Shown here piece after piece: positions 1 to 64,000 of a DNA stretch of 64,000 nt. How positions within the stretch are numbered: position 1 is the stretch's first letter; every line of letters begins with the position of its first letter. The notes beneath the pieces are model-generated. The model did not search any database. It saw nothing but the letters and a program-made list of their open reading frames with translations, and was not told where the DNA came from. This stretch comes from Neisseriaceae bacterium CLB008. Lineage in GTDB: Bacteria; Pseudomonadota; Gammaproteobacteria; Burkholderiales; Neisseriaceae. A program made the position numbers and the translations under genes. The stretch is from positions 1,955,380 to 2,019,379 of the forward strand of contig CP166133.1 of the NCBI GenBank assembly GCA_041228285.1. Direction: 5' to 3'.

Positions 1-2037
1 GCTCAGCTTGCCTTCAACAGACCGCCCTGCGCCGTAATAGCAATAAAACGAGCAAGCGCTGACGTACTCTTTATCGGTTAGATTACGGGCATTCACCTGG
101 AGCGACCAGTTACGATTCATCTGATAGTGCGCCATAGCATCCCACAGGGTATAGCTAGGCACTTTCTCACCAGGATAATTAGCCTCATCCGTGGTTGAAC
201 CAACATAACGTAAGCCCGTCGCCAAGCTTAAACCACGCAGAACACCTTGCTGAGGCGTGTAGCGAATCTGTGCGGCGGCCATGTGTCGAGCCACCATAGG
301 CGCGCGAATGGTTTGTTTCGCGCTCAGGTCTTGAGTAGCATCGTTATAAGTATACGACACAGTGGTGGCCCACTCATCGTTCAAGGCCACATCTGCCTGC
401 AGCTCAACGCCTTTGTTTTGACGTTCACCAGCCTGTACCGATACGTTAGAGCTATCTGACATGAGAGCATTTTTCTCTTTTAAGTCAAAATAGGCCAACG
501 ATAAAGTGCCATCCAACCAGCTCGGCGTGTATTTCACGCCGACTTCGGTTTGCTTGGCCTCATAGGGCTGATAGGCGCGATCATAGCCATCGACGCCCGC
601 CGTTGGGCGGAATGATTCTGAATAGTTAAGATAAGGCGACAGGCCATTCTTGGCCTTATACATTAACCCGCCTTGCCAAACCGTGTTGTTGACGTCGTAA
701 TCGGTCTGGACCTTACCCATGATGCCGTCGTTTTTGGCTTGATCATGGCGCACGCCAAGGTTCAGCAACACCCGCTTATCCCACTCGAACTGGGTTTGTC
801 CATAAAGGCCCAATTGAGTTTGCTTAATTTTATAATACTGCCCTTTCACCTTGAAATCCTGACCATACATGGGATTAAACATGTCGATGGGGCCAACGGT
901 GCCAAATGGCTCATTCTCGCCATCAATTTTACTGCGCATATAATCCGTACCCAGCAGTACCGTGGTGTCTAAGGCGCCAAAGTGCCAGGTTTTACGCAGG
1001 CGATTATCTAGGCTGTGCACCGTCGAAATGCCTTGGTTATAGCTATAGCCACGCTTCGCCAAACGGTCTTGATCTGAGCTCCAAGCAAACACGCCCAAGA
1101 AATCCAGATCTAAGCGGCTGTAGCGATAGTTTTGTGAGAACTGCCAACCATTGTCAAACGCGTGCTGGAATTCATAACCAAATGACAGCTGCTCGCGATC
1201 GGTGTAATCACGGCTGGGTTCACCCAGATTGGTGTGCCGATCAATTTTGCCATAGGGTGTGTTGATGAGTGAGCCGTAGCCCGGCATGAAGCCATTGGTC
1301 GGCGTGCCCTTTTCTTTTTGCCAACTGGCCAAGAAGGTCAGATTAGTCTTGTCGCTGATGTCCCATGTAAGGCTGGGCGCAAAATAATAATGCTTCATTT
1401 CGGTGCTGTTTTGCATGCCGTCTTCACGACGGTATTGGCCCACCACGCGATAACGCAAGCTGTTGTCGGCATTTAAAACACCGCTGTAGTCTGCGCTGAT
1501 GCCGCGGCGATCATCGGTGCCACCACTGATGTTGATTTCGCCAGCAGGCTGATCTTTTGGCCGTTTGGTAACGAGGTTCACCACCCCACCAGCCTCGGCC
1601 GAACCGTATAGCATGGAGTTAGCGCCCTTCACAACTTCCACGCTCTCAATGCCGTACATTTCCGGTAGCCAAACAAAAAAGGCACTTGGTGCTGTCGGCG
1701 TGCCGTCTAAAGCCACGGAGGCATCAAAGCCCCGAATTTTAAACCATTCAGATTTATTATCCCCACCATAAGGTTCACTCAAGATACCGGCTTGGTAATG
1801 CAGCGCTTGATCTAGTTTATGCGCCTGGGCTGCTTCAATATCGGCTGCGCTAATCACTGCCGTTGAACCTGGCGTACGATACTTAAGGCCGCCCACTTTG
1901 CCTGCAGACCCAACCACCACCACGTCGTCAAGCGCGGCTTCTGGCGTATCGGGTTCAGCTGCGTAAGCATGGCCAAACGCCATAAGCAGGCAGGTGCTGA
2001 TGATGCTGTTATGACGAGGTCTCTGAAACAAAGTCAT
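1..2037 (-). CDS. TonB-dependent siderophore receptor (C-terminus cut by window edge)
   Basis: Outer-membrane receptor that imports a ferric siderophore using TonB energy. The reading frame opens at the ATG ending at 2037 and stays open to base 1. It begins with a signal peptide (MTLFQRPRHNSIISTCLLMAFGHAYA split around the hydrophobic core), then a plug domain with DDVVVVGSAGKV, IRGFDAS and EVVKGANSMLYGSAEAGGVV. A long beta-barrel follows with FhuA/FoxA-type features such as LGVRHDQAK, NYSESFRP and the near-terminal ARNLTDKEYVSAC and CYYGAGRSV. Only about five residues of the barrel end seem to be missing. It starts 14 bases after the ABC exporter stop, so it is probably the last gene of the fhu operon. 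The hydroxamate preference is inferred from the fhuCDB neighbours; the exact ligand cannot be read from sequence. Confidence 0.93.
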   Translation of the reverse strand, partial: MTLFQRPRHNSIISTCLLMAFGHAYAAEPDTPEAALDDVVVVGSAGKVGGLKYRTPGSTAVISAADIEAAQAHKLDQALHYQAGILSEPYGGDNKSEWFKIRGFDASVALDGTPTAPSAFFVWLPEMYGIESVEVVKGANSMLYGSAEAGGVVNLVTKRPKDQPAGEINISGGTDDRRGISADYSGVLNADNSLRYRVVGQYRREDGMQNSTEMKHYYFAPSLTWDISDKTNLTFLASWQKEKGTPTNGFMPGYGSLINTPYGKIDRHTNLGEPSRDYTDREQLSFGYEFQHAFDNGWQFSQNYRYSRLDLDFLGVFAWSSDQDRLAKRGYSYNQGISTVHSLDNRLRKTWHFGALDTTVLLGTDYMRSKIDGENEPFGTVGPIDMFNPMYGQDFKVKGQYYKIKQTQLGLYGQTQFEWDKRVLLNLGVRHDQAKNDGIMGKVQTDYDVNNTVWQGGLMYKAKNGLSPYLNYSESFRPTAGVDGYDRAYQPYEAKQTEVGVKYTPSWLDGTLSLAYFDLKEKNALMSDSSNVSVQAGERQNKGVELQADVALNDEWATTVSYTYNDATQDLSAKQTIRAPMVARHMAAAQIRYTPQQGVLRGLSLATGLRYVGSTTDEANYPGEKVPSYTLWDAMAHYQMNRNWSLQVNARNLTDKEYVSACSFYCYYGAGRSVEGKLS

Positions 2038-2051
2038 GATGTGTCTATCCT

Positions 2052-3692
2052 TTAAAAATTAACGTGAATACCGCTTTGTGCGTCTGGGAAGGGGCTCAAT
2101 ACCCCTTGCGCCATTTGCACCACCCGATCCGCATGATGAAAATACTTATCGTCATGACTGATGGCAAACACTGTATGGCCTTGCGCCTTTAATAATGGCA
2201 GCAGTTGCTCATAAAATACTTTTCTAAAATGTGGGTCTTGATCCGCCGCCCATTCGTCTAACACCAAAACGCTGCGACGCTCTATCGCCGCCACCAAAAG
2301 CGCCAAACGCTTACGCTGCCCTTGTGACAAGTCAGTTTCTAAGAGCTGGCCAGCCGAGATTTTGGCTTTTTTATCCATGCGCAAATGCTGTAACCAGGCC
2401 TCGATGAGTTCCGTGTCTGCGGGCATGCCCTCACCATCCAACAAATCTCGAAAGAGGTAAAAATCCACAAATACGGCAGAGAATAGTTGTCGATAGGCGC
2501 TTCGATGACCGTCATTGATCGCCACGTCATCTACCCATACTTGGCCACTGCTCGGTGCATACAGCCCGGTGAGGAGCATAGACAGTGTCGACTTACCGCT
2601 GCCGTTGGCGCCTACCAAAAAAACGGTTTCACCGCGTTTTAGCGTAAAATCCAATGGTTGTAAGGTAAAACCAGGTTCGCCCTCGCTAGCGGGATAAGCA
2701 TAAGTCAGCTGCTGTAGGCGTATTTGCTGCCAATCGTGAGGCAGCGACGCTGTGGTTTGAAATTCGGGCTCAAACGGACGCAGCTTCAGTTTAGCTAAGG
2801 CCTGTAGCGACACTTGCCCTTGAATCAGGGTTGGGAATGCCCCGACAGCCGTCAATAAAGGCGTGCGGATAAACAGCACAGTTAAAGCAATTGTGGTGGC
2901 ATCCTGGATACTCGCCCACCCTTGAAACACCGTGAGGTAGAAAATCACGCCCACAGCGCCCAGCATCATTACATTGGTCCAATTACCCGCAAAAGCATGG
3001 TGATTATCAGCACGAATAATGTGATGCAAATGGGCTTGGGTGTCGGCGCTGAACTCATGTTCATAAAAACGAGCAGCACGGGCTTGGTTTAAGGCCAGTT
3101 CTTTATGGCCATCTAAGGCCGATTCATAATGCTGGTAAAGCTGATCCTCTTTAGCCCGCATGACGTTTAAATGAGCATACACTTTCTTGACAGCCCAATG
3201 CCCGCCTCCTAACGTCGCGACCAACCACAGGCAGGTCACCAAAAACAACCCAGGCGACAGATAGCACAGATACACGCTGGCGCACAGGATAAATAAGCCA
3301 CCTTGCAACAGCTCAGGCAGACGTACAAAGGCATATGACACGCTGCGAATGTCATTAGCGAGGCTGGCCATGATTTTGGCCTTACCCAAGGCTTGAATCT
3401 GCACTAAGTCGGTGTCCATGATTTGCTTGAGTAGCTGGCGCCGTAAATCATAAACACAGCGGTGACCCAGCGTCGTCAGGCTGATTTGAGCCCAAGTGGT
3501 CAAGCCTAGATACACCACCAAGAGCGCAATAAAGCTCAATAAAACAAGGCTTAGATTCTCGGTGCTGTGCAATAAATAACCATTAATAAACATCAGCACA
3601 CCCACGCCCATTAGGCTGGCCAAGATGCTCAGAATCAATACTGCCACCACGGCGCGCTTATGCTGCGCCAACATTAAATTCACCACATTCAT
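2052..3692 (-). CDS. Cyclic-peptide/siderophore-type ABC exporter (PvdE/SyrD/YojI family)
   Basis: Fused permease-ATPase of 546 residues. The N-terminal half carries about six hydrophobic segments; the C-terminal ATPase has Walker A GANGSGKST, signature LSQGQRKRLA and Walker B ending VLVLDEWAADQDP. The DEWAADQDP ending is characteristic, as I recall, of the cyclic-peptide export family that includes PvdE (pyoverdine) and YojI. It lies 13 bases after fhuB and 14 bases before the receptor, inside an uptake operon, with no siderophore synthetase in view. It may export or recycle a processed siderophore, or act in periplasmic maturation; the substrate is unknown. Confidence 0.85.
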   Translation of the reverse strand: MNVVNLMLAQHKRAVVAVLILSILASLMGVGVLMFINGYLLHSTENLSLVLLSFIALLVVYLGLTTWAQISLTTLGHRCVYDLRRQLLKQIMDTDLVQIQALGKAKIMASLANDIRSVSYAFVRLPELLQGGLFILCASVYLCYLSPGLFLVTCLWLVATLGGGHWAVKKVYAHLNVMRAKEDQLYQHYESALDGHKELALNQARAARFYEHEFSADTQAHLHHIIRADNHHAFAGNWTNVMMLGAVGVIFYLTVFQGWASIQDATTIALTVLFIRTPLLTAVGAFPTLIQGQVSLQALAKLKLRPFEPEFQTTASLPHDWQQIRLQQLTYAYPASEGEPGFTLQPLDFTLKRGETVFLVGANGSGKSTLSMLLTGLYAPSSGQVWVDDVAINDGHRSAYRQLFSAVFVDFYLFRDLLDGEGMPADTELIEAWLQHLRMDKKAKISAGQLLETDLSQGQRKRLALLVAAIERRSVLVLDEWAADQDPHFRKVFYEQLLPLLKAQGHTVFAISHDDKYFHHADRVVQMAQGVLSPFPDAQSGIHVNF

Positions 3693-3705
3693 CTCAACAC
3701 CATCA

Positions 3706-5673
3706 TCATAGTTTGCGCATCAGCGTCAAAAAGTAAGCACCGCCCAACAGGGTGGCCACCAAACCCGCCGGTACCTCATAAGGAAAGAAAAGATAGCGCC
3801 CTAACCAATCGGCCACGATCATCATCAACATGCCGATCAGGCCTGCGCCCACTAATTGAACCACTGGCTTATGCCAGCCCAGAGCCCGCGCCATATGTGG
3901 CGCCAACAGGCCAACAAAACTTAAAGGGCCGATCAACAGCGTGGCGCCCACCGTCAACAATGCGCTCAACACAATCATCAATACCCGCGCCAGCGGCACC
4001 CTTACGCCCAAGCTTTGAGCCATAACAGCGCCTAAATCTAACAGTTGTAGCCAACGTGCCAACGGTAGGCAGGCCGTAAACAGCAAAAGCGCAATCAGCA
4101 TTAAACTGAGGGCTAAAGTTGACGTGGCCTGATAGGTTGAGCCTGCCAACCACACCAGCACGCTTTGGATACGCGGATCGCCAGAAGCCAAAAAGAGACG
4201 CAAGCAGGCATCAAATAAGGCCGCCACCGCCATGCCGGTTAACAAGACTTTTTCTGGGGCAAAAGCATGCCGATGATTCAGCCACATCACCAACAACAAA
4301 ACCAGCCCTGCACCGGCCACACCCAATAGCCACTGCATCACCACTCCACCCAAAGACAACCACAAAGCCAACAGCACGCCACCAGCCGTACCGGCGCTGA
4401 TGCCCAATAGTTCAGGACTGGCCATGGGGTTTTGGCTCATGCGCTGCAATATCACGCCGGCCATCGCCAACATCAATCCTGTCGCCATGGCGGCCAAAAG
4501 ACGGGGATAGCGTAGGTTCAGCAATAATTCCTGCCAACCCGTCCATTGCCATCCTTGGGCACCTTGGCTGACAAACAGACTGAACGCCACGCCAACCACA
4601 ACAGCCACGCCCAATAGCCACAGCAAGTAAGGCCTAGCTAATGGCAGCTGGGCATGGCTGCGGCCAGACAAGTGTGGCGTGGCTAACGGCATGGCTTTAA
4701 AAATCAGCCACAGCAGCAACGGTGCACCAACGAGGGCTGTGACCGCACCCGTACCCATCTGCCAGCCCCACAGTTGCTGCGCCCATTGCACGCTCACATC
4801 GGTCAATAACAGCAAGCAGGCACCGACCCAAGCGGCCAAGGCTAGGCGCAACCATAGGCGCTGTAGGCTCAACTGCTGTACCGTTGCCGCAGCCGCCAAT
4901 CCCACAAAACCCAGCATGCCAACCATGCTGACAATACTGGCGCACACATAGGCCGCCAAACCAAAGCCGACTAAGCGAATCCATCTCACCGGCACACCTA
5001 AGCTTTGTGCCTGCACTGAGCCCAAGCTCATGATGCTCAGTGGCCGCAGCAATAGTCCCACGCCCACGACGCTGAAACCTAAACGCCAAGCTAATGTGTG
5101 TACTTGTCCCCAACTATCCTGCACTAAGGAACCACTGCCCCACAGCATGACGCTACGTGCCTCCTCTGAGAAAAACAACCACACCACGGAAGCTAAGGCA
5201 CCAAAATATAGGTTGACCACCAGCCCAGCTAAAATCATTTTACTGGCCGCTTGATGCCGCCCAGCACAAAGGAGCAACACCAGCGCCAAGCTTAATCCAG
5301 CCCCCACGAAGGCCCATAATTCCTCCGACCACATTAAGCCAGCGGGCCAAAACACACTCACTAATAATAGGCTGAGCTGTGCACCACTGCTCACGGCCAA
5401 AGTGCTGTCAGCCGCCAAAGGATTGTGCGTCAGTTGCTGCAACAACAAGGCCGCTAGGCCCAGTCCAGCACCGGCTAGGCAGGCCATTACCAAACGTGGC
5501 CATACATTATTGCTGAATAGAAAATCGGTCATTGTTAAGGCAGCAGGATCGCCAAACAAAGCCCAACTACTCGGCCCATATTGAAGCAGAAACAGCGCCA
5601 GCACGACCGCACAGAGACTAGGTAAACCAAGCGCCAGTAGCCACGGAGCCGTTTTGGGTGACCAATGGATCAT
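3706..5673 (-). CDS. fhuB: Ferric-hydroxamate ABC permease, fused double-length FhuB
   Basis: Inner-membrane permease that moves ferric hydroxamate from the periplasm to the cytoplasm, powered by FhuC. At 655 residues it is two FecCD-type permease domains joined head to tail, as in FhuB (other systems use two separate subunits). Each half has an LRYPRLLAA- or WPRLVMACL-type start, the NPLAADSTL/NPMASPELLGIS motif and the GxxxFVGLLAPHMAR loop that contacts the ATPase. Its start overlaps the fhuD stop by four bases, indicating translational coupling. Confidence 0.93.
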   Translation of the reverse strand: MIHWSPKTAPWLLALGLPSLCAVVLALFLLQYGPSSWALFGDPAALTMTDFLFSNNVWPRLVMACLAGAGLGLAALLLQQLTHNPLAADSTLAVSSGAQLSLLLVSVFWPAGLMWSEELWAFVGAGLSLALVLLLCAGRHQAASKMILAGLVVNLYFGALASVVWLFFSEEARSVMLWGSGSLVQDSWGQVHTLAWRLGFSVVGVGLLLRPLSIMSLGSVQAQSLGVPVRWIRLVGFGLAAYVCASIVSMVGMLGFVGLAAAATVQQLSLQRLWLRLALAAWVGACLLLLTDVSVQWAQQLWGWQMGTGAVTALVGAPLLLWLIFKAMPLATPHLSGRSHAQLPLARPYLLWLLGVAVVVGVAFSLFVSQGAQGWQWTGWQELLLNLRYPRLLAAMATGLMLAMAGVILQRMSQNPMASPELLGISAGTAGGVLLALWLSLGGVVMQWLLGVAGAGLVLLLVMWLNHRHAFAPEKVLLTGMAVAALFDACLRLFLASGDPRIQSVLVWLAGSTYQATSTLALSLMLIALLLFTACLPLARWLQLLDLGAVMAQSLGVRVPLARVLMIVLSALLTVGATLLIGPLSFVGLLAPHMARALGWHKPVVQLVGAGLIGMLMMIVADWLGRYLFFPYEVPAGLVATLLGGAYFLTLMRKL

Positions 5674-6542
5674 GACTGCCCCCCTTGCGCCTGTAAGCGT
5701 TGACTCAGAACGTCGGCAAAACGCCCCATAGCAGGCAATCCTCCGAATGACCAGACTGCGGGCAAATTAAGCGTGTGCTGCGGTTGCCCAAACGGCAACC
5801 GCAGCCACAGCTTATTCTGGGCCACTTGTTGGGCTAAGTGTGGCGGATACGGCGCCACAATCACCATCAGCGTATTAACCGGTAACTTAGCCAACTGGGT
5901 TAAATCGATCTGCTCTGCACCCCAAGCGTTATGAACCTTGGGCCAGGCATTATTTAAAGACATCATGCTTAAGACGGTGCCGTATAGGCTATTAGTGCCA
6001 TAGATACGCAAATGACGCGCATCAACAAATTGGACGACGGCCAGCGGTCGATCACGCCACGCCGCAACAGCAAGACCTTGTTGACGTAATTGGGTTTGAG
6101 TTTGGTGAATTAGTTTTTCCGCTGCCTGAGGTCGCTTAATCAACGTCCCCAATGTCCGTGTAGCAGCTACGCTCTGGGCCCAGCTGTGGCCCTTGTCAGA
6201 ATAGAATTCCAGATTGATTTTTTGACCGAGACTAGGCAGATTCGGCAGCGCCTGTTGTAGCCATTGAGCGTTCACAATATAGTCTGGCTGTAATGACAGC
6301 ACCAACTCAATATTGGGCTGGGTACGTAAGCCTAAATCAACACTGCTGACAGGCAGCTTCGGTTCGATGACCCAGCGCTCATAGGCGCGTTTATCGCCCA
6401 CACCAATCGGTGGGTGCTGCAAAGCCACTAAAGTTTCGGCTACCGTCCAATCCGATGTAATGATGCGTACATCCTGAGCCATCGCTTGTGAGCTAACTAG
6501 GCTCGAGATACTCAGCCAGCACAGCCAGAACCAGCGCCTCAT
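5670..6542 (-). CDS. fhuD: Periplasmic ferric-hydroxamate-binding protein FhuD
   Basis: Class III periplasmic binding protein of 290 residues. It has an N-terminal signal peptide (WFWLCWLSISSLVSSQAMA), then ITSDWTVAETLVAL, IGVGDKRAYERW and a NIELVLSLQPDYIV segment, which match the FhuD/BtuF fold. It hands ferric hydroxamates to FhuB. The start overlaps the fhuC stop by four bases and its own stop overlaps the fhuB start, so the three are expressed together. There is no lipobox, so it is taken to be soluble in the periplasm. Confidence 0.9.
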   Translation of the reverse strand: MRRWFWLCWLSISSLVSSQAMAQDVRIITSDWTVAETLVALQHPPIGVGDKRAYERWVIEPKLPVSSVDLGLRTQPNIELVLSLQPDYIVNAQWLQQALPNLPSLGQKINLEFYSDKGHSWAQSVAATRTLGTLIKRPQAAEKLIHQTQTQLRQQGLAVAAWRDRPLAVVQFVDARHLRIYGTNSLYGTVLSMMSLNNAWPKVHNAWGAEQIDLTQLAKLPVNTLMVIVAPYPPHLAQQVAQNKLWLRLPFGQPQHTLNLPAVWSFGGLPAMGRFADVLSQRLQAQGGQS

Positions 6543-7303
6543 GGTAAGGCCACCCAGGCTTTAGTAATGGGGTGCTGAACCAGATGCAGCGCCAGCCCAT
6601 AAATATCAGCCAGAATTTCTGGTTGCATGATGTATTTAGGCGGCCCTTGATACACCAGACTGCCCCCCTTTAAGGCCATGATGTGATCACAGTATTGCGC
6701 AGCTAAATTAATGTCGTGCAGTACCACCACAATGCCGATGTTTAAGCTATGGGCCAGATGCTTCACCAAGGCCATGACTTCGATTTGATGGCGTAGGTCT
6801 AAGGCGGCAAGGGGCTCGTCCAATAATAAATACTGCGTATTTTGCGCCAAACACATCGCCAACCAAACTCGTTGTCGTTCGCCGCCAGAGAGTTGATCAA
6901 CCTGCGCGTCCGCAAATGCCTGAGTATGGGTTTGGGCTAAAGCCTCATCCACCATCGCCCAATCGGCCGCGCCATATTGCCCCACCAAACCATGCCAGGC
7001 ATAGCGTCCCATCACCACCAAATCACGCACGCTAAGGCCGGGTGCGGCAGGCAGGTGCTGCGGCAAATAGGCCACCTTCTGGGCAAAATCGCGTGCACCC
7101 CATTGCCCCATAGGCCGATCAAACAGTCGTAACTCACCCGTAGTGGCCGTTTGCTGCTTAGCCAAAAGCTTTAACAACGTAGATTTACCTGAGCCGTTGT
7201 GGCCGACCAAACCATACACCTGACCCGTTTCAAAGGTGGCGGACAATGGTTGCAATAAGGTGCGGGTGGGCACAGAAAAACCCACTTCATAAAGTTGATA
7301 CAT
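6539..7303 (-). CDS. fhuC: Ferric-hydroxamate ABC transporter ATPase FhuC
   Basis: 254-residue ATPase for FhuBD. Walker A is GLVGHNGSGKST, the signature is LSGGERQRVWLAMCLAQ, Walker B is YLLLDEPLAALD and the switch histidine lies in VVLHDINLAAQYC. It is the first gene of the operon. No strong Shine-Dalgarno sequence is visible before the ATG at 7303, and no other in-frame start looks better. Confidence 0.93.
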   Translation of the reverse strand: MYQLYEVGFSVPTRTLLQPLSATFETGQVYGLVGHNGSGKSTLLKLLAKQQTATTGELRLFDRPMGQWGARDFAQKVAYLPQHLPAAPGLSVRDLVVMGRYAWHGLVGQYGAADWAMVDEALAQTHTQAFADAQVDQLSGGERQRVWLAMCLAQNTQYLLLDEPLAALDLRHQIEVMALVKHLAHSLNIGIVVVLHDINLAAQYCDHIMALKGGSLVYQGPPKYIMQPEILADIYGLALHLVQHPITKAWVALP

Positions 7304-7516
7304 AGACGGAGGGAGCAGATCTGCTCAAACAAATTAAACGGCGACCATCTTAACACGAATAAGAAGCATTCATTTTAAAATGAAGTTCAATAGGGCACAT
7401 AAAAAACCAATAACGCAATTCAAATACACTATTTAGCCATTAAATTAGTATTAATTTAATTAGATTATACTAATTATTGATAAAACGATGACCGTATCAT
7501 CATGGCCAGCTGACAG
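7304..7516 (-). promoter_or_regulatory. AT-rich promoter region of the fhu operon, possible Fur site
   Basis: About 210 AT-rich bases precede fhuC. A partly dyadic AATGAATGCTTCTTATT (minus strand, near 7350-7366) and a 7-bp inverted pair ATTAGTA/TACTAAT (7444-7450 and 7468-7474) are visible. Iron uptake operons of this kind are normally Fur-repressed and fur is present in the window, but neither element matches the Fur consensus well, so the site is tentative. Confidence 0.25.
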
Positions 7517-7549
7517 CACAAAGCCCAGTCTCACGGACTGGGCTTTGTG
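7517..7549 (-). terminator. Strong hairpin after the small membrane gene
   Basis: A perfect 14-bp stem (CACAAAGCCCAGTC with GACTGGGCTTTGTG) and a 5-base loop. It lies just past the stop of the minus-strand gene at 7569. There is no U-tract on either strand, so it could be a terminator or an RNA-stabilising hairpin. Confidence 0.55.
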
Positions 7550-7568
7550 TACATAATCTGAGTATGGC

Positions 7569-7763
7569 TTATTTTTTTCGACGCATGACCTGTATGAATT
7601 TCACTACCCCAACCAACAGAGCTAACGCCAAGAATGCATAGCCTAAAGGCAGGAAAATGGTCTCGTGCAGGACGCCCTGATCATCTAGATACGTTTGTTC
7701 CATATTATAGACAAATGAGCTCACCGCCAAAAACAACAGCAAAATAATCAACTTAACTGGCAT
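7569..7763 (-). CDS. Small two-segment membrane protein, possibly DUF3955
   Basis: 64 residues with an N-terminal hydrophobic segment (LIILLLFLAVSSFVY), a short polar loop MEQTYLDDQGVLHE, a second hydrophobic segment (LGYAFLALALLVGVVKF) and a basic tail RRKK. The loop plus second helix resemble what I remember of DUF3955 proteins. A purine-rich AAAGGGATC lies before the ATG. It is flanked by a hairpin and is probably its own transcript. Function unknown. Confidence 0.6.
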   Translation of the reverse strand: MPVKLIILLLFLAVSSFVYNMEQTYLDDQGVLHETIFLPLGYAFLALALLVGVVKFIQVMRRKK

Positions 7764-7851
7764 AAAGATCCCTTTAAGAAATAATTAAAACTGACTTATC
7801 ATACACCATTTAAATGCGACCAAACCATTAAGGGCAACAATGCCTTAGGCC

Positions 7852-8475
7852 TTAGGCAGCCAAAGCCTTACGGATGATTTTGGTCACAACAATTTGCTCT
7901 GAGGCCCAATCAAAATCAGGCGTCAACACTTTGCGCCCCAAAGTGCCATCGACTAGGGTCAATAACCAGCCAGCCGTCATCAGAGGGTCAAGCGTGGCAT
8001 CGATGGTGCCCTCGGCGATCCCAGCACTCACCCACTGCGCCAGTTTTTGCTTATTGGCCTCTTCTGTGGCCAAAAATACCTGACGCACTTCTTGGTTACG
8101 CACCGCTTCAGCGGCAATTTCCATGCTGATCTGGGCGTATTCAGTGCTGCTATTCACGTAGGCCATCATAGCCAACACAGTCTGGACAATGGCTTCAAGA
8201 GGCTGTTGATGATGCCCTTGCTGGGTAAAAATGGCCTCAAGTAGCTGGCCATCCTCTTGCGCAATGGCCTCGATAATGGCCATTTTACTGGGAAAATAAT
8301 GAAATAAATTACCAGGGCTCATCCCCGCAGCTTTACAAATTTCCGCCGTGGACGTTTGGTGAAAGCCCTTTTGGGCAAAACAGCTTATCGCAGCGGTCAG
8401 GATTTGGGCCATTTTGGCCAGCTGTTTCGGTGTTGGCTCTGTCTTCATAGTCTTCATTTCTATCATGGCGCACAT
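7852..8475 (-). CDS. TetR-family transcriptional regulator
   Basis: 207 residues. The N-terminal helix-turn-helix is clear: ILTAAISCFAQKGFHQTST, AEICKAAGMSPGNLFHYFPSK, then a helical ligand-binding domain. Several in-frame ATGs exist in the first ten residues (positions 1, 4, 7, 10), so the exact start is uncertain. It lies downstream of and on the same strand as the DUF418 gene, whose promoter carries a TetR-type palindrome at 10001-10020; it is the likely repressor of that gene. Confidence 0.9.
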   Translation of the reverse strand: MCAMIEMKTMKTEPTPKQLAKMAQILTAAISCFAQKGFHQTSTAEICKAAGMSPGNLFHYFPSKMAIIEAIAQEDGQLLEAIFTQQGHHQQPLEAIVQTVLAMMAYVNSSTEYAQISMEIAAEAVRNQEVRQVFLATEEANKQKLAQWVSAGIAEGTIDATLDPLMTAGWLLTLVDGTLGRKVLTPDFDWASEQIVVTKIIRKALAA

Positions 8476-8752
8476 GGCGCCAACGGGTTAAGCATCATGC
8501 AGCCACATGACGCATGTCTCGAATCTTTAATTATAAGCTTATTTTACGACAATCGGCAGGCAGGTACGCCCCTTAATTTTAGGCAGCGCTCACAATACCT
8601 AACTTATCCTCCACAAGCCCAAAAATGGCGGCAGTGGGCTTGGCTGAATTTAACCATAGAGCGCATAGACTTAACTGTCCCTAATCCCATGCCAAAACCA
8701 ACGTAGTTAACTCATGCCCAAACGCATAACAGCTCATTATGATTCGCCCCAT

Positions 8753-9994
8753 TCACCTTAAAACCTTGGGCTCTGTTTTTTGACGCAACCGTACATAACA
8801 ACCATTGGTCCACATTCGTAAACACCATTCCAGCGGGCCATAAGCATAATAACGTAGCCAATAGTGGCTCAACGCGGTTTGGCCTAAAAACAATGCGCAG
8901 GCCAACCAAAATATCGTGGTCGGGGCACATTGACCGATCAAGCCTAGGCCGATGCCGTAAAAAATCAAGCTGCACCACAGCGACTGCAAGACATAGTTAG
9001 ACAGTGCCATTTTCCCTGCCGGCGCCAGCCACTCTGTGATCACCGTGCCCCATCGGCTTTGGTAAACTGCAACCGCCAAGGCCATATAAGCCATGCTCAA
9101 GGCAGGACCGGTCAAAACACTCAAGGCCAGCGACACCATTTCTAAGCGTGAGCCTGGATGGTAAGTGCTGCTGTAGCCATACAGTACCGCAATTGGCATC
9201 CCCACCATCAGCCCCCAAAATCGTAGGCGTTTAAAACAGCGGGCATACTGCGCTAAATGCAGAAAGACCTGACGCCGCCCAGCAATCAACCCTAAACCAA
9301 ACATCGCCAAAGCCATCGGCCCCTGCATCATCCAGGTGATGATCCAAACCGATTTTAAAGCCAGTACATGCTGTTCGATCACGCTGGCCATGCCCCCTTG
9401 AAATCCTACCGTAATGGCCGCTAGTTCAGCCAGCTGGGCGGCCTCTGTCATCTGTACGCCTTCGCGCTGAAACGCCAGAAACAGCCACCAAGCGGCCGTC
9501 GCCATAATTAAGCTCAACACCAAGCCCAGTAAAAATCGCTCCGATCGCGCCCGCATACTGTAGAGCACAACACCGACTAAAGCATACGTCGTTAAAATAT
9601 CGCCATGATACAAGAAGACTGCATGTAAGGCTCCGATCACCGCCAAGCCTAATAGACGCCGCATAAATGAGGTAAAAAAAGACGCCTGCCGCCGCTGAGC
9701 CGACATCATCTGAATAGTGAAGCTGTAGCCAAACAAAAATGAAAACAAAAGATAAAATTTGGTTTCAAAAAATGCCGCCACGATAAAGGTCACCAACCTA
9801 TCCCCTGCACTGATCGCCATCGGACTGGTTAAACCGCTGCCGTAATAAGGCGAGGCAAACACCGAAATATTCACCAGTAAAATGCCCCACAAAGCAAAAC
9901 CGCGTAACGCATCCAGAAAAAACTGTCTGGGCGCACTCGACTGAGGCACGCTGATCAATCGCTTTTTGGCTTCAACCATGATGTTTAAACCCAC
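8753..9994 (-). CDS. DUF418 (YeiB-type) integral membrane protein
   Basis: 413 residues with many hydrophobic segments. It opens with FFLDALRGFALWGILLVNISVF, the hallmark start of this family, and ends with the DUF418 C-terminal region (GKMALSNYVLQSLWCSLIFYGIGLGL ... GPLEWCLRMWT, split across helices). The molecular function of the family is not established; an acyltransferase-like or transport role is only suspected. The palindrome just upstream suggests inducible expression under the TetR protein at 7852-8475. Confidence 0.85.
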   Translation of the reverse strand: MGLNIMVEAKKRLISVPQSSAPRQFFLDALRGFALWGILLVNISVFASPYYGSGLTSPMAISAGDRLVTFIVAAFFETKFYLLFSFLFGYSFTIQMMSAQRRQASFFTSFMRRLLGLAVIGALHAVFLYHGDILTTYALVGVVLYSMRARSERFLLGLVLSLIMATAAWWLFLAFQREGVQMTEAAQLAELAAITVGFQGGMASVIEQHVLALKSVWIITWMMQGPMALAMFGLGLIAGRRQVFLHLAQYARCFKRLRFWGLMVGMPIAVLYGYSSTYHPGSRLEMVSLALSVLTGPALSMAYMALAVAVYQSRWGTVITEWLAPAGKMALSNYVLQSLWCSLIFYGIGLGLIGQCAPTTIFWLACALFLGQTALSHYWLRYYAYGPLEWCLRMWTNGCYVRLRQKTEPKVLR

Positions 9995-10000
9995 AATAAA

Positions 10001-10020
10001 ATTAGACCAGTCAGTCTAAT
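10001..10020. promoter_or_regulatory. TetR-type operator before the DUF418 gene
   Basis: Perfect palindromic arms ATTAGAC and GTCTAAT separated by CAGTCA, starting 7 bases upstream of the DUF418 ATG. TAGAC-N6-GTCTA dyads are typical of small TetR-family repressors, and a TetR gene lies just downstream of the controlled gene. Confidence 0.65.
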
Positions 10021-10359
10021 TTAACACAAGGATTTTGTCGAGCACTCTATATAGAAGACCGCCCATAACGCTTAACCATGACCATAATGGTTCGATAAAC
10101 CCATGAATAAGGCCTGACTAAAAGCCTTTATTAATACATAAATTGACCATCATCTAAAAATTTTCTTCATAAATTCAATCGATATAGGTGCACATAGATC
10201 AAGTCTATCCAAATATCACCATCGAATATGGCTGGATAAATTTAAAATTTGGTTCGTATTTATATATATAATTTAAGCCAAAACAGCATAAGACAAAAAA
10301 AACAGATTCAGGCAATCTAGCATGAACAACAACAATGCACTGAAGAGAGAGGAACACCG
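10021..10359 (+). promoter_or_regulatory. Promoter region of the seven-gene catabolic operon
   Basis: 340 AT-rich bases without a gene. A TATAAT-like hexamer lies at 10267-10272 within a TATATATATAATTT run. The stretch 10230-10262 contains several A/T-rich interrupted dyads of the kind LysR regulators bind, but no single box is convincing. A good ribosome site, GAGAGAGGAA, precedes the ATG at 10360. Confidence 0.4.
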
Positions 10360-11745
10360 ATGCACGTTTATCAAACCGTGGTACGGGGTCATTTAATCTT
10401 GGCCCACACCGAAATCCCTGATGGCTATGTAGCTATCGATCAAGGTAAAGTCGCCCGCATTGGCGCCGCCAGCGCCGGCCTACCTGCTGCTGAAACCGTT
10501 TACGACCACCGCGGTAGCTATGTATTCCCTGCCGCCATTGACGCCCAAGTACACAGCCGTAGCCAGCTCAATCAAGAAGACTTCATTTGGTCGACCCGTT
10601 CCGCAGCTGCCGGCGGCGTGGGCACCATCATTGATATGCCTTACGACTCTGGTCGCTTGATCTGCGACGCTGAACGCTTTGAGCTAAAGAAACAAGAGGC
10701 TCAGGCTCAAGCTCGGGTCGACTTTGCCCTATACGGTACGGTGCATCCTGACGAAGGCGCGAGCAAGATTGATGAAATCGTGGCCGCTGGCGCCATTGGC
10801 TTTAAATTCTCAACGTTTGGCACCGATCCGGAGCGCTTTCCGCGCATTCCACCGAAAACCATGCATGAGTGCTTTGCCCAAATCGCCAAGCATGGGCTAT
10901 TTGGCGGCGTCCACAACGAAGACGATGAAACCATCAAAACCTTAACCGCTGAATTCAAAGCGGCGGGCATCACCGATTACACCGCCCACGCCGCCACCCG
11001 ACCCATTTATGCGGAAAACCTCGCCATCCATCAAATTTATGAATTGGGCGCCGACACCGGTTGCCGCACCCACGTGGTGCACTGTTCGAATAAGCGCGGC
11101 TACGACATTTGCCAAAGCTATCAGCAGCAAGGCTTTCCCACCACCATCGAAGCTTGCCTTCACTATATGGTGTTAAGCGAGGATGAAGACGTTGCCCGTC
11201 TGGGTGGCCGCGCCAAGGTCAACCCACCGATTCGGCCGCAGCAAGAGCGTGAAGGCCTCTGGCAGCACTTGGCCGCCGGCAACATCACTGTAGTGTCGAC
11301 CGATCACGTCAGCTGGTCGCTAGACCGCAAAACCCACGCCAATATTTTTGACAACGCCTCTGGCGCCACTGGCCTCGCCCTACTGCTGCCGTTGATGATT
11401 CATGGCGCAGCCAAGCGCGGCATTTCTCTGACCCGTATTGCCCAAGTACTGGCCTACAACCCAGCGCGTTTATTCAGCCTACAGCACCAAAAAGGCGCTT
11501 TAGAATTAGGCTGCGACGCGGATTTGGCCATTGTGCGTAAAGAGCCTTACCAATACGATGCCAAAGCCAGCGGCCATAATTTTGCCGACTGGAGCCCTTA
11601 CGATGGCTTAACCATCGACTATCAGGTCAGCGCCACCATGCTGAGGGGCCAATGGATTTTTGCCAACGAACAGGTTTTGAGCGAACCGGGATCGGGCCAG
11701 TTTGTCCGTCCAGCCCACACGCTGCCTGCGGAGGCATCAGCATGA
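10360..11745 (+). CDS. Hydantoinase-family cyclic amidohydrolase (candidate hydantoin-5-propionate hydrolase)
   Basis: 461 residues of the dihydropyrimidinase/allantoinase type. The family opens a cyclic amide to an N-carbamoyl acid in the cytoplasm using a binuclear metal site. Visible motifs are the strand AAIDAQVHSRSQ, IGFKFSTFG (the bridging lysine), GGVHNEDD, THVVHCSNKRG and VVSTDHVSW. The usual HxH metal motif reads Q-V-H here, so the first metal histidine is replaced. In this operon the expected substrate is hydantoin-5-propionate, giving N-carbamoyl-glutamate for the next enzyme; that assignment is inferred. It is the first gene, and its stop overlaps the next start (ATGA). Confidence 0.85.
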   Translation: MHVYQTVVRGHLILAHTEIPDGYVAIDQGKVARIGAASAGLPAAETVYDHRGSYVFPAAIDAQVHSRSQLNQEDFIWSTRSAAAGGVGTIIDMPYDSGRLICDAERFELKKQEAQAQARVDFALYGTVHPDEGASKIDEIVAAGAIGFKFSTFGTDPERFPRIPPKTMHECFAQIAKHGLFGGVHNEDDETIKTLTAEFKAAGITDYTAHAATRPIYAENLAIHQIYELGADTGCRTHVVHCSNKRGYDICQSYQQQGFPTTIEACLHYMVLSEDEDVARLGGRAKVNPPIRPQQEREGLWQHLAAGNITVVSTDHVSWSLDRKTHANIFDNASGATGLALLLPLMIHGAAKRGISLTRIAQVLAYNPARLFSLQHQKGALELGCDADLAIVRKEPYQYDAKASGHNFADWSPYDGLTIDYQVSATMLRGQWIFANEQVLSEPGSGQFVRPAHTLPAEASA

Positions 11746-12986
11746 GCTTAATCGACACCCAACGCTATTGGCAGCAGCTGATGACCTTAGGTCAAATCAC
11801 CGACCCTAACCAGCCTTACACACGCCGCTCGTTTAGCGACTTATTCTTACAAGGCCGCAGCTGGTTAACCGAACAAATGCAGGCCGCAGGCCTTACCGTT
11901 CATGTGGACGCCGCCGGCAATTTAATCGGCCGAAAAGCAGGTAAAAAACCAGAGCTAGGCGCCATCATGCTCGGCTCACACAGCGATTCTGTGCCTTCCG
12001 GCGGACGCTTTGACGGCATTGCAGGGGTGATTGCCGCCCTAGAGTGCGCCCAAGCCTTACAGCAGCACGGTATTGAATTGAACCATGATTTAGAAATCGT
12101 GGATTTTTTGGCCGAAGAACCCAGCGAATGGGGCGTCTCCTGCGTCGGCAGCCGTGGTTTAAGCGGCTACCTCACGCCGGAACTGTTACAAACACCTCAT
12201 CCAAAAACCCAAGAGCTTTTAGCCGATGCCTTGGCACGTATGGGCGGTGACGCCAGCAAGCTACAGGTTCGCCACGACGTGGCCGCCTTTTTGGAGCTGC
12301 ACATTGAGCAAGGCCTAGTACTGGAACAAACCCAAATCGACATCGGCGTGGTCACTGGCATCGTCGGCATCATTCGACTGAGCATCACCTTCCAAGGCCA
12401 AGCAGCCCATGCCGGCACCACGCCGATGACGCTGCGCCAAGACGCTCTGACGGCAGCGGCCAACACCATTGTGTCGGCCCAAAACCTGGCCCAAGAGATG
12501 GCCGCGCGCCCTGAAGGCTATTTTGTCGCCACCTGCGGCCAGGTGCACAACCATCCCAACGCCAGCAACGTGGTGCCTGGACGAACTCAAGTCGTCTTCG
12601 ACATCCGCTCTGACACTCGCGGCTGGATGACTGAATTCGTCGACGCCATGAACATACTTGCCGTGCAGCACGCCCAAGCAGCGGGCGTGGCCATGACGCA
12701 ATTCGAACGCCTAACCGACACCTACCCTATGGCCTGCGATGAAGCTTTGATGCAACATATTGAAGCCGCCACCACGGCCTTAGGCCACAGCCAGCAGCGT
12801 ATGCCCAGCGGCGCCGGCCACGATGCAGCCTTCTTGGCCAAAGTCGCCCCCAGCGCCATGGTGTTTGTGCCCAGCGTGGCGGGGAAAAGCCATTGTCCAG
12901 AAGAATGGACGCCAGAAGCAGATTTAAGTAAGGGCGTGGCTGTCTTGATGCAGGCGCTATTGAACACAGATGCAGCGGCCGATTAA
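11742..12986 (+). CDS. M20-family N-carbamoyl-amino-acid amidohydrolase
   Basis: Zinc-dependent amidohydrolase of 414 residues in the N-carbamoyl-L-amino acid hydrolase/allantoate amidohydrolase group. Motifs: LGSHSDSVPSGGRFDGIAGV, the acidic pair in DFLAEEPSEWG, FLELHIEQG, GQAAHAGTTPM (dimerisation lid) and the C-terminal SGAGHDAAF with SVAGKSHCPEE. The start is set at 11742: GGAGG lies 8 bases before it and the ATG overlaps the hydantoinase stop. The longer open frame from 11652 would overlap the upstream gene by about 90 bases. Likely reaction here: N-carbamoyl-L-glutamate to glutamate, CO2 and ammonia (inferred from context). Confidence 0.9.
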   Translation: MSLIDTQRYWQQLMTLGQITDPNQPYTRRSFSDLFLQGRSWLTEQMQAAGLTVHVDAAGNLIGRKAGKKPELGAIMLGSHSDSVPSGGRFDGIAGVIAALECAQALQQHGIELNHDLEIVDFLAEEPSEWGVSCVGSRGLSGYLTPELLQTPHPKTQELLADALARMGGDASKLQVRHDVAAFLELHIEQGLVLEQTQIDIGVVTGIVGIIRLSITFQGQAAHAGTTPMTLRQDALTAAANTIVSAQNLAQEMAARPEGYFVATCGQVHNHPNASNVVPGRTQVVFDIRSDTRGWMTEFVDAMNILAVQHAQAAGVAMTQFERLTDTYPMACDEALMQHIEAATTALGHSQQRMPSGAGHDAAFLAKVAPSAMVFVPSVAGKSHCPEEWTPEADLSKGVAVLMQALLNTDAAAD

Positions 12987-13021
12987 GCGGCTGCTATAAA
13001 ACCAACAACGGAGAATGAAAC

Positions 13022-14113
13022 ATGGCCAGAATTTTAACCTTAGAAGACGTTGAGTTTGCCCTGCGCGGCGGCTCAGTATTTGCCTGCGGTGGCGGTGGCT
13101 GGGTGGCCCACGGGCGTGAGCTCGGCACCATGGCGGTCACCATTGGTCGTCCTGAGCTGGTGAGCCTAGACGAGGTCGCCGACGACGCTTGGATTGCCAC
13201 CGCTGCCGCCATCGGCGCACCCGGTGGACTGACCGACTGGGAAATGTTGGGCATGGACTATGTTAAAGCCGCGTCCTTATTGCAAGAAGCCTTAGGCGAC
13301 AAACTATACGGTCTGATCATCGGCCAAAACGGCATGTCATCCACCATGAATGCTTGGCTACCCTCTGCCGTCTTGGGCACCAAAGTAATCGACGCCGTGG
13401 GTGACATTCGCGCTCATCCAACCGGTGACATGGGCTCAATCGGTATGGCAAACTCCACCGAACAAATGATCCAAACCGCTGTCGGCGGCAATCGCGCCAA
13501 TAATCAATACATTGAACTGGTGACCCGCGGCGCCACCGCCAAAGTCTCGCCGATTCTGCGTAAAGCCTCAGACATGTCTGGCGGCTTCATTGCCAGCTGC
13601 CGTAATCCTTTACGCGCCGAATACGTGCGCCGTAACGCGGCCTTAGGCGGTATTTCTAAAGCCCTGACCCTAGGCCAAGCCATCATGGCGGCCGAGCCCA
13701 AAGGCGGTAACGCCGTAGTCGACGCCATCTGCAACAGCACTCAGGGCAGCATCATCGCCTCGGGTAAAGTCAGCGCCAATACCTTACGCTACACCGACGA
13801 AGCCTTTGATGTGGGCGTGATTGAAGTGGGCACCGGCAAAGACCTAGTGCGCATTCACGTCATGAACGAACACATGGCGGTCGAAAATACCCAAGGCGAT
13901 CGCTTGGCGACTTACCCTGACGTGATCACCACGCTGAACCGCGATGGCCAACCGATCAGCGCTGGCCAAGTACACGTAGGCATGGACATTTTGGTGCTGC
14001 ACGTGGCCAAACAGCATTTACCGCTGTCGTCCAGCGTGGTCGACCCCAGCGTTTATCCCCACGTTGAAGCCACTTTAGGCATCAACCTCAGCGATTACGC
14101 CCTTAAATCTTAA
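13022..14113 (+). CDS. DUF917 / S-methyl-thiohydantoin desulfurase family protein
   Basis: 363 residues. The start LTLEDVEFALRGGSVFACGGGG, the following DDAWIATAAAIGAPGG, HPTGDMGSIGM and the C-terminal DILVLHVAK are typical of DUF917. As I recall, Pfam renamed this family after an S-methyl-thiohydantoin desulfurase. That activity removes the sulfur of a thiohydantoin and leaves a hydantoin, which is exactly what the first gene of this operon would need. A Shine-Dalgarno GGAG lies before the ATG, 35 bases after the M20 gene. The family call is firm; the exact substrate (free or S-methylated thiohydantoin propionate) is inferred. Confidence 0.85.
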   Translation: MARILTLEDVEFALRGGSVFACGGGGWVAHGRELGTMAVTIGRPELVSLDEVADDAWIATAAAIGAPGGLTDWEMLGMDYVKAASLLQEALGDKLYGLIIGQNGMSSTMNAWLPSAVLGTKVIDAVGDIRAHPTGDMGSIGMANSTEQMIQTAVGGNRANNQYIELVTRGATAKVSPILRKASDMSGGFIASCRNPLRAEYVRRNAALGGISKALTLGQAIMAAEPKGGNAVVDAICNSTQGSIIASGKVSANTLRYTDEAFDVGVIEVGTGKDLVRIHVMNEHMAVENTQGDRLATYPDVITTLNRDGQPISAGQVHVGMDILVLHVAKQHLPLSSSVVDPSVYPHVEATLGINLSDYALKS

Positions 14114-14154
14114 TAATCAACAGCCCCTCAAGGGGCGCATACAAAGGATCAAAC

Positions 14155-15801
14155 ATGAGTCGTACCTTTACCGTCACCGGCGGCAACGCCTTACGCTGTC
14201 GTGGCTGGCGCCAAGAAGCGCTGCTACGCCTACTAGAAAATGTATTGGCCGTTGGCGAAGACCCTGACAACCTCATCGTCTACGCCGCCATGGGCCGTGC
14301 CGCCCGCGATTGGCCTAGCCACGACGCCATCGTCAATGCCCTGACCAGCATGACGGAAGACTACACCTTGATTGTCCAGTCAGGTAAACCCATTGGCCTC
14401 TTAAAAACCCACAGCAAAGCCCCTTTAGTGATCATGGCCAACTGTAATGTCGTAGGCCAATGGGCCAAGGCTGAAGTGTTTTATGAGCTGGAGAAAAAAG
14501 GCTTAATCTGCTGGGGCGGCCTCACCGCTGGCGACTGGCAATACATTGGCTCGCAAGGCGTGATTCAAGGCACTTATGAAATCTTTAGCCGCATCGCCGA
14601 ACGCCATTTCGACAGCAACCTAGCCGGCCGCTTCATTCTGACCGCAGGCCTTGGCGGCATGGGCGGCGCACAGCCCTTAGCAGGTTATATGGCCAAAGCC
14701 GCCACGCTGGTCGTGGAAATCGACCCAGAACGGATTGAAAAGCGCCTCAGCATTGGCTATTTACAAAAACGTGCCGACACCTTAGATGAAGCACTGGCCT
14801 TAATCCAAGCTGCACAGGCCAAAAAAGAAGCCATTTCAGTGGGCCTATTGGGCAATGCCGCCGATGTGTATCCAGAGCTGGTCGCCCGCGGCATCACGCC
14901 CGACATCGTCACCGACCAAACCTCGGCTCACGATTTAGTCTATGGCTACGTGCCTCAAGGTTATGATATGGCAGCGATTAAAACCATGCGTGAGCATGAC
15001 CACCCAACGCTGATGGCGGCCAGCTTAGCCAGCATCAAGGCCCACGTTGAAGCCATGCTGACGTTCCAAGCGCGCGGCGCCATCGTCTTTGACAATGGCA
15101 ACCTGATTCGCACCCATGCCCACAACGCTGGCGTCAGCAACGCTTTTGACATCCCGGTGTTCACCGAAGCCTTCCTACGCCCGCTATTCTGCCGCGCGAT
15201 TGGTCCCTTCCGCTGGGTGGCCCTGTCGAATAATCCGCAAGACATCGCCGTGATTGACGACTACATTCTGACCCGTTTCCCAGACAATAAAATCGTCACC
15301 AATTGGATTAACCTAGCCCGTGACTCTGTGCCGTTTGAAGGCTTACCAGCACGCATCGCCTGGCTGGGTCATCAAGAGCGTACTGATTTGGCCTTAGCCG
15401 TGAACGAGATGGTTGCCGATGGGCGCTTACAGGCCCCGATCGCCTTTACCCGCGATCACTTAGACGCCGGCGCGATGGCCCACCCCAACATCATGACCGA
15501 GAATTTAATTGATGGCTCAGACGCCATTGCCGACTGGCCGCTGATCAATGCCATGGTGAACTGTGCCTCACAGGCTGATTTAGTGGCGATTCACTCTGGC
15601 GGCGGCGGCTACAGCGGCTACATGACGTCCGCCGGCGTGACCGTCGTTGCCGACGGCACCGAGGCCGCAGCAGAACGCTTACAGCTAAGCATGACCAACG
15701 ACACCAGCCTAGGCGTGATGCGCTATGCCGACGCTGGTTATCCAGAGGCCCTAGACGAAGCCATGCAAAAAGGATTGCAGTACATTTCACTCACCCAATA
15801 A
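14155..15801 (+). CDS. Urocanase-family hydratase, candidate thiourocanate hydratase
   Basis: NAD-dependent urocanase fold, 548 residues. Family motifs are present: GLGGMGGAQPLAGYMA (NAD binding), VEIDPERIEKR, DQTSAHDLVYGYVPQGY and IHSGGGGYSGY. The substrate-side region differs from ordinary HutU: where HutU has roughly NSNLVPHWANWEHF and GQMTAGSW, this protein has ANCNVVGQWAKAEVF and GGLTAGDW (comparison from memory). With no hutI, hutG or hutF in view and a DUF917 neighbour, hydration of thiourocanate (or S-methyl-thiourocanate) is more likely than of urocanate. AAGGA precedes the ATG. Confidence 0.85.
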   Translation: MSRTFTVTGGNALRCRGWRQEALLRLLENVLAVGEDPDNLIVYAAMGRAARDWPSHDAIVNALTSMTEDYTLIVQSGKPIGLLKTHSKAPLVIMANCNVVGQWAKAEVFYELEKKGLICWGGLTAGDWQYIGSQGVIQGTYEIFSRIAERHFDSNLAGRFILTAGLGGMGGAQPLAGYMAKAATLVVEIDPERIEKRLSIGYLQKRADTLDEALALIQAAQAKKEAISVGLLGNAADVYPELVARGITPDIVTDQTSAHDLVYGYVPQGYDMAAIKTMREHDHPTLMAASLASIKAHVEAMLTFQARGAIVFDNGNLIRTHAHNAGVSNAFDIPVFTEAFLRPLFCRAIGPFRWVALSNNPQDIAVIDDYILTRFPDNKIVTNWINLARDSVPFEGLPARIAWLGHQERTDLALAVNEMVADGRLQAPIAFTRDHLDAGAMAHPNIMTENLIDGSDAIADWPLINAMVNCASQADLVAIHSGGGGYSGYMTSAGVTVVADGTEAAAERLQLSMTNDTSLGVMRYADAGYPEALDEAMQKGLQYISLTQ

Positions 15802-15915
15802 GCTGAACCCGCCGCGTCAAGCCTTGGTTTGGCGCAGCGAACGCATTCACAGCAGAGGCCTTGCTACAGACAAGGCCTCATAATAAAAAAATACCGCAGG
15901 ACCGAGGAGAATTTT

Positions 15916-17235
15916 ATGAACACCAGTCAAACCGCCCCTAAGCCGACACCGCAAAGCGCCCGTAAAGCCGTCGCTGCGGCCTCTGTGGGCAATGCGCTCG
16001 AATGGTATGACTTCAGCGTTTTTGCCTTTTTTGCCGCTTACATCGGCCATAGTTTCTTTGTCGAGGGGGATGAAACCTCGGCCTTAATCAAAACCTTTTT
16101 AGTGTTTGCCGTCGGCTTTATTGCCCGCCCCTTAGGCGCGCTATTTTTAGGCCTATACGGTGATCGTGTCGGCCGCAAAGCCGCCCTCACCTTAACCATT
16201 AGCCTGATGGCCGTGGGTACGTTCATCATCGCGGTGGCGCCACCTTTATGGATGATTGGCGCCGGTGCGCCGCTATTATTACTGGTCGGTCGTTTGCTGC
16301 AAGGCTTCTCTGCCGGCGGCGAAATCGGCGGCGCGACTGCTTTTCTGGTTGAATCGGCACCCGAAGATAAAAAAGCCAGCTACGCCTCATGGCTACAGGC
16401 CAGCATGGGCATTTCCAACATTTTGGCAGCCTTAGTTGGCGTTGGCGTGACGACTTTTTTCACCGAGCCCGAGATCCAGCAGTGGGCCTGGCGTTTGCCG
16501 TTCATCATCGGCCTATTGATTGTGCCCGTAGGCATCTACATTCGCCGCAACCTCGATGAAACGCCCGAATTTCAAGCCCAAGCACAGCACACCAGCAAAG
16601 AACACACCCCCTTGTTTGACATCGTGCGCCGCTACCCTTTGCATCTGCTGTATGGCGCGATGTTCTCCATTTTATGGACGGTGTGCGTGTATGCCCTAAT
16701 CATCTACATGCCCACCTATTACACGTCTAAAGTAGTGGGGCTAGGCTTCAGCAAAAACCAAGCCTTTACCGCCTCTCTCATCGGCAACGTGTTTATGGTC
16801 ATCGGCAGCTTGATTTCAGGGCGCTGCGCCGACAAAATCGGCATGGCCAAAGTCTTGCGCTACAGCGCAATTTTGCTGATGGTCGGCAGCTATCCCTTAT
16901 TGATGTGGCTTCACCACGATCCGGCAATGAGTACCTTGGTGTGCGTACACATCCTGTTCTGCCTGATGGTGGCGGCATTTTCTGGCGCAGCGCCTTCCGC
17001 CTTAGCCAGCATTTTCCCGGTAGAAGTACGCTCCACCGGCATGGCCGTGGCCTACAACATCGCCGCTATTTTCTTCGCCGGCTTTACCCCTGCACTGCTC
17101 ACTTGGGCCACCAGCCATAACGTCATGGCGCCTTCCTTGTACTTAGCCGGCGCCTGCGTGATCGCCTTAATTGCGCTGCAAAAAATGTTTGACCTGCCTG
17201 GCCCACGCCTAAAAAAGGCCGTCGTACATGGTTAA
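15916..17235 (+). CDS. MFS transporter of the metabolite:H+ symporter (MHS) type
   Basis: 439 residues with about 12 hydrophobic segments and the MHS/ProP signatures: ASVGNALEWYDFSVFAFFAA at the start, GLYGDRVGRKAALT in loop 2-3, LLQGFSAGGEIGGATAFLVESAP and RRNLDETPEF. The start is placed at the ATG at 15916, preceded by GAGGAGAATTTT; the longer open frame from 15829 has no better site. Its stop lies inside the next gene (8-base overlap). It most likely imports the pathway substrate or the product of the exported lyase. Confidence 0.88.
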   Translation: MNTSQTAPKPTPQSARKAVAAASVGNALEWYDFSVFAFFAAYIGHSFFVEGDETSALIKTFLVFAVGFIARPLGALFLGLYGDRVGRKAALTLTISLMAVGTFIIAVAPPLWMIGAGAPLLLLVGRLLQGFSAGGEIGGATAFLVESAPEDKKASYASWLQASMGISNILAALVGVGVTTFFTEPEIQQWAWRLPFIIGLLIVPVGIYIRRNLDETPEFQAQAQHTSKEHTPLFDIVRRYPLHLLYGAMFSILWTVCVYALIIYMPTYYTSKVVGLGFSKNQAFTASLIGNVFMVIGSLISGRCADKIGMAKVLRYSAILLMVGSYPLLMWLHHDPAMSTLVCVHILFCLMVAAFSGAAPSALASIFPVEVRSTGMAVAYNIAAIFFAGFTPALLTWATSHNVMAPSLYLAGACVIALIALQKMFDLPGPRLKKAVVHG

Positions 17236-19135
17236 GGCCAATGCCCTCACCAGCTTGGCGCAGCGCAAACGCTTAGAGTTTGTCACCTTAAGCAGCTATT
17301 TGTCGGTGTGCCGCACCCATAGCCCGAGCATCAGCGCCCAGCTTTTAGGCGCCTCACGCTCGGGCGTGAGTGAGCGCCTGAGTAAATTTGAGCAAACTTT
17401 AAATATCCCCTTGTTTGAACGCGCCCACAAAAAACTGTACGTCAATGAACAGGGGCTAACCTTGGGCAAGCACATTTTGCCCATGCTGCTATTGGCCCAG
17501 TTTGCCAGCCAATGCGCCACGGTGACCGTAAACGCTGAGCCGCTGTCACCGCAGTGGCTCAGCGTCCGCCTACCGCTGCGCTTTTATGGCGGGCCGCTGA
17601 CCCATGCCCTAGAGGTCGCACTGCGCCACTGCCACAGGCGCTACCCACAGATATTGGTGTGGCCACAACCCTTAGACAGCTATGACGTGCGCCCCAGCAA
17701 CGACACCCAATGGCAGCCACCTTGGCCGCTAGCAGGTGAAGTCAGCATAGACTGGGCGGCGCCCGATGCCCCGCTTCAGCCCCAGATGCCGCAGGGGCAA
17801 TGGTGTGTCCTAAGCCATGTCGATTCAGGCCTCAACAGCCGCCTGCATCCAGAAGACCTGCAGACCCTCAAACTGTATCTACCACGCATGCCCTGGCTCT
17901 TACTCCAGCAAATCGCGGCCGTCACCGCTGCGGCCACCTGGTCTTTTGAGCACATCAGCCAAGACTATCGCCAGCTGATGACCCAGCCCAATCCTGAACA
18001 GCGCATGATTTTGGTTAATAGTCTGCTGCTCGACCCCGAAATCATGGCGCCAGACTGGCAGGTCAGCCGCATTGAACACCTGCCCTTGGCCAGCCTGCAC
18101 AGCCACAGCCAAGGCCACCACCCGATTGTGGCCGAGTTCGAACAAGTCTTTAGCGCCGCCGTACACAACACCGGCCACAACGACAGCGTGGTGTGGCCCG
18201 CCGCGACTCAGCTCAAGCACTGGCACTATCTGCATCAAACCATTCGCTCCGGCTCCATCAGCGCAGGGGCTCAGGCCTTATTTATGTCGCAGCCTGCTTT
18301 AAGCATTCAACTCAAGCAGCTGGAACAGGCCCTAGGCACCAAGCTTTTAGAGCGCGGCATGGGCGTGCGCCACCTAACCATGACGCCGTTTGGCCAGCTG
18401 TTTTACGAACTGTGCCAAGGCCTGCACGATGCCCACCTACGCCTGATCGACTATAGCGAAGGCCAACGACTGAATCAGCAACAACACCTCTCCTTAGGCG
18501 TATTGCCCAGCGTCGACAATAAAAGCACGCTGTTGCAGCTGATTGCCAATCAAGTCACAGCTTGGCAGCAAAAAAATCCTCAGGTGTTTTTAGAAATAGT
18601 GGAAGAGCGCCATCGCTATTTAGTCGACGCCTTGCGCAGTCAGGCGCTGCACCTGGCCATCATCGAAGCCGATTCACCTTGGGTAACCCACCTACCGCTG
18701 CTGGCCCCAGAGGCCATGGGCTTAGTATTGAGTACCCAGCATCCACACGCAGGCCTCAGCCAGCTGGACTGGTCACAATTAAGCGACTATCCCTTGGTGT
18801 TGCCGCGTAAAAGCACCGGCATGCGGCTGTTAATTGACGAACATTGCCTCAGCCTTGGTTTGACCCTAAGGCCGGCGCTGGAATCTGACAGCCTCAACAT
18901 CAACCAATACTGGCTCAGCGAAGGCCGCTATGCTGCCATTTTGCCGCGTTCAGCCGTCTCCCAGCTGATTGAACAAGGCAAAGTGGCCTTCATTCCGCTG
19001 GCGCCTACCTTACAACGCGTCTTACGCATCGCCTATTTAAGCAATCGGGTGCTCAGCCCGACCGAGCAAAGCCTGGTGCAATGCCTTTTGGCAGAGGCCG
19101 AAGCCGCACCCCATCACAGCAGCACCCCACCATAA
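17228..19135 (+). CDS. Double-length LysR-type regulator (two LysR units in one chain)
   Basis: 635 residues, about twice a normal LysR protein (roughly 300). Residues 16-80 form one winged helix (SISAQLLGASRSGVSERLSK, NIPLFERAHKKLYVNEQG). Residues 105-325 look like a diverged effector domain. A second, canonical LysR helix-turn-helix lies at residues 330-390 (GSISAGAQALFMSQPALSIQ, LEQALGTKLLERG, LTMTPFGQ), followed by a standard effector-binding domain to the end. It overlaps the transporter gene by 8 bases and sits inside the operon rather than divergently, so it is co-transcribed with its presumed targets. The frame is continuous, so this is not an obvious assembly artefact. Confidence 0.85.
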   Translation: MVKANALTSLAQRKRLEFVTLSSYLSVCRTHSPSISAQLLGASRSGVSERLSKFEQTLNIPLFERAHKKLYVNEQGLTLGKHILPMLLLAQFASQCATVTVNAEPLSPQWLSVRLPLRFYGGPLTHALEVALRHCHRRYPQILVWPQPLDSYDVRPSNDTQWQPPWPLAGEVSIDWAAPDAPLQPQMPQGQWCVLSHVDSGLNSRLHPEDLQTLKLYLPRMPWLLLQQIAAVTAAATWSFEHISQDYRQLMTQPNPEQRMILVNSLLLDPEIMAPDWQVSRIEHLPLASLHSHSQGHHPIVAEFEQVFSAAVHNTGHNDSVVWPAATQLKHWHYLHQTIRSGSISAGAQALFMSQPALSIQLKQLEQALGTKLLERGMGVRHLTMTPFGQLFYELCQGLHDAHLRLIDYSEGQRLNQQQHLSLGVLPSVDNKSTLLQLIANQVTAWQQKNPQVFLEIVEERHRYLVDALRSQALHLAIIEADSPWVTHLPLLAPEAMGLVLSTQHPHAGLSQLDWSQLSDYPLVLPRKSTGMRLLIDEHCLSLGLTLRPALESDSLNINQYWLSEGRYAAILPRSAVSQLIEQGKVAFIPLAPTLQRVLRIAYLSNRVLSPTEQSLVQCLLAEAEAAPHHSSTPP

Positions 19136-19158
19136 CAACAAAGACTTTGGAGAAATCG

Positions 19159-20799
19159 ATGAAACGCTTATTAATTGCGACTCTTTTGTGCGGCCACAGC
19201 CTCGCTTGGGCCAACCTCACGCTCACCCCCGAGCGCCAACTGACCCTAGCCCAAGTTGACAGCGTGGCTCAGCAGCACGAAGCCGTCAGCCTTAACGCCG
19301 CCGCCTGGGCCAACGTACGCGCCGGCCATGAAGTGGTGCTACAGGCAGCCTTGAACAATCAAGCCGTTTATGGCCTCACCGTGGGCGTGGGCTGGAATAA
19401 AGACCACCCAGTTTTTGAAGAGCACCACGGCCAGCGCACTCTGTCGCCTGAGCTCTTGACGCTGTCGCGCCAGTTCAATCAATCGTCTTTACGCGCCCAC
19501 AGCGCTGGGTTAGGCGAACCCTTGCCCGAAGCCGTAGTGCGCGCCGCCATGTTGATGCGTCTGAACACGTTTTTAAACGGTGAAGCCGGCGTATCCGCCG
19601 CCGTGGCCGAACAATACATCGCCTTTCTCAACCACGGCATCACCCCCATCGTGCCCAGCCGCGGCAGCGTTGGCGAAGCCGACATCACCCTCGCTGCCCA
19701 TATTGGCTTAGCCATGATCGGTGAATGGGACGTTTGGTACCAAGGTAAGCGCCAGCCGGCGAGTAAAGTCATGGCCAAGCTAGGCATTAAGCCCCTACAG
19801 CCCATTGGTAAAGACTTTTTATCCATCCTCAGCACCAACGCTTTAATGGCCGCCCAAGCACAGCAAACCTTGCGTTCAGCGCAACGCCTCTACCAGCAGG
19901 AACTGGCCCTATTTGTGCTGATGCTCGAAGGCATGAACGGCAACGTTGCCCCCTTTAGCCACACCGCCATGCAAGCACGCCCATTCCCCGCCGCCAGCGC
20001 CGCCGCGGCCGACATTCGCCTCCAGCTGGATGGCAGCGATCTGTGGCAAACTCACCCACAGCGTGCGCTGCAAGACCCTTTATCCTATCGCTCTATGGCC
20101 TATACCCTGGGTGAAGTGCGCCAAGCCATGAGCCAACTCGAAACAGCTTTAACCTTGCAAATCAATCACAGTGACGACAATCCCGTGGTCTTAATCCATG
20201 GTTTAAACAATGCCGATGAAGGTAGCCAGATGCACCAATATGCCGTCTCCGGCAGCCATGAAGGCGCCATTGTGCCCACCGCCAACTTCAATTTTTTACC
20301 GGTGGCCCAAAGCGCCGCCCAGCTGAATGAAGCTTTAGCCAAGCTGGCCGAAATCATGACTCAGCAATTGATTCGCCTGGAAAATCCCGAGTTGACCAAA
20401 CTGCCACGGTTTCTGGCGGCGCCCAACAACCACGGCCATGCCTTCGGCGCCATTCAAAAACCATTCGTTGCCACCAACCAACACATCAAAACGCTGGCTC
20501 AACCACTCTGGTTTGATTCGGTTACCCTCGCCGGCAGCATCGAAGACACAGCCAGCATGAGCAACCAAACCCTAGCCAATACACAAGCCATCATCGACGG
20601 CGTATACGAAATCGCTGCCTTCCAGCTGTTGCATGGCGCCCAAGCGGTGGCCCTACGCCCCGACTTCACCCCCAGCCGCAGCACTCAAAAACTGCTGAAG
20701 GCCTATCGCCAGCAGGTACCCTTCATTGAGCAAGACATAGCCTACACGCCGCTGATAGAAAAAAGTCTGCGTTTTTGGCGCAGCTATCAGCCTCATTAA
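19159..20799 (+). CDS. Exported HAL-superfamily lyase without MIO triad; candidate ergothionase
   Basis: 546 residues from the ATG at 19159, which follows TTTGGAGAAATCG. It begins with a signal peptide, MKRLLIATLLCGHSLAWA, so it should act in the periplasm. It has the aromatic ammonia-lyase fold: YGLTVGVGW at residues 71-79, RGSVGEADITLAAHIG near 168-183, GNVAPFSHT and SDDNPVV. Histidine and phenylalanine lyases have Ala-Ser-Gly at the position of residues 173-175, which cyclises to the MIO cofactor; here it is Glu-Ala-Asp. It therefore cannot deaminate histidine by the MIO route. Ergothionases, as I recall, are MIO-independent relatives that release trimethylamine from ergothioneine to give thiourocanate. 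The five neighbouring enzymes fit that product. Confidence 0.8.
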   Translation: MKRLLIATLLCGHSLAWANLTLTPERQLTLAQVDSVAQQHEAVSLNAAAWANVRAGHEVVLQAALNNQAVYGLTVGVGWNKDHPVFEEHHGQRTLSPELLTLSRQFNQSSLRAHSAGLGEPLPEAVVRAAMLMRLNTFLNGEAGVSAAVAEQYIAFLNHGITPIVPSRGSVGEADITLAAHIGLAMIGEWDVWYQGKRQPASKVMAKLGIKPLQPIGKDFLSILSTNALMAAQAQQTLRSAQRLYQQELALFVLMLEGMNGNVAPFSHTAMQARPFPAASAAAADIRLQLDGSDLWQTHPQRALQDPLSYRSMAYTLGEVRQAMSQLETALTLQINHSDDNPVVLIHGLNNADEGSQMHQYAVSGSHEGAIVPTANFNFLPVAQSAAQLNEALAKLAEIMTQQLIRLENPELTKLPRFLAAPNNHGHAFGAIQKPFVATNQHIKTLAQPLWFDSVTLAGSIEDTASMSNQTLANTQAIIDGVYEIAAFQLLHGAQAVALRPDFTPSRSTQKLLKAYRQQVPFIEQDIAYTPLIEKSLRFWRSYQPH

Positions 20800-20807
20800 G
20801 CCCTAAA

Positions 20808-20839
20808 GCCCTTAATCCCTAAACATTGGGGCTAAGGGC
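20808..20839 (+). terminator. Hairpin after the catabolic operon
   Basis: GCCCTTA pairs with TAAGGGC, with an inner CCC/GGG, nine bases after the lyase stop. There is no clear U-tract, so termination is only probable. Confidence 0.45.
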
Positions 20840-20923
20840 CATTCACACCCCTTCTCCCATAAATCCGCTATAATCAACTGCAGCCCTAACGGCACGTTTA
20901 CCACACCTCAAAAAGTCTAACCC

Positions 20924-21400
20924 ATGCACCCCAAAAACATTGGTCGGCTGGCCCTACCGCTCTTCACGCTCGCACTGGCGAGCTGCGCGCAACCCACGTC
21001 GCCTCAATCTGTAGCCGCAACAGGCGACTACGTCAGCGCCGACTACAACCAACGCGACGCAGGCTACGATTGGCTAGCCGTAAGCTTAAGTTCAACGCAA
21101 CAAGGGCAACTGCTCGTTTCAGTACGCGCCCGTAACGACCGCAAACAACCCAGCTGCACTTTCGACGGATACGCCCAGCAAACAGGGCCGCAAACCTATG
21201 CCCTCAGCGTCCAAGGTCAAACCATTACCTTAACCGTCACGCCGACCCAACTGAGCATTAAAGCCGACCATGCGAAAGGCGACAGTGCCTTGGCCTACTA
21301 CTGCTCTGGCGGCGCCACCCTTGCAGGCACCTACCACAAGCTAGCCGCACCATTAGACCGCCGCCAGTTAGACCCCCGCCCGTTCACTCCAGGCGCTTAA
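20924..21400 (+). CDS. Small putative lipoprotein, unknown function
   Basis: 158 residues. It has a signal peptide with a lipobox (FTLALASC), so it is probably anchored by Cys21. The remainder has paired cysteines (PSCTFDG and AYYCSGG) and beta-strand-like alternation, with a proline-rich tail. No family recognised. It lies between the catabolic operon and azoR and is followed by a strong bidirectional terminator. Confidence 0.65.
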   Translation: MHPKNIGRLALPLFTLALASCAQPTSPQSVAATGDYVSADYNQRDAGYDWLAVSLSSTQQGQLLVSVRARNDRKQPSCTFDGYAQQTGPQTYALSVQGQTITLTVTPTQLSIKADHAKGDSALAYYCSGGATLAGTYHKLAAPLDRRQLDPRPFTPGA

Positions 21401-21404
21401 ACAC

Positions 21405-21433
21405 AAAAAAGGACACCTTACGGTGTCCTTTTT
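21405..21433. terminator. Bidirectional terminator between the lipoprotein gene and azoR
   Basis: Stem GGACACC/GGTGTCC with loop TTAC, flanked by A6 on one side and T5 on the other, so it works in both directions. It serves two convergent genes. Confidence 0.9.
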
Positions 21434-21448
21434 AATCTAGCAGCTTAC

Positions 21449-22033
21449 TTAAACCGCTGCGGCCAAGCCTAGCCCTTCAACCTGAAGCGCAGCCTGGCTA
21501 ATCGCCTGCTGCTTGCTTTCTGGAGACAGATTCACGCCTTCGGCACGAATCACTTCAATGTCGGTTACGCCGGTAAAGCCCAAGGCCGTACGCACAAAGC
21601 CTTCTTGAAAATCTAAGGCGTGTTCATCGCCATAAACGCCACCGCGACTGCTGACCAGATAAACTTTCTTATCACCAGCTAAGCCTTCAACGCCTTCAGC
21701 CGTATAGCGAAAGGTGCGGCGCGCCACTAAAACGTGGTCAAACCACGCTTTTAAGGTTGATGGCACGGTAAAGTTATACATGGGCACGCCTAGCACCAAC
21801 ACGTCGGCGTTTAAGTATTGTTCAATTAATCGGTCGCTTAACGCCATCTGCTCTGCCGTTGGGCTCATTAAAGCCGTGCCGCTTAAGTGGCCTACGGGGT
21901 TTTGGTCTAAATCCAAATACGTCACTTCGGCGTCGGTGTGCTGCTGCTTTAACTGAGCCACCACGGCGGCAGTTAGTTTTTTAGAAACGGACTCCGTATC
22001 CATGATGCTGCTGTCGATGTGTAAAATATTCAT
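21449..22033 (-). CDS. azoR: FMN-dependent NADH-azoreductase / quinone reductase
   Basis: 194-residue flavodoxin-like protein. It starts MNILHIDSSIMDTESVSKKLT (FMN phosphate loop), then VLGVPMYNFTVPSTLKAWFDHV and VSSRGGVYG, which are hallmark AzoR segments. It reduces quinones and azo compounds in the cytoplasm using NADH. It runs convergent to the lipoprotein gene. Confidence 0.9.
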   Translation of the reverse strand: MNILHIDSSIMDTESVSKKLTAAVVAQLKQQHTDAEVTYLDLDQNPVGHLSGTALMSPTAEQMALSDRLIEQYLNADVLVLGVPMYNFTVPSTLKAWFDHVLVARRTFRYTAEGVEGLAGDKKVYLVSSRGGVYGDEHALDFQEGFVRTALGFTGVTDIEVIRAEGVNLSPESKQQAISQAALQVEGLGLAAAV

Positions 22034-22363
22034 TGCACTCTGGTCCTAATATTGATTTATTCTGTTGGCACGAGCTGATCTAACCCGCTTTGATTAAGGT
22101 TTATTATCCTTGAATACTCTGGGTTTGAGTACGCCCAAGACCAGAACTGATCGTGCCAAAAATAGAACAATTGACCCGCGCGGCTACCGAAACATTCAGC
22201 CGCCACTACTCAGGCCGCCTTAACCCTATTAATAACAATCGGCTAATGACTGCCCATAGCCCATCCCGCTGACACCAGACTAGGCTAAATCCCGCCTCAG
22301 CACAGCAGCATGGCCTAAATGAGGCTCATGCCAGATGCAGCCACAGACGGCACCCAAAATGAC
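22034..22363. other. Gene-free spacer upstream of azoR
   Basis: About 330 bases between the azoR start and the ycaC-like terminator. It must carry the azoR promoter (minus strand), but I see no clear -35/-10 pair, no operator dyad and no ORF with coding character. Confidence 0.4.
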
Positions 22364-22391
22364 AACACGATGCGGTAACCCGCATCGTGTT
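22364..22391 (-). terminator. Hairpin after the YcaC-like gene
   Basis: A perfect 12-bp stem (AACACGATGCGG with CCGCATCGTGTT) and a 4-base loop, 13 bases past the stop of the gene at 22404. Confidence 0.8.
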
Positions 22392-22403
22392 TCTGACACA
22401 AAA

Positions 22404-23081
22404 TTAACGCTGTGAATCCAGCACTTCATGATTGGTCACGACCTGCTGTGCTTTAGCATAGCTTTCGATTAACAATTTGTAGTGAGGGAAAATATGGGTA
22501 TAGGCTTCGGCCCATTCAGCCGCATCTTCACGATTCCAAGTGCCCTGTAATTCAGAGGCCACAGCCGCAGTGTCCATCGGCACCGCACCTGCTTGAGCCA
22601 TACGGGCCAAGGTGATTTCCTGCGCCATTTTAGAATAAGTGCCAGAAGCATCAATCACGACAAAAACTTTATAACCGTCGGCAATGGCACTGATGGCTGG
22701 GAAAGCCATGCACACGCTGGTGATGGTGCCCGCAATGATGAGGGTTTTACGGCCAGTGGCTTTGACTGCATTAACAAAATCGGCATTATCCCAAGCGTTG
22801 ATCTCCCCTTTACGCGCCACATATTGTGCATGTGGTGCCGCCTCATGAATTTCAGGAATCAAAGGGCCATTCGGACCTTGGGGCACAGAGGCCGTAGTGA
22901 TCACCGGCAGCTTGGCTAACGTAGCCACTTTAGCTAAAGCCGTAGCACGCTCACGTAAGTCAGTCATGGGCATATCGCCCACGGTTTGGAATAGGCCACT
23001 TTGATGATCAATCAGCAGCATCACTGCATCGTTGGCGTCAATCACTGGGCGTTGGCCGTTGAAGTTGGCAGGTTGTGACAT
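22404..23081 (-). CDS. Cysteine hydrolase of the isochorismatase family (YcaC-like)
   Basis: 225 residues. The catalytic Asp lies in [12 protein letters not shown], the Lys in [11 protein letters not shown] and the nucleophile Cys in [17 protein letters not shown], the triad of isochorismatase-like hydrolases. The segment [17 protein letters not shown] is typical of the YcaC subgroup. Its physiological substrate is unknown. A purine-rich AGGAGTC lies before the ATG. It is a single-gene unit bounded by a terminator downstream. Confidence 0.85.
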
Positions 23082-23851
23082 GAGAAGACTCCTTTTTTTT
23101 ACAGAATAACAATCTAAAATTTAAAGGCGCTCAATCGGCCTCAGGGCAAATCATCACAGCCTAAACCCACTCCTGAGTCTTGCTGCTGGACTTGATGAAT
23201 GCATTCTAAATCACGGCAAACGTGCCCAGTAGCCCACGATTCCACAACTTATCGTTTCATAAAAAGAACAATCGCCCATCAATAAAAAATCCAAACAACC
23301 ATACAAAACCCACAAAACCCATGCATGAGGACACCAGAAAAGACGCCTAATCGCCATTCATCACCTTTAACTTGACTGTGCCAATGCGTGACAGCGCATC
23401 AAAATCATTTGTCATTTCGATCATGAGTTAAGTCATGATAAGATGCATTACATACAAAAGCCGATTTTTATGGACAAATGAATACCGTTATGACCGGTAT
23501 TCATGCAACTTCTACTTAATTTTGAAAAATTGATAAATAAACTGCCTTACACATTGAACCAAAAATGCTTAATCAATATCCAATCTGCCTCAACCGAATT
23601 TAGTTGAGCCTCTTTGCCATCAATGGCTAATATTTAATCAACTCAGGTAGATGAAATGAAAGGTGCAATTAAGTTGCCCATCCCAACGGCTTCACAGTAA
23701 TAGGATGAAAAAAAGCATTCACCATATCTTAAACTAAATCATATACATTTATAAAAACTATATTAAAAACAATTGTTTGGTAAAAATCTATTAGGGACAA
23801 AGCTATTTTTTTTGTTCTATAATCAGAGCCTTTTAATAGGGGACGGGGACT
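23082..23851. other. 770-base AT-rich region upstream of the serine recombinase
   Basis: No convincing gene. It holds the promoters of the two diverging genes and a perfect 10-bp inverted repeat (listed separately at 23478-23504). Its base composition is more AT-rich than the operons on either side. Confidence 0.5.
23478..23504. repeat. Perfect inverted repeat upstream of the recombinase
   Basis: Arms ATGAATACCG and CGGTATTCAT are separated by TTATGAC (27 bp in all). The size is near that of serine recombinase crossover sites or a dimeric operator. No second copy was found in the window by eye. Confidence 0.6.
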
Positions 23852-24430
23852 ATGAAATACATGCCTAAAACCATCGGCTATGCCAGAATCTCAACCGATG
23901 ATCAAACCTTAGACTTACAGACCGATGCTTTAAAAAAATCTGGGTGTAGCCTGATTTATAATGAAGTGGCCAGCGGTAAAAATGCTCATCAACGCCCTAA
24001 ATTAATCAAATGCTTGAGCCAATTAAAAGCCGGTGATCGGCTCATCGTCTGGCGCTTAGATCGACTCGGCCGCAGCGTCAATGATTTGGTCAGCATCATT
24101 ACGCAACTGGAAGAAAAATCCATTTATTTTGAAAGCATTACCGAAAAAATAGACACAAAAAGCAATACTGGCAAGCTGATTTTTCATATTTTTGCTGCTC
24201 TGGCCGAGTTTGAACGCAACCTGATTCGTGAGCGTACATTTGCTGGCCTTGCGGCTGCAAAAGCCAGGGGCCGCGTGGGCGGGCGCCGCCCTAAGCTAAA
24301 CGAACGCCAAATTGAAGAGATTAATCATCTTTTTTTTACCCAAAAAATCACCATTTCGGACTTGGCACAGCAATACAATGTCTCTAGAACCACAATTTCC
24401 AATAAGCTGAGGAAGCCTGCTTCATTTTAA
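23852..24430 (+). CDS. Serine recombinase, DNA invertase/resolvase family (Hin/Pin-like)
   Basis: 192 residues. The catalytic domain has the nucleophile Ser in IGYARISTDDQTLDLQ, the arginine-rich segment VWRLDRLGRSVNDLV, FHIFAALAEFERNLIRERT on the E-helix, and a C-terminal Hin-like helix-turn-helix ISDLAQQYNVSRTTISNKLRK. Small enzymes like this invert or resolve DNA between short dyad sites. The start may be 23852 or the second Met at 23864; GGGGACGGGGACT lies before the first. No transposase is nearby, so it is not an obvious transposon resolvase. Confidence 0.92.
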   Translation: MKYMPKTIGYARISTDDQTLDLQTDALKKSGCSLIYNEVASGKNAHQRPKLIKCLSQLKAGDRLIVWRLDRLGRSVNDLVSIITQLEEKSIYFESITEKIDTKSNTGKLIFHIFAALAEFERNLIRERTFAGLAAAKARGRVGGRRPKLNERQIEEINHLFFTQKITISDLAQQYNVSRTTISNKLRKPASF

Positions 24431-24597
24431 TACCATGATCTACTCCCTAAAATACGCCTCACCAATTGGTTAAAAAACCAAAAGCCATATAGAAACAATT
24501 AAATACATAACAAATGCGTGATGATAGTCAAATTAAATAAGCTTATAAGAGTATGATTTAGCGTAAAATAGACCATCGTCAATAATGGTAGTACACG

Positions 24598-24846
24598 TTG
24601 AAATACACGCTTTTTCAGACCATGGTCACCGTCTGCTTCTGTGGCTTATGGCTAAGTGCTTGTACCATTGACACGCACTTATCAGCAAATGGTTTAATCT
24701 GTGTCAACAGCGGCATCCTGCTGCCGTTGGCCAACATGATGCTGACGGTGTTTATCGGCCTCAAGGCGCAACACTATCAGCGCCAAACGGCTACAGGCAT
24801 TGCCATTTGGACAGCCTCTTTATTATTGGTGTATGCCTTCGCCTAA
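24598..24846 (+). CDS. Small hydrophobic protein, unknown function
   Basis: 82 residues from a TTG start at 24598, or 74 from the ATG at 24622. Two hydrophobic stretches (MVTVCFCGLWLSACTID and LLPLANMMLTVFIGLKA plus a hydrophobic end) suggest a membrane peptide; the first could also be a lipoprotein signal with LSAC as lipobox. No family recognised. A bidirectional hairpin follows directly, which supports real transcription. Confidence 0.45.
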   Translation: MKYTLFQTMVTVCFCGLWLSACTIDTHLSANGLICVNSGILLPLANMMLTVFIGLKAQHYQRQTATGIAIWTASLLLVYAFA

Positions 24847-24852
24847 GACATG

Positions 24853-24883
24853 AGGCCCTGACCATAAAGCATGATCAGGGCCT
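24853..24883. terminator. Hairpin between convergent genes
   Basis: AGGCCCTGA (24853-24861) pairs with TCAGGGCCT (24875-24883). It lies between the small plus-strand gene and the 3' end of the fimbrial operon and could serve both. Confidence 0.65.
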
Positions 24884-24914
24884 ACAAAGCAATAACTACC
24901 ACACTTAGCGTCGG

Positions 24915-25973
24915 TTAATCCACTTCAGAAAATTCCATCACGATGGTGGCGGAGGCGGTAAAATCGCCCAAGGGAATGTTAGACCCCTGAGTAATCGGTG
25001 CCGCAGTTAAATCCCAATTGCCGCTGTTACTCGGCGTTTCTGGCATCTTGGTGAATTCATTGGGCTTCACGACTTGCCCTTTATGCTTGACCACCACCGC
25101 TAGATTTTCCATGCTGCTGGCCACGTAATCGTTAGAAAAAGAAGCCGGACGTGCGGACAAGCCAATACCAATGCCCTTCATGCCTTTATCGAAACTGCCG
25201 CCAGAGCATTGATAAGAAACCGGAATGCTTTTCACATAGCGGCTACCATCTAGGCTGGTCTGAGGGATGTCTTTAAAATCTACTTCAATGGTACGCCCAT
25301 CGTTCACCACGCACTTATCAGGCACCGTCAATAACGCAGTTTCAATCACCACTCGCGCCATCGGAATGCCACCGTAATCGGTATTGATCCCCGGAATATT
25401 AACGCGGCCATACATGTCGACAATTTCCCGCATATTGATGTCAATACCGTTTACAATTGGCTTACGCAGCTTAAACGTCACATAGCCTTTTGAACCAGAG
25501 CCAAATGTCGGATGGCTCGCCGTCGGTGGATTGGCGGCATTACAGGCAAACGAAATTCTCATGTCGTTGTCTTGATCAGGAAACGGCACCAAGAAATAGG
25601 TGTTACGGTTACCCGCAATAAACATATCGATGCGAATATCGATGTAGTCATTGAGGCGATGGTAGCCTGCATTGCCGTTGATGTCCGACACGGGTAAATT
25701 GGTTAAGGCACGATAATGAACCGGCCCCCACAGCGTTTCTCTTGGCTGAGAGCAATAAAAGGTGCCAGGATAAGTACCCGACAAAGAAAAATCATGCCGA
25801 AAAGTGCTGCCGGCCACGTTGGCTAATTGCCCGTCTCTCAAGGTGACTCGATACAGGTTAGGCGAGCCTTTTGAGGGTTCGACCTGCCCAGGCTGGCCGG
25901 CCCAAGCGGCAGTAGACAGCAAGCAGCCAATGAGCGGCGCCATGAATCGCCATTTAATCAATGAGATCATCAT
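24915..25973 (-). CDS. Two-domain fimbrial tip adhesin (last gene of the fimbrial operon)
   Basis: 352 residues with a signal peptide (LIGCLLSTAAWA), an N-terminal region of about 190 residues with no resemblance to pilin (likely receptor binding), and a C-terminal pilin-like domain (PDKCVVNDGRTIEVDFKDIP, VSYQCSGG, SATIVMEFSEVD). This is the layout of FimH/MrpH-type adhesins, placed at the distal end of the operon. The receptor cannot be predicted. Its start overlaps the preceding subunit's stop by one base. Confidence 0.8.
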   Translation of the reverse strand: MMISLIKWRFMAPLIGCLLSTAAWAGQPGQVEPSKGSPNLYRVTLRDGQLANVAGSTFRHDFSLSGTYPGTFYCSQPRETLWGPVHYRALTNLPVSDINGNAGYHRLNDYIDIRIDMFIAGNRNTYFLVPFPDQDNDMRISFACNAANPPTASHPTFGSGSKGYVTFKLRKPIVNGIDINMREIVDMYGRVNIPGINTDYGGIPMARVVIETALLTVPDKCVVNDGRTIEVDFKDIPQTSLDGSRYVKSIPVSYQCSGGSFDKGMKGIGIGLSARPASFSNDYVASSMENLAVVVKHKGQVVKPNEFTKMPETPSNSGNWDLTAAPITQGSNIPLGDFTASATIVMEFSEVD

Positions 25974-26536
25974 TATCGATATTCCAAGGTAAAATTAGTG
26001 ATGGCCTGAAAAGCACCCGTTTTAATGTTTTTCGCCTGCACCGCAGAAGGATGTCCTTCTACTCGGGCATGAAACTTAAGGACGTTGCTGCCTGAATTCA
26101 GAGTTTGCGCTTCAGTCCACTCCCCTAAAGGCAAGAGCTCATCCGAGTTTTCCTTGCCAAATAGGGCAATGGCGATGTCGTCAGCCCCAGTCACCTTCAA
26201 TCGACCAGGCAGCTCGCCATCTTCCAGCCCCATGAACATCACCGATACATCATTTAAAATGCTGGTGTCGCAATTCAATAGCCGAATTTCAAACGGCTGC
26301 TTCAGCCCCTTGCCGATGCTGTACAGCATTTTGACGTCGACTTCGCGTAGCTGAATGATCTGCTTCTCTGAACCCACATCCAATTCACAGGTTTTTTTAA
26401 TGACGGTGCCCTTAAAATTCACCTTAGACCCAATCAGCTCCAGTGGATTATTACTGGGAATTTCTTCTGCCTGAGCGCTGCCCAGCAACAGCAGCCCGCT
26501 TAGACCCAGCACCACTGCTAATGGCTTGTTCATCAT
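25973..26536 (-). CDS. Minor fimbrial subunit
   Basis: 187 residues. It has a signal peptide ending around LLLGSAQA, then a pilin domain of the type I family: NFKGTVIKKTCELDVG (Cys of the first strand), IRLLNCDTS (second Cys) and the C-terminal AITNFTLEYR beta-zipper. Probably an adaptor between rod and tip. It overlaps the adhesin gene and follows the upstream subunit by 9 bases. Confidence 0.85.
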   Translation of the reverse strand: MMNKPLAVVLGLSGLLLLGSAQAEEIPSNNPLELIGSKVNFKGTVIKKTCELDVGSEKQIIQLREVDVKMLYSIGKGLKQPFEIRLLNCDTSILNDVSVMFMGLEDGELPGRLKVTGADDIAIALFGKENSDELLPLGEWTEAQTLNSGSNVLKFHARVEGHPSAVQAKNIKTGAFQAITNFTLEYR

Positions 26537-26545
26537 CGCTGCTCC

Positions 26546-27184
26546 TTATAGATAACTCACACGGATGTTCACGACGGAACTAAACTCACCCCCTCGAACC
26601 GATTTTTGCGTGGATTCCAAACCGGCGTAGAACAGCAGCACGTTTTCGCCCGGATTAAGCAAATAAGCCTGATTCACTTCATTCAGCTTAATCACCCGCC
26701 CTTGTTGATCGGTAAAACGCACCCCAACGCCACGTGCCTCACCATGTGCCGCCAAAAGCTGAGGGTTGAGCCGATCAGACTCACCCACAAACGTCAGCGT
26801 GGCACCGTATTGGCCATTTAAAAACACATCGGTGCCTACCCCATCGGCGCGCGCCTCAAACTGTTCGCCCTGCATCAACGGCCCTCTTGCATCATAAGCA
26901 CCCAGCAAACAGCCAGAAAACTTTAAACGAATGGGCACAGCGGCACTGCGCGCACCGGCCTGATTAAACGCCTTAGCGCTCACCACGCCTAAATCAACCG
27001 ACTGGGTGATGGTGTCCATCCGCATCTCACACGTGCTGCTCACCAAAGTACCGATAATGCGTACCGTGCCTAACGTGCCTGAAATGTAGTCATCCGGTAA
27101 AGACGCAGCATGGGAGAGGCCACTCAGGCCCAACAAACAAAAAATCAGTGTGCGGTGATTCATAAATCCGTCCTTTATCAGCAT
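26546..27184 (-). CDS. Minor fimbrial subunit
   Basis: 212 residues with signal peptide (LIFCLLGLSGLSHA), GTVRIIGTLVSSTCEMRM and LKFSGCLLG cysteines, and the C-terminal SSVVNIRVSYL strand typical of chaperone-usher pilins. The start may be MLIKDGF or the internal MNHRTLIF; the latter gives a normal signal peptide. It follows the chaperone gene by 9 bases. Confidence 0.83.
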   Translation of the reverse strand: MLIKDGFMNHRTLIFCLLGLSGLSHAASLPDDYISGTLGTVRIIGTLVSSTCEMRMDTITQSVDLGVVSAKAFNQAGARSAAVPIRLKFSGCLLGAYDARGPLMQGEQFEARADGVGTDVFLNGQYGATLTFVGESDRLNPQLLAAHGEARGVGVRFTDQQGRVIKLNEVNQAYLLNPGENVLLFYAGLESTQKSVRGGEFSSVVNIRVSYL

Positions 27185-27193
27185 AGATTAAGC

Positions 27194-27943
27194 CTATTTT
27201 TTCGTTTCATCCGCGCCTGGCTGTGCCACACAGTTTTGCTGTGCATCGCAGGCAAACTTAAGCTCAGGATGGCCCCCATAATCGTTGATGTAGTCCAATA
27301 CAAACGTTGACGGTACTGGGTTCTTCAAAGTAATGGTTTCGGTGGCGAAAGGAGCCAGCATCAAACCGCCAAACCCAGCCATGTCGCGGCCACCCTTGTC
27401 TCTAAAATCATTGGCAAAGCCAGTCATCACAATGTAAAACGGCGTGGGGTTATTCACCGTCAATTGATTTTGAGCGCGTTTAAACGTTAACTGCTCCTGC
27501 CAAATTGTGCCGCGCTTAGGCACAATGGCCTGAGGTCGATAAAACAGCTTCACCCGCGTTTGTAGGGCCAGCTGCAATACATTGCTTTTATCGCTTTTAG
27601 GCGGTACTTCGCGCACATTGAAAAAGAACAGGCTTTCCCTATCCTGTGGCAAGGTATTCACTTCAGGCAGCGTGGTGACGCGAATCACGCTTTTGCTGCC
27701 CGGCTCCATCCTTTGCAGCGGCGGCAGCGCCACTAAGGGCGACGTGATTTTTTGATAATGTTCATCTTCTAGCCAGGTTTGGGCCAAAAAAGGCAGCTCT
27801 TTATTGTCGTTGCTTAAATTAATGCTGACCGAACGCATATCGCCCGAATACACCACCCGTGTACGGTCAATAGTGATCGCTGCCTGAGCCGCCGTGCTGA
27901 CCATCAGCCCTAAAATACAGGCCCAACGAAATGATTTGTTCAT
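27194..27943 (-). CDS. Periplasmic pilus chaperone (FimC/PapD type)
   Basis: 249 residues counted from the ATG at 27943, which follows AAAGGAAGC and gives a clean signal peptide (MNKSFRWACILGLMVSTAAQA). The longer open frame to 28027 would run into the usher gene. Chaperone motifs: TRVVYSGDMRSVSINLSN, FLAQTWLEDE, PLQRMEPGSKSVIRV, LFFFNVREVPPKS and VKLFYRPQAI. It caps pilin subunits by donor-strand complementation and delivers them to the usher. Confidence 0.9.
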   Translation of the reverse strand: MNKSFRWACILGLMVSTAAQAAITIDRTRVVYSGDMRSVSINLSNDNKELPFLAQTWLEDEHYQKITSPLVALPPLQRMEPGSKSVIRVTTLPEVNTLPQDRESLFFFNVREVPPKSDKSNVLQLALQTRVKLFYRPQAIVPKRGTIWQEQLTFKRAQNQLTVNNPTPFYIVMTGFANDFRDKGGRDMAGFGGLMLAPFATETITLKNPVPSTFVLDYINDYGGHPELKFACDAQQNCVAQPGADETKK

Positions 27944-27963
27944 GCTGCTTCCTTTTGAATGAA

Positions 27964-30441
27964 TTATTGACAAGTGAGCACCGTTTTCGAGAAGGCCACG
28001 GAGGCCACTGGCACTGTAATCTGGCACTGTTGACGATCGCCCCAGGTCACTTTTAAGCTTTCGTTTTCTTGCACGCCCGACAGATAAACCAATCCACCAT
28101 CGGTGATGACGGCAATGGTTTTACCACTGTCGTTCATGACGGTGGCACCAAAGGGTGGCGGCACATCGCCATCGGCTCGCGTAATCGTGGCCAACATTTT
28201 CAAACCTTTCACCACATCCATTTTCCGATAGCCAATGGCGCCTTCGGTCAACGTGCTTTCCACCATTGCGAGCGGTGCATCTACTTCATCGTCTAAATGA
28301 TCGACGTCAATCCGGGTACGGGTGTCGACATAGCTCACGACGTCGGCCACCACGGCCTTACCGAAACGGTTACTGTAGGCAGCGCCATCGTTAATCGGCA
28401 CGCCAGCCACTTTACCGGTGTCGACCAACACCCGAGTGCCGCCGCCGATGCTGTTCGGGTGCAAAGCGACCCCTTTCAGGGTGGCCGTGATGCCGCCGCG
28501 AATCTCTAGGCCCATGCTCTGATAGCCCTGCTGCTGCCAGTCGGCATTGAAGCCAACGGTGGCCAAACTGGTTTGACGGTTATAATAACCACGTACATTG
28601 GCGTCATTATTGCTGTTCATGCCGGCCGAAACCTGCCAGTTGTTATAGCCCTCACCGCCGCTTAAGTTGGCATTGTGCGACGTTTTACCATCTTGGCTAG
28701 AGAGGCTATAGCCGACGTTGATCCGTTTTTGCGTTTCTAGCGGCATAGACAAATTCAACATAAAGCCCTTGGTGTTTTCACCATACTGCTTATTGCTGTA
28801 AGCATTAAATGACGCCGAAATGTTTTTCACGCGGCCGACAGAAAAAAGCTTGCTGGCCGAAAGGCTCAAACGGTTCCGGGCGCTATCATCCCAATAGGTT
28901 TGGCGGGTATAGCTTAAGTAAGCGGTAATCGCTTTTCTGGGCTCTTCTGGCCAAAACGTCTTACTCCCGGTCACCGTATACAGCTCTTTATCGCGGCGAA
29001 AATACTCATCTTCTTTGTTGTAAGCATTTAAGAACTGCGACACCGTCATGAACTGACGTTCTGAGAATCGATAACCGGCAAACGAAATTTGACCGTGTAG
29101 CTCATCAAAACGCTTGGCATAGTTAAAGCGAAACGAGTGGCCAGTGAGTTTTCGGCCATTGGATAAATGCGCATTGGACTGAGTCACGTCGACAGAAACG
29201 GCGCCTAAAACGCTTAAGTCACGACCCACACCAAAGGCGATGGCATTGTAGTCTTGACTGCCCACAGCCCCACCAAATAGAGACCATGAATTACTGACGC
29301 CCCAAGAAAAATCGCCGGTGGCAATCATCGGGCCTTCGATTTTGTGATCAAAATCAGAAGGCCGCCCTAAAGACACGTTATAGCGCACTTGGCCTGGACG
29401 CGTGAGATAGGGAATGCTGGCCGTGCCGACCTCAAAAGTTTCAATACGGCCATCGTCACCCTCTACCGTCACCTGTAATTTACCGCGCACCGAACTGCTT
29501 AAATCCTGAATCATAAATGGACCAGCCGGCACCGTAGTCTTATAAATCACGCGGCCTTCTTGGCTCACCGTCACGGTAGAGTTAGTGGTCGCCACGCCCT
29601 GCACCTGCGGTGCATAGCCTTGTAAAGACGGTGGCAGCATACGCTCATCGGTTTTCAGGTTGGCACCAATATAGCGAAACCCATCAATCAGATCAGAATC
29701 TAGATATTGTTCGCCCAACGTCAACTTAGCCGCTATTTGCGGTAAAGCACGATAGGCATAAACTTGTGACCAGGTAAAATCACGCTCAGTCTGGCCATTG
29801 CCATGACGCTCATAGCTTTGGTAATCACCACGTAAACGCCAAGCGCCCGCATTCATGCCCACTGTACCGTAGACGCTGATGTCGCGATTGCGATCGCCAT
29901 TATGGGGTTTATTACTTCTGGCCGTGACGTTATAGTCCAGCATCACGCCTGGAATACCCTCGTCCCAAAGTTCAGGAGGCGTCCAGTCTGGGTCGCTGTA
30001 TTTAAGCCATGCCTGCGGGACATTGATGCGCATCGCGGCTTCGCCTAAATGCGTCGTGATGGTGACGCCCTCAATGGCAGACACGTCGGCGCATTGGCCA
30101 TCTTCAGAAATCTTAATCAGTTTTTGAACGTCGTCGGTTAACAGCATTTTGGGAATGATGCTGACGGGCAAACAGGCCACGGTCTTGCGTTCATCGCCCT
30201 CGACGCTGACATAGTTAATCCGCTGCTGCGGTAAGACGCGTTTATTAATGTAGACATCCAGCACATACGTGCCGGGCATCACGTAGCCCACTTCAGAGAA
30301 TCGAGACAAATCCACACTGCTGCGCTCACTGATGTCCAGAATGTCGGTATTAAACTCAACGGCGGCACTGGTATAGCCTGAAGCAAACGCCATAGAAACG
30401 CAGGCCGTTATGGTTTTTAAATGTGTCGATAACTGTGGCAT
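27964..30441 (-). CDS. Outer-membrane fimbrial usher (FimD/PapC type)
   Basis: 825 residues. Signal peptide, N-terminal chaperone-binding domain (VEFNTDILD ... SRFSEVGYVMPGTYVLDVYIN), a 24-strand pore with the plug segment (FMIQDLSSSVRGKLQVTVEGDDG) and two C-terminal domains ending PPFGATVMNDSGKTIAVITDGGLVYLSG and CQITVPVAS. It forms the secretion pore for the pilus. Length is normal and the frame is intact, so the system looks functional. Confidence 0.95.
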   Translation of the reverse strand: MPQLSTHLKTITACVSMAFASGYTSAAVEFNTDILDISERSSVDLSRFSEVGYVMPGTYVLDVYINKRVLPQQRINYVSVEGDERKTVACLPVSIIPKMLLTDDVQKLIKISEDGQCADVSAIEGVTITTHLGEAAMRINVPQAWLKYSDPDWTPPELWDEGIPGVMLDYNVTARSNKPHNGDRNRDISVYGTVGMNAGAWRLRGDYQSYERHGNGQTERDFTWSQVYAYRALPQIAAKLTLGEQYLDSDLIDGFRYIGANLKTDERMLPPSLQGYAPQVQGVATTNSTVTVSQEGRVIYKTTVPAGPFMIQDLSSSVRGKLQVTVEGDDGRIETFEVGTASIPYLTRPGQVRYNVSLGRPSDFDHKIEGPMIATGDFSWGVSNSWSLFGGAVGSQDYNAIAFGVGRDLSVLGAVSVDVTQSNAHLSNGRKLTGHSFRFNYAKRFDELHGQISFAGYRFSERQFMTVSQFLNAYNKEDEYFRRDKELYTVTGSKTFWPEEPRKAITAYLSYTRQTYWDDSARNRLSLSASKLFSVGRVKNISASFNAYSNKQYGENTKGFMLNLSMPLETQKRINVGYSLSSQDGKTSHNANLSGGEGYNNWQVSAGMNSNNDANVRGYYNRQTSLATVGFNADWQQQGYQSMGLEIRGGITATLKGVALHPNSIGGGTRVLVDTGKVAGVPINDGAAYSNRFGKAVVADVVSYVDTRTRIDVDHLDDEVDAPLAMVESTLTEGAIGYRKMDVVKGLKMLATITRADGDVPPPFGATVMNDSGKTIAVITDGGLVYLSGVQENESLKVTWGDRQQCQITVPVASVAFSKTVLTCQ

Positions 30442-30512
30442 ACCAGATGAACCTATCTTCGAATAAGGGGCTAAAATAGCGGTGAATCAAGCGGCAAAAT
30501 TGTATGAATATC

Positions 30513-31046
30513 TTATAAATAAGACACAATAAACTGCAGTAAAGCCTGAAACTCACCCGCTTTGCGGTGTTGATTGCTGACTTTCAACTCGGTGAAAAAT
30601 CGAATGTGGTTATCGCCATTCACCAGTTCGTAATCGTAATGGGCCTCTCCCAACATAATGTGCTGCTGATTTTGGTCGGTTAGCTTAATCGCTAAACCTT
30701 TGGCGCTACCATTGACGCCTAATAGGGTTAAATCTTCAGCATCAGGCTGTCCGTAAAAAGTGATGTTGGCCTTACGGTAGATATAGCCTGGCTTGCTTTG
30801 ACTGGCCAACTGGCAATCAACCAGTTTTACTTCGAATGCTCTGCGTAATTGCTGGGTATTACGGGCAGAAACCACACCGTAGTCGATGGTTTGATCTAGG
30901 CTATTGGTGTCGATATTGCACGGCACTTCAACGATTTCGCCGTTAAAATCAACCTGTCCTCTCCCCTGCTGACTGGCCCAACTTAAGGCTGGCATAGACA
31001 ACAACATCAAGCCCAAGCAAGACAGAAAACGGATGCTCATAACCAT
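30513..31046 (-). CDS. Fimbrial subunit following the major pilin
   Basis: 177 residues with signal peptide (FLSCLGLMLLSMPALSWA), QVDFNGEIVEVPCNIDTN, VKLVDCQLAS and the terminal ALLQFIVSYL. It resembles the major subunit gene next door (QIEFYGDIIDAPCSVNPDS there), so the pair may be an old duplication. It lies below a hairpin-plus-T-run, which should keep its level lower than the major subunit's. Confidence 0.87.
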   Translation of the reverse strand: MVMSIRFLSCLGLMLLSMPALSWASQQGRGQVDFNGEIVEVPCNIDTNSLDQTIDYGVVSARNTQQLRRAFEVKLVDCQLASQSKPGYIYRKANITFYGQPDAEDLTLLGVNGSAKGLAIKLTDQNQQHIMLGEAHYDYELVNGDNHIRFFTELKVSNQHRKAGEFQALLQFIVSYL

Positions 31047-31052
31047 GCTCCC

Positions 31053-31085
31053 AAAAAAGCACAGCGTGTAGGGACACGCCGTGCT
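31053..31085 (-). terminator. Intra-operon attenuating terminator after the major pilin gene
   Basis: Interrupted stem AGCAC-GCGTGT/ACACGC-GTGCT (31058-31085); on the minus strand it is followed by six U (the A-run at 31053-31058). It lies 12 bases after the major pilin stop, so most transcripts would end here. Confidence 0.7.
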
Positions 31086-31096
31086 TGATTAACTTA

Positions 31097-31621
31097 TTAT
31101 TTGTACTCTAGTGCGAACGTGGTTACCGCAGTAAAGTCACCAGGCGTTACGTCAACGGCAGCGTCGCTACCTTTCAAGTTGGCACCGAAGATCAAGGTGT
31201 TGTTGCCGTTAACCAATTGAGTTGGTTGAGTGGCTTGGCCCAATTTGATCAAGGTGTTAGAGCCGTCAACCAAACGGATACCGGCGCCTTTAGCGTTGCC
31301 CACCAAAGCCAATAGATCGGCATCATTCACGTCAGAAGTACCACCAAAGGTCACTTCAACAGTTTTCAAGGTTTCAACGCTGCAGTTTTCCAATTTAATT
31401 TCAAAACGTTTGGTGCTTTGAGAAACCTTACCGCCGTTCAACTCTTTATTGCTGATTTGACCCATAGGAATGCGTTGGTCGATAGAGTCTGGGTTGACAG
31501 AGCAAGGTGCATCGATGATGTCACCGTAGAACTCGATTTGACCGCCGCCTTGACCAGCAGCAAAAGCGGTTGAGGCAAAGCCAGCAGCAAGCATAAGTGC
31601 AGCTAATTTACTAACATTCAT
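31097..31621 (-). CDS. Major fimbrial subunit (FimA-like pilin)
   Basis: 174 residues with signal peptide (LMLAAGFASTAFA), QIEFYGDIIDAPCSVNPDSIDQ, FEIKLENCSVETLK, and C-terminal TAVTTFALEYK. It is the first structural gene of the operon and is followed by an attenuator, the usual arrangement for the abundant rod subunit. AAGGAATTGTT precedes the ATG. Confidence 0.9.
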   Translation of the reverse strand: MNVSKLAALMLAAGFASTAFAAGQGGGQIEFYGDIIDAPCSVNPDSIDQRIPMGQISNKELNGGKVSQSTKRFEIKLENCSVETLKTVEVTFGGTSDVNDADLLALVGNAKGAGIRLVDGSNTLIKLGQATQPTQLVNGNNTLIFGANLKGSDAAVDVTPGDFTAVTTFALEYK

Positions 31622-31781
31622 AACAATTCCTTAATATTAAATTTACAAATTTAACCTACCAAAACGGTAGATCATTCAAAGTGACAACACACCCACAATT
31701 AGACAACCTCACAACACAGCCCAAAGGGCTCACGCCGTGAACATCGTCGGAACGCTAACACCGTCGATCTGCCTAAAAACA

Positions 31782-32132
31782 CTACAAATCGCCGTCGTCG
31801 TATAAGGTTTCACCCACCTCAACCAGGGCCGTTTCTATTTCATAAATAGACTTAGCGCCCAGTCTCGGGATGGCTCTTAAGTCCTTCACAGACAGATTAA
31901 TCAGCTGGTGAACATTGCCTACGCCTGCGCTGCTCAAGGCCCGAAAGGTCCGGTTAGACAGGTTTAATGACTTCAGCATCATGCTTTGCTTGTCTATCCT
32001 CGCCTCTTCTTCAGATTGAATGTCGGCACACCGATGCCAACGCCTTTCGACGGCATTCATTGACCAGAGCGAGCCATCTTCGCAAAGTGCAAACAGCATG
32101 GCTTCAACATTTGTAATCTGAACTATTTTCAT
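31782..32132 (-). CDS. Small regulator with an RNA-polymerase alpha-CTD-like domain
   Basis: 116 residues from the ATG at 32132, which follows GGAG by 7 bases; a GTG start at 32144 would use that same GGAG as codons. Residues 1-45 form an unrecognised module with FALCEDGSLW. Residues 53-110 resemble the RpoA C-terminal domain. LSNRTFRALSSAGV lines up with LTVRSANCLKAEAI, and RLGAKSIYEI with NLGKKSLTEI. The equivalents of E. coli Arg265, Gly296, Lys298 and Ser299 (DNA contacts) are present; Asn268 is Arg. It is encoded directly before the fimbrial operon on the same strand, so a role in controlling it is likely. The N-terminal assembly domain of RpoA is absent. Confidence 0.65.
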   Translation of the reverse strand: MKIVQITNVEAMLFALCEDGSLWSMNAVERRWHRCADIQSEEEARIDKQSMMLKSLNLSNRTFRALSSAGVGNVHQLINLSVKDLRAIPRLGAKSIYEIETALVEVGETLYDDGDL

Positions 32133-32190
32133 TTTTTTCTCCACGTTGCGAACCCTAGGTTTCTCATGTCAAATCATTAAACATCTAATG

Positions 32191-32212
32191 AAAACAAACG
32201 GTCGTTTGTTTT
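32191..32212. promoter_or_regulatory. Perfect palindrome, probable operator
   Basis: Arms AAAACAAACG and CGTTTGTTTT around a central GT. The site is 59-80 bases upstream of the alpha-CTD-like ATG at 32132, a suitable position for autoregulation. Confidence 0.55.
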
Positions 32213-32499
32213 TATGGCTCAGGTGACCATTATTACTGTGAAAAAAAACGTAGAAAAATGGATTGGATTTTTAAATATTTAATTTAAATAATGAAAATTA
32301 AAAGAATGGATAGATTTAAAAAATGTTTAGTGTTATCCTGCGAACCAATGAAAACAAACTGTTGTCGTGTTAAATTATGTAAATTTCATCTACTAAAATA
32401 ATTACTATGTTATATTTCACCGCATTAAAAACTCATTCACAGACAGCAGGAACATCATAAAAACCTGCCAGAATATGTATTTAGATTTTTTTCGCGCAC

Positions 32500-32525
32500 T
32501 GCAATAAAACGACCGTTTTATTGCA
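32500..32525. promoter_or_regulatory. Second perfect palindrome with the same core
   Basis: Arms TGCAATAAAACG and CGTTTTATTGCA around a central AC. On the opposite strand its core AAACGGTCGTTT equals that of the palindrome at 32191-32212. Confidence 0.55.
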
Positions 32526-32575
32526 AAAAACAAAAACAAAACATTAAAATTCAATAAGATAAAAACAATCAATCC

Positions 32576-32619
32576 ATAAAAATAAGCGCAATTTTTTAAT
32601 AAAAATGCGCTTATTTTTA
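32576..32619. terminator. Terminator-like hairpin in the gene-free region
   Basis: AATAAGCGCA (32581-32590) pairs with TGCGCTTATT (32606-32615), flanked by A-rich and T-rich runs on both sides. It may end an unseen transcript or be bidirectional. Confidence 0.5.
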
Positions 32620-32851
32620 TGCCTTAAAACTTTATCAATTAATATCAATTACTTAATACAAATTAAACCTCAAAAAAGCCCGGAAATCTAATTGAGTTAA
32701 AATTTATAAAGATACCCTAAAATTTTGGTAAAAAGACTCAATAATCGTTTCCATTATAAATATTTAGTTGAAAATAGCATGGCAATAAACCTTCACTCAT
32801 GAATCATCAAAGATCCGCCACATACCAAACCGATTAAAACCTCAAAATCAT

Positions 32852-32883
32852 AAAAGCCCCCTACAACCGCAAAAGGGGCTTTT
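32852..32883 (-). terminator. Terminator after the autotransporter remnant
   Basis: AAAAGCCCC pairs with GGGGCTTTT with a 14-base loop; A/T runs at both stem ends make it usable in both directions. Confidence 0.75.
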
Positions 32884-32899
32884 AGATTATTTAGCAACG

Positions 32900-33130
32900 C
32901 TAGAAACGATAACGATAGCCCGCATTAAGCTGGCGCTGATCAAAACGCTGGCCATTACTGTGTTCAAAATCAAGGTAAACATGATGGCGCTTATTGATCT
33001 GACTAGTCACACCCACGCCAAACTGCCACCAATTGCCTTTAAATGAATGATGCTGCTGGCTTTGATTCAGAGCATAGTCTGCACCACTTGAAAATTCACG
33101 TACAAATGAAGCGCGAGCATACAAGCTCAT
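32900..33130 (-). pseudogene. C-terminal remnant of an autotransporter beta-barrel
   Basis: 76 codons ending VYLDFEHSNGQRFDQRQLNAGYRYRF, the last strands of a type V autotransporter with the terminal Phe needed for barrel assembly. Such barrels need about 250-300 residues plus a passenger. Here an in-frame TAA lies three codons before the first Met and no matching coding sequence was recognised upstream. A terminator still follows it. Read as a decayed gene whose 5' part has been deleted. Confidence 0.75.
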
Positions 33131-33566
33131 CGCTTTTTAACTTCATCTCCAATGCCCTTTCATGTCTATGCCAAAAGAAGCCGCATAGGCAACGAATATT
33201 CATCCCTTGCCCCCATAATGCTCTATTGCGATGTTGTCATGAAGCAGCGTAAAGGCAATCTCCAAGACCACCCACCACTTTGATTATTTTATTTATATAA
33301 ATATCATCAATTATAAAAAATACCAAAAAACAAAACCAAAATTTCATTTTTTATTATTTTAAAACCGTCACTTAATAAAAAATAAAAAAATAAAAAACCC
33401 CCTAAATAGATAAAAACAATCCATAATAAAGCACCCTTAACCCCCTAAAAATAATCAAAATACATAAAAATAAAATTCGGGCCCATTCCTCTAAAAACGG
33501 TACAACCGCCCACTAACCCCAACATAAACCCCTGCTATAACGGCACCACTCAAAAGCGAAAAAATC
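33131..33566. other. AT-rich gene-free stretch
   Basis: About 435 bases, with 33290-33480 very rich in A/T runs. No coding frame or dyad of note. It probably represents decay of the lost autotransporter gene plus the promoter of the PNPOx-family gene. Confidence 0.4.
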
Positions 33567-34106
33567 ATGATAAACAACCCCTTAATTATTGATTCGCCTT
33601 TAAACCACATTGGTGAAACCGAAATGCGGCGACGCTTCCCCAGCAGCTACGAATGGGATGAGCATAATTTGCCGCAGATGATGCGCCCCACACTAACCGC
33701 GGCACTCGCACGCTTCATCAGTCAACAACCATTCTTCTTTATCGCCACCGCCAATCAGCACGGCCACTGCGACGCCAGCTTTCGCGGCAGCGCCAGCAAC
33801 GATCAAGGCGAGCCACTGCCCGCGCTGATCGTGCTGGATGAACGGTCTTTAATCTTCCCTGACTTCAGCGGCAACGGCCTGTACAACAGCCTCGGCAATA
33901 TGGCCACCAATCCACACATCGGCATGCTGTTTGTCGATTTTGGTCGCCAGCGGCGTGCACGCGTCAACGGCAAAACCACGCTGCTGGCCATTGATGACGA
34001 GATCCTTAGCGTCTGGCCCACGGCGCAGTCCATCATTCATGTCGACATCGAGCAAGCCTACGGCAACTGCCCTGCGCGCATCCCCAAGCTGGTTCCACCA
34101 CTTTAA
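33567..34106 (+). CDS. Pyridoxamine-phosphate-oxidase-like flavin/heme-binding protein
   Basis: 179 residues. The split-barrel signature is FISQQPFFFIATANQHGHCDASFRG, followed by LIFPDFSGNGLYNSLGNMATNPHIGMLFVDF and RARVNGKT, standard in the PNPOx-like FMN-binding superfamily. The last part IHVDIEQAYGNCPARIPKLV is shared by a subgroup of uncharacterised proteins. The partner oxidant and substrate are unknown. Monocistronic by position. Confidence 0.8.
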   Translation: MINNPLIIDSPLNHIGETEMRRRFPSSYEWDEHNLPQMMRPTLTAALARFISQQPFFFIATANQHGHCDASFRGSASNDQGEPLPALIVLDERSLIFPDFSGNGLYNSLGNMATNPHIGMLFVDFGRQRRARVNGKTTLLAIDDEILSVWPTAQSIIHVDIEQAYGNCPARIPKLVPPL

Positions 34107-34434
34107 AGGCTCATCAAAACATGAAATCAAGCTAGCCTAGTAATGGCCTTCAAATTACCGCCCTCAGCACTTTTCAACGGCCTTGGGCGCAGTATTTTTA
34201 CATTCCAAAAAAATGATCGGCCTAGGTTTCTGCCACACTCTGTCATAGCTCACAGGCTTTATTGTGCACCAAGGCCCTAATGCGCCGTAACGTGGCAAAT
34301 GTTCGCGGCGCCTTGTTTTTCGTGCCGCCGATGCTTTAATTTCCGCTATGCTATCCGTCCCAAGCAGATAAGGCGCAAACGCCCAACCAGCCTTGGTCTA
34401 GCCCATAAAAACATCGTCACACAGAGGACAAAGC
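34107..34434. other. Spacer before the racemase gene
   Basis: About 330 bases without a gene. A TATGCT hexamer near 34348-34353 might be a -10 for the racemase, but no good -35 accompanies it. Nothing else recognised. Confidence 0.35.
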
Positions 34435-35664
34435 GTGAAACCAATCCTAAATAAACCCACTCTCTTAGCCGCCCTATTGCTGGCCACCAGCTTAGCGCCA
34501 GCCTGGGCTCAGCCACAACCACCGCTGAACCAAATACAGCAAGCCCGTGCCAGCAATGCCTGGCTGGAAATCGATACCCAAGCGTTTCAACGCAATCTAC
34601 AAACCATGAAACACATGCTCAATGACCAAAGTAAAGTATGTATGGTGATGAAAGCAGACGCTTACGGCCACGGCATTGCCAATCTATTGCCCACTGTGTT
34701 GGCAGAAAACATCCCCTGCATTGGCGTGACCAGCAATCGGGAAATCCAAGCCGTACGCGATGGCGGTTTCAACGGCCAGCTCGTGCGCCTACGCTCAGCC
34801 ACGGCCAAAGAAATGACCGACGCCTTACCCTATCGGGTTGAAGAAATGTTGGGCAACTTAGACACCGCTCGTATCGCCAATGACATTGCCAAAAAAAATC
34901 AGCAAACCATTGCCTATCACTTAATGCTTAACTCTGGCGGCATGGATAGAAACGGCTTAGAAGTCGGCCATTCTCAAGGTAAAAAAGATGCCCTAGCCAT
35001 CTTAAAACTCAGCCATTTAAAACCCGTCGGCATCATGACTCATTTTGCGGTGGAAGAAGTCGAAGAAGTGAGAGAAAAAGCCCAGCTGTTTGCCGAACAA
35101 AGCCAATGGCTGATTCAGGCCGGTGGCCTAGACCGCCAACACATCACCTTGCATGCAGCCAACTCTTACACCACCCTCAACGTACCCGAAGCCTGGTTCG
35201 ACATGGTGCGCCCAGGTGCGCTGGCCTATAACTATTTTGACGATGACCGTTACGAGCATATTTTCACCCTAAAAACCGAAATCGCCAGCGTAAATCCTTA
35301 CCTCAAGGGCTCAAGCGTGGGCTACGACAAGGCGTTTACGCTGAAAAAAGATTCGCGCTTGGCCAATTTACCCATAGGCTATTCCGATGGCTACCTCCGC
35401 TCCTTCACCAACACCGATGCAGGCCAGCCTAACTATGTGTTGATCCACGGCCAAAAAGCGCCGATTGTGGGTAAGATTTCGATGAACACCACCATGGTCG
35501 ACGTCTCAGACATTCCCAACGTCAAAGCCGGTGATGAAGTGGTGCTGTTTGGTCAGCAAGGCCAAGAGCGCATTGATTATGAGTCGCTAAGTGAAACCAA
35601 CCCTGCCTTTGTTGAAAAAGCGTTATGGGGCAATTTATTGCCTAAATACAATTTGCCTCACTAG
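34435..35664 (+). CDS. Periplasmic broad-specificity amino-acid racemase (BsrV/Alr-type)
   Basis: 409 residues from a GTG at 34435 that follows AGAGGACAAAGC. It has a signal peptide (LLAALLLATSLAPAWA), which ordinary alanine racemases lack. The PLP lysine is in VCMVMKADAYGHG and the second catalytic Tyr in SSVGYDKAFTL; LNSGGMDRNG and MVRPGALAYN are also present. Exported members of the fold, such as Vibrio BsrV, make non-canonical D-amino acids that modify peptidoglycan. A perfect terminator follows. Substrate range is inferred from the family. Confidence 0.88.
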   Translation: MKPILNKPTLLAALLLATSLAPAWAQPQPPLNQIQQARASNAWLEIDTQAFQRNLQTMKHMLNDQSKVCMVMKADAYGHGIANLLPTVLAENIPCIGVTSNREIQAVRDGGFNGQLVRLRSATAKEMTDALPYRVEEMLGNLDTARIANDIAKKNQQTIAYHLMLNSGGMDRNGLEVGHSQGKKDALAILKLSHLKPVGIMTHFAVEEVEEVREKAQLFAEQSQWLIQAGGLDRQHITLHAANSYTTLNVPEAWFDMVRPGALAYNYFDDDRYEHIFTLKTEIASVNPYLKGSSVGYDKAFTLKKDSRLANLPIGYSDGYLRSFTNTDAGQPNYVLIHGQKAPIVGKISMNTTMVDVSDIPNVKAGDEVVLFGQQGQERIDYESLSETNPAFVEKALWGNLLPKYNLPH

Positions 35665-35681
35665 GCCCTAGATAAGCACAA

Positions 35682-35709
35682 AAAAGCCGACGCAACCGCG
35701 TCGGCTTTT
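35682..35709. terminator. Bidirectional terminator
   Basis: AAAAGCCGACGC pairs perfectly with GCGTCGGCTTTT, loop AACC; A-run and T-run at the two ends. It lies between the convergent racemase and MFS genes. Confidence 0.92.
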
Positions 35710-35727
35710 CTATATCAGCAGCGAAGC

Positions 35728-36906
35728 CTATTGCATCGCTGCCTTAAAATTAAGGCGCATCATCAACAGCATCACCACAATCACCAAGGGAATGCTGATT
35801 AAATTCACCCAGGCCCAGCCCAGGCTAGACACCGCTTGACCAGCAAACAGGCTGCCAAACGCAGCAGCGGTAAACACCATAAAGTCATTCATACCCTGTA
35901 CTTTGCCTTTTTCATGATCTTGATAAGCAAAGCTGAGTAAGTTGGTGGCGCCAATAAAGGTGAAGTTCCAGCCCACGCCCAGTAAAATTAAGGCCACAAA
36001 ATAATGGCCATAGCTTTGACCCAAAAGATTAATTCCTGCGGCCGCCAGCAGCAGCACACAACCGGCCTGAACCACGGCCTTGATGCCAAAACGTTTGATC
36101 AAGTGCCCAGTAAAGAACGACGGCACAAACATGCCCAATACGTGCCACTGAATCACGATGGCAATGTCTTCAAATAAAAAATTGTCATGATGCATAGCCA
36201 AAGGCGTGGCCGTCATCAAAAACACCATCACTGCATAGCCAATGATCCCAGAAGCCACCGCCGCCAACAGAGCCGGCTGTCGAAACAATTCAGCATAGCT
36301 TCGTGTATTGGCATCAGTCGCCGCCTGAGCAGGACTACGCGGCGGCTGTAGCGGCAACAGCAAGATCAACACCAGCGCCACTACATATAGGCCAAACAGT
36401 CCAAAAAACGCCCCGACAAAAGCATTGCCCGCATACCAGCTCTGTGACCAAATCGCCATATTCGGCCCCAATACCGCGGCCAAAACACCACCGCCCATCA
36501 CCAAACCAATCGCTTTAGCATGCATTGCCTTCGGGCATTCATCCAAGGCGGCAAAGCGATACTGTTGAGCAGTGCCAATGGCCAAGCCAGTTAAAAACGT
36601 ACCCAGGGCAAAAATCGCCAAACTGTGGGCAAACAGACCCTGCATCGCCACTAAAGCGCCCACTAAACCCAACACATTACCCATCACAAAGCCTTTTTTA
36701 CGGCCATATTTTTGCATAAAATGTGCCGCCGGTAATGTGGCCATGATCAAGCCTAAGAACTGAGCCGCAATCGGCGCTGTCACCAAAGCAGGATGGCTCG
36801 CCAACTGGCTGCCAATCAGCGCAGAAACGGCCACTAAAAGCGTATTGCCTGTGGTGAGTAAGGCTTGCGCCAGGGCCAGGCCCCAGACGGTAAAGGGTAG
36901 TTTCAT
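35728..36906 (-). CDS. MFS transporter, substrate unknown
   Basis: 392 residues with about 12 hydrophobic segments, MQKYGRKKGFVMGN in the loop 2-3 position and VGWNFTFIGATNLLSFAYQDHEKGKVQGMNDF in the C-half, a segment I associate with an uncharacterised MFS subgroup. It is monocistronic. Its start is followed at about 100 bases by the trailer end of CRISPR array 1. Confidence 0.85.
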   Translation of the reverse strand: MKLPFTVWGLALAQALLTTGNTLLVAVSALIGSQLASHPALVTAPIAAQFLGLIMATLPAAHFMQKYGRKKGFVMGNVLGLVGALVAMQGLFAHSLAIFALGTFLTGLAIGTAQQYRFAALDECPKAMHAKAIGLVMGGGVLAAVLGPNMAIWSQSWYAGNAFVGAFFGLFGLYVVALVLILLLPLQPPRSPAQAATDANTRSYAELFRQPALLAAVASGIIGYAVMVFLMTATPLAMHHDNFLFEDIAIVIQWHVLGMFVPSFFTGHLIKRFGIKAVVQAGCVLLLAAAGINLLGQSYGHYFVALILLGVGWNFTFIGATNLLSFAYQDHEKGKVQGMNDFMVFTAAAFGSLFAGQAVSSLGWAWVNLISIPLVIVVMLLMMRLNFKAAMQ

Positions 36907-37007
36907 GTTGTTCCATACAAAGAGGTAAAAAAGACAGCGTACAACTTAAAGCCAGCTTGAAGTCAAGCGCTCAAAACCGCCAAAAGCCCGTTAAGCATAC
37001 TATAAGC

Positions 37008-37035
37008 CGGTGCGGGCCACCAATAGGCAGTGAAC
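37008..37035 (-). repeat. Degenerate trailer-end repeat of array 1
   Basis: The last 12 bases still resemble the repeat (only the part near GTGAAC is kept) and the spacing to the first intact repeat is exactly 60. The 32 bases between (37036-37067) would be the oldest spacer. Confidence 0.5.
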
Positions 37036-37067
37036 GTGTTGGACTTTAACGCAGGTCTGTTTAAGCA

Positions 37068-39256
37068 TTTCTAAGCCGCCTATGCGGCGGTGAACTTCTA
37101 TCAATTATATAAAAGTACAGGGGTACTTTTCTAAGCCGCCTATGCGGCGGTGAACGTATTGTCCAAACTTTTACACTTGCAAATTTATTTCTAAGCCGCC
37201 TATGCGGCGGTGAACGTATTGTCCAAACTTTTACACTTGCAAATTTATTTCTAAGCCGCCTATGCGGCGGTGAACACACAGGCCTGAGGGGTGAGAGTGG
37301 AGCAGATGTTTCTAAGCCGCCTATGCGGCGGTGAACACTGAGCTGGAGACGGATATGGCCTTGCGTGTTTTCTAAGCCGCCTATGCGGCGGTGAACGGGT
37401 GCGCCTGACGAACGATAAGGGCATCAGCTTTCTAAGCCGCCTATGCGGCGGTGAACCAATCGTGACTGAAACAGAGGCGCGTATCGCTTTTCTAAGCCGC
37501 CTATGCGGCGGTGAACGTGGAAACCAGCACTTTAGCCAGCTCTGAAGATTTCTAAGCCGCCTATGCGGCGGTGAACACGCTGTTGGCATGGTGAATGGCC
37601 GCACTCTTTTTCTAAGCCGCCTATGCGGCGGTGAACTGTTTCCAGACGGCTCACGCCTTGACGCTGTTTTTCTAAGCCGCCTATGCGGCGGTGAACGAGG
37701 ATGCGTGGGGTCATGCCGGTTTTGGCGCTTTCTAAGCCGCCTATGCGGCGGTGAACAAGCAAGCGTCAATCCTTGTCGAAGACGAGAATTTCTAAGCCGC
37801 CTATGCGGCGGTGAACGACTAAAGCCTCTAAACTTCCCCCGAAGTGTATTTCTAAGCCGCCTATGCGGCGGTGAACCCCGGCAAAATGCCAGTCGTCCTC
37901 AAGCGTCGTTTCTAAGCCGCCTATGCGGCGGTGAACAATGTACCGCTGGGGCGCTATGAGGTACGCGTTTTCTAAGCCGCCTATGCGGCGGTGAACGCAG
38001 GGGCGTAGGCAAAGGCGTTGAGCTGCTTTTTCTAAGCCGCCTATGCGGCGGTGAACGTTCGGGTCAGCCCTATATGACTCTACCGACTTTTCTAAGCCGC
38101 CTATGCGGCGGTGAACGGCTTTTTGTCTGACACATTGCAGAGCATGTGTTTCTAAGCCGCCTATGCGGCGGTGAACCCGCCGTTGGAATCGACGTATACA
38201 TTGAGCAATTTCTAAGCCGCCTATGCGGCGGTGAACGCGCTGCCACTCCGATGATGTTTTATTCCTCATTTCTAAGCCGCCTATGCGGCGGTGAACAGCG
38301 TTTGGGTTCCTTTATTTCTACGCTTATATTTCTAAGCCGCCTATGCGGCGGTGAACCTTTCCGATCAAATCAGTTTTTTTGATCTAAATTTCTAAGCCGC
38401 CTATGCGGCGGTGAACTCCCCGTATTTTCATGCACCTTGCTCTCGTGTTTTCTAAGCCGCCTATGCGGCGGTGAACAACGCTTGTAAGTGAAATCCGTCG
38501 CGTAACGATTTCTAAGCCGCCTATGCGGCGGTGAACCGCGCGTTCCTCAATTTCGTTGTCGTCAAACTTTTCTAAGCCGCCTATGCGGCGGTGAACGTGG
38601 TGTCGTATTCGTCGAGGCCGGGGGCGTATTTCTAAGCCGCCTATGCGGCGGTGAACGCTAAAGCTAGAGGCATGACCCAGGTGGCTAATTTCTAAGCCGC
38701 CTATGCGGCGGTGAACCAGTATGGCAGAAGAAAAGCTAATGGGCTTTATTTCTAAGCCGCCTATGCGGCGGTGAACAGATACGGACGTGACGGCATATAA
38801 ATCTATCTTTTCTAAGCCGCCTATGCGGCGGTGAACTCACCTCTGCTTTGCCGATTTTTGAGCCAGACTTTCTAAGCCGCCTATGCGGCGGTGAACCAAT
38901 GCGGAGTCCATGAACGCCTTCACGTTACTTTCTAAGCCGCCTATGCGGCGGTGAACACATTCAACTTCTTTTGTTTGCCCCGAGACTGTTTCTAAGCCGC
39001 CTATGCGGCGGTGAACGAAGAAGGAGCACTGGGCCGAACCTTCTATAATTTCTAAGCCGCCTATACGGCGGTGAACCAGAAATTGCAACAGCAAACGCGG
39101 CCAAGTTGTTTCTAAGCCGCCTATACGGCGGTGAACGTTGTCTTTGAGGGTTTGGTTGAGGCGGCTGATTTCTAAGCCGCCTATACGGCGGTGAACGAGC
39201 CATGATGACGCAGAGGCTTCAGATCAGTTTTCTAAGCCGCCTATACGGCGGTGAAC
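37068..39256 (-). CRISPR. CRISPR array 1, type I-F, 37 repeats / 36 spacers
   Basis: 28-bp repeats with a 60-bp period. Read on the minus strand each begins GTTCACC, folds a CCGCC/GGCGG stem around GCATA and ends CTTAGAAA, the type I-F pattern. Spacers are 32 nt except one of 33 nt at 37276-37308. The four repeats nearest cas1 (39049, 39109, 39169, 39229) carry GTATA in the loop. The same spacer occurs at 37156-37187 and 37216-37247. The leader lies on the cas1 side (39257-39385). A further degenerate repeat at 37008-37035, exactly one period away and ending GGCAGTGAAC on the plus strand, marks the old end. Confidence 0.98.
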
Positions 39257-39385
39257 TGGTATTGTATCGTTGTAATGACTGTCTATACAATTCATTAGCC
39301 TGCTTTTGACAAAATCACCCTTTTTTTGGGGTAGACCCAAAAGCTTGAAGAATCAAGGCTTGTAGGCGACTGCTAAAAAAAGGGT
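39257..39385 (-). promoter_or_regulatory. Leader of CRISPR array 1
   Basis: On the minus strand, ACCCTTTTTTTA (39374-39385) lies exactly 117 bases before the first repeat, as in array 2. AAAAAGGG, CAGTCATT and a final ACCA are also at the same distances as their counterparts in leader 2. A TTGTCA / TATAGA pair could be the pre-crRNA promoter. Confidence 0.75.
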
Positions 39386-39874
39386 CGGCAACGAGTTTAT
39401 CGACCACCACCTTTTCGTTTTAGCGAAACAACCAATAGCTCCTGATAAATACTTTCCTCATGATTTCAAATACTGATTGAAAACACACCGAATAGGCGGC
39501 TGATTAACTAGCCATTATCAAACATGCAGCAACAAGAAAGGCCAACCATAGCAACATACCTAAAACATAAAAAGGTGAATCATAAACGTTAGGCATTAAA
39601 TACTAGGCACATCATGCTTTACACCCCCGATTAAAAGACCTAAAGATCCCAATGTTTAACCAGTTACACCTTAGTCAATCAAACCTAATAGACTACCAGC
39701 CTACGGCAACGTCAAAGATGATGGCCATCAGCCGCCCTCAACACAAGACCATGCTCACAATCATCTATGCCACGGCTTTGTGCGATACGATCCGACGATA
39801 GTTCACTAGATTGCACACCAGCCCAAAGCACCACACCTCATTGATTAGTTTTACTGTACCCAATAGCACGTTTT
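39386..39874. other. Gene-free spacer between leader 1 and the cas1 promoter
   Basis: About 490 bases with no ORF of coding character. It holds a short hairpin TTTCG-TTTTAG-CGAAA near 39413 and a repeat-like fragment ATAGGCGGCT at 39492-39501. Confidence 0.4.
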
Positions 39875-39932
39875 TTAACAGAATCCACCTCACAAGACTA
39901 TACAGTCACGCCATCGTCGTCATATGATGACA
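39875..39932 (+). promoter_or_regulatory. cas1 promoter with overlapping palindrome
   Basis: TTAACA (39875-39880) and TATACA (39899-39904) are 18 bases apart. Just after the predicted start site, GTCGTCAT-ATGATGAC (39916-39931) forms a near-perfect dyad; the 10-mer TATGATGACA (39923-39932) recurs before csy1. Confidence 0.5.
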
Positions 39933-39965
39933 TGATTATTTTAAACCATATCAATAAGGATTTTT

Positions 39966-40925
39966 ATGGCCAAATCCGCGCGCTATATTCAGCCCTCAGA
40001 CCTCAAAACTATTTTGCACTCCAAACGGGCTAACCTGTACTATTTAGAATATTGCCGCGTACTGGTGAACGGGGGGCGGGTTGAATACATTACGGATGAA
40101 GGCCAACAATCTTTATACTGGAATATTCCCATTGCCAATACAACTTGCATCCTTTTAGGCAGTGGCACCTCCATTACCCAAGCAGCCGTTCGTGAGCTCT
40201 CAAAAGCAGGGGTGATGATCGGCTTTTCTGGCGGCGGAGGCACGCCTTTATTTGCCGGTACGGAAACCGATTTTGCCTGTCAGTTTTTTAGTCCGCAAAG
40301 CGAATATCGGCCCACCGAATATCTACAAAAATGGTGTCAATTCTGGTTTGAGGATGAACGCCGCCTGCAAGCAGCTAAATCTTTACAGGCGATGCGATTA
40401 GCCTTGCTACGCAAAACCTGGCCCAAACACCCTTGGTCGATTGATGTGACGGCTCTAGAGCAAGTGGTCACACAGTATCAAACGCTGTTTGCCGAAGCTA
40501 CCGACGGCCAAGCCTTATTGGCAGCCGAAGGCCGCTTAACCATGCGACTCTATGCCATGGCGAACCAGGCCACCTTAAAAGACGCCGACTTTAGTCGCAG
40601 CACCCGTGGGCAAAGCCGCGATCCTGCCAATGCCTATTTAGATCATGGTAATTATTTGGCCTACGGTCTAGGCGCAACCGCATGCTGGGTTTTAGGCCTG
40701 CCACACGGCATGGCAATTTTGCACGGTAAAACCCGGCGCGGTGGCTTAGTATTTGACGCAGCCGACATCATTAAAGACGCCATTATTTTACCGCAGGCAT
40801 TTATTTCAGCCCAACAAGGAGATTCAGAACGAGAGTTTAGGCAAGCCTGCATCCAACAGTTTGCACAGCTAACCGCCCTAGACACCATGATCGATACTTT
40901 AAAACACATTGCCTTAAACTCATGA
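39966..40925 (+). CDS. cas1: Type I-F CRISPR-associated endonuclease Cas1
   Basis: 319 residues. Cas1f integrates new spacers with Cas2 of the Cas2-3 fusion. The metal-binding acidic and His residues lie in LLAAEGRLTMRLY, AYLDHGNYLAYG and AQQGDSEREF, and the N-terminal half has RVEYITDEGQQSLYWNIP, typical for I-F. An AAGGA ribosome site precedes the ATG. Its stop overlaps the cas2-3 start (ATGA). It follows array 1 after about 700 bases. Confidence 0.96.
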   Translation: MAKSARYIQPSDLKTILHSKRANLYYLEYCRVLVNGGRVEYITDEGQQSLYWNIPIANTTCILLGSGTSITQAAVRELSKAGVMIGFSGGGGTPLFAGTETDFACQFFSPQSEYRPTEYLQKWCQFWFEDERRLQAAKSLQAMRLALLRKTWPKHPWSIDVTALEQVVTQYQTLFAEATDGQALLAAEGRLTMRLYAMANQATLKDADFSRSTRGQSRDPANAYLDHGNYLAYGLGATACWVLGLPHGMAILHGKTRRGGLVFDAADIIKDAIILPQAFISAQQGDSEREFRQACIQQFAQLTALDTMIDTLKHIALNS

Positions 40926-43900
40926 ATATTTTACTGATTAGCCAATGCCATAAAAATGCCCTTAAAGAAACCCGCCGTATTCTGGACCAGTTTGCCGAAC
41001 GCTGCGGTGACAGAAGCTGGCAAACACCGATGACTCAGGCAGGGCTAGACACGCTACACAAGCTTCTTCGCCAAAGTGCCAGAAAGAACACCGCCGTAGC
41101 CTGCTACTGGACCCACGGCAAGAACCTTACCGAACTCCTTTGGATCGTCGGCGACAGAAAACAATTTAATGACTTAGGCCGTACGCCCACCAACCGTACT
41201 CGGCGTAATGTGTTACGCGGTGACGATGAAAGCGCTTGGCAATACGGCACCAGCGTTCAAATACTGGCCACGCTAGCAGCGCTGTTACATGATTTAGGCA
41301 AGGCCACCATTGGCTTTCAAGCCAAGCTTCAGCCCAATCACGCATTTGCCGCAGACCCCTTTCGACACGAATGGCTGTCGCTGTTGCTGTTCACCAAGCT
41401 ATTAAAGGGCTGTGAAACAAACCAGCAGTGCCTCGAACGCTTGGCTAATCTCAAAGACTATGATCTGCAGCATCCCCAGTGGCATGCATCGCTCAGCCCA
41501 ATTGAACGGTTTGACTTAACCACTCTGCCGCCAATTGCCCAGCTCTTAGGCTGGCTCATTGTCACCCACCATCGTCTGCCCTATCGTCAATACTACACAG
41601 AGCCAGAGTGGCCTGCTGCCAGAAAAAATCATGACTATGTACTGGACTATGCTTTAGAGCATTTTTATGAAGAATTAGCCGCCATCGACGGCTGGGTTAA
41701 AAACAGCACCAGCACCCATCCGCAACCGCAGCATTTTTGGCAGCTGGCCGATGACGTCATTGCCAGCGGCCCTTGGCAAAAAACCTTAAGCCGCTGGGCC
41801 AATAAAGCCTTGGCCCATCCGCCGTTAAAGGCCTTAGGCGAAAGCATGATCCAGCAGCCATTTGTGTTTCATTTAAGTCGCCTCTGCTTGATGGTGGGCG
41901 ACCACAACTACTCCAGTTTACCGCCTCTTCATCCAAACTGCGTTAAGGGAGACCCAAGCTACCAACTATTTGCCAATACCGACCGAAAAACCGGCCAAAC
42001 CAAGCAGGCCTTAGATGAACACTTAATTGGCGTGGCCCAGAACACAGCCCGTTTTGCCCGCCTGCTCCCACAACTAGGTCATTTACTGCCCGCCATTCAA
42101 AAGCATCGAGCCTTTAGCAAGCGCACGGCGATACAGCGCTTTACTTGGCAAAATCACGCGTTTGACTTGGCAAAAAACCTGCAAGAAATGGCTCAAGAAC
42201 AAGGTTTTTTCGGAGTCAATATGGCTTCTACTGGCTGCGGTAAAACCCTCGCCAATGCCCGCATTATGTATGGTTTAGCCGATCCCAAGCGCGGCGCGCG
42301 CTTCACCATTGCCTTAGGGCTTAGGGTGTTAACCTTACAAACCGGCCAGGCCTTAAGAGACAAATTAAGTCTCAGCGATGAGCATTTGGCCATTCTGGTC
42401 GGCGGCCAGGCCAGCCGACAGCTCTTTGAACTAAATCAATCCACCCAAAGCCCACAAGAAGCAAGCGGCAGCGAATCGGCGACGGAGCTGGTCATTGGTG
42501 AAGTAAACGTTTCTGAAAGCGGTTTAGATGAGGCCGACTTAGGTACGGTGGTCGCCGACAAAAAAGCCCGTGACCTCCTGTATGCCCCCATTGTCAGCTG
42601 TACCGTCGATTATTTGATGGCCGCCAGCGAAAACACACGCGGTGGCAAGCACATCGCACCGATATTGCGCTTGCTGAGCGCCGACCTTGTGCTGGATGAG
42701 CCCGATGATTTCGACCATCGTGACCTACCCGCCCTCGCGCGACTGGTGCATTTAGCTGGTCTGTTTGGCAGTAAGGTCTTGTTGTCCTCTGCTACCCTAA
42801 CCCCTGATTTAATCACCGGTCTATTCGATGCCTATCAAGCCGGCCGAGCCTTATGGCAACAGCAAAACCAACTACCACAAAATGGCGTTATCTGCGCTTG
42901 GTTTGACGAAGCCCAACAAGGCAGCCAAGCTTGCCTCAACAAAACCGACTACATAACGGCACATCAGGCATTTGCCCACAAGCGCGCCGAGCGGCTGCAA
43001 CAGGTGCCGATTAGGCGCTCTGCCGACATTTTGGCCTTGGCCTTACCTGACCATAATAAGGATTTTCCAGAGCCTTTTTTTGATGCTTTCGCGACGCAGC
43101 TGCTAAACCAAGCTCAGGTATTACACCGCCGCCACGGCAACCCTCACCCAAGCTTGGCCCAAACGGTCAGCCTTGGCCTGATTCGGATGGCCAACACCAA
43201 AGACTTAATCCAGACGACCTTTGCCTTACATCGACAGCCTATTACGGATGCCAACACGCACTATCACGTTTGTTGCTACCACGCCAAACAGCTGTTGCTG
43301 CTACGCAGTGCCCTAGAGGAAAAGCTGGATCGCCTACTGGATCGACACGATCCAGAAGCCATTTGGCAGCAACCCGAAATCATCGACGCCATTCGCCAAA
43401 GCCCAGCTCAGCACCATGTGTTCATCGTCCTGGCCACGCCGGTGGCGGAAGTAGGCCGCGACCATGACTATGACTGGGCCATCGTTGAGCCATCCTCTAT
43501 GCGTTCGCTGATCCAGCTGGCGGGCCGAGTCTGGCGTCATCGGCCGAATAAGGTCGCCACCAGCGCCAACATCAGCCTTTTAAGCAGCAATCTACGCGCG
43601 CTCAAAAAAGGCCCTGCCCTCGGCGTGGGTGAGCCGTCATTTTGCTATCCTGGTTTTGAAGCCAAGCCCAACGCCTTACTCAACACCCACCTCACTGAAG
43701 ACTTGATCAGCCCAGAAGAACGGGCCCACATCAATGCCGTCGCCAGAATCGTGCAACCACAGCCGCTTCAAGCCCAGACTCGGTTAGCCGACTTGGAACA
43801 CGATGTGATGACCAAGCTGCTAAACCCTGCCACAACCAACTTTGTCACGGCCTATTGGCAACCAGGCAGCGCCCATCAGGCCTGCGTTCACTTACAAACG

Positions 43901-44248
43901 ATTAGCCCTTTTCGTCACGGTAGAAAACAGGCCAGCTATGTGTGCCAGCCCGATGAAGCACAGCTCCACGGCTTTAGCTTTCGGCTAGCGAGGCTGGCCT
44001 ATTTAAACCCCAACGACACCCATGTTGACACCGCCAATGATTGGGTACGCCATGAAGTATTTAACCCTAACCCTCACGGCGCCGTTCAACCATGGCTGCC
44101 GCTTTCTTTAGAGCAAGCCTTACACAATTTGGCCAATAAGCTCGGGGAAGAAAACTTGGCACGGGTGGCGCTTAAGTATGCAACGGTGGATTTAGAGGAC
44201 GAAAAGGTCTGGCTATTTCACCCTTGGCTGGGCTGTTGGCGAAAATGA
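40922..44248 (+). CDS. cas3: Cas2-Cas3 fusion: adaptation subunit, HD nuclease and helicase
   Basis: 1108 residues, the I-F-specific fusion. Residues 1-95 are Cas2-like (MNILLISQCHKNALKETRRIL). The HD nuclease has LLHDLGK with the HD at 123-124. The helicase has STGCGKTLANARIMY (Walker A), LVLDEPDDFD (DEAD box), LLSSATLTPDL (motif III) and LIQLAGRVWRHR (motif VI). It degrades DNA marked by the Csy complex and joins Cas1 for spacer uptake. All catalytic motifs are intact. Confidence 0.96.
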   Translation: MNILLISQCHKNALKETRRILDQFAERCGDRSWQTPMTQAGLDTLHKLLRQSARKNTAVACYWTHGKNLTELLWIVGDRKQFNDLGRTPTNRTRRNVLRGDDESAWQYGTSVQILATLAALLHDLGKATIGFQAKLQPNHAFAADPFRHEWLSLLLFTKLLKGCETNQQCLERLANLKDYDLQHPQWHASLSPIERFDLTTLPPIAQLLGWLIVTHHRLPYRQYYTEPEWPAARKNHDYVLDYALEHFYEELAAIDGWVKNSTSTHPQPQHFWQLADDVIASGPWQKTLSRWANKALAHPPLKALGESMIQQPFVFHLSRLCLMVGDHNYSSLPPLHPNCVKGDPSYQLFANTDRKTGQTKQALDEHLIGVAQNTARFARLLPQLGHLLPAIQKHRAFSKRTAIQRFTWQNHAFDLAKNLQEMAQEQGFFGVNMASTGCGKTLANARIMYGLADPKRGARFTIALGLRVLTLQTGQALRDKLSLSDEHLAILVGGQASRQLFELNQSTQSPQEASGSESATELVIGEVNVSESGLDEADLGTVVADKKARDLLYAPIVSCTVDYLMAASENTRGGKHIAPILRLLSADLVLDEPDDFDHRDLPALARLVHLAGLFGSKVLLSSATLTPDLITGLFDAYQAGRALWQQQNQLPQNGVICAWFDEAQQGSQACLNKTDYITAHQAFAHKRAERLQQVPIRRSADILALALPDHNKDFPEPFFDAFATQLLNQAQVLHRRHGNPHPSLAQTVSLGLIRMANTKDLIQTTFALHRQPITDANTHYHVCCYHAKQLLLLRSALEEKLDRLLDRHDPEAIWQQPEIIDAIRQSPAQHHVFIVLATPVAEVGRDHDYDWAIVEPSSMRSLIQLAGRVWRHRPNKVATSANISLLSSNLRALKKGPALGVGEPSFCYPGFEAKPNALLNTHLTEDLISPEERAHINAVARIVQPQPLQAQTRLADLEHDVMTKLLNPATTNFVTAYWQPGSAHQACVHLQTISPFRHGRKQASYVCQPDEAQLHGFSFRLARLAYLNPNDTHVDTANDWVRHEVFNPNPHGAVQPWLPLSLEQALHNLANKLGEENLARVALKYATVDLEDEKVWLFHPWLGCWRK

Positions 44249-44457
44249 GGACTTTCGCACGACAAACACTACTACTAATGCCCCATTAATAATTAAATAT
44301 TATTAATAATTTTTTAAAATATTTTTTTAATATAAACATTAAAAAAATACCATATGACTTAATTGACATAATCATAAATGTCATCATAGACTAGCCCTAT
44401 TACTATTCTATGATGACAGCTGACGCTTTAATGTCAGCGCACAAGACAGAGGTATAC
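44249..44457 (+). promoter_or_regulatory. csy operon promoter with a 12-bp inverted repeat
   Basis: TTGACA (44363-44368) is 16 bases before CATAGA (44385-44390). A perfect 12-bp inverted repeat, TGTCATCATAGA (44379-44390) and TCTATGATGACA (44407-44418), covers the -10 and the start of the transcript. A second small hairpin GCTGAC/GTCAGC (44419-44438) lies before the AGAGG ribosome site. The csy genes thus seem to have their own, regulated promoter. Confidence 0.6.
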
Positions 44458-45834
44458 ATGAATTCAATTTCAACCGCCAAAGTACAACAGGTCATTGAGG
44501 CGTTCTTATCAGAGCAACTGCATAAAAAAAGTGACTCGGACCAAAAAAAGCTTGCCCAAGCACTCGCCCTGTCTGATCCGGAGACCGAAGCATTAGCCTT
44601 AGCCAATCTTGAAGAACTAGGGATAAAGTACAGTCTCGACGTTTGGATGGCCGACGCCGCCAATCGCATGGCCAAACAGCTCACCTTTGGCACCCACATC
44701 AGCAAAGGCATCCACCCCGACGCCAAAGGCGACAACGTCAATGCCTCAGCGCTCATGCCGCTGCCCAACCATTTAGTAGGCAGCCAAATCCTTTCCAAAC
44801 CGGCCCTAGATGCCAACGGCAATGCAGCTGCTTTGCCTTTAGCCAGTTTTTTCAACCTAGAAGTTGATGCCATCATCAACAAGACCAAACTCAGAGACTT
44901 GATTCAAAACGACCATCCGGCACTCTCTGGCTGCTTTCACAGTGACATGGCTACTTCCAACGACTTTCAGACACAATTTAAGCTGGCGTTAAATACGCCG
45001 CTCACCCAGCCCAGCACGCATGAACGTAACAAGCAGCTACTGTGGCCACGCCAAGGTCATCATGCCATTGCCGCCGATGACTACGTTTGCTTGGTGCCGC
45101 TACACCCATCAGCACTCACCCACGCTTTGTATCAACGCATTAACTCTCAGCGCTATTCAGAAGCCAATAAGCAGGCACGCGACAACCGCAAAAAAAAGAA
45201 CGCTACTCAAACGCCCTACTTAAGCATGCATGATCTGGCTTATGTCCAGCTAGGCGGCACCAAACCCCAAAACATCAGCCAACTGACCAGTAGCCAAGGC
45301 GGTAAAAACTACTTACTACCCTCTTTACCACCACGGCTGAATGCAGGTACGGCTTTATTGCCCAGTAAACAGCAAACCACCTTCTTCAATAACAGCCTTA
45401 AATACCACTGCTACTTTGGGATTGAAACCTTGCTCGCAGCCTTGGCTCATTCGGACAACACCATGGCCATTCGGGCGCAGCGTGATGCCGGTATCGACAT
45501 GATCATTGGCGTGATTTTGTCTAGTGCTCAGCACCTTCAACAAACCCTGCCTGCTGGCTGGAGCCGCGGCCATCAGCTCAGTATGGCTGAAAAATATTGG
45601 CTAGATCCACATCGTGGCACACTTAAAGACGAGACTATTTTTCAACAACAGCAGGCTCTAGGCACATGGCAAAAAGACATTGAACAGCTGTTTGGCCTAT
45701 GGCTAAACGGTATTTTACAAAAAGCCTTTCCCAAGCAGGCCAATCACTTTACCGACACCGAACGTCTAGCCTGGCGCCAAGCGTTACAAACCGCGATCAA
45801 AGCCAGCCAACGGCGCCAAGAAGGAGTATTTTGA
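44458..45834 (+). CDS. csy1: Type I-F Csy1 (Cas8f), large subunit of the surveillance complex
   Basis: 458 residues from the ATG at 44458, preceded by AGAGG; the longer frame from 44410 begins inside the upstream inverted repeat and lacks a good site. The gene is identified by the I-F order and by segments such as FGTHISKGIHPDAKGDNVN and QLGGTKPQNISQLTSSQGGKNYLLPSLPP, which match Csy1. It holds the crRNA 5' handle with Csy2 and takes part in PAM recognition. Its stop overlaps the csy2 start (TGATG). Confidence 0.94.
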   Translation: MNSISTAKVQQVIEAFLSEQLHKKSDSDQKKLAQALALSDPETEALALANLEELGIKYSLDVWMADAANRMAKQLTFGTHISKGIHPDAKGDNVNASALMPLPNHLVGSQILSKPALDANGNAAALPLASFFNLEVDAIINKTKLRDLIQNDHPALSGCFHSDMATSNDFQTQFKLALNTPLTQPSTHERNKQLLWPRQGHHAIAADDYVCLVPLHPSALTHALYQRINSQRYSEANKQARDNRKKKNATQTPYLSMHDLAYVQLGGTKPQNISQLTSSQGGKNYLLPSLPPRLNAGTALLPSKQQTTFFNNSLKYHCYFGIETLLAALAHSDNTMAIRAQRDAGIDMIIGVILSSAQHLQQTLPAGWSRGHQLSMAEKYWLDPHRGTLKDETIFQQQQALGTWQKDIEQLFGLWLNGILQKAFPKQANHFTDTERLAWRQALQTAIKASQRRQEGVF

Positions 45835-46742
45835 TGCAACATCGCCACTATTTATTGTTTGATCGTGTGGTCATTCAGGGCGCCAATGCGATTTCTAGCC
45901 CGCTCACCTATGGCTTCCCAGCCATTAGTGGCTTTATCGGCGCCATCCATGCCTTAAGCCGCCACCTAAATCAACCTGATAAAATTGCCTTAGATGGTGT
46001 ACTCATCGCCAGTCATAGCTGTGACGTCCAGGCCTATCGCCCCCATCCCTATGCTGACTATAGCTTTAATCAAAGCCGTAACCCAATTAAAAAAGATGGC
46101 AAAACCGCAGCCATCGTCGAGGAAGGCAAGGCCCACCTCATTGTCAGCCTAGTGGTCGAGGTCTACACCGAAAGCCGTAAAACCTTGCGTGAAGATAAAG
46201 CCGAACTGGCCTTTCTACAGCAGTGTAGAGAAGGCCTAATGCAGCAACGCATGGCCGGCGGCAGCATTTTGAGCATTGGCCAAGTTGAACTGTTTGAAAT
46301 TGAAGCTCATCAAGCGTTGCGTACTGCTTTAATGCCTGCTTTTGTGTTAATGGACGCCGGCGATGCCCTTTCAGAACTGACGGCTCATTTACAAGAAAAT
46401 CGCCCCTCCGCCACCGCTCTAGACGTTTTTGTCGAGCTATCAACCCTACACCATACCCCTCAGGATAATGATCAATGGCAAACCAGCAGCATCAAATCCG
46501 GCTATGGCTGGTTGGTGCCCATGCCGGTCGGCTATCAGGGCTTAACCGATCGATTTGATGCAGGCGTCTTAGCCAACTGCCGCCATCAGGACTATCCTAG
46601 CCACTATGTGGAATGCCTCTACGGTTTAGGCAAATGGGTCTTCCCCTACCGCTTACAAGACACTTTTGAACAGGCTTTTTGGCGCTACAGCCAGCCTCAA
46701 GATCATGTTTATTTACTTTCACAATCTCCTGCTGCACATTAA
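45834..46742 (+). CDS. csy2: Type I-F Csy2 (Cas5f)
   Basis: 302 residues from the ATG at 45834, which overlaps the csy1 stop; GGAG lies 8 bases before. It starts HYLLFDRVVIQGANAISSPLTYGFPAISGFIGAIHAL, the RAMP-like start of Csy2, and has SGYGWLVPMPVGYQGL late. It pairs with Csy1 to cap the crRNA 5' end. The longer frame from 45699 lies inside csy1 and is not used. Confidence 0.94.
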   Translation: MQHRHYLLFDRVVIQGANAISSPLTYGFPAISGFIGAIHALSRHLNQPDKIALDGVLIASHSCDVQAYRPHPYADYSFNQSRNPIKKDGKTAAIVEEGKAHLIVSLVVEVYTESRKTLREDKAELAFLQQCREGLMQQRMAGGSILSIGQVELFEIEAHQALRTALMPAFVLMDAGDALSELTAHLQENRPSATALDVFVELSTLHHTPQDNDQWQTSSIKSGYGWLVPMPVGYQGLTDRFDAGVLANCRHQDYPSHYVECLYGLGKWVFPYRLQDTFEQAFWRYSQPQDHVYLLSQSPAAH

Positions 46743-46759
46743 TTCACAAGGAATCAACG

Positions 46760-47770
46760 ATGTCTAAATTACAAACTGCTTCTGTTTTGGCTTTTGAGCG
46801 CAACCTAGATGTTTCTGACGCCATTTTTCAGCAAACCGACAGCGCCCAAGCCAACGCCCCCATCAAGCCGGTTCTGGTGACTGAAAAATCAGTACGTGGG
46901 ACGATCTCTAATCGCTTAAAAAATGCCATCAGCAATGATCCGGCCAAAATGGATGCTGAAACAGAAAAAGCCAACCTGCAAAAAGTCGACGTGGCCACCC
47001 TAGATCACGATCAAGACACCTTAATAGTGAGCTGGAGCTGTAAGGTTTTGCCCTTTACCGGCAAGCCTTGCGTGTGTAATGACCAAGCTTATCAAACCAA
47101 ACTGATGCAGGTGGTTGAAGGATACTTAAACAAACATGGCCTAAGTGAACTGGCCCGACGCTACGCCACCAACATTGTCAATGCTCGTTGGCTCTGGCGT
47201 AACCGCATGGGCGCGGAAACCATTGAAGTTAGCGTGCAATATCAAGAAGCAGGCACAACCAAAACGCTCAGCTTTACCGACGCCAAGCAATACGGCCTCA
47301 ACGACTTTAGCCAACAAGACGCTAATATTGACCAACTGGCACAACTGATCGAAAAAGGCCTGAATGGCGAGCAGTTTGTGATTCTATACGTCACTGCCAA
47401 GGCCAAAATTGGCTATGGACAAGAAGCCTATCCGTCGCAAGAATTGATTTTGGACACTGGTAAGGAAAAGAGCAAGGTTTTGTATCAAGTCAACGGCCAC
47501 GCAGGCATGCACTCACAAAAAATCAGCAACGCCATTCGCACCATCGACACCTGGTATCAAGACCAAGCACCATTCCCAATCGCCATTGAGCCCTACGGCG
47601 CCGTGACTACGTTAGGCACTGCTTTTAGACAGCCGAAACAAAAGCAAGATTTTTACACCCACTTTGACGCCTGGGTATTGAAGGATGAGCAGCCCGAAGT
47701 GGCACAGCAACATTACGTAATGGGCGTTTTGATTCGCGGCGGCGTGTTTGGTGCCAGCGGTAAGGAGTAA
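46760..47770 (+). CDS. csy3: Type I-F Csy3 (Cas7f), backbone subunit
   Basis: 336 residues from the ATG at 46760, after AAGGAATCAACG. LQTASVLAFERNLDVSDAIF, NIVNARWLWRNRMGAETIEV and GVFGASG are typical Csy3 segments. Six copies normally line the crRNA spacer in the complex. It follows csy2 by 17 bases. Confidence 0.95.
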   Translation: MSKLQTASVLAFERNLDVSDAIFQQTDSAQANAPIKPVLVTEKSVRGTISNRLKNAISNDPAKMDAETEKANLQKVDVATLDHDQDTLIVSWSCKVLPFTGKPCVCNDQAYQTKLMQVVEGYLNKHGLSELARRYATNIVNARWLWRNRMGAETIEVSVQYQEAGTTKTLSFTDAKQYGLNDFSQQDANIDQLAQLIEKGLNGEQFVILYVTAKAKIGYGQEAYPSQELILDTGKEKSKVLYQVNGHAGMHSQKISNAIRTIDTWYQDQAPFPIAIEPYGAVTTLGTAFRQPKQKQDFYTHFDAWVLKDEQPEVAQQHYVMGVLIRGGVFGASGKE

Positions 47771-47773
47771 ACC

Positions 47774-48349
47774 ATGTCGATGCTGACACACTACTTTGAG
47801 CTAAAAGCCATTCCCCATGCCGAGCTCACCCAAACCATGGTCATCAGCCATTTAATGCAGCTTCTGCATCAGCACCTCCCTGCTTTTGAAGGCAGTCTGG
47901 GTTTGGGTTTCCCTGCCTATGGCCAATTGAATACCTTGGGCGGCATTATTAGAGTGCATGGGCCACATACTCAGGTGGCCAACTTAGCCCATGCTCTACA
48001 GCAGCAACCCGACTGCATGGACTACGCCCTATTGAGCCAGCCAGAAGCCATTCCTTTAACCGTGAGCGAGCACCATTGCTTTCAACGCGTACATACGAAA
48101 GGGCGAAGTGATTTTAAACGCGCCCAAAAGCGGCTGATGGCGCAGGGAAAATGGTCGGAAGAGGTGGCCCATAACATGACTGAAAAATTTAGCCGCTCAC
48201 CCAACCTACCTCATATCCATTTACGTAGCCTCAGCACCAAACAGCCCAATTTTATGCTGTACATCAAACGCAGTAAATTGAAGCAAGCCGTCGACGGCTC
48301 TTTTAATGCCTATGGGTTAAGCCTACAGGCCAGCGTACCGGTTTTTTAG
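47774..48349 (+). CDS. cas6f: Type I-F Cas6f (Csy4), pre-crRNA endonuclease
   Basis: 191 residues. MLTHYFELKAIPHAEL, then LMQLLHQHL with His32 matching catalytic His29 of Pseudomonas Csy4, HIHLRSLSTKQPNFMLYIKR with the second catalytic Ser, and the C-terminal FNAYGLSLQ. It cuts pre-crRNA just 3' of the repeat stem, leaving the handle CTTAGAAA in both arrays. It lies 3 bases after csy3 and ends the operon. Confidence 0.95.
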   Translation: MSMLTHYFELKAIPHAELTQTMVISHLMQLLHQHLPAFEGSLGLGFPAYGQLNTLGGIIRVHGPHTQVANLAHALQQQPDCMDYALLSQPEAIPLTVSEHHCFQRVHTKGRSDFKRAQKRLMAQGKWSEEVAHNMTEKFSRSPNLPHIHLRSLSTKQPNFMLYIKRSKLKQAVDGSFNAYGLSLQASVPVF

Positions 48350-48369
48350 AACGTAATAAATTAGCAAAC

Positions 48370-48411
48370 ACCAGCATTAAACCAGCCCATAGTTTGTGGT
48401 TTAGTGCTGGT
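48370..48411 (+). terminator. Hairpin after the cas operon
   Basis: ACCAGCATTAAACC (48370-48383) pairs with GGTTTAGTGCTGGT (48398-48411) with one G-U position; 20 bases after the cas6f stop. There is no U-tract, so it may terminate only partially. Confidence 0.6.
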
Positions 48412-48489
48412 TTAGTGCGTTCACACCACACACCTCTGAACTTAGCCTTTTTTTATTCGCCACACGCCTTAAGCACTCCCTGAACACTA

Positions 48490-48618
48490 ACCCTTTTTTT
48501 AACCACTTACGTTAACCCTTATCCAGACTGGCCCCACAACCGCACTTTTAAAAAGGGCTTTTCATAAAAAAACTGCTACAACCCTTACGCCGCCAATCAT
48601 TCTGATATTTGGGCACCA
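48490..48618 (+). promoter_or_regulatory. Leader of CRISPR array 2
   Basis: ACCCTTTTTTTA (48490-48501) is 117 bases before the first repeat, as in leader 1. AAAAAGGG (GGG at 48555-48557), CAATCATT (48594-48601) and terminal ACCA fall at the same offsets. The rest differs, so these blocks are likely functional. Confidence 0.75.
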
Positions 48619-49666
48619 GCTCTCCGCCGCATAGGCGGCTTAGAAAATGTGCGACGGGTTGCCAGCATAATCATAATCGCTCTCCGCCGCATAGGCGGCT
48701 TAGAAATGCACCTGCCAGCCTTTTATAAATGACTAAAAGCTCTCCGCCGCATAGGCGGCTTAGAAAGCCTTTGATGTAGGCACCAACTGTGTATTTGCGC
48801 TCTCCGCCGCATAGGCGGCTTAGAAATTATCGTAACAAGCGCACGATGGAATTATCAGGCTCTCCGCCGCATAGGCGGCTTAGAAATATGTCGAAATGAT
48901 CAGCGTCAAGCTGTCTTAGCTCTCCGCCGCATAGGCGGCTTAGAAATTAAACGGTAATGGCTTAGGAATTAAGCCCTTGCTCTCCGCCGCATAGGCGGCT
49001 TAGAAAATAATAATTAATGAGGAATGCTGCTACACGCAGCTCTCCGCCGCATAGGCGGCTTAGAAATTAAAAGCGTGGATGCTTTACGACAATGAATAGC
49101 TCTCCGCCGCATAGGCGGCTTAGAAATTCGTTGCTTCTGATTTCATATTGAGCGAACCGCTCTCCGCCGCATAGGCGGCTTAGAAATTGGCCTCATGCAA
49201 TAAGGTCAAATCCCTGTCGCTCTCCGCCGCATAGGCGGCTTAGAAAATGAACGAATCAGAATACAACGTTTTGTTTGAGCTCTCCGCCGCATAGGCGGCT
49301 TAGAAAAATCTAAGCCCCCACCAAGGGGCTTACGTGGGGCTCTCCGCCGCATAGGCGGCTTAGAAATCAAGAGTAAATTCTTTTCGCACATCAACCCCGC
49401 TCTCCGCCGCATAGGCGGCTTAGAAAAGGTTACGGACGTATTGCTCGACGGTGTCCTCGCTCTCCGCCGCATAGGCGGCTTAGAAATTGTGGGTTTACCC
49501 TAGCGGCAACAAATCTTGGCTCTCCGCCGCATAGGCGGCTTAGAAAAAGACCGAATTCGAGGGCTATGTACCGGCTATGTTCACCGCCGCATAGGCGGCT
49601 TAGAAATTGGACTGGTGTCAATAACTCTATGAAAAACCGCTCTCCGCCGCATAGGCGGCAACAAAT
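48619..49666 (+). CRISPR. CRISPR array 2, type I-F, 18 repeats (last degenerate) / 17 spacers
   Basis: 28-bp repeats with an exact 60-bp period and 32-nt spacers, read on the plus strand. The first 16 repeats begin GCTCTCC instead of the GTTCACC of array 1; stem CCGCC/GGCGG, loop GCATA and handle CTTAGAAA are unchanged. The 17th repeat (49579-49606) has the array 1 form GTTCACC. The 18th (49639-49666) begins GCTCTCC but its 3' end has decayed to GGCGGCAACAAAT, marking the trailer end. The leader is on the cas6f side. Confidence 0.97.
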
Positions 49667-49727
49667 AACACACGCCCACCCCAACGATAAAACAACAGCC
49701 CACCCCTTAAAACCATCACTAGCGCAT

Positions 49728-49755
49728 AAAAAAATCCAGCCTCTGGGCTGGATTT
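49728..49755 (-). terminator. Terminator of the dapD transcript
   Basis: AAATCCAGCC (49732-49741) pairs with GGCTGGATTT (49746-49755), loop TCTG; followed on the minus strand by a U-run. Confidence 0.88.
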
Positions 49756-49781
49756 CAAAATAACGTATATTAAAACTGTGC

Positions 49782-50603
49782 TTAAATGCCGCGTAACAGC
49801 TCATTTACACCTACTTTGGCTCGGGTTTTGGCGTCGACCTTTTTCACGATCACCGCACAGTAAAGGCTGTGACTGCCGTCGGCAGCAGGCAAACTACCGG
49901 ACACCACAACCGACCCAGCGGGCACACGCCCATAGGTAACGGTGCCGGTTTCGCGGTCGTAGATCTTGGTTGATTGGCCGATGTAGACGCCCATGGAGAT
50001 CACGGCGCCCTCTTCGACAATCACGCCTTCGACGATTTCAGAACGGGCACCAATAAAGCAATGGTCTTCAATAATGGTTGGGCCTGCCTGTAATGGCTCA
50101 AGCACGCCGCCAATGCCCACCCCGCCCGACAGGTGAACGCCCTTACCAATTTGGGCGCAGGAGCCTACCGTGGCCCAAGTGTCGATCATGGCTCCTTCAT
50201 CAATGTAGGCGCCAATGTTCACGTATGAGGGCATCAACACCGTATTAGGCGCAATAAAGGCACCGCGTCTGGCGATGGCACCGGGCACCACGCGGATACC
50301 AGCGGCCTCAAACTGAGCCTGATCCCATTGAGCAAACTTGGTAGGGACTTTATCAAACAGGCGGTTCACCCCATCGTCGGCGACGGCGTTGGGTTTAATC
50401 CGAAACGACAGCAGCACGGCTTTTTTCACCCATTCATGCACCACCCAATTTTTTGCCTGTTTTTCCGCCACCCTTAACGTGCCTTGATCCAAAGCAGTAA
50501 TCACGGCTTCAATGGCCTCGGCCACCTCAGGCGTAACGGTTTCGGGCGTAATTTGCGCACGGTTTTCAAAAGCAGATTCAATAATAGGTTGGTATTTGTT
50601 CAT
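49782..50603 (-). CDS. dapD: Tetrahydrodipicolinate N-succinyltransferase DapD
   Basis: 273 residues, the normal length. It transfers succinate from succinyl-CoA to tetrahydrodipicolinate in lysine and diaminopimelate synthesis. The left-handed beta-helix hexapeptides run through [48 protein letters not shown] (split by strands) to [15 protein letters not shown]. It follows aat by 12 bases and may be co-transcribed with it. dapB lies nearby on the other strand. Confidence 0.96.
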
Positions 50604-50615
50604 ATTTTCTCGCAG

Positions 50616-51326
50616 TTATGGCTGAGAAATGACCAAATCAGCAGACACCAAGGGCGATGCCAACGGCTGGGCACATTCAGTTTGTAAATGGTGATAGAAG
50701 GGTAAAAAAGGCAAAAGTTCAGAGCCAAAGCGCGCCAGATGTGGTGTGTCCATCTGGCAGTCAATGAGCCCAACGCCGCAGGCATGTAGATGCCTTACCG
50801 CGTGCACAAACGCTATTTTAGAAGCATTTGCGGCTAATGCAAACATGGATTCACCAAAAAACACGCGACCGATCTGAACCCCGTAAAGGCCACCTTGTAG
50901 CCGCCATTGCCCATCGGGGTCTTGGCGCCAGTATTCAAACGAGTGGGCATGGCCGGCCCTATGTAAGGCCGAATAGGCGCTGCGCATCTGATCGGTAATC
51001 CATGTACCGCCCTGTTCGGGGCGCACCACGTCGGCGCAGTGCTGTATGACCTGATCAAAGGCTTGATTAAGGGTGACTTTATAGGCAGTATTGCGTAAGG
51101 TTTTTTGCAGTGACCGACCCACGTGCAGCTTGGGTGGTAGAAGAATAGTTCGTGGGGCTAAAGCCCACCAACAAATCGGTTCGCCCTCAGAAAACCAAGG
51201 GAATACGCCGTGCTCATAGGCTGCGACCAGCTGTGGCACACTGAGCTCACCGCCGATCGCAATCAAACCATCATTGGTGTCGATGGCTTGTTCGATCATC
51301 GGTAAGGTAAACTCAAATACGCCCAA
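50616..51326 (-). CDS. aat: Leucyl/phenylalanyl-tRNA-protein transferase Aat
   Basis: 236 residues. GLIAIGGELSVPQLVAAYEHGVFPWFSEGEPICWWALAPRTIL (read in two adjoining motifs) and HSFEYWRQDPDGQWRLQGGLYGVQIGRVFFGESMF define the family. It adds Leu or Phe to N-terminal Arg/Lys of proteins for ClpAP degradation. It lies between dapD and fur, all on the minus strand. Confidence 0.95.
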   Translation of the reverse strand: MGVFEFTLPMIEQAIDTNDGLIAIGGELSVPQLVAAYEHGVFPWFSEGEPICWWALAPRTILLPPKLHVGRSLQKTLRNTAYKVTLNQAFDQVIQHCADVVRPEQGGTWITDQMRSAYSALHRAGHAHSFEYWRQDPDGQWRLQGGLYGVQIGRVFFGESMFALAANASKIAFVHAVRHLHACGVGLIDCQMDTPHLARFGSELLPFLPFYHHLQTECAQPLASPLVSADLVISQP

Positions 51327-51347
51327 GCGTGGCCTCAGTATCGTTGG

Positions 51348-51773
51348 TTAGGCTTTAACTTTAGCCTGGCAATCAGGACACACACCGTACATATACAAAG
51401 CATGGTCAATCATGCGGTAACCTTGCTCTTTAGCGATTTGCTCCTGACGCTCTTCGATTTTCTTATCGAAGAATTCAGTAATGTTGCCACACTCGACGCA
51501 CACTAAGTGGTCGTGGTGACCGCCACGGTTCAGCTCGTACACGGCTTTACCGGTTTCGAAGTGGTGGCGGACCAAAATGCCGGCCTGCTCGAATTGGGTT
51601 AATACGCGATAAATGGTAGCCACGCCAATATCTGCATCTTCTTCTAGCAATAAACGATAAATGTCTTCGGCAGTCAAATGACAATTAGGGCAGCTATCAA
51701 ACAGGTCTAAAATTTTCAGTCGTGGAACGGTTACTTTTAGGCCGCTGTCTTTCAGATGATTCACATGGTTCAT
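51348..51773 (-). CDS. fur: Ferric uptake regulator Fur
   Basis: 141 residues from the ATG at 51773, giving MNHVNHLKDSGLKVTVPRLKILDLF, close in form to neisserial Fur; an upstream GTG at 51785 is possible. Winged-helix residues TAEDIYRLLLEEDADIGVATIYRVLTQFE, metal-site GHHDHLVCVECGNITEF and the C-terminal CPDCQAK are all present. It represses iron uptake when iron is plentiful; the fhu operon at 2-7 kb is a likely target. It is divergent from bamE, as in Neisseria. Confidence 0.95.
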   Translation of the reverse strand: MNHVNHLKDSGLKVTVPRLKILDLFDSCPNCHLTAEDIYRLLLEEDADIGVATIYRVLTQFEQAGILVRHHFETGKAVYELNRGGHHDHLVCVECGNITEFFDKKIEERQEQIAKEQGYRMIDHALYMYGVCPDCQAKVKA

Positions 51774-51903
51774 AAGGAATATCACTCAAGTATAAATTAC
51801 GGTTATAATACCTACTTAAACTGCTTTTGCCCACCGCTAGATGATTTTAACCCATTCCCTAGCCGCCTGGCATTCTTCCATTTAAACAGTAAAGGCCACG
51901 CAG

Positions 51904-53078
<1,175 letters not shown>

Positions 53079-53096
53079 GCCTAGGCAACACCCAAT

Positions 53097-53128
53097 AAAA
53101 AAGCTGCGTGATTCACGCAGCTTTTTTT
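53097..53128. terminator. Bidirectional terminator between dapB and thiD
   Basis: GCTGCGT (53103-53109) pairs with ACGCAGC (53115-53121), flanked by A-run and a T7 run. Serves two convergent genes. Confidence 0.9.
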
Positions 53129-53140
53129 ACCCGTTCGCCG

Positions 53141-53974
53141 TCAACACCAAGGATGAAAATGCTGTAAAGGGCCCTCGCCCTGACCCACATCCAGCTCTCC
53201 ACTGCGCGCAATAGCTACCGCCACATAGTCTTTCGCCTGCTGGACAGCACGCGGCAGATCACGGTCACATTGGGCATAGGCCACGGCCAAAGCCGACGAC
53301 AGGGTACAGCCTGTGCCGTGGGTACTGCTGGCGGCACTACGCGGGCCGACGAACAGCTGTGGCTCAAGACCTGGCCGACTCAAACAGTCCACCGCCGGCG
53401 CCGTCATCGGCAGATGCCCCCCTTTCAACAACACCGCCTTAAGCCCTAGATCACACAAGGCCTGCGCTTGCGCTTTCATGGTCGCGACATCCAACGCTTC
53501 AGCCACGCCCAGTAAGCGCGCCGCCTCAGGAATATTAGGCGTCACCACATCGACTAGCGGCAGCAATTCTTGTACCAATAAAACGCCGGCCTCACCACTG
53601 AGAAACGCCTGTCCCGTCGTTGCCGACAGTACTGGGTCCAAAACCACAAATTCAGGCTGCCAACGCTGCAAGACGTTGATGACAGCGCCCACGCTGGCCA
53701 CATTGGTCAACATGCCCACCTTCACTACATCAATGCGTACATCAGCGAACACAGCATCACACTGCGCTTCGATGACGTCACCGGGAATGGGGTGCACCGC
53801 CCGCACGCCCAGAGTGTTCTGGGCCGTTACCGCCGTAATGGCACTACAGCCATAGGCGCCCAGCGCAGCAAAGGTTTTTAAATCAGCCTGTATGCCTGCA
53901 CCAGCGCTGGAATCAGAGCCAGCAATGGTTAGGGCATGAACAATCGGCACAGGCGTTGAAGTTAGCTTCATCAT
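53141..53974 (-). CDS. thiD: Hydroxymethylpyrimidine (phosphate) kinase ThiD
   Basis: 277 residues. ALTIAGSDSSAGAGIQADLKTFAALGAYG at the start, VLDPVLSATTGQAFL and the ATP/anion loop STHGTGCTLSSALA are diagnostic. It phosphorylates HMP and HMP-P for thiamine synthesis. The start is one of two adjacent Met codons. A hairpin separates it from the DUF945 gene upstream. Confidence 0.93.
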   Translation of the reverse strand: MMKLTSTPVPIVHALTIAGSDSSAGAGIQADLKTFAALGAYGCSAITAVTAQNTLGVRAVHPIPGDVIEAQCDAVFADVRIDVVKVGMLTNVASVGAVINVLQRWQPEFVVLDPVLSATTGQAFLSGEAGVLLVQELLPLVDVVTPNIPEAARLLGVAEALDVATMKAQAQALCDLGLKAVLLKGGHLPMTAPAVDCLSRPGLEPQLFVGPRSAASSTHGTGCTLSSALAVAYAQCDRDLPRAVQQAKDYVAVAIARSGELDVGQGEGPLQHFHPWC

Positions 53975-53993
53975 GGCTCATCATTCAGTCAAT

Positions 53994-54017
53994 AAAAAGC
54001 CAGCCCGAAGGCTGGCT
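53994..54017 (-). terminator. Terminator after the DUF945 gene
   Basis: AGCCAGCC pairs with GGCTGGCT, loop CGAA; on the minus strand a U5 run follows. It lies 17 bases past the DUF945 stop. Confidence 0.85.
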
Positions 54018-54033
54018 AGGTGAGTCAATTCGC

Positions 54034-55722
54034 TTAAGCTGCGTCGGGAACGGCCTCAGGGGCTGCTTCAGATTCAGGCGCGCTGGCCTCATCGTTAGCG
54101 GCAGCGCCTGGCACAACCGCTGCGCTTGGATTTTGAGCGGGTGCGGTTTGACCAGGCTGCGGCGCAGCCGTGTCTTCTTCCGTTTCTTCATCAAAATTCC
54201 CGCCCAACATCACGCCAGCGTCAAACGGCTTGCCGCCAAACAGTAGGCTGCCTTCTTTTAGGCTCAAGTTCAAGTTCACCATGCGGTCGGTTACGGTTAA
54301 GTAGCCTTCTTCGCGCATATTGATGATCATGCTGTCGACCATAAATTTAGCGGTTTCTTCAATTTGGCGAATCTGCTCGTCTTTGTCTTCCCCTTCGCCT
54401 ACGTCAAAGAAGCTAGCGGCTTGTGCCGCAGCCATGCGCTCAAGAAAGGCCTGAGGCACGTTCACGTCCATTTGCACGTCCATCTTATTCAAGAACGAAG
54501 CGAAGCTGCTCATGTCTGCGGCCTGAATGCCCTTAAAGTTCATGTGCCCTTTGGCCGCTAACAGACCTTGCGGCGTGTCCAGCTTAAAGGTGTTCAGGCT
54601 AATTTTAGGATCATACATCAAGATGGCTAAGCCCTCTTTATTGATGATGTTCAACACTTCATCATGGTAGGCTTCGCCGCTCAAGGCTTTGGCGGAAACG
54701 TCTTCTAAAGCACTGGTTAAAGCCGCCAAACTAGGACCGTGTAGGTGATCGGCGACCACTTCTACTTCTAAAGGCCCATACACGTCTTTACCCAAGGTGG
54801 CTTTTGCAAAGCGTACCTGACCTTTAGCGGTCACAAAATCGGCGGTATCGGCAGCGGCCAAATCACTGTTCATGTGGAACTCATCCACCACAATGCTCTT
54901 GGTGTCGCTGTTCAGCACCGGCTTAATCAAGGCACCGAACTGCAGCTTGGTCACCAGGCCTAATAGCTCGTCGACCTTGGCCTTGTCTTCATCGCCCCAA
55001 CTCACGGCCAAACGCTTTAGGTCTAGCTGGTGCTGGCCCATCCATAAACCAGAGTCGGCTTCTTTACCCGACAACTGATACACCAAACCATCGTAAGACA
55101 CGCTGGATTGATTGCTCATCTGCCACACGAGGCCAGGCATGCTGAGCTTGGCCACGATCTCATCAAAGTCGCCCTTATAATCAGCAAAAAACTCAAAACC
55201 TTGCCATTTGATGTTGGTATCTGACAACCCTTTAAAATCAAAGGCTGGGCTGTTGATGCTGATGCTACCGCCACCGAATAGGCCTAGGGTTTGATTAATC
55301 ACCAACGGCGTTTCATCGGTAAACAGCAGCATCAGGCCACGTTTCATCAAATCAGGATACTCGATGGTGCTGTCGATCTTGGCGCGCGCCAAAGAAAAAC
55401 CGCCGGCAAAAGGACCATGCTGGATGTTGTTGGTGATTTTCACTCCTTCACCCATGGTCTGGCGTATGTTTTCTGCCACATCTAACGGCAGGCTTTTAAT
55501 CAGATCTTCTTTAAGCTTAATGGTCATGGTTTCGGTAGACGAAAACCAACGACGCTCATACTGCCGTGACAGCACGTCAACCATAGGCGAATTCGCCAAT
55601 AGCTGATGCTGCTTATTCAACGACGCTTCGGCCTTACCGCCAAAATAGTAAGGCAAAAGCAAAGCCGCCGCAGCCACAACCACTACCATGCCCGCAACGC
55701 CTAATTTAAAAACTTTACTCAT
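54034..55722 (-). CDS. DUF945 (YdgA-family) protein with one N-terminal membrane anchor
   Basis: 562 residues from the ATG at 55722 (MSKVFKLGVAGMVVVVAAAALLLPYYFGG), giving a normal signal-anchor. The frame extends to 55779, but a TGCTATGAT extended -10 element lies within that extension, so transcription may begin there. DUF945 features: ERRWFSSTETMTIKL, NIQHGPFAGGFSLARAKIDSTI and many short repeats of alternating polar/hydrophobic strands. The C-terminus is an Ala/Pro/Glu-rich tail. Function of the family is unknown; periplasmic location is likely. Confidence 0.8.
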   Translation of the reverse strand: MSKVFKLGVAGMVVVVAAAALLLPYYFGGKAEASLNKQHQLLANSPMVDVLSRQYERRWFSSTETMTIKLKEDLIKSLPLDVAENIRQTMGEGVKITNNIQHGPFAGGFSLARAKIDSTIEYPDLMKRGLMLLFTDETPLVINQTLGLFGGGSISINSPAFDFKGLSDTNIKWQGFEFFADYKGDFDEIVAKLSMPGLVWQMSNQSSVSYDGLVYQLSGKEADSGLWMGQHQLDLKRLAVSWGDEDKAKVDELLGLVTKLQFGALIKPVLNSDTKSIVVDEFHMNSDLAAADTADFVTAKGQVRFAKATLGKDVYGPLEVEVVADHLHGPSLAALTSALEDVSAKALSGEAYHDEVLNIINKEGLAILMYDPKISLNTFKLDTPQGLLAAKGHMNFKGIQAADMSSFASFLNKMDVQMDVNVPQAFLERMAAAQAASFFDVGEGEDKDEQIRQIEETAKFMVDSMIINMREEGYLTVTDRMVNLNLSLKEGSLLFGGKPFDAGVMLGGNFDEETEEDTAAPQPGQTAPAQNPSAAVVPGAAANDEASAPESEAAPEAVPDAA

Positions 55723-55984
55723 GTCCCAATCAAACTTTCGAGGATTAGATAAAGAGAAAATCATAGCATGTTCACCCATAATATGTATATGTATCGCGCT
55801 GACTTAAAGCCAAATAGAGCCAATTCTCTAGATTATTGACCCACAACCCTCTATAATGATTAAACGTGCGTTTGCTCAACTCTTTCGGCTTGGGCTTGAA
55901 GATGCACGACTGACTCACACACACTCTGCGTCGGCGACTATGCCCTTTATAAACGGCAGCGCTTGACGCTAATGAAGGATACTC

Positions 55985-57169
55985 ATGATCATGAACGGCT
56001 TGTTTGACTTACCTTGGTACGGCGTGGTGCTGGTAACCCTGGGTTTGACTCACATTACCATTGCGTCTGTTACTATTTATCTGCACCGTAGCCAAGCACA
56101 TCGCGGCGTTGACCTACACCCTGTAGTCAGCCATTTCTTCCGCTTTTGGCTCTGGCTCACTACCGGCATGGTCACCAAAGAATGGGTGGCCATCCACCGC
56201 AAACACCATGCGCGTTGCGAAACCGCTGAAGACCCTCATTCACCCCAAGTATTGGGCCTAAAAGCGGTCTTATGGCGCGGCGCCGAGCTGTATCGCGTGG
56301 CCTCAAAAAACCCACAACTGGTAGAACAGTTTGGTAAAGGCACGCCTGACGACTGGGTTGAACGCAACATTTACACCAAACATTCTGGCCTAGGCATTTT
56401 TGTGATGCTGGCGATTAATCTTTTGTGCTTCGGCCTCATCGGCATCACCATTTGGGCCATCCAAATGGTGTGGATTCCGTTTTGGGCGGCGGGCGTGGTC
56501 AACGGTATTGGTCACTTCTTTGGCTACCGCAACTTTGAAAATGAAGACGCGGCCACCAATCTCGTGCCTTGGGGCATCATCATCGGTGGCGAAGAACTAC
56601 ACAACAACCACCATACGTTTGGCAGCTCGGCTAAGTTCTCCTACCATTGGTATGAGTTCGACCTTGGCTGGATGTACATCAGCATCATGAAATTCTTTGG
56701 CCTAGCCAAAGTGCGCAAAGTGGCGCCTAAGCTGGCTCAAGACGCCCACCACGTGATTACGGCCGAAACGGTACAGGCCATCATCCATAATCGCTACTTG
56801 CTCGCCACCCGCTTTGCTAAAGAGCTGAAATCAGACTACTTGCCAGAACTTGAGCAAATCAAATGTAAGCTAGACGCTTCTTTGGCTTCGCACAATTTAG
56901 AAAAGCTGACCAGCAAACTATTTAAAAAAGAAGCCATTGCGCTGAACGAACAAGAGCACAGCCATTTGCAATCACTGCTGTCACACAGCCATATGTTGCA
57001 AAAAATCTACGCCATGCGCCAAGAACTCAGCACGCTTTGGCAACGCTCTAGCTTCACCCAAGAAGAGCTGTTGTTTAAGCTGAAAGACTGGTGTGACCGA
57101 GCGGAAACCTCAGGCATTGAATCACTAGCCCGATACGCTCAATCTCTAAAAGCGGCCAAATTAGCCTAA
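55985..57169 (+). CDS. Acyl-lipid/acyl-CoA fatty acid desaturase
   Basis: 394 residues. Three histidine boxes for the di-iron site: HRSQAHR, HRKHH and HNNHH (in GGEELHNNHHTFG), with four membrane segments around them. It places a double bond (probably delta-9) into membrane fatty acids. GAAGGA precedes the ATG; a second Met two codons later is possible. The helical C-terminal 110 residues are longer than the core requires. Confidence 0.9.
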   Translation: MIMNGLFDLPWYGVVLVTLGLTHITIASVTIYLHRSQAHRGVDLHPVVSHFFRFWLWLTTGMVTKEWVAIHRKHHARCETAEDPHSPQVLGLKAVLWRGAELYRVASKNPQLVEQFGKGTPDDWVERNIYTKHSGLGIFVMLAINLLCFGLIGITIWAIQMVWIPFWAAGVVNGIGHFFGYRNFENEDAATNLVPWGIIIGGEELHNNHHTFGSSAKFSYHWYEFDLGWMYISIMKFFGLAKVRKVAPKLAQDAHHVITAETVQAIIHNRYLLATRFAKELKSDYLPELEQIKCKLDASLASHNLEKLTSKLFKKEAIALNEQEHSHLQSLLSHSHMLQKIYAMRQELSTLWQRSSFTQEELLFKLKDWCDRAETSGIESLARYAQSLKAAKLA

Positions 57170-57185
57170 GCGCCGCAACACCCAT

Positions 57186-57219
57186 TAAAAAGCCAGTGAA
57201 GATTTCACTGGCTTTTTTA
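57186..57219 (+). terminator. Terminator after the desaturase gene
   Basis: AGCCAGTGAA (57191-57200) pairs with TTCACTGGCT (57204-57213), followed by T-run. Confidence 0.92.
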
Positions 57220-57313
57220 TTGCAAAAGTCTAAAATAAGCTCCCTTAGCGGCCCATGCAGTCATCCGATGCCATCAGGCCGTCCTCCTTCTTCTTCCTAG
57301 AGTATTCGTTGCC

Positions 57314-59341
57314 ATGCGATTCATCCAATTCAAACGCCTATTGGGTATTTTCTTACTGCCTTGGGTTGTGGCCATCCTCATCCAATCAACCGGCCGTGCC
57401 GTTTTGCTGGCGCGCTATGGCAGCAATCTGACTCTGGCCGAACATGGTCAAGATCTCTTTAAGCTGTTTACAGTAGGACTACGCTTTGACATCCGCATGG
57501 CCACTATTATTTTCGCCAGCCTGTTTTTGATTTCCACCCTCAGCTTAATCCACGCGACGCTGCACCGCTACTGGCTCAAGCCACTGCCTTGGGTGAACGC
57601 CCTCTTATTGAGCCTGGTTGGCTTATTAACCGTGGCCAATATCTATTACTATGCCACTTACGATCGCCACATCGACTTATTCATCTTCGGCATTTTTGAA
57701 GACGACACCAAGGCCATCTTACAAACGCTGTGGAGTGACTATCCCATCGTGCGCGGCCTATTGGGCCTTGCCCTATTTACATGGGCCATGCATTGGCTCA
57801 ACGTACGCTGGCAACAGTTTATCTTGCAACGCTTAAGCCAAAAAAACAGCATTTACGTACAGCTACCCACTATTTTATTGACGCTGCTGCTGATCACCGT
57901 GGCCGCCCGTGGCTCTTTGACAACGTTTCCACTACGCCATGCCGACGCCCAAATTTCGGGCATCAAGATCATTAACGACTTCACGCCTAATGCCGTCATT
58001 GCATTGAGCTGGGCGCATAAAGATTATCAAAACAACAGCACCTTCCCCACCGCTAGCGATGAAGAAGGCGAAGCCTTATTAACCACCTTTTTTGGGCGTC
58101 CAACGCCGCCGAGCTTAAGCCCTTTCAAAGCCACGACCGCGGTCAATAAGGCTGCTCAAGATACGCCGCCAAACGTGGTTTTGGCCGTCATGGAGAGCTT
58201 CGGCAGCCACTTACTCCAATACGATAACCCTGAACGTGACCTCTATGGCGCGCTGCGTTCGCACTGGCAACAAGACTGGCGCTTTGAGCGCTTCGTCTCC
58301 GAGGGTGACGGCACCATCGATTCCTTGAATCGTTTCTTTGTGCGCAGCCCCATGTCCAGCATCAGCCAATCATCGGCACAAAAACAGGCCTTTGCCAGCA
58401 ACTTATTCCAGCCTTATATTGATCAAGGCTACCGCATTGTTTACATCACACCCGGCAATGGCGCTTGGCGTAATTTAAATCAATTCTTGCCCAACCTAGG
58501 CGTGACAGAATTTATCGAACAAAGCACCTTAAAGCAATATTACCCAGAAGCCGAGGTAGGTCCTTGGGGCTTACCCGATGAGTATATGTTCCGCTTTGCT
58601 GAGCAGCGTTTAGCCCAAGCAGAACAAGAAGGCCAGCCTGTCTTCATCATGATGATGTCGGTCTCTCATCACCCTCCCTATCGTCTGCCTAAGCACCAAA
58701 CGCGCCAAAATTTTGACATCAGCGCTGATGAACGCACGCGCTTGAGCAATTTAGCCCAAGGTGAAGAACTGGTTGAAGTATTCAACACCTTCCGCTACGC
58801 CAACGATCAGCTAGGCCAATTCATCAGCTGGGTGAAAGATCAAAACGTCCTCAGCCAAAACACCATCTTGGCGGCCACCGGCGACCACAACATTAGGGGC
58901 ATCAACTACCCAGAGGCGAAAGAAGTCGCGCTTCACCATGCCGTACCGCTTTATCTATACGTGCCAGAGGCCTACCGCACTGGCACCCACTATGATGCAC
59001 GCCGCATCGGCAGCCATAAAGACATCATGCCTACGCTGTATGCACTGAGCCTGTCGCAAACGCCGTTCTACCAAACGGGCTGCAACTTAGTCGCGGCCAC
59101 GCCTAACCCCAGCTGGTGCCAAGTGGGCTACAACCCCAATGTCTTACTGACATCAGAAGGGGCTTACAACACCAACAACCAAACCTTCAGACGCTGGCTA
59201 CAGCCACAAGGCTTGGCCCTAGAAGCCGAAGCCAGCGAACCGAGCGGCGCCACCCGATCTAAGCTCACTCGCTGGTCAGCCTTTACGCCACTTTTGGCCT
59301 GGCAGCTTAACCGCCAGATCCAAGACGCACAGGCGCATTAA
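57314..59341 (+). CDS. LtaS-type membrane sulfatase / phosphoglycerol transferase
   Basis: 675 residues: about five N-terminal membrane helices, then a periplasmic sulfatase-fold domain. The metal/nucleophile region is VVLAVMESFGSHLLQ, with later SEGDGTIDSLNRFF, MMMSVSHHPPYRLP and ATGDHNIRG. Relatives add phosphoglycerol or phosphoethanolamine to envelope polymers. The exact acceptor is not predictable. It is a single gene between two terminators. Confidence 0.85.
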   Translation: MRFIQFKRLLGIFLLPWVVAILIQSTGRAVLLARYGSNLTLAEHGQDLFKLFTVGLRFDIRMATIIFASLFLISTLSLIHATLHRYWLKPLPWVNALLLSLVGLLTVANIYYYATYDRHIDLFIFGIFEDDTKAILQTLWSDYPIVRGLLGLALFTWAMHWLNVRWQQFILQRLSQKNSIYVQLPTILLTLLLITVAARGSLTTFPLRHADAQISGIKIINDFTPNAVIALSWAHKDYQNNSTFPTASDEEGEALLTTFFGRPTPPSLSPFKATTAVNKAAQDTPPNVVLAVMESFGSHLLQYDNPERDLYGALRSHWQQDWRFERFVSEGDGTIDSLNRFFVRSPMSSISQSSAQKQAFASNLFQPYIDQGYRIVYITPGNGAWRNLNQFLPNLGVTEFIEQSTLKQYYPEAEVGPWGLPDEYMFRFAEQRLAQAEQEGQPVFIMMMSVSHHPPYRLPKHQTRQNFDISADERTRLSNLAQGEELVEVFNTFRYANDQLGQFISWVKDQNVLSQNTILAATGDHNIRGINYPEAKEVALHHAVPLYLYVPEAYRTGTHYDARRIGSHKDIMPTLYALSLSQTPFYQTGCNLVAATPNPSWCQVGYNPNVLLTSEGAYNTNNQTFRRWLQPQGLALEAEASEPSGATRSKLTRWSAFTPLLAWQLNRQIQDAQAH

Positions 59342-59362
59342 ACCCCTAACCTTAACCAGGTC

Positions 59363-59407
59363 AAAAAAAGCCGTCGCTGCCTGAATGAGGCAGCGACGGC
59401 TTTTTTA
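59363..59407. terminator. Strong bidirectional terminator
   Basis: AGCCGTCGCTGCCT pairs with AGGCAGCGACGGCT, flanked by A7 and T7; it separates the sulfatase gene from convergent ruvX. Confidence 0.95.
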
Positions 59408-59419
59408 TATTGATTCGGG

Positions 59420-59872
59420 CTACGGCAGCAAATCGACGTAACCTGATTCAAAAAACGTGGTCAAAATCGCTTGAGCGGCGACCTGATCTAAAAAAGGCTT
59501 TTGCTTTTTACCGAACACCTGCGCTTCTTTGAGCAGGCTTTCCGCCACCACCGATGACAGTCGCTCATCCACCAAATACACAGGCAAACGAAAGCGGCCG
59601 TTCAGGCGCTGGGCAAAGCGACGACACACCAAAGTCATGTCATGAGGCGTACCGTCCACATGCGTTGGCAAACCCACCACTAGCTGGCTGGGCTGCCATT
59701 CTTTAAGCAAGGCCTCAACTTTGGCAAATTTCTTGTCGTTTTCAACCTCGGCAATGGTCATGATGGGGTGGGCAATTCCCAATAAGGCATCCCCTTCAGC
59801 CACGCCAATGCGTGCCTCACCGTAATCAAAACCCAAAGTTGTGCCTTGCGGAATCGGATTAAGCATGACCAA
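59420..59872 (-). CDS. ruvX: Putative pre-16S rRNA nuclease RuvX (YqgF)
   Basis: 150 residues (or 148 from the second Met). [33 protein letters not shown] and [11 protein letters not shown] are the RNase H-like YqgF motifs. It processes the 5' end of 16S rRNA precursors. It overlaps yqgE by 14 bases, the common yqgE-ruvX pair. Confidence 0.94.
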
Positions 59873-60425
59873 CCCCCGCCATCAATTTCGCAGGATCTAA
59901 GCCCATCAAACCCAAGGCAGCTAAATAGCGTTCTTCGCTGGGTAAATCAAATATAATCCGTGCATCAGCAGGCACGATCAGCCAATCATTATTGGCCAAC
60001 TCCTGCTCTAGCTGTCCACTTTGCCAGCCAGAATAACCCAGTGTGGCCAACATTTTCATGCCAGGATCGGCCTCGTTAAAGCGGGTGAGGATGTCTTTAG
60101 ACGTCGTCAAGGCAATCTCGTCGCTCACCAATAGGCTGGTTTGCCACTGGCCGACCGGCGTATGCAATAAAAAACCACGATCTGGGTGCAGCGGCCCGCC
60201 AAAATACGCTAAATCACTCTGAAACTGAGTAGGCGTCGAGGTTTTTACCTGGTCGAATAGCTGCGTCAACATAATGGGAGAAGGCTTATTAATCAATAAG
60301 CCCATAGCCCCCTGATCGCTGTGTTCGCATAAATAAACTACACTGTCTTTAAAAAACAGGTCTGTCATAGAAGGCATGGCCACCAAAAAATGGTTGGCCA
60401 AACTGGTGATGTCAATTGTATTCAT
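59859..60425 (-). CDS. yqgE: YqgE/AlgH family protein
   Basis: 188 residues. [39 protein letters not shown] is the family's N-terminal signature, with [17 protein letters not shown] and [21 protein letters not shown]. Function unknown; conserved partner of ruvX. Confidence 0.94.
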
Positions 60426-60565
60426 TAAGAAGATTCAAGTTATCTGATAGGTATAGGTTAAAAATCATTCTAGCATTACTGCTCATAAAAAGCCGCATCC
60501 TTTCACCCTTCATGCCTTTAATGAAGCCAATTGCACTAGGCCTGCGCAAGGATTGGGCACAATCA

Positions 60566-60595
60566 TTGAGTTTTACCCGTAAAAAACACTATAAT
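60566..60595 (+). promoter_or_regulatory. gpmI promoter
   Basis: TTGAGT (60566-60571) and a perfect TATAAT (60590-60595) with an 18-base spacer. Predicted transcription starts near 60601, followed by a small hairpin GCAGCCT/AGGCTGC in the leader. Confidence 0.75.
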
Positions 60596-60666
60596 AGATG
60601 AGCAGCCTCAGGCTGCCAAATAATGATGACTATGCCTTAACCCCACACAACTCAGAAAGTACATCC

Positions 60667-62184
60667 GTGCAACTTACAAAACCTGTTATTTTATTGATTT
60701 TAGATGGTGTCGGCCACCGCGAAGAAGGTGAAGACAATGCTTTTTTACACGCCCAAACACCTTATTTAGATGACCTTAAAAAACGCTTTGCCTACGGCAC
60801 GATCGACGCTTCTGAACGTATGGTGGGCCTACCGCGTGGCCAATTTGGTAACTCGGAAGTGGGCCACTTAAACATTGGTGCTGGCCGCATCGTCGAGCAA
60901 GACATCACTAAAATTGACGTCGCCATCGAAACCGAGCAGCTGGCAAAAAACCCTGCCTTGATCGACACCTTCAAGCAAGCCCAAGGCCACCAGCTACATT
61001 TGCTAGGCCTATTCTCCGACGGCGGCGTTCACAGCCACATCGACCATTTCTTCGCCACTCTAGACGCAGCCGTGGCATTTGGCCTAACGCGCATTGTGGT
61101 GCATCCTTTTTTGGATGGTCGCGACACGCCGCCACAAAGCGCCCAGCCCTATTTGGCGCGCCTAGAAGCCTATTGCCAAGCCCACCCACAAGTCACCATC
61201 GGTAGCGTGGTGGGCCGCTTCTTCGCCATGGACCGCGACAACCGCTGGGAACGCGTGCAAGAAGCCTATAACGGCTTAATGGGTCAGGCACCCTTCCAAG
61301 CCAACAGCGCCACTCAAGCCTTAGCCGACGCCTATGCGCGCGGTGAAAACGACGAGTTTGTACAAGCAACCTTGATCAATCCAGAGGCGCGCATTCAGAA
61401 CAACGACACCGTTCTGTTCCTCAACTTCCGCGCCGACCGTGCGCGCGAATTGACCGCCGCCCTAACCAAGCCAGACTTTGACGGTTTCCCTACCGCCGGC
61501 GTGACCTTAAAGCACTTTGCCAGCATTACCAGCTACGGCGACCAATACCCCAACCCCGTGCTGTTTGCACCATCTACCATCAATAATGGCCTGGGTGAAT
61601 ACTTGGCCGCGCAAGGCCTCACTCAGCTACGCATCGCCGAAACTGAAAAATACCCACACGTGACTTATTTCTTCAGCGGCGGCCGCGAACAACCCTACCC
61701 AGGCGAAGAGCGTATTTTGGTGCCGTCTCCTAAAGTCAAAACCTACGACTTGCAGCCAGAGATGAATGCACAGCAGGTCACCGACCACATCGTCGACGCC
61801 ATTGAACACCATCGTTTTGACGTAATCATTTGCAACTACGCCAACGGTGACATGGTTGGCCACACCGGCGACATGGCCGCCACCATTAAAGCCGTTGAAA
61901 CCCTCGACAGCTGCGTGCATCAAGTAGTCACGGCAGCCCAAAAAGTCGGTGGTGAAGTATTGGTGAGCGCCGACCACGGCAACTGTGAGAATATGTTTGA
62001 CCATCAGCATGAGCAAGTACACACTCAGCACACCACCAACCCAGTGCCGTTCCTATATATCGGCCGCGACGCCAGCATCACGCCAGGCGGCGCGCTCAAG
62101 GACATTGCACCGACGCTATTGGCCATGCTGGGCCTTCCTAAACCCGCTGAAATGACCGGTGAAAGCTTAATTAATTTTAAATGA
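60667..62184 (+). CDS. gpmI: 2,3-bisphosphoglycerate-independent phosphoglycerate mutase GpmI
   Basis: 505 residues from a GTG at 60667, giving VQLTKPVILLILDGVGHREE, the usual family start. The in-frame ATG at 60598 lies at or before the predicted transcription start, so it is not favoured. The phosphoserine motif is NSEVGHLNIGAGR; FLDGRDTPPQSA, NFRADRARE and SADHGNCENMFD supply metal and substrate ligands. Glycolysis/gluconeogenesis in the cytoplasm. Its stop overlaps the envC start (ATGA). Confidence 0.95.
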   Translation: MQLTKPVILLILDGVGHREEGEDNAFLHAQTPYLDDLKKRFAYGTIDASERMVGLPRGQFGNSEVGHLNIGAGRIVEQDITKIDVAIETEQLAKNPALIDTFKQAQGHQLHLLGLFSDGGVHSHIDHFFATLDAAVAFGLTRIVVHPFLDGRDTPPQSAQPYLARLEAYCQAHPQVTIGSVVGRFFAMDRDNRWERVQEAYNGLMGQAPFQANSATQALADAYARGENDEFVQATLINPEARIQNNDTVLFLNFRADRARELTAALTKPDFDGFPTAGVTLKHFASITSYGDQYPNPVLFAPSTINNGLGEYLAAQGLTQLRIAETEKYPHVTYFFSGGREQPYPGEERILVPSPKVKTYDLQPEMNAQQVTDHIVDAIEHHRFDVIICNYANGDMVGHTGDMAATIKAVETLDSCVHQVVTAAQKVGGEVLVSADHGNCENMFDHQHEQVHTQHTTNPVPFLYIGRDASITPGGALKDIAPTLLAMLGLPKPAEMTGESLINFK

Positions 62185-63545
62185 TTAAAATAAAATTATC
62201 TTTATCTGTATGGGCATGCTGTATGGCGCTTGGCGCCAGCAGCATGCTGCTGGCTGCGCCTGATGATAGTCCGGAAGCGCTGAAAGAAACCCAAGCCGCC
62301 ATTGAAGCGGCCCAAAAAGCGATCATCGAACGGCAAGAAGCAAAAAAAACCATCCAAAAAAGCCTGACCGAAACCGCCGCCCAGATCAAACAACATCAGA
62401 GCGAATACGAGCGGCTGAATCAGCAACACCAACTCAAATGGGCCGAAGCCAAAGCCCTACAAGAATCCTTGAATATCTTAAGGCTCAAAGCTCAACACAA
62501 TCGCGCCCAACTGTCGCGATTGCTCAACGCTTATTATAAAAATCGCTATCCCGAAGCAGTCATCCTGCTACTGAATAACGACGATCCAAACAAAAAAGGC
62601 CGCAACCTACGCTATATGCAATACCTCGTGGATGCCGACAAAACCGTCATCCATGAATTGCGCCAGCAGCAACAACAAATTGCGGTACAGCAAGCTGAAG
62701 TAAACGCCGAGTTAAAAAAACTAGAGTCCTTGGTCAGCAGCAAAAACCAAGTACTGGGCAAGCTCAAAGATCAAGGCAGCAGCGCCAACAGCGCCAGCCA
62801 AAAAATTGACGCCGACATCAAGGCCCAAACCGCTCACATCCAAGAGCTGCGCGGCAATGAGCGCCGTCTCAACAACATCATCACAGCCCTTGCCCAGAAA
62901 AAAGCGGCACAAGCGCGCGCTAAAGCGCTGGCCGAGCAGGCGGCCAAAAAGGCCGCCGCCGAACGTGAGGCACAGGCCAAAAAGCAGGCCGAAGCACAAG
63001 CCAAAAAACAGGCTGAGGCACAAAAAAAAGCCGACGCCAAGAAACTGTCAGACGCTTCCGTAGTCGAACCTAAACCCAACGCTGTAGCCAAAGAAAAGCC
63101 GGCGGTTGTGATTGAAAAACCGGTGAGCAAGCCAGCCGAACCGGCTGTCGCCAAAGTAGAATCCTTTGCCCGCCAACAAGGCCAAGTTCAATTGCCCGTA
63201 TCCGGCAAAATTACGGGCCGCTACGGAACACCTAAACCATCTGGCGGCAACTGGAAAGGCGTGTTCATCAACACCGCCCCTCAAGGCGTAGCCACGGTAG
63301 CTGGCGGTGAAGTTGCCTACGCTAACGACCTACAAGGCTATGGCCAAACGGTGATTGTTGACCACGGTAATAATTATTTGAGCGTGTATACCGGCTTAAG
63401 CCAGATTTCAGTCAGCGTTGGCCAGCAGCTCACCGCCCGCCAGCGCATTGGCGTAAGCGGTCAGTTGCCTAGTGGCGAAACCGGCCTATACTTTGAAATC
63501 AGGTACTTAAGCCAGGCCATCAACCCGCTAACCTGGGCAAAATAG
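62181..63545 (+). CDS. envC: Murein hydrolase activator EnvC (degenerate M23 domain)
   Basis: 454 residues: signal peptide, coiled coil (residues about 30-225, LKETQAAIEAAQKAIIERQEAKK), a long Ala/Lys/Gln-rich linker with repeated KKQAEAQA, and a C-terminal LytM domain (LPVSGKITGRYGTPKPSGGNWKG ... GQTVIVDHGNNYLSVYTGLS). The metal-binding His residues of active M23 peptidases are missing, as in EnvC, which activates amidases at the septum. It overlaps gpmI by four bases. Confidence 0.93.
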   Translation: MIKIKLSLSVWACCMALGASSMLLAAPDDSPEALKETQAAIEAAQKAIIERQEAKKTIQKSLTETAAQIKQHQSEYERLNQQHQLKWAEAKALQESLNILRLKAQHNRAQLSRLLNAYYKNRYPEAVILLLNNDDPNKKGRNLRYMQYLVDADKTVIHELRQQQQQIAVQQAEVNAELKKLESLVSSKNQVLGKLKDQGSSANSASQKIDADIKAQTAHIQELRGNERRLNNIITALAQKKAAQARAKALAEQAAKKAAAEREAQAKKQAEAQAKKQAEAQKKADAKKLSDASVVEPKPNAVAKEKPAVVIEKPVSKPAEPAVAKVESFARQQGQVQLPVSGKITGRYGTPKPSGGNWKGVFINTAPQGVATVAGGEVAYANDLQGYGQTVIVDHGNNYLSVYTGLSQISVSVGQQLTARQRIGVSGQLPSGETGLYFEIRYLSQAINPLTWAK

Positions 63546-63642
63546 CGCAACCCGAAAAATTTGTGCCACTTAAAGATGCTACTGGGGTAAACTATCCGCC
63601 TCAAAGCGCACTTGTACTACTTACTTTTCCGAAGAGGAACTT

Positions 63643-64000
63643 ATGTCTTACCCTACTGTTAAAAAAATTGCTTTATATTGCGTGGGCGCCTTAACCGGCA
63701 TCGGCCTAAGCGTCAGCTTACAGGCTCATGCCAATCAAGCCAGCGACACCAACCTGCCGGTACAAGACCTAAGAACCTTTGCTGAGGTTTACGGCCGCAT
63801 TAAAGCCGAATACGTAGAAGAAAAGCCGGACAGCAAATTGATCGAAGACGCGATCAAAGGCATGGCTTCCAGCCTCGACCCTCACTCCGAATACATGGAC
63901 ACTAAGGGCTATCTTGACCTGCAGGAAAACACCAGCGGCGAATTTGGCGGCCTTGGCCTTGAGGTCGGTGCTGAAAATGGCTTGGTGCGCGTGATTTCCC
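63643..64000 (+). CDS. ctpA: Carboxyl-terminal processing protease CtpA/Prc (N-terminal part)
   Basis: 119 codons are visible before the window ends. Signal sequence (YCVGALTGIGLSVSLQAHA), then LRTFAEVYGRIKAEYVEEKPDSKLIEDAIKGMASSLDPHSEYMD and the start of the PDZ domain (GEFGGLGLEV), standard for S41 peptidases. The Ser/Lys dyad lies beyond the window. AAGAGGAAC precedes the ATG. The gpmI-envC-ctpA order is common in proteobacteria. Confidence 0.93.
   Translation, partial: MSYPTVKKIALYCVGALTGIGLSVSLQAHANQASDTNLPVQDLRTFAEVYGRIKAEYVEEKPDSKLIEDAIKGMASSLDPHSEYMDTKGYLDLQENTSGEFGGLGLEVGAENGLVRVIS

Follow-up and report, generated by a model that had tools for sequence, protein, structure and literature searches.

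A predicted exported, MIO-independent ergothionase and a candidate thiourocanate carrier in an ergothioneine operon of Neisseriaceae bacterium CLB008

The lyase homologue encoded by the last gene of an ergothioneine operon in Neisseriaceae bacterium CLB008 is probably a Sec-exported ergothionase that works without the MIO cofactor, with an MHS-family symporter taking up thiourocanate for cytosolic breakdown to glutamate (Table 1; the window is the whole analysed stretch of 64,000 nucleotides from contig CP166133.1). In this scheme the exported lyase would cleave ergothioneine to thiourocanate and trimethylamine in the periplasm, the carboxylate thiourocanate would reach the cytosol via the MHS proton symporter, and thiourocanate hydratase, thiohydantoin desulfurase, ErtD and ErtE would convert it there to glutamate. 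As the antioxidant ergothioneine would be split outside the inner membrane, the cell would import the breakdown product and not ergothioneine. Catalysis, cellular location and MHS cargo are deduced here from sequence and gene context. The protein belongs to a known enzyme family and a known pathway, and the lost MIO was already known; it is the exported first step of ergothioneine breakdown that looks new. Neither an exported ergothionase nor a thiourocanate reductase was found described in the literature searched, which covered few subscription papers, and the novelty is therefore provisional.

Table 1. Features of the predicted ergothionase and its operon, in window coordinates.
Feature	Position	Strand	Basis
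ErtD, hydantoin-5-propionate amidohydrolase	10360..11745	+	NF058538, 716.8 bits (cut-off 600)
ErtE, N-carbamyl-L-glutamate amidohydrolase	11739..12986	+	NF058540, 567.8 bits (cut-off 520)
Thiohydantoin desulfurase	13022..14113	+	NF058529, 612.9 bits (cut-off 440)
Thiourocanate hydratase	14155..15801	+	NF058530, 1029.8 bits (cut-off 930)
MHS-family metabolite/H+ symporter, proposed thiourocanate carrier	15916..17235	+	Family match; co-occurrence with exported lyases
Double LysR-type regulator, 635 aa, proposed operon regulator	17228..19135	+	Two HTH_1 stretches in one ORF
Shine-Dalgarno GGAG	19149..19152	+	Direct sequence reading; ATG 19159 lies 6 nt further on
Exported MIO-free ergothionase (predicted), 546 aa, PF00221	19159..20799	+	ORF and PF00221 match
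Sec signal peptide, residues 1-18, MKRLLIATLLCGHSLAWA	19159..19212	+	Rule-based test with controls
Tyr71	19369..19371	+	Invariant alignment column; aligned with YG of the HAL active site
Glu173-Ala174-Asp175 at the MIO-triad site	19675..19683	+	Alignments
Lys434 (FGAIQK)	20458..20460	+	Alignment
Glu462 (IED)	20542..20544	+	Alignment; matches the conserved Glu of HAL (QEDH)

PF00221, the fold common to this lyase and the histidine ammonia-lyase (HAL) HutH, covers the whole protein at E 4e-120. A sequence search against solved structures led to the ergothionase of Treponema denticola (6s7j; E 1e-71) as best match, followed by a HAL-type enzyme (3e-44), and an AlphaFold2 model built from 23 homologues (mean pLDDT 86) again gave 6s7j as its top PDB match in Foldseek (TM 0.86/0.94, 33% identity), ahead of HAL. 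The T. denticola enzyme (PDB 6s7j, 6s7q) has the same fold and the same LQDPLS motif at about 33-35% identity, and the residues aligned with Tyr71, Arg311, Lys434 and Glu462 all match. Lys434 is present in most EAD, CAD and KAD lyases (the family divides by motif into EAD, DAD, CAD, KAD, QAD and AAD subtypes), is replaced by Asp in the DAD subtype and is missing from HAL. A HAL/HutH replacement was ruled out, as the lyase scores 267.5 bits with the hutH model TIGR01225, far under the cut-off of 539 bits, lacks MIO and has no hut genes as neighbours. A search of the organism's genome returned no second aromatic-lyase match.

The original prediction was that Glu-Ala-Asp stands in place of the strictly conserved Ala-Ser-Gly of HAL, and translation and alignment confirmed these residues at 173-175, inside RGSVGEADITLAAHIG. 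The MIO triad is indeed gone, but not by plain substitution: in the alignment with 15 HAL rows, G-A-S-G-D of HAL corresponds to G-E-A-D, the loop being one residue shorter and Asp175 representing the conserved Asp that comes after the triad in HAL. MIO cannot form because the required serine is missing; this part of the prediction stands as well, although it is no surprise, as it is a known property of ergothionases (PMC13405746, which cites Maurer et al. 2019 for the absence of MIO). The triad is also missing from the T. denticola enzyme, with EGD (SIGEGDIT) there instead of EAD. Sequencing error or chance in the MIO loop was ruled out, since 79 of 139 lyase rows in the alignment, from many genomes, share EAD.

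The N-terminus of the lyase, MKRLLIATLLCGHSLAWA followed by N, has a positively charged n-region, then a hydrophobic core, and A-W-A as cleavage motif; this fits Sec export and signal peptidase I, and there is no lipobox. For comparison across the family we used an in-house rule (a positively charged n-region, a 10-mer that is hydrophobic and free of charges, and a small residue at both -3 and -1) that was passed by all 67 porins and cytochromes c, by 2 of 46 sigma-54 regulators, and by none of 45 cytosolic pathway enzymes and none of 15 HAL rows. The lyase passed, as did 71 of the 79 EAD rows (a few genomes counted twice). Of the eight misses, three are Enterococcus, which has no periplasm; the other five, three cyanobacteria whose N-terminal stretch is longer and two Shewanella whose leader is weaker, have leaders that are visible but atypical. 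A false upstream start as source of the leader was ruled out by the GGAG motif and the conservation of the leader. In the tree the exported lyases form one clade, and the T. denticola ergothionase, whose aligned chain has no signal peptide, falls outside it. The predicted clear signal peptide, a feature that HAL had been said to lack, is thus borne out on both counts by the rule, the A-W-A motif and the retention of the leader across the clade.

Upstream of the lyase, four genes exceed the NCBI equivalog cut-offs for ergothioneine utilisation, and the enzymes score under the cut-offs of the S-methyl variants of these models. All four cytosolic steps of the curated ergothioneine utilisation pathway are therefore represented, from which the operon differs by the predicted export of its first step, the MHS carrier and the double LysR regulator; the ergothioneine operons of Pseudochrobactrum encode a 605-aa protein similar to this regulator. 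The thiourocanate hydratase is the sole urocanase-family gene of the genome, and among 399 genomes sampled from the order, that of the window was the only one in which thiohydantoin desulfurase was found. The operon (10360-20799) is possibly a gained island. Its GC content is about 0.54-0.58 compared with about 0.50 for most of the window, and the sampled genus-mate G002 has only a HAL-type match. Reading of translations further revealed a serine-recombinase-like ORF close downstream (23852-24430) and, on the minus strand, a chaperone-usher fimbrial cluster (24915-30441) and an iron-siderophore type ABC uptake cluster (2052-7303).

The MHS protein scores higher with TcuC, a tricarballylate carrier (341 bits), than with ProP, a betaine carrier (244 bits), being under both curated cut-offs. 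As the MHS family includes ProP, membership alone leaves ergothioneine possible as cargo. A reading of the cargo from family scores alone was dropped as not decisive, and a co-occurrence test was used for this reason. In a single scan, 84,980 species genomes yielded 79 lyase loci, with locus neighbour genes in GC-rich genomes searched by tblastn. Among loci with thiohydantoin desulfurase, MHS accompanied 11 of 12 exported lyases and none of 24 cytosolic ones (Fisher p 2e-8, which overstates the association because few independent transitions underlie it, namely a deep split between CAD and EAD lyases and a single nested loss). In the one exported case that lacks MHS, Photobacterium L028, the carrier is of the TRAP type. 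This catabolic setting of cytosolic genes plus carrier was found in the window, Pseudochrobactrum, a gammaproteobacterial MAG, Trinickia, Burkholderia arboris, Paracoccus denitrificans and Photobacterium. The cytosolic lyases at desulfurase loci belong mostly to a CAD-motif clade within one family, to which Vibrio L045 and Reinekea L066 are to be added. Transporters visible beside cytosolic lyases are mostly ABC importers: Vibrio L045 has one of OpuAC/OsmF type, L066, L153 and L177 have the ATPase and permeases that go with it, and the importers of L157, L160, L167 and L170 are of a different ABC type. ABC parts like those of the EgtU/OpuAC-type ergothioneine importer are found with cytosolic lyases, but no OpuAC binding protein with ABC parts was found beside the window lyase, where the MHS symporter stands instead. 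L045 and L066, both without signal peptide and with betaine-type ABC importers of the OpuAC kind, are nested in the fully supported ten-row subclade of the window lyase, from which we infer that leader loss accompanied MHS loss. Four further desulfurase operons (L152, L154, L156, L180) have a TRAP carrier and no lyase nearby, and may belong to scavengers of thiourocanate released by others.

This distribution supports our reading, as it is the pattern expected if exported lyases depend on the uptake of a carboxylate product and cytosolic ones on that of a betaine. The alternative that the ergothionase acts in the cytosol, because of a non-functional leader or dual location, and that MHS imports ergothioneine itself, would agree with the leaderless aligned sequence of the biochemically known 6s7j, the cytosolic nature of all later pathway enzymes and the place of ProP in the MHS family. 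It is nevertheless unlikely, given the retention of leaders over a large clade, the relatives that adjoin periplasmic-type reductases and cytochromes c with leaders of their own, and the lack of MHS in the cytosolic-lyase operons. The original prediction was conditional: if the protein were an exported ergothionase, thiourocanate would have to be imported and MHS would be its carrier. Homology to 6s7j, four equivalog-level neighbours and clade-wide leaders all argue for the first part, and the co-occurrence of MHS with exported lyases for the second.

Independent support for ergothioneine as substrate of the window lyase came from the pairing of its relatives with distinct reductases. In a respiratory setting (Shewanella, Ferrimonas, enterics and Sutterellaceae) the exported lyase adjoins a flavocytochrome, a tetrahaem-type cytochrome c, a sigma-54 activator and, in many cases, a porin; the enterics have a cytochrome b561/multihaem protein there. 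Like UrdA (6t85), the reductases beside these respiratory relatives are of the FAD_binding_2 periplasmic type. The genome of the window organism has no TIGR01813 protein above cut-off, and a periplasmic UrdA-type reductase partner in this organism was dropped accordingly. UrdA is the best solved match of the lyase-adjacent Shewanella reductase (E 7e-73), yet residue mapping showed that Glu177, Tyr373 and Asp388 of UrdA are missing there; Glu177 and Asp388 hold the imidazole ring (residues, including the also compared Tyr373, from PMC7921117). The altered pocket recurs in all 53 reductase rows adjoining EAD lyases, where covered, whereas the seven rows adjoining DAD lyases retain the UrdA residues where covered. 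Full-length DAD partners are 57-63% identical to UrdA, and that of L084, the one scanned, has an FMN-binding domain. A search of the Sutterellaceae-type family brought nine more DAD-UrdA rows and eight more EAD rows, in part from genomes already represented, with no crossed pair, and seven genomes contain both pairs. Exported DAD lyases with UrdA are found at L084, L088, L090, L095, L098, L222-L227 and L239. The pairing suggests separate thiourocanate and urocanate modules, the simplest reading being that thiourocanate is the product of EAD lyases and urocanate that of DAD lyases, which probably start from hercynine; DAD lyases are possible hercynine lyases feeding imidazole propionate formation. 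Sutterellaceae also have a third exported lyase type (L020 1447-3099, L236, L237) with the motif SEGANDL and about 30% identity to P0001, which in L020 and L236 adjoins another flavin reductase. Two loci are probably mislabelled or contaminated: L026, titled Bacillus subtilis SK6B4, is nearly Pseudochrobactrum-like, and L044, titled Marinobacter nauticus DP3N21-5, is nearly Ferrimonas-like.

The clear subtypes of the family would favour the idea of a different substrate among trimethylammonium derivatives of histidine (such as hercynine, S-methyl-ergothioneine or ergothioneine sulfonate), as would L101, a plasmid of Paracoccus saliphilus on which an exported EAD lyase adjoins hutU, hutG, hutH, hutI and a TRAP transporter (record annotation). 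We regard such a substrate as quite unlikely for the window lyase, since its downstream enzymes pass the thio models and fail the S-methyl ones, EAD lyases are in no case paired with a true urocanate reductase, and Lys434 is shared with the T. denticola ergothionase. That the protein is without catalytic activity and serves as a binder or sensor in the periplasm, as might be imagined from the established knowledge that loss of the MIO serine would inactivate HAL, is very improbable, because ergothionases catalyse without MIO (PMC13405746) and the Tyr71, Arg311, Lys434 and Glu462 columns are retained.

Ergothioneine breakdown has so far been described without an exported first step, as far as the literature searched shows. 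A 2026 survey with one Burkholderia query sequence found ergothionase confined to few genera (PMC13405746, which cites a 2025 study on thiourocanate cross-feeding); with such a single query, relatives that carry a histidine ammonia-lyase annotation would escape notice. For the family as a whole we lean, if only slightly, towards a clade of trimethylammonium lyases, widespread, exported and MIO-free, that would feed either product-specific importers for catabolism, as in the window, or periplasmic respiration, the latter by EAD lyases (ergothioneine to thiourocanate) with a dedicated thiourocanate reductase and by DAD lyases (probably hercynine to urocanate) with true urocanate reductase, which would give gut Sutterellaceae a MIO-free periplasmic route to imidazole propionate and trimethylamine. 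Location and transport, backed by comparative evidence, are the valuable part of the finding. An exported first step would mean that trimethylamine is freed outside the inner membrane and that thiourocanate is the transported compound, and the importer type would be predictable from the presence or absence of a leader on the lyase. Judging by the respiratory relatives, Shewanella, enterics and gut Sutterellaceae may draw periplasmic electron acceptors from ergothioneine and perhaps from hercynine, which bears on trimethylamine and imidazole propionate, both metabolites of relevance to the host.
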